A DNA stretch of 20,181 nucleotides from a virus, in IMG/VR virus record IMGVR_UViG_3300042731_002655, positions 1 through 20,181 of that record, one strand, 5' to 3'. A program made the translations under genes and the position numbers. Positions 1 through 20,181 of the stretch are shown one piece after another (the first letter of the stretch is position 1; each line of letters starts with the position of its first letter). Below the pieces are notes generated by a model that saw nothing but the letters and a program-made list of their open reading frames with translations, had not been told where the DNA came from and ran no database searches.

Positions 1-1
1 C

Positions 2-2521
2 GTGTGTCCCAGCGGGATCTCGACCGGTCGGGCGCAGCTCCATTTCACGGCGGAAGACGCCATTTGCACCGATTCCGGGCCGGGAGCGACCCAGCACGAC
101 TACCTGGACGCCAACTGTCAGGTCATGGACGGTTTCATCGTCCCCGGCACCGTCGAGGTGACGGCTCCCACGGCCACGGGGACCCAGACCGTTTACGATG
201 ACGGGTTCGGGGGCTGGAGAACGGCTCCGGACGGGGGTGGGCTGGCGGTGGTCGGGACCCTCAATTATCGGACCGGCGCATGGGACATTACGTTCCCTTC
301 CAGCGTCCCTGCCAACTCCCAGATCGACGCCGAATACCAGTTCGTGGTCTCCGACATGGGGTCGGGAGCCCAGGCCGGGACGGGCGGTTCCTACATCCCC
401 ACCGACGTGGTCTGCACCAACGCCACGGGCGGAGCGGCCCAGATCGACTCCGCCGACGCCAACTGCGCTCCCATCGCCACCCTCCCCGTCGTACCCAGCA
501 CGGTGCGCTTCGTGTGCTCCGACGTGGCAGGCTCGCCCGAAACCATCTACGACGACGGGGTGGGGGGTCTCTGCACCCTCCGGCGAGGCGATCCGAACTC
601 CGTGGACATCGTGGGGACCATCGACTACAGCACCGGGGCCTGGGATATTACCTGGAGCGGTCTCGTGACGGCCACGGCTACGATCACGGCCTCCTACGTG
701 GCCGTGGCGGACAGCCCCAACGTCCACGATCTGCGAGGGTCCGCCGCCAGGATGGACACCTCCGACGCCGCCACCGGGAACGACTTCCTCACGGAGAGCT
801 GGCTGAACTACGTGACCGGGGCCTTCCAGGTCAAGTTCTCCCTCTCCGCGACCAGGGATCTGGTCAACAACGCCACGGTCTACGCCGTCTACCAGCATGG
901 GGAGCTCCTGGGCTGGGGGGACGGAACGGCGGTGGCCTTCAGCGGGGACGTGGCCGACGCACCCATCCGGAGGGAGAACAACCGGGAGCTGGCGTTCCAG
1001 GGGGGTCAGCAGGCCCTTCCGGGGGCAGGCGAGGCGCAGATGGCCTTCGCCACCCTGGGGCCTCCGGACGCCTGGACCCAGAACGTGGGCGGCGGAGCCT
1101 CCGCCAACCCCATCGACTTCGCCAACGGGGACACGGCCATCCAGTGGTCGGGGGCTCCCTACAACGGTGAGGCCGTCTTCGTGGTGGTCGAAGAGGTGGT
1201 GGGTCACGTGACCTGTCAGTTCTGCGGGGACATCGGGAACGAGAGGGCCACGATCACGGACGGGATCTACGCCATCATGGACGTGTCTCCATCCGACGCC
1301 ACCAAGCTGCGGTTCCGGGTCATGTTCAACGACGGAACCGGCTCCGTGGCCGTGGAATCATGGGATCTCCTGGACGACTTCGAGGACATGGTGGACACGG
1401 TGAACGCCACGGACGGCACGGGGTCCGAACTCGTGACCATCGAGGACGCCGGGACCGGCGCGGAGCCCGATCCGGTGACCCAGAACCTGGGCATGGACGG
1501 GGCTTTCACGACCTCCGACGTGGTGGGAACCAAGGTGGGTCCGACCTACACCGGGATGCAACTGTACTCGAATCCGGACACCGTCCTGGTGGACGTGCTC
1601 ACGGCTCCGGGCCAGTGGCACCGTCAGGTCCAGGATGCCGGGATCGCCCTCTGCGAGTCCCAGGGTCGGAGAGCCCTCTGGGTTTACTCCCTGCCCGATT
1701 TCACCCCTCCGGACCAGATGAACGACGACCTTCCGGGCGTCCTGTCCACCGATTTGGCCCAGGATGCGGTGGATTTCGTCAACGGGTCCTACAACGCCGC
1801 CATCGCGGGTGGCGTGGCCCGTCCCTCCGTCAAGGTCCCCTACCCGCCCCTGGCCAGCGTGAACAGCGACTACGCCACGTGCCACGCCTTCTGGCTCAAC
1901 TACTTCGACCAGTACACCAACGAGGACGTGTGGGAGGGACCGGAGGGCGATTTCACCCAGCTCCTCGCCAAGACGGACCGGGATCAGGAGCGGTGGTTCC
2001 CCGTGGCGGGACTCAACAGGGGCCAGATCCAGGACGTGAACACGATCCGGTACAGCCCGGACGTGGCGGACAGGACCCTCATGTACAATCTCGTGGGGAA
2101 CCTCCAGAACGTGGTGAATCCCATTCGCTCGAAGGTCGGGGTGGGGATCTGGATCGACGGCCAGCGGACCATGTACCGGCAGTCCTCCGTGAGGGATCGG
2201 AACAACGTCCGGCTCCTCCTCAACCGGTTGGAGAACCTGCTGGAGATCGCCAATTTCCGGTACGAACACGAACTGAACGATCCCATCCTCTGGAGGCAGA
2301 TCGAGGCCACGGGACGCCTGATCATCCGGCCCATGATCGCCCGGAGGGGGCTGACCGACGCCAGGGTGGTGTGCGATTCGTCCACGAACACCCCGGACGT
2401 GATCGCCCAGAACAAGGCTGTGGCGAAGCTGTACATCCAGCCCACGCTGTCGGCGGAGATCATCGAGTACAACATCGTGATCGTGCCCACGGGGGTCACC
2501 TTCGAGGAGGTTTTGGCGTAA
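2..2521 (+). CDS. Contractile tail sheath protein (5' end outside window)
   Basis: Forms the contractile outer sheath around the tail tube. The reading frame is already open at the window edge, so the GTG at position 2 is probably not the true start; 839 residues are visible. The C-terminal third carries the sheath family signature: WFPVAGLNRG at about residues 665-674, then a GIWIDGQRTMYRQ stretch and a NVRLLLNRLE helix at about 713-745, followed by the usual final domain ending in a beta-strand-rich tail. The N-terminal ~300 residues are unusual: two tandem ~116-residue units plus a weaker third, each ending in a YDDGxGG...YxTGAWDIT module also found in baseplate proteins here. These are presumably surface-exposed additions to the sheath. 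The tube gene follows 45 bases downstream. Family assignment is firm; the role of the N-terminal units is inference. Confidence 0.9.
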   Translation: MCPSGISTGRAQLHFTAEDAICTDSGPGATQHDYLDANCQVMDGFIVPGTVEVTAPTATGTQTVYDDGFGGWRTAPDGGGLAVVGTLNYRTGAWDITFPSSVPANSQIDAEYQFVVSDMGSGAQAGTGGSYIPTDVVCTNATGGAAQIDSADANCAPIATLPVVPSTVRFVCSDVAGSPETIYDDGVGGLCTLRRGDPNSVDIVGTIDYSTGAWDITWSGLVTATATITASYVAVADSPNVHDLRGSAARMDTSDAATGNDFLTESWLNYVTGAFQVKFSLSATRDLVNNATVYAVYQHGELLGWGDGTAVAFSGDVADAPIRRENNRELAFQGGQQALPGAGEAQMAFATLGPPDAWTQNVGGGASANPIDFANGDTAIQWSGAPYNGEAVFVVVEEVVGHVTCQFCGDIGNERATITDGIYAIMDVSPSDATKLRFRVMFNDGTGSVAVESWDLLDDFEDMVDTVNATDGTGSELVTIEDAGTGAEPDPVTQNLGMDGAFTTSDVVGTKVGPTYTGMQLYSNPDTVLVDVLTAPGQWHRQVQDAGIALCESQGRRALWVYSLPDFTPPDQMNDDLPGVLSTDLAQDAVDFVNGSYNAAIAGGVARPSVKVPYPPLASVNSDYATCHAFWLNYFDQYTNEDVWEGPEGDFTQLLAKTDRDQERWFPVAGLNRGQIQDVNTIRYSPDVADRTLMYNLVGNLQNVVNPIRSKVGVGIWIDGQRTMYRQSSVRDRNNVRLLLNRLENLLEIANFRYEHELNDPILWRQIEATGRLIIRPMIARRGLTDARVVCDSSTNTPDVIAQNKAVAKLYIQPTLSAEIIEYNIVIVPTGVTFEEVLA
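188..337 (+). repeat. DDG module copy 1 (sheath)
   Basis: Sheath residues 63-112: TVYDDGFGG, a spacer, GTLNYRTGAWDITF, then a strand ending in AEY. It is 50 codons long, the same as the best copy in the gpJ-like protein. Confidence 0.8.
542..697 (+). repeat. DDG module copy 2 (sheath)
   Basis: Sheath residues 181-232: TIYDDGVGG, spacer, GTIDYSTGAWDITW, then a strand ending in ASY. Confidence 0.8.
785..892 (+). repeat. DDG module copy 3, degenerate (sheath)
   Basis: The DDG part is lost, but WLNYVTGAFQVKF followed by a strand ending in YAVY matches the second half of copies 1 and 2. Confidence 0.5.
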
Positions 2522-2530
2522 CAAAGACTG

Positions 2531-2548
2531 TCTGATGGAACCGTCAGA
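2531..2548 (+). promoter_or_regulatory. Intercistronic inverted repeat 1
   Basis: An 18-base near-perfect dyad, TCTGATGG-AA-CCGTCAGA, with one T-G mismatch that would be a wobble pair in RNA. It lies between the sheath stop and the tube ribosome binding site (GAGGAGG, 2551-2557). The same core recurs at 8959-8972 and 14049-14066. It could be a protein-binding operator or an mRNA stem-loop; the sequence alone cannot decide. Confidence 0.7.
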
Positions 2549-2565
2549 TTGAGGAGGATTTGCAG

Positions 2566-3099
2566 ATGGCACTGACCTACCGGTATAACGCCGACGCTTT
2601 GGCCCAGGCGCAGGGGAAGTACAATCCCCAGAAGAAAAACATGGCCATGTTGGAGCTGCACGTGGACGGGCTCGTGCCGGGAGCCCAAGAAATCCTCATG
2701 CTTTCGCTCCAATCGGTGACCATTCCGGGCTACTCCGTGGCCAGGGGGGAGATTCAATTCCTCAACGGGACGGTGTTCTATCCGTCCAGGCCGGAACCTC
2801 TCCCCGAAATGACGGTCACCTTCCGGGAGTACCACGACGTAGGAAACCGGGAGATCCTGGAAAAGCTGTTCTACAAGGTCTACGACCCCAGGACGGGGGC
2901 CATGGGAATTCCGGCGAACGTCAAGTCCCAGGCCACTCTGGTTCTCCTGCGGGAAGATGATTCGGGCGGCAGGCCCTATCTTCTGGACGGGGTGTGGCCC
3001 ATGAACGCTCCCGGCATCGAACACGACATGGGGGACGGTGAACAGATGATCCACGAGATCCGGTTCTCCGTGGACTTCATCACCGGTCGGGATCTCTAA
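2566..3099 (+). CDS. Tail tube protein (T4 gp19-like)
   Basis: Builds the inner tube through which DNA passes. At 177 residues it has the usual length for the family. It shows the expected pattern: an N-terminal strand pair, a PGYSVARGEIQF region, a central TFREYHDVGNREILEKLFYKVYD segment split by a helix, and a C-terminal WPMNAPGIEHDM...IRFSVDFI strand set resembling the end of T4 gp19-like tubes. Its position directly after the sheath supports the call. I chose ATG 2566 because GAGGAGG ends 8 bases upstream; an in-frame TTG at 2560 is too close to that site. A shared inverted repeat precedes it and a possible stem-loop spans its stop codon. Confidence 0.85.
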   Translation: MALTYRYNADALAQAQGKYNPQKKNMAMLELHVDGLVPGAQEILMLSLQSVTIPGYSVARGEIQFLNGTVFYPSRPEPLPEMTVTFREYHDVGNREILEKLFYKVYDPRTGAMGIPANVKSQATLVLLREDDSGGRPYLLDGVWPMNAPGIEHDMGDGEQMIHEIRFSVDFITGRDL

Positions 3100-3115
3100 G
3101 ATCCGGTCCGGGTGA
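3080..3115 (+). other. Possible stem-loop spanning the tube stop codon
   Basis: GGATCT (3090-3095) pairs with AGATCC (3099-3104) around a three-base loop, and outer bases CCGG/CCGG and TCAC/GTGA can extend the stem with internal mismatches. T-rich sequence follows only 15-25 bases later, so it is not a textbook terminator. It could protect or end the abundant tube message. Energy has not been computed. Confidence 0.3.
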
Positions 3116-3158
3116 TGCTATTGCGATTGCTGATTTTGATTTTTGAGGAGATTTTTTC

Positions 3159-4151
3159 ATGGGCGAGGCACAAGGAACGTCCAGACTCAAGTCATGGCAA
3201 GCACGAGACCGTCTTACAAGGCAATACAAGCTGCCCTCATGCGGGTGGCTCTACGACGATCTTCTTCCTTCCGGCATCGTGACCATGTCCTCCATCCGGG
3301 GGGAGGACGAAGAAATCATTGGCGGGGCCGGGGAGGGTGCCCAAGCCCTCCCCGTGCTTCGTGACAAGATCGAGCAACTGGTCAACTTCGGGAAACTGCC
3401 CTACAAGCGACTCCTTTTCTCCGATTGGCTGGCCACGCTGTTCAACTTCTTCGCCTTTTCCTACGGCGGGGACATGGCGGCGAATGTCAAGTGTCCCCAC
3501 TGCAAGCGGTTGCCACTCAAGCCCTACCTCCTCATGCTGGAGGGCCTTCCCTGCTACGTCTACGAAGACGATCCCACCCTCCAGAAGGAGAAGTTCAAGG
3601 AGCCCTTCCGAACTGCGGCTCTCCCGCCCTGGGATGACGTGCTCGATTTCCGCCTCCTCCGGATGCAGGACCACCTCGAAACGGAGGCGTATCACAAGAA
3701 GGGCGTGTCCATGGGGAAGGAGGGGAATTTCACCAGCTCCTATGCCATGGCCAAGCATATCGTGGCTATCAACGATGAGGAGGTCAGCACGTTCGAGGCC
3801 CTGGATTGGGTCCGGAACGCCACCACGGGCAAGACCACAAGGGCCTTTCGGGAGGAGATCAGCCTCCGGGAGCCGGGGTATTCCTTGAATTTCGAGGTGA
3901 ATTGCAGTTGGCGCGACTGCGGGGCTCCCTTCAGCATCCGTATGCCGGAGGACGGCTCCTTTTTTCGTCAATCGGATTCCTACACTCGAAAGTTTAAGAG
4001 GCCAACGGTTCTCGTTGATGAATCCGAACCAGGGGGGTCTGAGCTACCGGGATTGGGCGGCGATGACTCCCTGGCAGAGACAGGACTACGTGATTCGGAT
4101 GAATCAGTATCAAAGGAAGAAGGAGGCGGAGGAGAGGCAGCGAAGGAATAG
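3159..4151 (+). CDS. T4-family baseplate hub assembly chaperone-like protein
   Basis: Likely an assembly factor for the tail or baseplate. The opening LPSCGWLYDDLLPSG...V.M.S.RG, the following KIEQLVNF...LLFSDWLATLFNFFAFSYGGDM and the zinc-ribbon cysteines (C112-x-x-C115 in CPHC, C249-x4-C254 in NCSWRDCG) fit the T4 baseplate assembly chaperone family (gp26-type, Pfam T4_baseplate). It lies between tube and tape measure, where other tailed phages encode frameshifted tail assembly chaperones. The ribosome binding site GAGGAG (3146) is well placed for ATG 3159. The last 37 codons are acidic and low-complexity with poor codon choice (15 of 37 end in G/C), because another frame there seems to be the selected one. 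Family is moderately sure, exact role less so. Confidence 0.7.
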   Translation: MGEAQGTSRLKSWQARDRLTRQYKLPSCGWLYDDLLPSGIVTMSSIRGEDEEIIGGAGEGAQALPVLRDKIEQLVNFGKLPYKRLLFSDWLATLFNFFAFSYGGDMAANVKCPHCKRLPLKPYLLMLEGLPCYVYEDDPTLQKEKFKEPFRTAALPPWDDVLDFRLLRMQDHLETEAYHKKGVSMGKEGNFTSSYAMAKHIVAINDEEVSTFEALDWVRNATTGKTTRAFREEISLREPGYSLNFEVNCSWRDCGAPFSIRMPEDGSFFRQSDSYTRKFKRPTVLVDESEPGGSELPGLGGDDSLAETGLRDSDESVSKEEGGGGEAAKE

Positions 4152-4158
4152 GCGGTAG
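4018..4158 (+). CDS. Overlapping alternative-frame C-terminus of the chaperone (frameshift product or small ORF)
   Basis: Lies inside the 3' end of the chaperone gene in the +1 (= -2) frame and ends just before the tape measure start. From ATG 4018 it would give 46 residues; the convincing part begins after GGT at 4036 (LSYRDWAAMTPWQRQDY, then a strongly basic QRKKEAEERQRRNRR end). Of the 39 codons after that point 30 end in G or C, as in real genes here, against 15 of 37 in the chaperone frame. The frame is open back to 3889, so it could be reached by frameshifting rather than by its own start; no good ribosome binding site precedes ATG 4018 (AAGAGG is 16 bases away). A shifted product would be about 332-333 residues, nearly the same length as the unshifted 330. 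Expression is inferred, not shown. Confidence 0.6.
   Translation: MNPNQGGLSYRDWAAMTPWQRQDYVIRMNQYQRKKEAEERQRRNRR
4032..4037 (+). promoter_or_regulatory. Candidate frameshift site (six G)
   Basis: A run GGGGGG falls exactly on two in-frame glycine codons of the chaperone (GGG GGG TCT). A -2 slip or a +1 slip here enters the well-formed overlapping frame. From memory, phage Mu uses a -2 shift on a G-rich run in its tail assembly genes. No stimulatory structure was established. Confidence 0.45.
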
Positions 4159-4160
4159 AA

Positions 4161-5981
4161 ATGGCTGATAGGTCGAACGTGGAAAGATTCGCCTACATTT
4201 ACGACATCGTAGATGAAGGCGTTCACAAGGCCATCAAGAAGACGGATGACGCCATCGACACCTTTGTGACCGTCACAACGAAGGGCCTGACGACCGTCTT
4301 CAACCTGACCCAGCAGACCATCAGTGGCTTCCTCAAGTTCAGCAGCAAGAAGGTGCTGAACTCCTTCAAGGCCGTTTTGTTCCCCATCCAGGAGATCCGG
4401 GACGGCGTGAGCGGGGCCAGGAAAGCGGCCAAGGGGCTGGTCGAGAAGATGGCCCAGGGAGCCAAGAGTACCTTCCAGTTCGAGAACCGGCTGTCGGGGA
4501 TCTTCGGGATTCTGAAGACCATAGCGAAAATAGGAGGGTTAGGGGTCCTCCTTGGACCATTTATCATCCTGATTAAGCCGTTCCTACAACTGGTGTCTGT
4601 AATTACGGACACTCTCCAGCCTGCGCTGGACACCATCACGGAGACTTTGAAAGGTGCCTTCGCCCCAGTTGCAGCGGCACTACATCGGTTGTCTCTCAAA
4701 CTCCTGCCTCACCTCATGCGGGTGATCGCTCCCATCGTGGTCTTCATGGTCAGGGCTGTAGAGGAGATCGGTAAGTTCTTCGAGGAGGGTCATTTCGAGG
4801 GGATGCTGGGCATCTTCGATGAGCTGGTACCCCTTATTGATGAAATGATCGACTCCTTCATCCGGGACTTCCTCAAGCCCGTGGGAGGGGTTCTTTTCCG
4901 GACGGTGATTAAACTGTTCCAGAGCCTCGTGAAATTCGCCGTTGAGTTCGTCAAGACCGTGGCTCCCTATATGCCCAGGTTCTTCAACATCCTCCAGAAG
5001 GTGGCTAACCTGATAATCACAACCCTTGGGGACGCTCTGGATAATCTGTTGCTGGAGATGACGAAACAGCTCCCGAATCTTGTGCCCCTAATTATCAAAA
5101 TGCTCAACACCTTCGAGGCCATGATCCCGCACTTGGAGAAGCTTCTGCCCCTGTTCACGGAGCTCATCGTAACGGTCCTGGCCAAGGTGCTCACCCCAGC
5201 GGGAATCGCCATCCTGGACGCCATGCTCAATTTACTTCTCAAGATCCTCCAACACACGGAGCCCCTGATAGACGACATGGCCTTTCTCCTGGAACAGTTC
5301 AACAAGTGGCTGTCGGAGAACAGTGCCAGCGTGGACGAATGGTCGGAAGGTCTCAAGATCCTGGGTGAGATCATCGTGGAATGGTTCAAAGACGCGAAGG
5401 TGGCGGCGGAGGAACTGGTCCGTATCGTGGGGGAGTGGATTGAAGATCTGAAAGAAGTCCTCAAGTTCCTGGGTCTGATCGAAGACAAGACCGCAGAACA
5501 GGAGAAACGGGACAAGGCCCATTGGGATGCGGCTCAGGGCGATCTCGCCGGTCTCAGAAAACGGGAAGAACTGGCTCTCCAAAACGCAGTCAAGGAGTTC
5601 CAAAGGGCCGGAAAGTCGGAAGCGTTCATTAAGGCTTTCGAGTCCAGGAGAAAGGCGGAGATCGAGTTCTTCCTGGTTCAACAGGCCGCACGGATAGCCG
5701 CTCGCCAAGAGGGTGGCCATATCGTCAAGCCGGAGCTTGCCGTGGTGGGTGAGGCGGGGCCTGAGTGGATCGTGCCGGACACGCCGGAAGGACTCATGGA
5801 GTACCTGCCCCAGATGGTCAGGAGTGTTATGAAGAAGGGTCCGATGGGAGCCGTGGGGCCTGCTGCGGTCGGGGCCGGGGCGAATGAACTGTTGGCGGAA
5901 ATCCTGGAAATCCTCAAGCGGATTGCTGAGATGATGGCTGAAAACGAGGGTGACGAATTCGGCTTGCCGGAGGTGCTGTAA
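4161..5981 (+). CDS. Tape measure protein
   Basis: Sets tail length and occupies the tube lumen before DNA ejection. The 606 residues are almost entirely predicted helix. A hydrophobic stretch rich in G, L and I lies at about residues 112-145, long amphipathic helices follow, a highly charged helix covers about 465-515, and the C-terminus has the motif GGHIVKPELAVVGEAGPE at about 517-534, typical of tape measure C-termini. At the usual ~0.15 nm per residue the tail would be roughly 90 nm, if the full protein counts. It starts 2 bases after the overlapping frame's stop and has only a weak ribosome binding site, so translation may depend on the upstream chaperone. Its stop overlaps the next start (TAATG). 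Confidence 0.9.
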   Translation: MADRSNVERFAYIYDIVDEGVHKAIKKTDDAIDTFVTVTTKGLTTVFNLTQQTISGFLKFSSKKVLNSFKAVLFPIQEIRDGVSGARKAAKGLVEKMAQGAKSTFQFENRLSGIFGILKTIAKIGGLGVLLGPFIILIKPFLQLVSVITDTLQPALDTITETLKGAFAPVAAALHRLSLKLLPHLMRVIAPIVVFMVRAVEEIGKFFEEGHFEGMLGIFDELVPLIDEMIDSFIRDFLKPVGGVLFRTVIKLFQSLVKFAVEFVKTVAPYMPRFFNILQKVANLIITTLGDALDNLLLEMTKQLPNLVPLIIKMLNTFEAMIPHLEKLLPLFTELIVTVLAKVLTPAGIAILDAMLNLLLKILQHTEPLIDDMAFLLEQFNKWLSENSASVDEWSEGLKILGEIIVEWFKDAKVAAEELVRIVGEWIEDLKEVLKFLGLIEDKTAEQEKRDKAHWDAAQGDLAGLRKREELALQNAVKEFQRAGKSEAFIKAFESRRKAEIEFFLVQQAARIAARQEGGHIVKPELAVVGEAGPEWIVPDTPEGLMEYLPQMVRSVMKKGPMGAVGPAAVGAGANELLAEILEILKRIAEMMAENEGDEFGLPEVL

Positions 5982-6652
5982 TGCCCACGCTATCCCAATT
6001 CTACGTGCCCTGCGCCATCGTCTTGAAAGATAACCCCAGGGAGAAGGTTCGGTTTGAGTCCTTCCCGTGGGATGAGGGCATCACGGAGGGGTACAACGCG
6101 GATTGGGCCAAGTCCGGAGGTCGAGCTGCTGCACCTTTCATGCGGCGGTGGACGGGAGGGGATTTCAACCCCATCAGCATCTCCCTGGAGTTTCACGCCG
6201 GGATGAACCCTCTGGAGATCGGCTCGCCCACGGCGGTGGCCATCGGGCGCATGATGAACAAGGTGAACTGGCTCAAGGCGTCCGCTTTCCCCAGGCCAAA
6301 GAAAGAGGGAGGTAATCCAGCGGCATCTTTAGCCGGTCTGTCTCCTTTTGGTATGGGGGTGGGACTCTCGACCGCTGGCCTGATCCAACAGCTCCAAGGT
6401 CAAACGGCGGACCCACCCAGGGTCCTCTTCGTGTGGGGTCTATTTATGATCCTGGAAGGGGTCATCACGGCTTGGACGGTCCAGTGGAAGGGACCCTACG
6501 AGGTCATTTCCGGGAAGCCTCACGGGGCTCTCGTGTCCCTCACGTTCCAGCCCCACACCGGGACCTATCCCAACTGGTACACCATCAAGCGGGGCTCGAT
6601 CCCCGGCGGAATACTGGGTCGTGCGGCCCAGACTGTGGGGAAAGTGATCTGA
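5981..6652 (+). CDS. Tube/hub adaptor, contractile injection system tube-protein family
   Basis: Probably joins the tail tube to the baseplate hub. The 223 residues show an N-terminal beta region with FNPISISLEFHAGMNP, a variable Gly/Pro/Ser-rich middle (about 105-140), and PPRVLFVWGLFMILEGVITAWTVQWKGPYEVISGKPHGALVSLTFQP spread over about 145-190. The pattern PPxVxFxWG, then a strand, then G-x-P-x-x-A-x-V-x-L-x-F is typical of the CIS tube-protein N-terminal domain found in Afp/PVC-type particles and many phages. There is no LysM domain inside this protein, but the next gene looks like one, as if the common two-domain form were split. ATG overlaps the tape measure stop; its own stop overlaps the next start (TGATG). 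Confidence 0.6.
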   Translation: MPTLSQFYVPCAIVLKDNPREKVRFESFPWDEGITEGYNADWAKSGGRAAAPFMRRWTGGDFNPISISLEFHAGMNPLEIGSPTAVAIGRMMNKVNWLKASAFPRPKKEGGNPAASLAGLSPFGMGVGLSTAGLIQQLQGQTADPPRVLFVWGLFMILEGVITAWTVQWKGPYEVISGKPHGALVSLTFQPHTGTYPNWYTIKRGSIPGGILGRAAQTVGKVI

Positions 6653-6984
6653 TGGCTGACTTCGAGCTGGATCTGCCTTTCAATTCGCCCATGAAGAGGA
6701 CAACCCTCCTCCAGAGCGGAGGGAACGTCTTTTTTAGTGTTTGGAAGCCCCCTCAGATCCTTCTGGACGGCCAGGAGAAGAAGGTTCGTACCTCAGAGAG
6801 GGACCAGGGGACGTTGGACTTCATCGCGGAGGAGGAGTTGGGAACCAGGGAACTGGCGTGGGCAATCGCCCAGGTGAACCAGATCTATCATGTTCCAAGG
6901 GACGTGGTTCCCAAGATGGTTGTGACGATTCCGCACCTCGTGAACGTACTCAACGCCTTGCAGGACGAATCTGGTGACCGATAG
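6652..6984 (+). CDS. Small baseplate protein, gp53/LysM-like
   Basis: A 110-residue protein starting at the ATG inside TGATG; the frame is open further upstream, but that part overlaps the previous gene. Residues about 45-100 read D-x-x-T-x-D-x-I-A...G...L-A-W-A-I-A-x-V-N-x-I...P...V-P...V-T-I-P, the pattern of LysM-like modules in T4 gp53 and P2 gpX-type tail proteins. Such proteins stabilise the hub or wedge interface in the virion. The placement between the CIS tube-type adaptor and the gp27-like hub fits. No catalytic residues are evident. The fold call rests on pattern only. Confidence 0.55.
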   Translation: MADFELDLPFNSPMKRTTLLQSGGNVFFSVWKPPQILLDGQEKKVRTSERDQGTLDFIAEEELGTRELAWAIAQVNQIYHVPRDVVPKMVVTIPHLVNVLNALQDESGDR

Positions 6985-8173
6985 CGCATCAATCTGGCTC
7001 CAGGATGGCGCGAACGTGGTGGACATCACTCCTGTGGTGAGCCGGTTCGTCTACAAGAGTTCCCTGATCAAAGGGTACGTTCAGTGGCGTATGAAGTTTC
7101 GGGTTTTCAACTGGGACTTCTGGAAGAATTTTATGATCGGGAACAGTCTCCGGTTCGCTGTAAAGATCCGTGACGAATGGAATGGGCGGTCCAGGGAGAC
7201 TAATTGGCTTCCTCTCGTGGTGGATCTTTCCGGCAGCGATCTTCAGAGTACCCGGATCGACGCCAATGTGACGGGGGGCGGAACCGAACTCCTGATGATG
7301 AACGAGGAGAAGCGGCGATCCTTCCCCAGGATGACGGCTTCCCAGGTAATCCAACGGGTCGCTACGGACTACGTTCTCAAACCGAACATCCGGGCGTCAA
7401 CGGCTACGAAGACGTGGTATCAGTCCAATCAGACTGATTGGGACCTCCTCCAGGAAGTGCTCACGGATTACGTGGCCTTTGACGGACGGGGGGACAGTTT
7501 CTTGAATATCGAGGGGACCAATCTCATCGTCCAGGCCATCAACTATGCGGCTCCTGTAAAGAGGTTTTACGACCTTACCGCTCCCAACCGGCACAAGCGG
7601 GTTCCAAAGGTGAGTGTTCGATATTATGGGGGACAGGTAGCCAGGAAAGGTGGCCTTATCGTGGAAGCGCGGGGCTTCGACCGATCCACGGGTCTCCCGG
7701 TGACATTTACGGCCAACCCCATCGTGGACAACGTGGCGGCTCTCAAGGAGAAGCTACCCAAGAAAATTACGGCGGCGAAGCGGGTGGTGATCACGGGTCG
7801 GTCGGATCTTCGATTCGTCCGGGCCAGGGCTCTCCGGGAACAGGCCAAGTACAGCATCCGGTACTACGGAGTGGCGATCAAAGTTCTGGGGGAGCTTCAG
7901 ATTAAACTGAGAGACATGATTTCTATCTCCGTCAAGGATAGTGATGGGAAAGGTTCCCCCAACGAAGGTAAATACGGGGTCTTCGAGTACACCATCGACT
8001 ACGCCCTGGGTCGTACCCAGACCACCGTGGTGGGGTACCGGCGAGAGGCTTCAGTGGGTCCTGCAACGTCCGTGGGAACTCCGGCTATGCAGCCGGTGGG
8101 AACCGACACGGACCTGTCGTCTGGCACCCCTCAGCGGGTGACAGTGAAAACGTCCGTACCTTTGGGATCGTGA
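6974..8173 (+). CDS. Baseplate hub protein (T4 gp27 / P2 gpD-like)
   Basis: Forms the ring linking tail tube and central spike. The 399 residues open with two beta-rich segments (VSRFVYKSSLIKGYVQWRM region), then TASQVIQRVATDYVL at about 122-136 and the family hallmark YQSNQTDWDLLQEVL at about 148-162, followed by further barrel strands. A Pro/Thr/Ser-rich tail of about 35 residues ends the protein. It starts at GTG 6974, overlapping the previous gene by 11 bases, with AGGA eight bases upstream. The spike gene follows with a TGATG overlap, the usual hub-spike pairing. Confidence 0.8.
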   Translation: MTDSASIWLQDGANVVDITPVVSRFVYKSSLIKGYVQWRMKFRVFNWDFWKNFMIGNSLRFAVKIRDEWNGRSRETNWLPLVVDLSGSDLQSTRIDANVTGGGTELLMMNEEKRRSFPRMTASQVIQRVATDYVLKPNIRASTATKTWYQSNQTDWDLLQEVLTDYVAFDGRGDSFLNIEGTNLIVQAINYAAPVKRFYDLTAPNRHKRVPKVSVRYYGGQVARKGGLIVEARGFDRSTGLPVTFTANPIVDNVAALKEKLPKKITAAKRVVITGRSDLRFVRARALREQAKYSIRYYGVAIKVLGELQIKLRDMISISVKDSDGKGSPNEGKYGVFEYTIDYALGRTQTTVVGYRREASVGPATSVGTPAMQPVGTDTDLSSGTPQRVTVKTSVPLGS

Positions 8174-8961
8174 TGAAAGAAACCTACGCAGGCATCTGGG
8201 ACGGCATTGTGGTGAGCGTAGACGCTCCCTCGACGGAGCCTGTGGGGGCCGTCCAGGTTCGGATTCCCCATATTCATGGGGACGTTACGGAAGTTCCAGA
8301 CACAGACCTTCCATGGGCGGAGCCCAATTTTCAGTTCGCTGGCCTGGGGTCTGGGATTGTGGGGGTGCCCCCGGAGAACGCCCAGGTGAACATTATCTTC
8401 CGGTACGGGGATAAGGATTACCCCACTTACATCGGGGGGTCTTTCCGGACGGCGGGGGCTCCTGCGGCCTATACAGCGGGGAAACAGGGTTTGACGCCGA
8501 AGACGTGGTTGTGGGTGACGCCTGGGGGCTTCGGCATTATTTTCGATGAGCTTAACAAGAAGGTTACGCTTCGGACCTCCCAGGCCACGTTGTTCTCTCT
8601 GGAGTTGGACGAAACTACTCAGAAAATCACTGCAACTACGCCGACCGGCTATAAACTGGAGCTGGATGAGGCTACTAAAAAAGCCACCTTTCAAACGGCG
8701 GCAGGCAATAGCGTGGTCTTGGACGAAACGGTAGGAGAGGCCACGATTACGGCTACGGCTAAGGTGATTTTGTCTACCCTCCTGGCGGAGATCGGTGTTC
8801 CGGCAACGCAGTCGGTTCTGGTAGCAGAGTTGTTTGCTCCGGTGTACGATGCCCATACGCACAACGTGACCGGAGTGGGAGCTCCCACGGGGCCTCCCAT
8901 TCCGCTTTTGACACCTTCCCTGGCGTCTGTGATCTCGCAAATTCTGAAACTCAAGAACTGA
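8173..8961 (+). CDS. Baseplate central spike (gp5/gpV-like) with beta-helix and HxH tip
   Basis: Membrane-piercing spike at the tail tip. Residues about 5-90 form an OB-fold with DLPWAEPNF, PPENAQVNIIF and GDKDYPTYIGG, typical of phage base V/gp5 proteins. Residues about 115-200 are short repeats (FDELNKKVTL, LELDETTQKI, LELDEATKKATF, VLDETVGEATI) that fit a triple-stranded beta-helix. Near the end DAHTHNVTG carries H228-x-H230, matching the metal-binding tip of P2 gpV-type spikes; a trimer would place six His around one ion. There is no lysozyme domain, unlike T4 gp5. ATG 8173 overlaps the hub stop (GTG 8170 is also in frame). Its stop codon lies inside a shared palindrome. Confidence 0.85.
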   Translation: MKETYAGIWDGIVVSVDAPSTEPVGAVQVRIPHIHGDVTEVPDTDLPWAEPNFQFAGLGSGIVGVPPENAQVNIIFRYGDKDYPTYIGGSFRTAGAPAAYTAGKQGLTPKTWLWVTPGGFGIIFDELNKKVTLRTSQATLFSLELDETTQKITATTPTGYKLELDEATKKATFQTAAGNSVVLDETVGEATITATAKVILSTLLAEIGVPATQSVLVAELFAPVYDAHTHNVTGVGAPTGPPIPLLTPSLASVISQILKLKN

Positions 8962-8972
8962 CGGTACCGTCA
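8959..8972 (+). promoter_or_regulatory. Intercistronic inverted repeat 2 (perfect palindrome)
   Basis: TGACGGTACCGTCA is a perfect 14-base palindrome whose first three bases are the spike stop codon. It shares the TGAyGG-nn-CCGTCA core with 2531-2548 and 14049-14066. Confidence 0.7.
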
Positions 8973-8984
8973 ATGGAACCAGTA

Positions 8985-9359
8985 ATGGCATATCCCTTTA
9001 CGGGGCCTGGAGTTGGAGGGGTCTTCGAGCCCAAGAGCGTACATGAGGTGTACGTGACCTCGCTTCGGAACATCCTGACGACGCCCAAGGGAAGCGTCCG
9101 TTACAACACCAACCGGGGGTCAATGCTCCCCCTTTTCGTTTTCGATCTGAATGATGATATTGAGAAGCAACTGATTCAGTTTTACGCTCTGACGGACATT
9201 CAAGAACAGGAACCCAGACTCATCATTGTGGCTCTGGAAGCGGATTTCGATGCGGAGGAGCACAAGGTTGGGTTCACGGTGACTTTCGTTGAGGTGGATG
9301 ACCCAGATCAGGTCGAGCGGCAGGCGTCCATTAAGGACATAAGTCTGAGGAGAATCTGA
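8985..9359 (+). CDS. Baseplate wedge protein (T4 gp25 / P2 gpW-like)
   Basis: A nucleating wedge component that contacts the sheath at the baseplate. The 124-residue protein contains LRNILTTPKGSVRYNTNRGSMLPLFVFD and, about 35 residues later, EQEPRLII, the EPR motif conserved in the gp25/gpW family. There are two in-frame starts, ATG 8973 and ATG 8985. I prefer 8985: the other two palindromes end 16-17 bases before their start codons, and 8985 gives a comparable 12 bases plus a GGAA at 8975-8978, whereas 8973 directly abuts the palindrome with no ribosome binding site. The stop overlaps the gpJ-like start (TGATG). Confidence 0.8.
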   Translation: MAYPFTGPGVGGVFEPKSVHEVYVTSLRNILTTPKGSVRYNTNRGSMLPLFVFDLNDDIEKQLIQFYALTDIQEQEPRLIIVALEADFDAEEHKVGFTVTFVEVDDPDQVERQASIKDISLRRI

Positions 9360-12316
9360 TGCCTCAGATTCCGACACAACAGTACACGGCACGGGACTAC
9401 CAGAGCACCATGGATGCCTTGGTGACCCATCTCCGGGCCAAGTTTCCGGACGGAAACTGGGAGAAGATGCTCGACCAGGACGTGCCTCTGGCCATGCTCT
9501 CCTCTCTGGCTTGGATGCACGAACAGGACGCCTTCTACATGAACCGCAGGTGGCTGAATACCTACCTGTCGGAGGCGGACGACCGGGAGCCCGTGATCTT
9601 CCTGACCAAGCAACTGGGCTACCGGATGCGGCCCAGGACGGCGGCTTCCGTGGCGGTCCGGGCGGTTCCGCAGCCTACTAAGGCAGTCCAGATTGTGATC
9701 CCGGCGGGAACCAAGGTGCCCTACGAGGACACTTTTTTCGAGTTCCTGGAAGACGCCACGGTTCCGGCCTTCGCTTCTTCGTGGCCGGATGAGACCTCGA
9801 CGGAGGTCATCGTCGTGACGGAGGGGGAGTCGAAGGAGATTACCTTCGAGTCGGACGGCCAGCCCTGGCAGGAGTTCGAGGTCCCCTTCGAGAACGTGAT
9901 CGAGGGGAGTGTGGTGGTCACGGTGGCCGGAAGTGCGTGGGAGGAGGTTTCCTCTCTGATCTACGTCGAGGGAGATACGCTGGGTCGGGACATCGCTTCT
10001 GGGGACGGTACGGACAGCCAAACGGTGGTTCTGAGCCTCCTCAACGCTATCATTGAGGAGGACAACGCCGACCGGCTGACGGTCCTTGTGGATGGAGTCG
10101 AGTGGGCCTACGTTTCGGCTTTCACGGGAGGTCCCCAGGAATTCCTTGCATCCCAGGCCGCAGACGGGACGACTACCGTCACTTTCGGGCTCAGCACGGA
10201 CGGATCGGCCCCCGTGAACGGGGCCGTCGTTGATATTCTTTATCTCATTTCTGGTGCTCAGAGGCGGTACTCTCTCCGGTATAACCAGGACGATCAGCCC
10301 ACTATTTCCTTCGGGGATGACGAAACCGGTAAAATCCCTCCCATTGGAGCTCAGATCGTGGTTTCCTGTCGGGTTGGGGGAGGGGTGGTTGGGAACATTG
10401 GAATAGGGGATCTGGACACCACGGTGACCGGATTTTTGAACGAGGCTCCTGCCGTTGGGGAGGTGAGTGAGAGTACCGAAGTCCGGATTTTTAACTACTC
10501 CAGGGGTACGGGAGGCAATCCAAGAGAGGCCATCGACAGGGCCAAGCAACTTGCGCCCTCCTTCGCCAAGGCCAACCAGAGGGCGGTAACTATGGGGGAT
10601 TGGGAGACCATCGCGGCCTCTTATTATGATCCTCGCTACGGGGCTCCGGCTCATGCTGCGGCCAAGATCCACCAGGAGGTCCCGGAATCCAACCTGATCG
10701 ACGTGTCGCTCTGGAGTCGGGATTCGGACGGGCGGCTCGCTGCGGCTGGGGAATCTCTCAAGGTGGCCGTGGCCAACCTTCTCAACTCCAAGAGGACGAT
10801 ATGTACTTATCTCCAGATGGTGGATGGGGTTACCTACTACTTCGACGTAGCCCTGGCGGTAAGCCTCAAACAGGGCTTTTTTACAACTACGGTCTTCTCG
10901 AACCTCCAGGCGGCGGTGATCAACTTCTTCGATTCGGCCCTCGTACTGCCGGGGCGTGACATCCGGATCAACGAGCTCTACCGGCGGCTCAATGCCGTGG
11001 AAGGGGTTTACTCCGTTACAATCGAATCCATCATCGGGACTGTCCAGGAGGAGCAAAATACCACGGCGGATGGGGCTTCCCAGACCTACGAGTTCCTGTT
11101 CTCGAACCCCATCGGCCAGGAGATCGTGCCCACCTCATTCCAGGTGGTGGCCGGGACCCAGACCATCTCCGATGACGGAACAGGAGGCATGACGGGGGAC
11201 ATCGACAGCTCCCTGACCAACTCTATCGAGTATGACACGGGGCGGGTGACGGTGTCTTTCAACGCCATCCCGGTGATTGGGGAGAACATTCGGGCGGAAG
11301 CTCGATACTACGCCAAACTGGAATGGGAGGAGGACAAGTCGGCGGATTTCGCTGGTCTCGCTGCGCTGGATGAAGTGGCTGAATACTTTCCGATCATCAA
11401 GCGGCCCCCCATGGGGGTTTCCAGGGGCGTAACTCTTGATTTCTACCTTCCAACCTACCTGTTGCCCATCGTTCCAGGCCGATGTTTTTTCATCACAGGC
11501 TACGGGGGCACTATCGCGGGAGGAACCGGGGTCGAGAAGAACGCCTACGACGACGGAGATGGGAACATTGTGGGGGACGTGGACCCCACGGGGGTGAACA
11601 CCATCGACTACCGGACGGGTCGGGTCCAGTTGACCTGGGACACCTCCGTTCACCCCATCTTCCCCTTCAGCGGAGGCCAGAACAGCGTCCTGGCCACGCT
11701 CAGCCCAAATGCGGACGGTGTGGAAACGGATTTCACCTTCTCCTGGGCTCTTCCCGGCTGGTGGGTGCTCCCCAGCTACGCCGGGAGCCTCAACCTTGAC
11801 TTCTCCGGCTTCCCCTCGTGGGGCGCAGAGGCTCAGATCTACGACAATTTCCAGACTCAGCTTTGGGGCACCTATTTGGACAACCGTGGGGACAGCGTGA
11901 TCAACGAAACGGCCAGGACGGGGACCCTTCATTTCTCCGTCCCTCCTCAGAGCCCAGGAGCTCCTCCCCACCAGTTCTCCCTTTGGGTGAGACAGGTCAC
12001 CCAGGTGATCTACTCTTCATTCGTCTTCTCCGTGAAAGATCCGGTGTCTCCGGGACACGACAGCTACCTTTTCGCGGACAATACTGGAAAACTCTGGGGG
12101 ACCACCCCGGACTCTTATCCCACGAGTCGGCTGGATCATCGGACAGGCCATATCATCGCAAGGCTGTCCTCGCCCATCGTGGCCGGAAGGACGACGAAGC
12201 TTTCTTATGACGCCTTCCTTCGGTCGAAGTCGAGGAACATCCCCATCGTAGGAGGGGCTATCGGTACCTTTTCCCAGACCACGATCCGGGAGCTTGAGGA
12301 AGAAATCGACTTGTAG
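9359..12316 (+). CDS. Baseplate J-like protein (gp6/gpJ) with extended C-terminus
   Basis: Main wedge protein forming the baseplate ring. Residues 1-575 look like a complete J protein: N-terminal helices (WEKMLDQDVPLAMLSSLAWMHEQ...FMNRRWLNTYLSEA type), VIPAGTKV, a beta core with ISFGDDETGKIPPIGAQIVVS and GGGVVGNIGIGDL, then GGNPREAIDRAKQLAPSF at about 384-401 and RAVTMGDWETIA. Phage J proteins usually end soon after the INELYRRLNAVEGVYSVTI-type region, here about residue 560. The remaining ~400 residues (to 985) are beta-rich and contain four copies of the module shared with the sheath (about 602-651, 728-780, 825-880, 902-950), ending in a short linker and a helical tail. The extension probably projects from the baseplate; whether it binds host or fibres is unknown. 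Confidence 0.85.
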   Translation: MPQIPTQQYTARDYQSTMDALVTHLRAKFPDGNWEKMLDQDVPLAMLSSLAWMHEQDAFYMNRRWLNTYLSEADDREPVIFLTKQLGYRMRPRTAASVAVRAVPQPTKAVQIVIPAGTKVPYEDTFFEFLEDATVPAFASSWPDETSTEVIVVTEGESKEITFESDGQPWQEFEVPFENVIEGSVVVTVAGSAWEEVSSLIYVEGDTLGRDIASGDGTDSQTVVLSLLNAIIEEDNADRLTVLVDGVEWAYVSAFTGGPQEFLASQAADGTTTVTFGLSTDGSAPVNGAVVDILYLISGAQRRYSLRYNQDDQPTISFGDDETGKIPPIGAQIVVSCRVGGGVVGNIGIGDLDTTVTGFLNEAPAVGEVSESTEVRIFNYSRGTGGNPREAIDRAKQLAPSFAKANQRAVTMGDWETIAASYYDPRYGAPAHAAAKIHQEVPESNLIDVSLWSRDSDGRLAAAGESLKVAVANLLNSKRTICTYLQMVDGVTYYFDVALAVSLKQGFFTTTVFSNLQAAVINFFDSALVLPGRDIRINELYRRLNAVEGVYSVTIESIIGTVQEEQNTTADGASQTYEFLFSNPIGQEIVPTSFQVVAGTQTISDDGTGGMTGDIDSSLTNSIEYDTGRVTVSFNAIPVIGENIRAEARYYAKLEWEEDKSADFAGLAALDEVAEYFPIIKRPPMGVSRGVTLDFYLPTYLLPIVPGRCFFITGYGGTIAGGTGVEKNAYDDGDGNIVGDVDPTGVNTIDYRTGRVQLTWDTSVHPIFPFSGGQNSVLATLSPNADGVETDFTFSWALPGWWVLPSYAGSLNLDFSGFPSWGAEAQIYDNFQTQLWGTYLDNRGDSVINETARTGTLHFSVPPQSPGAPPHQFSLWVRQVTQVIYSSFVFSVKDPVSPGHDSYLFADNTGKLWGTTPDSYPTSRLDHRTGHIIARLSSPIVAGRTTKLSYDAFLRSKSRNIPIVGGAIGTFSQTTIRELEEEIDL
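11162..11311 (+). repeat. DDG module copy 4 (gpJ-like)
   Basis: TISDDGTGGMTGDI, spacer, SIEYDTGRVTVSF, ending in EARYY; 50 codons, like copy 1. Confidence 0.8.
11540..11703 (+). repeat. DDG module copy 5 (gpJ-like)
   Basis: NAYDDGDGNIVGDVDP, then NTIDYRTGRVQLTW. The N-terminal half is the clearest of all copies; the final strand is less certain. Confidence 0.75.
11831..12000 (+). repeat. DDG module copy 6, degenerate (gpJ-like)
   Basis: QIYDNF...WGTYLDN...VINETARTGTLHFSV keeps the YD, G, TG and final F positions but has lost DDG. Confidence 0.4.
12062..12208 (+). repeat. DDG module copy 7, diverged (gpJ-like)
   Basis: SYLFADNTGKLWG, then SRLDHRTGHIIARL, ending in KLSYD; spacing matches copies 1 and 4. 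Confidence 0.6.
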
Positions 12317-12327
12317 GAACCGGACAA

Positions 12328-13563
12328 ATGGCGAACCCGAACAACTGGCTAACTAAAAGGGACACCCTTCGGACGGGGAGGCTGAGGCCGGATTTCTACA
12401 ACATTCTGCTGCCGGAGATCATCGAGGAGGACCAAAAAGGCGGCACGTTCGCCTTCCTGGACACCTACGACGATCCGGAGGCCGAAATCAACGCCTGGGA
12501 CCAGACAGCCCCTTTCCAGGCCGTCTGGGACCGGACAGGCATCCTCCCGGTACTCCAGAGGCTGTTCTGGGTCCTGGAGGAGCAACACGGGAATATGCTC
12601 GTGGAACTGGATGACATGGAGGTGCTGACGGACCCGGATCAGTGTCCCGTCGAGTTCCTGCCCCGGATGGCGGCTTCCCTGGGGTACGACATGGAGGACG
12701 GTCTGTCGGAGAAGGAACAGCGGGAGCTGATTAAGGGGCTCATGGACGCCTTCCATCACCATGGGACGCCGATTTCGTGGACTGTTTTCTACCGGATGCT
12801 GGGTTACCGGATCATCGCCTATCCTCTCTGGAAGAAGGAGCTGGCGGAGGACCAGGACCGTTACGACCGGGACCGGTACGTTACGACTACTCCCTTCGGA
12901 CCGTGGGTGCTCCCTGGCGCGTTCACGGGGTCCCTCACCCAGGCCCCGCTCCGACCCAGGAGCATCGTTATCCTGGACGCCGGAGGAGAGACCTTTCGGG
13001 ATGACGGCAAGGGGAACCTTCTTGGAAGCAAGGGCGGAACGGGGACGATCAACTATCTGATCGGGACCATCAATCTCAGCTTTGCTCCGCCGGGACCTAC
13101 TGCGCCCATCCTTCTGTGGGCGGAAACGGTCAACGAGGAATACCCATACCATGCGGCTCGTGTGGATCTGGATTTCTTCCTGATCCCCATCGGGGGCGGG
13201 ACTCCTCCTGTCGTGGATGATGAGTTTGTCAAGAAGGTACTCTGGTACCTGGAAGAGGTGCGGCCCATCCACGTCCTGATTCGGACCTTCAACCTCATCA
13301 TGGAGATGGAAGATGATGGTCCGGACGTGACGGACGGGAACTGTTGTGGGCCGGATCTGGGGGTGGATTACTGGGACGCTTTGCAAGATTGGTACATCGG
13401 GGACGTGGGTCCTTTCGGGAAGGACGGGGGTCTCCATATCAGCCGCAGCGACGGTCAGGAACAGGAACACCTGGAGGACGTGACCCCGTTCATACATCCT
13501 TTAGCTGGTGACCCGCTTGTGATAACATCGAGTCCAACTCAGCCTTTTGACGGCTGGTATTAG
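12328..13563 (+). CDS. Tail protein I-like baseplate protein (gpI)
   Basis: Baseplate periphery protein that normally links the J ring to tail fibres. Residues about 106-150 contain CPVEFLPRMAASLGYD, then LSEKEQRELIKGLMDAFHHHGTPISWTVFYRMLGYR, the core of the P2 gpI family. The C-terminal ...YLEEVRPIHVLIR (about residues 308-323) is also typical. At 411 residues it is longer than usual gpI proteins (about 180-250): one DDG module is inserted at about 222-266, between core and C-terminal segment, and about 90 residues with a CC pair (NCCGPDLG) and a Pro/Ser end follow. AGGA overlaps the gpJ-like stop nine bases before ATG. Confidence 0.75.
   Translation: MANPNNWLTKRDTLRTGRLRPDFYNILLPEIIEEDQKGGTFAFLDTYDDPEAEINAWDQTAPFQAVWDRTGILPVLQRLFWVLEEQHGNMLVELDDMEVLTDPDQCPVEFLPRMAASLGYDMEDGLSEKEQRELIKGLMDAFHHHGTPISWTVFYRMLGYRIIAYPLWKKELAEDQDRYDRDRYVTTTPFGPWVLPGAFTGSLTQAPLRPRSIVILDAGGETFRDDGKGNLLGSKGGTGTINYLIGTINLSFAPPGPTAPILLWAETVNEEYPYHAARVDLDFFLIPIGGGTPPVVDDEFVKKVLWYLEEVRPIHVLIRTFNLIMEMEDDGPDVTDGNCCGPDLGVDYWDALQDWYIGDVGPFGKDGGLHISRSDGQEQEHLEDVTPFIHPLAGDPLVITSSPTQPFDGWY
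12991..13125 (+). repeat. DDG module copy 8 (gpI-like)
   Basis: TFRDDGKGNLLGSKG, then GTINYLIGTINLSF, ending in LLWAE. It sits as an insertion within the gpI-type sequence. Confidence 0.75.
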
Positions 13564-13574
13564 GGGGTTCGGAA

Positions 13575-14048
13575 ATGCCCGATCCTGTGACTCCGTTGTT
13601 CAGTTTTGACGCCCCTATCCAGGCTTCCGATCTGCGATCCTTGGTTCTTCGGCAGAATTTCAACGCCCTTGGGACCACGAACTGGACGACGGACACAAAC
13701 TACCCAGAGAACCCCAGGAATGGGATGCAGCGTATTCTCGATGAGGCTGGGGCCGGTACCAACATTAAGTGGCAGATCTACCGGGACGGGGCCTGGAGAG
13801 ACATTCTCACGCACCTGGAGACTTCTTTCTCTCTCGCCCGAAGGCTGGAGTTCGAGTTTACTACTGCCTCAGCTTCTTGGCAGATCGACCACGGGTTGGG
13901 GGTCAAGCCCTTGGTCCAGGTCTTCGATGCCACCGATTTACAGATCACACCCACCAGCGTTCAGCACGTCCAGGTGGCCGGGGTTTGGAGTCGGATCATT
14001 GTCGTTCATGGGGCAGCGATCACGGGGTACGCCATTGTTGTAGGTTGA
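13575..14048 (+). CDS. Short tail fibre/tip-type structural protein
   Basis: A 157-residue protein with no family I can name precisely. The C-terminal half has WQIDHGLGVKPLVQVFD (about 101-117) followed by ITPTSVQHV and a last strand ITGYAIVVG. This arrangement (W-x-I-x-H-x-L-G-x-x-P-x-V-x-V-x-D) is common in C-terminal domains of phage tail fibre and appendage proteins. The N-terminal half has APIQASDLRSLVLRQNFNAL and a WQIYRDGAWRDIL segment. AGGGGG precedes ATG by 7 bases. Position after gpI suggests a fibre or fibre-attachment role. It is followed directly by a shared inverted repeat. Confidence 0.6.
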   Translation: MPDPVTPLFSFDAPIQASDLRSLVLRQNFNALGTTNWTTDTNYPENPRNGMQRILDEAGAGTNIKWQIYRDGAWRDILTHLETSFSLARRLEFEFTTASASWQIDHGLGVKPLVQVFDATDLQITPTSVQHVQVAGVWSRIIVVHGAAITGYAIVVG

Positions 14049-14066
14049 TCTGACGGTCCCGTCAGA
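14049..14066 (+). promoter_or_regulatory. Intercistronic inverted repeat 3
   Basis: TCTGACGG-TC-CCGTCAGA, a perfect 8-base-arm dyad starting on the base after the upstream stop codon and ending four bases before the AAGGAG site (14070-14075) of the next gene. The outer arms match the repeat at 2531-2548 exactly except one base. Confidence 0.7.
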
Positions 14067-14082
14067 GTTAAGGAGATCGGAA

Positions 14083-14946
14083 ATGGACAAGATGGGCGAT
14101 GAGATCCGGAAGCGAATCCGCAGGGCTCTTTTGGGGACGATCCCAGCGGTTCCGGGTTTAGCCAGGAAACCGGGGCGAGGGCTCCGGAACACCGGCATGA
14201 TGGACCATGCCCCTCTGGTCCAGGGGAAGGTCTCAATCGTGACCAAGGACGCGAAAACAGGCGAGGAGACCGTCGTCCTGGAGGAGGATGACAACCTCGT
14301 TGTCACCCAGGCCGAAGCTCTCATGGCTGCGATGGCGGCGGGTGCGGCCAATGCGCCGATCAACTACATCCGTCTGGGGGACCCTGTCGTTCCAGTGGCT
14401 CCCACCCTGGGAGATACCAACCTCCAGCAGGCTACCGCTACATTCAAGGCGGTGGGTTACGTGCTCTCCGCCAATGCGGTCCAGTTCTCCGTGACGTGGC
14501 TCGTTGGGGAGGGAAACGGCTTGACCTACACGGAGGCGGGGCTGTTCACGGGGCCTTTCGGTGCGGGAACCATGTTCGCCAGGAAGACCGGATTCAGCAT
14601 CGCCAAGACAGCCGCTTTCAGCATGACGTTCACGTGGACCCTCACGTTCTCCGTCATCGACGCCTGCGCGGATGCCTGCAACGGGGTCTCCCTCATGGGA
14701 GCTTCCGCCATCGTAGAAGACTACATCTACGACGCCGTGGGTGGGGAATCCCAGGTGACGGTTCCAATCGACTTTGTCATTGGGGCGAAGAGGCTCCATG
14801 TCTTCCTCAATGGCCAGCGGCTTTACTACACGAGGCATTACATCGAGTCCGCCATCGGGCCGAATAAGGGGGTCATTCTCCAGGGATTCACGCTGTCAGC
14901 GGGGCCTCCTGTGGATGATATGTACTTCTGGCACCAGCGGTGGTAA
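14083..14946 (+). CDS. Virion appendage protein (fibre/collar type)
   Basis: A 287-residue protein. After a basic N-terminus (KRIRRALLG) it has a beta-rich domain with GKVSIVTKDAKTGE, a DNLVVTQAEALMAAMAAG helix, LGDTNLQQA and GNGLTYTEAGLFTGPFGAGTMFARK. This pattern (N-x-x-x-T..., then EAGLF, then aR..f..i.K, then W-x-x-x-F) occurs in many phage tail appendage proteins. A second domain from about residue 205 has VTVPIDFVIGAKRLHVFLNGQRLYY and a final MYFWHQRW, resembling the small NG-turn domains repeated in fibres. It is probably a fibre or fibre-connector subunit; exact position unknown. A shared inverted repeat and AAGGAG lie directly upstream. Confidence 0.55.
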   Translation: MDKMGDEIRKRIRRALLGTIPAVPGLARKPGRGLRNTGMMDHAPLVQGKVSIVTKDAKTGEETVVLEEDDNLVVTQAEALMAAMAAGAANAPINYIRLGDPVVPVAPTLGDTNLQQATATFKAVGYVLSANAVQFSVTWLVGEGNGLTYTEAGLFTGPFGAGTMFARKTGFSIAKTAAFSMTFTWTLTFSVIDACADACNGVSLMGASAIVEDYIYDAVGGESQVTVPIDFVIGAKRLHVFLNGQRLYYTRHYIESAIGPNKGVILQGFTLSAGPPVDDMYFWHQRW

Positions 14947-14957
14947 GGAGTGGGTAG

Positions 14958-16562
14958 ATGGTAGAAATACCTCCAAAAATGAAGAAACGGCAGATCACTC
15001 TTGGATCTGCCTTGGACGGGTTCGAGCCCACCCCTCAGTCTCCGGTATCAGCCTCTCTCGACTTGGAAGCGGGGATCTACTTCGCTGAGTCGAACAACGA
15101 GATCCTGATCATCGCGGCTCAGGTCGCGGGTCCTTTCCCTTCGGTTTCTGTCCCAGGTCGGGGGCGGTGGGATCTGGTTTACTTGGACGAAACGGGGGCT
15201 GTCCAGGTCGAGTTGGGGGCCGAACAGATCCTCCCTGTGGCGGATTACACGGGGGCTCCCGGCTTCGGGACTTCCACCACTGCTAACAAGGTGTTGCCGA
15301 TTGCCTACATCTACGTGGATGAATCCGGAGCCGTGTCGGTGGACGACGCCGACGTGACGGATCTACGGCCCTACATAGGGAGGGACGAACGGGGGGCCGT
15401 GGGGGACCTCGCCACGGACGACAGCACCGGAGCTGGTGGTATTCTTGGGACGAATTGGAAGGGGGTCCCCATCGACCACCGGCATCCGCCCAACGTGGAC
15501 GCCATCAACCCAGCGGGAATCGACACGACGGCCTCTCCGGGCGTCCTGGACATATACGCCAGGAGGGACCATGTCCATATCCTGGGAGCCAACGCCAGGA
15601 CCCAGGTGAATACCCCACTGGCTCTTGCTTCGACGTGCTTGTGGGGGCCTCGAAGCAACAAGACGGCAGGGAACCCCAACGTCCGGATCTGGGTTCTGGC
15701 CCAGTTTGCCGGGAGAGCCCAGAACGCCCCGGATGACGACCCTTACTGGTTTCTGATCGGTCCCTCTTTCCTTCATACCAAGGAGTTCCTTACGCTCTTT
15801 CCCATCGACCTGATTGGGAGCCCAGGGAACATCGGGCCGGGGCAGGCGGATGACACAAACCCCACGGGGGCTGCTTCGGTGAACTCGTTTCTCTACGTCT
15901 ACGTCATCGGGGTTCCCAACACTTCCACCTACGCCCTGGTCTACTCGACCAATCCTCCGAACATCGGGCCTGGGCTGACGGATGCCTCTTTCACGGGTCC
16001 CGGATACTCCTACTGGAGGTTCGTGACCTGTATCGAGATGAGTGCCACTTCCGGCCTCGCGGTTGCTGCCCGGAAAAGAGGGGACACGGTGGTCAAAGAG
16101 TGGCCCACGGGAACCCTGATCGGCATCGGGAATCGGGCCGGACACTCCGAAGACCTCTACTGGGCGACGGGAGCCGGGAGCATCACCGTCCAGCTCAACG
16201 AGCACGTTTCCCCTGCGGGGTATCTCGTTTTTATGAACTGGCAACTGGTGGCCAGGGCCGGGGCGGTGACCAACGCCAGACTGTACGTCCGGCAGGTAGC
16301 GGGGGGCGTTCCGGACATGGGCAGGCAGGATCAGCCCGATGCCCTTGTGGGGGTGGGTTCCGACGCCATTAAGACCCTTTTCGTGTCGAACCAGAATACC
16401 ACGCAGGACCAGTACGTGGCGGACGGGTTCTGGATGCCGCTGGACATCGGACACCAAATCAACATCGAGATGCCCGTGACCATCGACGGGGGAGGAGCGG
16501 CCCAGGTGGTGGCCTACAAGGAAGTCCCTGACGGAAGGTTCGTGGATCACGCCTTTACATAG
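14958..16562 (+). CDS. Tail fibre-type protein, paralogue A
   Basis: A 534-residue protein homologous over its whole length to the gene at 16884-18455. The N-terminal ~150 residues (GRWDLVYLDETGAVQVE..., LPIAYIYVDESGAV, DVTDLRPYIG) form an attachment-type domain seen in many phage fibres. Then come a DDSTGAGGILGT linker and two HxH motifs (H174/H176 in DHRHPPNVDA and H205/H207 in RRDHVHIL), reminiscent of metal-coordinating motifs in trimeric fibres. The C-terminal ~300 residues are a beta-rich domain with SFLYVYVIG, VYSTNPPNIGPGL and NEHVSPAGYLVFMNW. AAGGAG overlaps the upstream stop. Receptor binding is inference from context. Confidence 0.65.
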   Translation: MVEIPPKMKKRQITLGSALDGFEPTPQSPVSASLDLEAGIYFAESNNEILIIAAQVAGPFPSVSVPGRGRWDLVYLDETGAVQVELGAEQILPVADYTGAPGFGTSTTANKVLPIAYIYVDESGAVSVDDADVTDLRPYIGRDERGAVGDLATDDSTGAGGILGTNWKGVPIDHRHPPNVDAINPAGIDTTASPGVLDIYARRDHVHILGANARTQVNTPLALASTCLWGPRSNKTAGNPNVRIWVLAQFAGRAQNAPDDDPYWFLIGPSFLHTKEFLTLFPIDLIGSPGNIGPGQADDTNPTGAASVNSFLYVYVIGVPNTSTYALVYSTNPPNIGPGLTDASFTGPGYSYWRFVTCIEMSATSGLAVAARKRGDTVVKEWPTGTLIGIGNRAGHSEDLYWATGAGSITVQLNEHVSPAGYLVFMNWQLVARAGAVTNARLYVRQVAGGVPDMGRQDQPDALVGVGSDAIKTLFVSNQNTTQDQYVADGFWMPLDIGHQINIEMPVTIDGGGAAQVVAYKEVPDGRFVDHAFT

Positions 16563-16572
16563 AGGGAAGCTG

Positions 16573-16872
16573 ATGGGTGAAAAAGAGAAGAAAAAAGAGC
16601 TAACGGGTGAGGATCTGAGGGCGTTCGAGGAGAAGTGCGCCCAGCCGGGGTACCCTGGGACCATGGAGGAGAGGCTGGCGAAGCGTCAGGCTATCATCGA
16701 CGCCAAGACCAAACAGGCCAAGATGCAACTGGCTTTGAAGAAGTCGGCGGAGGAGGAGAGGAAGAAGAAGGTGCTGGTGGTGCAGGATCGACAGAAGAAG
16801 ATCCTCCGGAAGGAGATCGAGGCGGAGATCCGGAAGGAAATCGAGGCGGAAGCCAAAGAAACGCCTGAGTAA
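16573..16872 (+). CDS. Small charged coiled-coil protein between the fibre paralogues
   Basis: A 99-residue protein rich in Lys and Glu (about half of all residues charged). Only the centre (CAQPGYPGTMEERL, about 22-35) is likely not helical; the rest fits one long helix or coiled coil, ending in a duplicated RKEIEAE unit. No known family is recognised. Lying exactly between the two fibre paralogues, it could be a fibre assembly factor or a linking protein; this is inference. GAGGGA precedes ATG by 5 bases. Confidence 0.6.
   Translation: MGEKEKKKELTGEDLRAFEEKCAQPGYPGTMEERLAKRQAIIDAKTKQAKMQLALKKSAEEERKKKVLVVQDRQKKILRKEIEAEIRKEIEAEAKETPE
16807..16854 (+). repeat. Tandem 24-base repeat (two copies)
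   Basis: Two adjacent 24-base units, 20 of 24 positions identical, encode RKEIEAEI and RKEIEAEA at the C-terminus of the coiled-coil protein. This suggests recent extension by slippage. Confidence 0.75.
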
Positions 16873-16883
16873 GGAATCGCGGC

Positions 16884-18455
16884 ATGGCATTGTCCCGAAT
16901 CAAAGAACGCCAGCTCGCCCTGAGCGCAGGGCTCGTGGGGTTCAAGCCCCAGCCCAGATCTCCGGAAGATGACCGGATCGAGGTCCAAGGAGGGTGGTAT
17001 GACGACGTGGGGGAGAACACCATCGCCCTCCAGAGTCTCCAGACCACGGGTATCTTCGCTCCGGTCCTGGCGGGCCAGGGTCGGTGGGATCTGGTTTACA
17101 TTGACAACACAGGCACGGTGGGTGTCGAAGCTGGCGTGGCCCAGGTGCTTCCCGTTCCCGCCTACACCGGGGCTCCTGGGATCGCCGGACCCACCACGGC
17201 TCCGAACATGATCCCCATCGCCTACGTCTACGTGGACGAAACCGTGACGGTGATCGTGGACGAATACGACATCACTGACCTTCGGGATTGGTTCGGGAAA
17301 TACACCCGTGGGGTGGTGGGGAATCTGGCCTCCGACGACGGGACCGGGGCCGGGGGTATCCTGGGCACGATCTGGTCCGCGATCCCGGCGGATCACCGGC
17401 ACCCTCCGAACGTGGATGCGGTCAATCCGGCCCAGGTTTTGGGGGTCCTTGGAGGGGAGAATCCAGGCGTTTCGGACATATACGCAAGGAGGGACCATCA
17501 GCACGAGCTGGCCGTAGGTGCGGCAGCAGTGGCCTCTCCCTACAGTAAGTCCGTGACCTGTCTCTGGGCTCCGGACGACAACACGGGAGGCGCGAATCCG
17601 GGTGTAAAGAAATGGAACTTGCACCACTTCCAGGGAATGGCGGACAACAATTCTGCCTTCTATTTCAACCTCCCCAGAGCCTCGAAGCTCCTGCTGACCA
17701 TCTTCCCGGTGGACGGCGGGGGCACGGGAAACAATATCGGCCCAGGGGGAGCCGACGACACCGATCCGGTTGCTGCGGCGGTTACCAACTCCTTCCTGTA
17801 CGTCTACATCATCGGTCAGACCGGGACGCCAGGGGTTTACTCCATCGTTTACTCGACAAACGCACCTACCACCGGACCGGGACTGACCGACCCCGCCTTC
17901 GGGGGTACCTACGACACCTGGAGATGGGTGACCTGCATCGAAATGTCGTTGACGGCCCAGCTTCCCGTTGCGGCCCGGAAGATCGGGAACATCGTGATCA
18001 AGGAGTGGTACACGGGGACACCTACGTCTGGGGTGAATCGGGCTCAACATACGGAAGACATCTGGTGGAACGTCCCTTTCCCTGGGGCTGTGGTCAGCCT
18101 TGCCGAACACGTTTCCCCCATGGCCATCGCCGTTTTTATCAACTGGTGGGTCAAGATCGACGGAGGAGGGGCACCAGGGTCCATCACCCTGGAGCTGACG
18201 ACGGCCCCAAATACCCCTCTGGGTTCCCAGGACACACCGGACGCTCTTTTATACGACTACAACAAGCTCGTTATCCAAACCTCAGAGGCAGCAGACGTGC
18301 AGCCAAAGTACAACAACGACGGTCTCTGGATGCCTGTGAATAACGCTCGACAAATCTTCGTCCAAGTGGGTATCACGGGGATCGGGGAGGCCGGAGGCGT
18401 CGTTGTGGCCTACGAGGAGCATAACCTGGACGACATTACCAACATCGTCTGGTAG
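16884..18455 (+). CDS. Tail fibre-type protein, paralogue B
   Basis: A 523-residue paralogue of the protein at 14958-16562, matching it from GRWDLVYIDNTG (about 68) to the end (GLWMPVNNARQI, VVAYEEHN). The second HxH motif falls at the same residue numbers (H205/H207, RRDHQHEL); the first is H171/H173 (DHRHPPNVDA). The segments around EHVSP, CIEMS and VYSTN are nearly unchanged, while the N-terminal ~60 residues and loop regions differ, as expected for fibres with different targets or positions. AAGGA lies 8 bases before ATG and overlaps the upstream stop. Confidence 0.65.
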   Translation: MALSRIKERQLALSAGLVGFKPQPRSPEDDRIEVQGGWYDDVGENTIALQSLQTTGIFAPVLAGQGRWDLVYIDNTGTVGVEAGVAQVLPVPAYTGAPGIAGPTTAPNMIPIAYVYVDETVTVIVDEYDITDLRDWFGKYTRGVVGNLASDDGTGAGGILGTIWSAIPADHRHPPNVDAVNPAQVLGVLGGENPGVSDIYARRDHQHELAVGAAAVASPYSKSVTCLWAPDDNTGGANPGVKKWNLHHFQGMADNNSAFYFNLPRASKLLLTIFPVDGGGTGNNIGPGGADDTDPVAAAVTNSFLYVYIIGQTGTPGVYSIVYSTNAPTTGPGLTDPAFGGTYDTWRWVTCIEMSLTAQLPVAARKIGNIVIKEWYTGTPTSGVNRAQHTEDIWWNVPFPGAVVSLAEHVSPMAIAVFINWWVKIDGGGAPGSITLELTTAPNTPLGSQDTPDALLYDYNKLVIQTSEAADVQPKYNNDGLWMPVNNARQIFVQVGITGIGEAGGVVVAYEEHNLDDITNIVW

Positions 18456-18463
18456 GGGTTTCC

Positions 18464-19003
18464 GTGAGGATCTGCATCCTATTCTCGTATGTCTTTTTGG
18501 CAGGGTGCTCGTGCTCTCAGGTCGAGACCCTGACCAAGTTCATGGTCCGGGATGCGGAGCGGCTGTACAACTGGGTCCTGGCTGACGCGGAAGCGGCAAA
18601 GTACAAGGACGAAAAGCCCCAGGCCCGGAAGTACCTCCAGGATCTCCGGGCCTTGAAGACTCTCTACGAGGTGGCTTTCACCATCCAGAAGGACGGGTTC
18701 CACTGGAAGAAGGAGAACTTCGATTTCACCTCTTACCCCTGGGTGACCATCGCCCGGAGGCGGGGAGATTGCGATGATTTCCGGGAGCTGTGGCGTTCGG
18801 CCTTGAAGGGGAAGGGTCGGACCAGGAGGGTCTTCGTCAACTCGACAGAGGGGCGAGCCCACGCCATGCTCCTGTTCGAGGGAGGGGACAAGCTGTATCT
18901 GCTGTCCAACACCAGAGTGAGGGGAGTAGGGGAACCAGGGGGCGGGGAAAAGCTGGCTCGCCTGTTCTATGGAGACAAGACCCAGTGCGTAGTGATCTAC
19001 TGA
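18464..19003 (+). CDS. Lipoprotein with transglutaminase-like cysteine peptidase domain
   Basis: A 179-residue protein starting at GTG 18464 (AGGGGT just upstream). Residues 1-15 form a signal peptide with lipobox LAGC (C15), so it should be exported and lipid-anchored in the host envelope. The domain after about residue 60 has the transglutaminase-like order: FTSYPWVTIARRRGDCDDF with Cys103, then GRAHAMLLF with His133, then YLLSN with Asn149. The third position is usually Asp in these families; Asn occurs in papain-like enzymes, so activity is plausible but unproven. Such domains can be peptidases or crosslinking enzymes. Its position after the fibre genes and before small membrane proteins suggests action on the host envelope during infection, for example lysis or exclusion of other phages (inference). 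Confidence 0.65.
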   Translation: MRICILFSYVFLAGCSCSQVETLTKFMVRDAERLYNWVLADAEAAKYKDEKPQARKYLQDLRALKTLYEVAFTIQKDGFHWKKENFDFTSYPWVTIARRRGDCDDFRELWRSALKGKGRTRRVFVNSTEGRAHAMLLFEGGDKLYLLSNTRVRGVGEPGGGEKLARLFYGDKTQCVVIY

Positions 19004-19012
19004 GGCGCGAAA

Positions 19013-19324
19013 ATGGATGTTCCGACCGAAGCTGTCAACGCCCTGAGCGACACGCAGTGGGGGGCCATTCTGGTCCTCGCTGTGTTCGTGATGTGCTCTT
19101 TCATAACGTATCTCATGCTCCAGACTCGTTCTCTCAACCGCACGATCAAGGAGATCTCTGATCAGCGGACGGATGACGCCAAGGAAATGTACGAGGGAGC
19201 ACAAAAGATGGCGCGAGAGTCCCTGGAAACGGTGAACAAGGCTACTCTCGCCATCGAGAACCTTGGGGGCAAGATCAGCGAACTCACTACCGTCATCCTG
19301 AGATGGCAAGGAGGGGACAGGTGA
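19013..19324 (+). CDS. Small single-pass membrane protein with coiled-coil tail
   Basis: A 103-residue protein with an acidic N-terminus, one transmembrane segment at about residues 17-37 (WGAILVLAVFVMCSFITYLML), then a basic RSLNRTIKEI flank and a ~60-residue helical tail. The positive-inside rule predicts N-out, C-in, so it does not look like an inner-membrane spanin, whose tail is periplasmic. A holin or holin-like role is possible but no family is recognised. GAGG lies 7 bases before ATG. Its stop overlaps the next start (GTGA). Confidence 0.5.
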   Translation: MDVPTEAVNALSDTQWGAILVLAVFVMCSFITYLMLQTRSLNRTIKEISDQRTDDAKEMYEGAQKMARESLETVNKATLAIENLGGKISELTTVILRWQGGDR

Positions 19325-19551
19325 GCTTCTTCGGACGTGTTCTCGATTGGGTCCTGGGGAACGGCAAGGTAGACCACCAGGAGCACGAGACCCATATCCG
19401 GCAGAAGAAGGCGGAGATCAAGGGGTGCCACGAAGAGACTGTGAACAACTTCCAAGTGGCGCAGAGGAAGTTCGAGGAAATTGAACTTCCGGAGATCCCG
19501 GAAGAGCGCATTACGCCAAGTCCAGAAGGAGGAAGTCATGGGCGAGATTGA
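19321..19551 (+). CDS. Small charged helical protein of unknown function
   Basis: 76 residues, starting at GTG 19321, which overlaps the upstream stop; AAGGAGG (19308-19314) is ideally placed for this GTG, whereas an in-frame ATG at 19303 lies upstream of that site and is less likely. The N-terminus MSFFGRVLDWVLG is a short amphipathic helix that could contact membrane or a partner. The middle is a charged helix (HIRQKKAEIKGCHEETVNNFQVAQRKFEEIE, about 27-57), and the end is proline-rich and disordered. No family recognised. Its last 14 bases overlap the next gene. Confidence 0.5.
   Translation: MSFFGRVLDWVLGNGKVDHQEHETHIRQKKAEIKGCHEETVNNFQVAQRKFEEIELPEIPEERITPSPEGGSHGRD
19526..19541 (+). promoter_or_regulatory. 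Strong ribosome binding site and start, copy 1
   Basis: AAGGAGGAAGTCATGG; the same 16 bases recur at 19969-19984 ahead of another small gene. Confidence 0.7.
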
Positions 19552-19855
19552 CATTAACCTGATCCTCCAGCTCCTGATCCTGATCATCGGGGCCATCATC
19601 GCCTGGATGGTCCGGCGGGGCTGGCTCGACCGGAAGACGGTCGAGGATGCGAAGGACATCGCCAAGGCCACGACCGCAGGGATCGACAAGCTCAAGGAGA
19701 TCGACCCCGAAGCGGCTACGCACGTGCTCAAGGAAGTGCTTTCAAGAATCGGCGTCAAGAAGGGTGTTTTGGACGCCTTCCTCAAGGAGATGAACTTGAA
19801 CAAGCCTCGAACCGGGGCGGGAGGCGGAAATGGGGGACAAGGAGAAGGAGGATAA
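19538..19855 (+). CDS. Small membrane protein, holin-like
   Basis: 105 residues from ATG 19538, set by the strong AAGGAGG site. There is one transmembrane segment at about residues 7-25 (NLILQLLILIIGAIIAWMV), then RRGWLDRK, predicting N-out, C-in. The cytoplasmic part is helical (VEDAKDIAKATTAGIDKLKEI, about 36-56) and the end is Gly-rich (GAGGGNGGQGEGG). Many phage holins and tail-associated membrane proteins have this size and layout, but no specific family is recognised. Its tail region overlaps the next gene by 26 bases. Confidence 0.5.
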   Translation: MGEIDINLILQLLILIIGAIIAWMVRRGWLDRKTVEDAKDIAKATTAGIDKLKEIDPEAATHVLKEVLSRIGVKKGVLDAFLKEMNLNKPRTGAGGGNGGQGEGG

Positions 19856-19970
19856 ACCAGCCCGGAAGAACTGTGCCAGATGCGGAAGGAAACTGAAGGG
19901 CAGATTTCATAGAATGGAGGCCGGGGACGTGTGCCCAGGCTGTTACACACGGATCAAAGGGAAGAAATAA
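19830..19970 (+). CDS. 46-residue zinc-ribbon protein
   Basis: Starts at ATG 19830 in a different frame from the upstream gene, which ends at 19855; GGGAGG (19819-19824) lies 5 bases upstream. The sequence has two CxxC knuckles, C15-x-x-C18 (NCARCGRKL) and C35-x-x-C38 (VCPGCYTRI), 16 residues apart, so a single zinc ribbon is likely. N- and C-termini are Lys-rich, which would suit nucleic acid binding, though protein contact is equally possible. Codon choice matches the neighbours. The real-gene call rests on the Cys pattern, start site and spacing. Confidence 0.65.
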   Translation: MGDKEKEDKPARKNCARCGRKLKGRFHRMEAGDVCPGCYTRIKGKK

Positions 19971-19984
19971 GGAGGAAGTCATGG
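19969..19984 (+). promoter_or_regulatory. Strong ribosome binding site and start, copy 2
   Basis: Identical 16 bases to 19526-19541, AAGGAGGAAGTCATGG, overlapping the zinc-ribbon stop. Confidence 0.7.
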
Positions 19985-20181
19985 TCAAGCGAATCGCTCT
20001 TTTCACCCTCATCCTCGTGGTCATGGGCCTGATGGCGGGGTGCTGCTGCCTGTCGGACGAATCCAAGGCGGAGGTCCACACCCAACAAGTGATCCTGGGT
20101 GCCTTCTGCAATAAGATCGACGCGGGGGAGACCACCAGGGAGCACGAACAGAAGATGCTCAAGGCTACTTGGGAGGCGTAT
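19981..20181 (+). CDS. Lipoprotein, 3' end outside window
   Basis: 67 codons from ATG 19981 stay open to the window end. Residues 1-20 form a signal peptide (basic VKR, hydrophobic IALFTLILVVMGL) with lipobox MAGC and lipidation at C21, followed by two more Cys and a hydrophilic, probably helical region (DESKAEVHTQQVILGAF...REHEQKMLKATWEAY). A short lipoprotein beside small membrane proteins could be an outer-membrane spanin (Rz1-like), but the helical mature part is not proline-rich as Rz1 is, so this is only one possibility. Start and export signal are well supported; function is not. Confidence 0.6.
   Translation, partial: MVKRIALFTLILVVMGLMAGCCCLSDESKAEVHTQQVILGAFCNKIDAGETTREHEQKMLKATWEAY

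Follow-up and report, generated by a model that had tools for sequence, protein, structure and literature searches.

Ig-like domains are said to have spread among the structural proteins of phages, as Fraser et al. reportedly described in 2006. For the Ig-like extra domains of tail sheaths, a role in adhesion has been suggested by Evseev et al. 2022 (PMC9230969). The tail sheath protein gp18 of phage T4 displays its domains I and II at the surface of the tail, and domain I, described as a six-stranded barrel plus helix, protrudes and is reported to bind the baseplate and the long tail fibres without making inter-subunit contacts (PMC3004832). In the head of phage P1, the insertion (I-) domain of the capsid protein Gp23 (PDB 9ukm) projects outward and touches the adjacent capsomer (PMC12810830).

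Here we analysed a stretch of viral DNA of 20,181 nucleotides (hereafter the window), in which a recurrent beta module is found in three virion proteins. This module resembles the P1 I-domain both in sequence and in fold and, like it, is inserted in virion structural proteins; P1, however, has one copy, in its capsid, whereas the window has the module in a tail sheath, a gpJ-like and a gpI-like protein, with several copies each in the sheath and gpJ. With the Ig-like domains of phages it shares a beta-sandwich fold, occurrence in unrelated virion proteins and addition to the sheath surface, but its motif is its own.

Results

The module is carried by three genuine genes of the window:

2..2521, + strand: tail sheath protein (PHROG tail sheath, 1.4e-40)
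9359..12316, + strand: baseplate J-like (wedge) protein, gpJ-like (phrog_219, PHROG baseplate wedge, 2.2e-29; TIGR02243, 7.7e-20)
12328..13563, + strand: P2 gpI-like tail protein (PF09684, Tail_P2_I, 7.6e-7 at residues 96-171)

The sheath ORF, whose 5' end is lost at the record edge, contains module copies 1, 2 and 3 and one further copy, and its residues 619-837 correspond by family match to the gp18 C-terminus. Four copies are placed between the core and the conserved C-terminal tail of the gpJ-like protein (gpJ alignment), and the single copy of the gpI-like protein lies C-terminal to the Tail_P2_I core. The first-pass annotation had placed the module always outside the conserved family core, which holds for these three proteins but not for capsid proteins, where the stretch covered by the Gp23 profile includes it. 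The window has no recognised capsid gene, its modules being in sheath, gpJ and gpI.

The individual copies, with the searches by which they were detected (P and probability are from hhalign), are as follows:

122..355, + strand: copy 1 (sheath), canonical; ORF residues 41-118; E 2.1e-15 (module profile), 1.7e-9 (capsid-only profile)
470..709, + strand: copy 2 (sheath), canonical; ORF residues 157-236; E 3.2e-13 (module profile), 9.2e-9 (capsid-only)
698..922, + strand: copy 3 (sheath), probably degenerate; P 3.5e-4, probability 37%
890..1216, + strand: further degenerate sheath module, overlooked at first; P 6.5e-6, probability 85%, 73 columns
11069..11323, + strand: copy 4 (gpJ), canonical; ORF residues 579-663; E 3.9e-16 (module profile), 6.2e-12 (capsid-only)
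11441..11716, + strand: copy 5 (gpJ), canonical; core 11528-11650; E 9.3e-9 (module profile), 3.4e-7 (capsid-only)
11774..12034, + strand: copy 6 (gpJ), probably degenerate; P 7.3e-4, probability 26%
12005..12238, + strand: copy 7 (gpJ), probably degenerate; P 4e-4, probability 35%
12919..13158, + strand: copy 8 (gpI), canonical; ORF residues 208-268; E 1.5e-16 (module profile), 1.9e-12 (capsid-only)

The capsid-only profile was built from 69 seeds, all of them modules of capsid proteins from other phages. Of the eight copies originally claimed, it recovered five in the three window proteins, at 188-337, 542-697, 11162-11311, 11540-11703 and 12991-13125, with E-values from 1.9e-12 to 3.4e-7, and these are firmly established. 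Its best E against 9,476 reversed ORFs was 0.073, and shuffled window ORFs gave no match. The other three claimed copies (785-892, 11831-12000 and 12062-12208), in which DDGxG is missing, fared less well (hhalign P 3.5-7e-4): 785-892 was not significant by profile search (E 2.7 with the capsid-only profile and 4.2 in another profile search), and the two gpJ copies were absent from the match list of the capsid-only profile. Since 52 control segments of the same proteins gave a best P of 0.024, compared with 3.5e-4 to 7.3e-4 for these three, we regard copies 3, 6 and 7 as probable degenerate copies on the strength of their sequence. In two relatives in which the sheath N-terminus is present, an extra module was found further upstream (P 3.2e-5).

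A chance or convergent likeness among glycine/aspartate-rich beta turns would be easier to imagine for a short motif that is weak in three of its eight copies. The reversed and shuffled controls and the 52-segment null speak against it, as does the agreement between the sequence matches and the independent structure matches, which pointed to P1 both times (see below). We therefore consider such an origin extremely improbable, and for the five canonical copies it is contradicted by the capsid-only E-values and the controls.

Searches with the module profile beyond the window gave matches in capsid, sheath, gpJ and gpI proteins of other phages, in agreement with the proposal that one homologous beta domain is common to proteins of unrelated fold in one virion. 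A tblastn search with copy 8 retrieved 23 records with best E-values of 2e-4 to 5e-4, many of them annotated as major capsid protein, and copy 4 alone gave no tblastn match to the named phages. In a search for related loci with gpI, six stretches matched and none was confirmed.

With regard to its size, the module had been described as a unit of ~50 residues, but the predicted structure of copy 4 extends it to ~80-88 residues, the full unit in the model taking in the strand that precedes 'PxxP' and a final 'A-x-Y' strand. Five alignment positions (D33, G35, G37, Y53 and G56) are invariant in 103 module sequences and look like turn and core residues.

In a comparison of the module profile with the PDB, P1 Gp23 was matched at residues 225-305 with an E-value of 6.5e-8, the next match being at 0.63. 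The AF2 model of gpJ copy 4 (pLDDT 90.3) also found the P1 head as its best PDB match (VIA-align, Z 6.4), a value to be read with the caution that a Z below 8 for an isolated module may come from the common sandwich arrangement; V-type Ig chains were matched at Z 4.4-5.5. When a single module was compared with the PDB by Foldseek, nothing was found at E 0.001 or better, and P1 ranked fifth (E 0.37, with the top probability listed, 0.97). Among viral models, the best match to copy 4 was a tail sheath (E 8.7e-4, TMq 0.81), followed by two major capsid proteins and one baseplate wedge subunit. Because the input alignment of the first copy 4 model was mixed and included capsid rows, its capsid match is partly circular, and a model of the gpJ C-terminus was therefore made from eight gpJ sequences and zero capsid sequences. 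In this gpJ-only model, which is poor past copies 4 and 5 (mean pLDDT 57), copy 4 matched the P1 head at Z 8.7 (rmsd 3.3 over 94 residues), with the next structure at Z 5.7. On these models, the fold of the P1 I-domain is shared by gpJ copy 4 and, judging from strand order, likely by copy 5. We conclude that the module is a seven-strand beta-sandwich of ~80 residues, homologous to the Gp23-type capsid I-domain. It is not confined to tail proteins and is encountered most often in major capsid proteins of the Gp23 type, where it forms an insertion.

None of the 103 modules had an Ig-family Pfam match at E 0.001 or better, the best Ig-type families being Big_8 (3/103 modules, best 0.0016) and Big_3_5 (3/103, best 0.058). 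The module is thus distinct from Ig-like domains at the level of sequence families, as proposed, although its fold resembles an Ig-like beta sandwich. Pfam yielded no domain model specific to the module. DUF2460 (PF09343) matched 17 of the 103 modules at E up to 1 (best 6.4e-4) and, among the loci listed, 4/75 capsid-cluster proteins at E up to 0.001; a kinship with the module is a weak lead suggested by these similarities. The family phrog_6128 (a phage protein of 1200 residues) contains the module and matched five of the eight window copies at E up to 10 (best 1.7e-4); it is a whole-protein family and not a domain model, and the protein of locus L129 is a full-length member with five module copies. 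The sequence family is new, whereas its kind, that of promiscuous Ig-like phage surface domains, is already known.

Motif-pattern searches gave 69 plus at least 120, that is, at least 189 module loci; as these searches demand the motif, degenerate copies were missed. Carrier labels were taken from single-linkage clusters of masked proteins. Among the loci listed, the largest carrier cluster had 66 of 75 members matching PF07068 (Gp23) and the next had 45 of 49 matching PHROG tail sheath, with 9/75 and 4/49 left unconfirmed by the family scans, and carrier clusters 2, 3 and 4 held 20, 19 and 14 ORFs. Since near-identical contigs are present in the set and one phage occurs twice (L156 and SP-15), the number of independent lineages cannot be read from these sizes; before counting, L076 (the same contig as L002) and L001 (a part of the window) were removed.

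All 23 genome records compared for module content had been picked for carrying the module. The sheaths of relatives L005 and L006 are 66-67% identical to that of the window, and in L006 (67%) the Gp23-type capsid protein also carries the module. The 116-kb relative G012 has nine copies in six proteins, namely capsid, sheath, gpJ, gpI and two others. Its sheath holds three, compared with none detected in the sheaths of SP-15 and QdP_Psa3; copies co-occur within a genome and vary in number among relatives. The Bacillus phage SP-15 has one module, in its capsid.

After removal of modules more than 0.8 alike or short on profile coverage, 182 were left for a module tree. In the window clade, most modules were nearest to the same-site module of a sister phage and not to a copy of the same genome, and L002, L005, L006 and the window have retained orthologous copies at matching sites. 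The minimum number of carrier changes among 123 modules was 16, compared with a mean of 51.6 and a least value of 43 in 500 shuffles, a minimum that is rough because few branches are well supported (support of at least 90 on 36/180). Carrier classes group strongly on this sequence tree, which makes the spread, as reconstructed, old and mostly vertical. The notion of a mobile module holds, with the capsid I-domain as its most familiar home; its spread inside one virion appears mostly old, the nearest kin being the same-site orthologue.

These data also bear on neutral accretion, by which insertion-tolerant tandem beta domains would pile up in loops with no selected function. The range from canonical to degenerate copies in one protein and the variable copy number of sheaths are what such a process would leave. 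It accounts poorly for a motif that canonical copies have in common whether they sit in capsid, sheath or baseplate proteins (D, G, G, Y and G, invariant in 103 sequences) and for the retention of orthologous copies at the same sites in the window and its three relatives, and we judge it distinctly unlikely.

Finally, the sheath modules align at residues 94-162 of T4 gp18, the insertion site of domains I/II, and thus occupy the same place in the sheath core. The proposed surface exposure is supported by this alignment for the sheath copies only, which sit where gp18 has solvent-exposed domains. Similarity of gp18 to the module profile was not detectable in sequence, and its domain I is a barrel with a helix: in a three-sequence search, gp18, gp23 and gp24 of T4 gave E-values of 0.084 or more, with the best gp18 match at 0.09. 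The module is consequently linked to the T4 domains by position and not by sequence, and T4 gp23 and gp24, undetected by the profile, were dropped as sequence relatives.

Discussion

The reading that we favour, with a probability of about 0.6, is that a capsid I-domain has been reused in the sheath, gpJ and gpI proteins and braces head, sheath and baseplate. The lineage has built the Gp23-type I-domain into its tail sheath, baseplate J-like and gpI-like proteins too. Judging from the insertion sites, the first and last strands of the module would be adjacent, so that it would fit into a loop of its host protein and leave the core undisturbed; in the sheath, by alignment, it takes the insertion site of gp18 domains I/II. 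Facing outward, it could touch adjacent subunits or accessory proteins at additional points, by analogy with the P1 capsomers, and such contacts may brace the head, sheath and baseplate. The tail copies would then act as outward-facing brace or attachment domains. Bracing as a function draws on one capsid structure, that of P1, and domain I of T4 gp18, which has the corresponding sheath site but reportedly lacks inter-subunit contacts, counts against it.

Alternatively, the copies could be Ig-like adhesion modules, set along head, sheath and baseplate, with a weak affinity for sugars or other host-surface features, and could have spread by raising adsorption. Their fold is like that of Ig V domains, and the gpJ model is also like collagen-binding and pilin domains; numerous copies on outer surfaces would fit avidity, and adhesion is what Evseev et al. 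2022 propose for Ig-like sheath domains (PMC9230969). Fold likeness alone, however, shows no function, the conserved residues (D33, G35, G37, Y53 and G56) offer no evident binding-site candidate, and the closest solved relative, the P1 I-domain, works between capsomers (PMC12810830). We regard adhesion as a possible but doubtful explanation.

The reuse of the capsid I-domain joins two things that had been observed separately: the P1-type capsid I-domain and the additional beta domains carried by long sheaths belong to a single sequence family, which extends to baseplate proteins as well. Annotators gain a usable profile, and the module accounts for the cross-matches that searches return between short segments of sheath, baseplate and capsid proteins. 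It is also conceivable, although we think it unlikely, that one domain coats nearly all of the virion exterior, from head shell through sheath to baseplate, as a virion-wide common coat; if true, this would let a single partner engage every part of the virion, and a host glycan, a soluble decoration protein or contacts between modules could play this role. With its nine copies in six proteins, G012 offers a test case for the reuse of a domain within a single virion.

Module copies in the window

The window is an entire IMG/VR record, a linear fragment of 20,181 bases, and carries a contractile-tail gene cluster (sheath, hub-like, gpV, gpJ-like and gpI-like genes, followed by downstream genes), with the sheath gene truncated by its left end. 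The genes which we take to be tube-like, tape-measure-like and gp25-like were labelled by position, without a family match. Two adjoining proteins, 14958-16562 and 16884-18455, both best match one protein of the 116-kb virus record G012 (35% and 38% identity); in the window phage, a tail-fibre-like gene has probably been duplicated in tandem.

The first-pass annotation had proposed eight copies of a beta module in the sheath (copies 1-3), gpJ (copies 4-7) and gpI (copy 8). When the eight stretches were aligned, the full DDGxG...TIDYxTG-like pattern was present in five. In order to avoid circularity, a profile was built solely from 69 module seeds of the capsid-protein cluster, with the window and its relative L006 left out. 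Searched against all window ORFs, this capsid-only profile recovered the gpI module (E 1.9e-12), two gpJ modules (E 6.2e-12 and 3.4e-7) and two sheath modules (E 1.7e-9 and 9.2e-9), while the best score among 9,476 reversed ORFs was 0.073 and shuffled window ORFs gave no match. In the same search, sheath stretch 785-892 reached only 2.7, and gpJ copies 6 and 7 were absent from the matches listed. Small alignments of these weak copies, orthologs included, were compared by hhalign with a 103-sequence module alignment, yielding P values of 7.3e-4 and 4e-4 (gpJ copies 6 and 7) and 3.5e-4 (sheath 785-892). Since the best of 52 control segments from elsewhere in the same proteins reached only 0.024, we regard the three as probable degenerate copies; the remaining five claimed copies are strongly confirmed. 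By hhalign, two further degenerate modules came to light in the sheath, one at 890-1216 of the window (P 6.5e-6) and the other in the more upstream portion of the protein that the related loci L005 and L006 retain (P 3.2e-5).

Fold of the module and the P1 capsid I-domain

Modelled with AlphaFold2 (88 residues, 103-row alignment), gpJ copy 4 has seven strands and a pLDDT of 90.3. In VIA-align, the P1 head protein ranked first (Z 6.4), and most of the matches below it were antibody V domains (Z at most 5.5); the viral models that copy 4 matched best were those of one tail sheath, two capsid proteins and one baseplate wedge subunit. Because capsid sequences were among the rows of that alignment, we also modelled the complete gpJ C-terminus, this time with eight gpJ sequences and no others. 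Mean pLDDT was 57, the model being good at copy 4, fair at copy 5 and poor beyond; it matched P1 Gp23 best, at residues 197-305 with Z 8.7 (rmsd 3.3 over 94 residues), and the runner-up lay three Z units lower. Independently of the models, a sequence profile matched P1 Gp23 225-305 at E 6.5e-8. We took P1 Gp23 212-312 as the insertion domain (I-domain) on the grounds that this stretch is the beta-rich insertion, as boundaries are absent from the passages of the P1 paper (PMC12810830). These passages describe an I-domain that resembles those of T4, N4 and phiKZ, protrudes from the capsid and touches the P-domain of the next capsomer. We conclude that the window module is homologous to the P1 capsid I-domain.

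A gpJ model (m83121e5605c0) also gave weak fold matches to baseplate domains of P1 (9vzk_T, Z 5.0) and of a Klebsiella phage KP1-variant (9f4b_FA, Z 5.1); judging by the model, the same domain has perhaps already been solved in baseplates.

Carriers in other phages

Used as the sole query, copy 8 hit 23 named phage records, in many of which the matched protein is annotated as major capsid protein. Screening IMG/VR with two motif patterns gave 69 and at least 120 stretches; the pattern giving at least 120 in 2.9 million viral contigs gave only 12 in a collection of 84,980 species' genomes, and 7 of these 12 carriers match phage carriers already found. With a profile of 142 non-redundant seeds, 223 ORFs were found to contain 315 domains (E 0.01 or better). 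After the modules had been masked, clustering divided these carrier ORFs into 27 groups, of which the six largest have 75, 49, 20, 19, 14 and 11 members. The first matches Pfam Gp23 major capsid protein (66/75) and the second PHROG tail sheath (45/49); the 11-member group contains the window gpJ, and one of its representatives matches baseplate wedge families. Three ORFs are gpI-like, and head-decoration and head structural families were matched by single carrier representatives.

The most copies seen in one carrier were five, in a 1208-residue phage protein (L129:5833-9456) that is a full-length member of phrog_6128, a family without known function. Eight loci (L157, L175, L148, L136, L117, L103, L012 and L167) each have two nearby carrier ORFs, one of about 360 residues and one longer, whose representatives match families only through the module; they may be structural proteins from a different group of phages. 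PF09343 (DUF2460) weakly matched 17 of the 103 modules (best 6.4e-4), and on these matches other tail proteins may contain the domain too.

Several carriers in one genome

Modules are kept at the same sites as in the window in L006 and L005 (sheath identity 67% and 66%) and in L002 (gpJ identity 64%), and the capsid protein of L006 also carries one. Copies occur together in single genomes: G012 (identity with the window 45.5% in gpJ, 45% in gpI and 38% in the sheath) has nine copies in six proteins, namely three in the sheath, two in gpJ and one each in gpI, the capsid protein and two unassigned proteins, and G008 has eight over capsid, sheath, gpJ-like and other proteins. Copy number also varies between relatives: before the conserved C-terminal tail, gpJ has two modules in L042, L022, L052 and L070 versus four, degenerate ones included, in the window and L002, and the sheaths of phages SP-15 and QdP_Psa3 have no detectable module versus three in that of G012. 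The only copy detectable in SP-15, and likewise in QdP_Psa3, lies in the capsid protein.

When ten sheaths were aligned, the module insertions started after T4 gp18 residue 94, and the sheaths of SP-15 (494 residues) and QdP_Psa3 (512 residues) are without the insert. The sheath modules share this insertion site with T4 gp18 domains II and I (88-345), which passages of PMC3004832 describe as solution-exposed, domain I protruding. The module is an insertion in three tail proteins, at an exposed site in the sheath.

History of the module

In a FastTree tree of 182 modules, in which most branches have low support, the nearest neighbour belonged to the same carrier class for 56/59 capsid, 35/46 sheath, 11/13 gpJ and 2/5 gpI modules. 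Among the 123 modules of these four classes, at least 16 carrier changes were needed versus a shuffled-label mean of 51.6. The modules were therefore mostly inherited in place, with most branches poorly supported; the proposed mobility holds in that moves were repeated, but they were not frequent. Against a simple picture of inheritance in place, the nearest neighbours of the gpI module of G012, and of all three modules in its sheath, are in other carrier types. The clearest single carrier change is the grouping (support 92) of the module of L066:7702-9327, a putative capsid protein so labelled by cluster only, with sheath modules of L180 and L184.

Possible function

Capsid I-domains, promiscuous Ig-like domains and the extra Ig-like domains of sheaths have all been published; among the open-licence PMC papers searched, by listings and some passages, we found none that unites the domains of sheath and baseplate with capsid I-domains in a single family. 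The modules may serve in adhesion, which passages of Evseev et al. (PMC9230969) suggest for Ig-like sheath domains. In our proposal, the gpJ and gpI modules would face outward, and the module would brace, or serve as attachment. According to passages of PMC3004832, domain I of T4 gp18, which occupies the same site in the sheath, binds the baseplate and tail fibres and not its neighbours; by analogy, a form of this same idea to be taken seriously is that the module gives other parts of the virion a place to attach.

What the first reader, a model, noticed from the sequence alone, without database searches (positions are those of the whole stretch)
3889..4158. Chaperone gene with two overlapping C-terminal coding frames and a G-run slip site
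Between tail tube and tape measure, many tailed phages make two chaperones by ribosomal frameshifting. Here the gene in that position looks like the T4 baseplate-chaperone family, yet its last ~120 bases carry a second open frame ending just before the tape measure start. Codons after the GGGGGG run (4032-4037): 30 of 39 end in G/C in the alternative frame versus 15 of 37 in the main frame. The alternative peptide (LSYRDWAAMTPWQRQDY... then a basic tail) looks like folded protein, whereas the main-frame tail is acidic and low-complexity. The two products would be nearly equal in length but with opposite charge at the end. I do not recall this arrangement for this family.
Basis: partly seen in the sequence, partly recalled or inferred. 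Interest (0 to 1): 0.85.

Follow-up and report, generated by a model that had tools for sequence, protein, structure and literature searches.

The report
Tail-chaperone frameshift, at a different site

Summary
The second frame is real and selected, but the proposed slip site is wrong. The gene at 3159-4151, between tail tube and tape measure, is a T4-type tail-assembly chaperone (gp26/gp51, "T4_baseplate"). Its overlapping +1 frame (3967-4158) encodes the gp51-like C-terminal domain. In 16 distinct loci this frame is open from a Phe-Phe motif onwards, while the zero frame ends 4-63 codons after the motif at unconserved places. Substitution patterns show the selected frame changing within about -13 to +8 nt of TTT|TTT|CGT (3960-3968). 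A switch at GGGGGG fits worse by about 11-15 log-likelihood units, and GGGGGG occurs only in the window and one relative. The best reading is +1 frameshifting at UUU_C: the shift codon is TTT in 15/16 loci against 35% usage, and two relatives otherwise using no TTT or CGT in this gene keep TTTTTTCGT. Cyanophages and other T4-like phages appear to shift -1 at the same motif on T_TTT_TTC, and published work already describes frameshifted chaperones there, so this is a +1 variant of a known kind. The acidic, near-equal-length zero-frame tail is a by-product. Not shown: the proteins, shift efficiency, stimulators.

The parts
3159..4151 (+). Zero-frame chaperone ORF, 330 aa (TAC-N, gp26-like, two Cys pairs)
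   Evidence: relatives L002 60%, L006 57%, L015 51%; tblastn to SP-15 4e-7, which matches PF12322 at 4.5e-28
3960..3968 (+). Inferred shift site TTT TTT CGT (F268 F269 R270); +1 slip at UUU_C
   Evidence: changepoint of the selected frame; conserved site in 16 loci; none of the other in-frame TTT_C sites in 13 window genes is TTT_CGT
3967..4158 (+). +1-frame C-terminal domain (TAC-C, gp51-like, 63 aa) with stop TAG 4156-4158; fused product about 332 aa
   Evidence: predicted helical, pLDDT 71
3966..4151 (+). Zero-frame tail after the shift site, acidic; apparently not under amino-acid selection
   Evidence: 2 synonymous: 93 non-synonymous changes before the G-run; length 4-63 codons across relatives; P(tail at least this long by chance) about 0.26
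4032..4037 (+).
4018..4020 (+). In-frame ATG of the +1 frame; considered as an internal start and rejected
   Evidence: absent in L019; selection on the +1 frame extends upstream of it
4161..5981 (+). Tape measure protein, 606 aa
   Evidence: phrog_5493 2e-9 and others
2560..3099 (+). Tail tube protein
   Evidence: phrog_45 6e-9

Best explanation
The gene is a T4-type tail-assembly chaperone expressed as two proteins. Most ribosomes read the zero frame and make TAC-N (gp26-like). A fraction slip +1 at UUU_C inside UUU_UUU_CGU (3960-3968): tRNA-Phe moves from UUU to the overlapping UUC (or UUU) while the A-site codon is slow. They then read 63 codons in the +1 frame and make TAC-NC, which carries the gp51-like helical C-domain. 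By analogy with lambda gpG/gpGT, the shared N-part would coat the tape measure and the C-domain would recruit tail tube subunits. Shown here: the +1 frame is selected from the Phe-Phe motif onwards, the site is conserved, and both domains belong to the gp26/gp51 family. Inferred: the ribosomal slip itself, its +1 rather than -2 direction, its efficiency, and the roles in assembly.
For: All 16 distinct loci have an open +1 frame from the Phe-Phe motif through the C-domain, while the zero frame ends 4-63 codons later. Codon-position changes switch from zero-frame third positions upstream (for L002/L006: 77, 55, 184) to +1-frame third positions (49, 29, 80 summed over six pairs) immediately after the site. 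The maximum-likelihood switch is within about -13 to +8 nt of 3967 for most pair sets, and a switch at G6 is worse by about 11-15 units. In L025 the +1 frame opens only 3 codons before the site and the zero frame stops 5 codons after it; in L054 the figures are 5 and 4. The shift codon is TTT in 15/16 (35% pooled usage, p about 2e-6) and TTT_C in 14/16. L040 and L050 have TTT 0/12 and 0/9 and CGT 0/17 and 0/22 in the gene body, yet TTTTTTCGT at the site. UUU_Ynn is reported as prone to +1 shifting in bacteria (PMC5009743). C-domain versus T4-like gp51 C-domains: hhalign 96%, E 5e-9.
Against: No protein or reporter data. TTT_C also occurs in frame elsewhere (for example TTT CGG at codons 230-231 of the same gene), so the tetranucleotide alone is not sufficient, and no conserved downstream structure was found. 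LIS04 has TTTTTTA and L021 TTTTTCC, which need slippage on the first UUU. A -2 slip on U6 would reach the same frame in most members; L006 (TACTTTC) and GXN1 (TTCTTTC) argue against it. The pairwise counts are not all independent. The window protein itself gives no Pfam hit, so family membership rests on intermediates.
Confidence: 0.87

Rival explanations
1. Frameshift at the GGGGGG run (4032-4037), -2 (as reported for Mu) or +1.
For: The run is in the right phase and conserved in L002.
Against: Absent in L006, L015, L040, L019, L021, L024, L025 and L050. The +1 frame is already selected upstream of it. A switch there fits worse by about 11-15 log-likelihood units.
Confidence: 0.03
2. -2 frameshift on the U6 run at the same Phe-Phe motif (adds one Phe).
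For: TTTTTT is present in 13 of 16 loci and -2 reaches the same frame; -2 is known for Mu (PMC5009743).
Against: L006 (TAC TTT CGT) and GXN1 (TTC TTT CGT) offer poor or no -2 re-pairing but good +1 re-pairing.
Confidence: 0.07
3. The C-domain is a separate small protein started internally at ATG 4018 in the +1 frame.
For: An ATG is present there in the window, L002 and L006. Some annotations list gp51-like ORFs as separate genes.
Against: No well-spaced Shine-Dalgarno (AGAGG about 17 nt upstream). Selection in the +1 frame extends upstream of the ATG to the Phe-Phe motif. The ATG is missing in L019. In T4 the C-domain is covalently part of gp51.
Confidence: 0.03
4. Transcriptional slippage at the T6 run, or a sequencing indel, rather than ribosomal frameshifting.
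For: A homopolymer lies at the site in most loci.
Against: L006 and GXN1 lack the run. Many independent contigs and isolate genomes show the same frame break.
Confidence: 0.03

Closest known systems
T4-like tail-assembly chaperones, gp26/gp51 (PF12322 T4_baseplate, phrog_150/phrog_634; Vladimirov, Gautam and Davidson 2022), two-frame form in cyanophages and Vibrio phage nt-1
   Same: N-domain of the gp26 family, gp51-like C-domain, second frame entered at a Phe-Phe motif at the end of the N-domain, oligo-T site
   Different: Those have the C-domain in the -1 frame on T_TTT_TTC; here the T6C is in the other register (TTT_TTT_C) and the shift is +1. In T4 the short and long forms are separate genes.
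Bacillus phage SP-15, Listeria phage LIS04 and Streptococcus phage GXN1 chaperone loci
   Same: +1 register at the Phe-Phe motif and a C-domain before the tape measure
   Different: Zero frame stops 4-6 codons after the motif; in those records the C-domain is annotated as a separate gene or not at all
Vandenendeviridae chaperone (phage Adele, PMC12846349)
   Same: Short and long chaperone from one locus by a frameshift at an oligo-T motif
   Different: -1 at GTTTTT; homology to this gene not tested
Phage Mu chaperone frameshift
   Same: Frameshift into the +1-phase frame
   Different: Mu uses -2 (PMC5009743); the G-run here is not the site
UUU_C +1 sites: influenza A PA-X (UCC_UUU_CGU) and Yersinia yopN-tyeA (PMC5009743)
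   Same: The UUU_CGU core is identical to the PA-X shift site; UUU_Ynn is +1-prone in bacteria
   Different: Unrelated genes and functions; a resemblance of site only

Membership tests
T4-type tail-assembly chaperone (gp26/gp51) | N-domain homologous to gp26/T4_baseplate | tested here: met
   Window alone gives no Pfam hit; met through SP-15 (tblastn 4e-7; PF12322 4.5e-28), L002 phrog_150 0.0018 and L024 phrog_150 6e-7
T4-type tail-assembly chaperone (gp26/gp51) | Placed in the tail module upstream of the tape measure | tested here: met
   Tail tube 2560-3099 before it, tape measure 4161-5981 after it
T4-type tail-assembly chaperone (gp26/gp51) | C-domain homologous to that of gp51 | tested here: met
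   phrog_634 E 0.0065; hhalign 96%, E 5e-9 to cyanophage, Vibrio and Rhizobium C-domains
T4-type tail-assembly chaperone (gp26/gp51) | Second frame entered at the Phe-Phe motif at the end of the N-domain | tested here: met
   Changepoint at the motif; same motif in cyanophages
T4-type chaperone, -1 subgroup (T_TTT_TTC) | -1 shift on T_TTT_TTC | tested here: not met
   Codon phase is TTT_TTT_C and the C-domain is in the +1 frame; the -1 frame stops within about 12 codons
Mu-type frameshift | -2 shift on a conserved G6 run | tested here: not met
   G6 not conserved; selected frame switches about 70 nt upstream
Programmed ribosomal frameshift | Fused product detected at a set ratio | not testable with these tools
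   Needs mass spectrometry or a reporter
Programmed ribosomal frameshift | Conserved stimulatory RNA structure or SD-like element | tested here: inconclusive
   No significant or shared fold downstream (z from -1.6 to +1.7); upstream elements not tested systematically

The most novel reading that the evidence does not exclude
In one family of phage chaperones the same U6C heptamer, at the same Phe-Phe motif, works in two registers: U_UUU_UUC gives -1 in cyanophage-like members and UUU_UUU_C gives +1 in the window/SP-15-like members. The direction of a programmed frameshift would then have flipped by a one-base change of register while location and product were kept, with the +1 group using a stimulator-poor UUU_CGU site like that of influenza PA-X.
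Probability: 0.5. Interest if true: 0.65.

Novelty: new variant of a known kind. Interest (0 to 1): 0.5.

Why it matters
Phage chaperone frameshifts set the ratio of two proteins needed for correct tail assembly, and they are good natural systems for how ribosomes change frame. This clade offers a clear, evolutionarily conserved +1 site of the simple UUU_C type in phages, with 16 natural variants and a sister group that appears to shift -1 at the same motif, so the rules for direction become directly testable. It also shows that such genes are misannotated (C-domain missing or called a separate gene) and that an eye-catching homopolymer can be a decoy.

Tried and rejected
G6 slip site: rejected by comparison. 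Internal start at ATG 4018: rejected. Downstream hairpin: window and L006 can pair GGAUUCC with the G-run region, but L002 and L015 do not and z-scores are not significant. SD-like GGAGG upstream of the site in the window is missing in L006 and sits at a spacing not expected to stimulate +1 (inspection; own knowledge). Direct Pfam search of the window protein gave nothing. PDB sequence search gave no relative. Host genomes: first scan found nothing; the second gave one short match in a Poribacteria contig without a chaperone ORF around it, regarded as chance. The 39-aa peptide alone was too short for a scan. A TTTC=F reading of the whole gene, meant for a fold of the fused protein, failed because TTT_C occurs in frame upstream too; only the C-domain was folded. 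Vladimirov et al. 2022 could not be read; its content is taken from papers that cite it and from own recollection of the abstract. Literature searches found no report of a +1 site in this family, but only open-licence papers were searched.

Full report
Setting. The window is an IMG/VR virus record of 20,181 bases carrying a contractile-tail module: sheath (2-2521), tube (2560-3099), chaperone (3159-4151), tape measure (4161-5981) and baseplate genes.

Check of the observation. The zero frame (330 aa) and the alternative frame ending at 4158 are as described, and the G/C third-position counts after the G-run are exact. The alternative frame does not start at 3889: a TGA at 3898-3900 interrupts it and it is open from 3901. 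It is the +1 frame (equally -2) of the zero frame. Openness alone is weak evidence: with the zero-frame peptide fixed and the window's codon usage, it stays open in 61% of simulations.

Relatives. Searches of viral contigs gave close relatives L002 (60% identical), L006 (57%), L015 (51%) and L040, and more distant ones L019, L021, L024, L025, L050, L052, L053 and L054. Phage records gave SP-15, LIS04 and GXN1. In all of them the zero frame ends 4-63 codons after a Phe-Phe motif (Tyr-Phe in L006) that follows the second Cys pair. The +1 frame continues from that motif through a C-terminal domain (in the closer relatives P.LE.LR.QRF...SY.DWAAMTPWQR.D) towards the tape measure. The zero-frame tail differs in length and sequence; the window and L040 simply have the longest ones.

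Where the frame changes. Upstream of the motif, differences between relatives pile up at zero-frame third positions (L002/L006: 77, 55, 184). In the 24 codons between the motif and the G-run they pile up at +1-frame third positions (49, 29, 80 over six pairs), with 45 synonymous and 60 non-synonymous codon changes in the +1 frame against 2 and 93 in the zero frame. A changepoint fit puts the switch within about -13 to +8 nt of 3967 for most pair sets. A switch at the G-run is worse by about 11-15 log-likelihood units when the window is included. The position profile was taken from upstream of the same genes and the pairs overlap between sets, so these values are approximate. In L025 and L054 the shift must fall in a short stretch between the opening of the +1 frame and the zero-frame stop, which contains the motif. 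The G-run is found only in the window and L002.

The site. The window reads TCC TTT TTT CGT at 3957-3968. Over 16 distinct loci the shift codon is TTT in 15 (pooled TTT usage in the same genes 35%; p about 2e-6) and TTT is followed by C in 14. L040 and L050 use no TTT (0/12, 0/9) and no CGT (0/17, 0/22) in the rest of the gene yet keep TTTTTTCGT. L006 (TAC TTT CGT) and GXN1 (TTC TTT CGT) allow +1 but hardly -2 re-pairing, which favours +1 at UUU_C. LIS04 (TTTTTTA) and L021 (TTTTTCC) can shift +1 on the first UUU. UUU_Ynn is reported as prone to +1 shifting in bacteria, and UUU_CGU is the core of the influenza PA-X site (PMC5009743). TTT_C also occurs in frame elsewhere, so context must matter; no conserved RNA fold was found.

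Family. SP-15's chaperone matches PF12322 T4_baseplate (4.5e-28) and phrog_150, and the window protein matches SP-15 (4e-7). The C-domain matches phrog_634, the gp51 family, weakly (0.0065), and matches a profile of cyanophage, Vibrio and Rhizobium C-domains clearly (hhalign 96%, E 5e-9). In the seven T4-like members fetched plus Sf-CH11, the N-domain ends in FF (FL in the Rhizobium phage) within a few codons of its stop and the C-domain follows in the -1 frame; T_TTT_TTC is present in all but the Rhizobium phage, which has T_TTT_TTG. A C-domain search finds 613 phage records with such a domain. In T4, gp26 ends right after the FF motif and gp51 carries both parts on its own gene, in line with what papers citing Vladimirov et al. 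2022 report. PA5oct, Atu_ph07 and a 595-kb metagenomic phage also show the -1 register. So the same T6C heptamer appears in two registers in one family, giving -1 or +1.

Function. By analogy with lambda gpG/gpGT (PMC5009743), the short form would bind the tape measure and the C-domain of the long form would recruit tail tube subunits. This is inference. AlphaFold2 gives a helical C-domain with moderate confidence (pLDDT 71).

Verdict. A real overlapping frame and very probably a programmed frameshift, but at 3960-3968 and not at the G-run. It is a +1 variant of the known T4-type chaperone frameshift.

Noticed in passing
L009, L012, L013 (LR756511, Atu_ph07, PA5oct): Jumbo-phage relatives carry the C-domain in the -1 frame at T_TTT_TTC; the records annotate it as a separate small gene or not at all.
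   Followed up: partly
L011 2680-2730 (Mel-JY01) and L010 2640-2700: Here the +1 frame is entered slightly later, around FFWPK-stop and FPTE-stop, so the shift may be at a Pro codon or near the stop rather than at UUU_C.
   Followed up: partly
window 2-2521: The sheath gene is long (at least 839 aa, possibly cut by the window start); only its C-terminal part matches known sheaths, so a large extra N-terminal region is likely.
   Followed up: no
window 14958-18455: Large proteins (534 and 523 aa) downstream of the baseplate genes match no PHROG family at E 0.01.
   Followed up: no
L040 and L041, 690-1682: A second relative whose zero frame stays open almost to the end of the +1 frame (63 codons), with a quite different tail sequence, as expected of a by-product.
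   Followed up: yes
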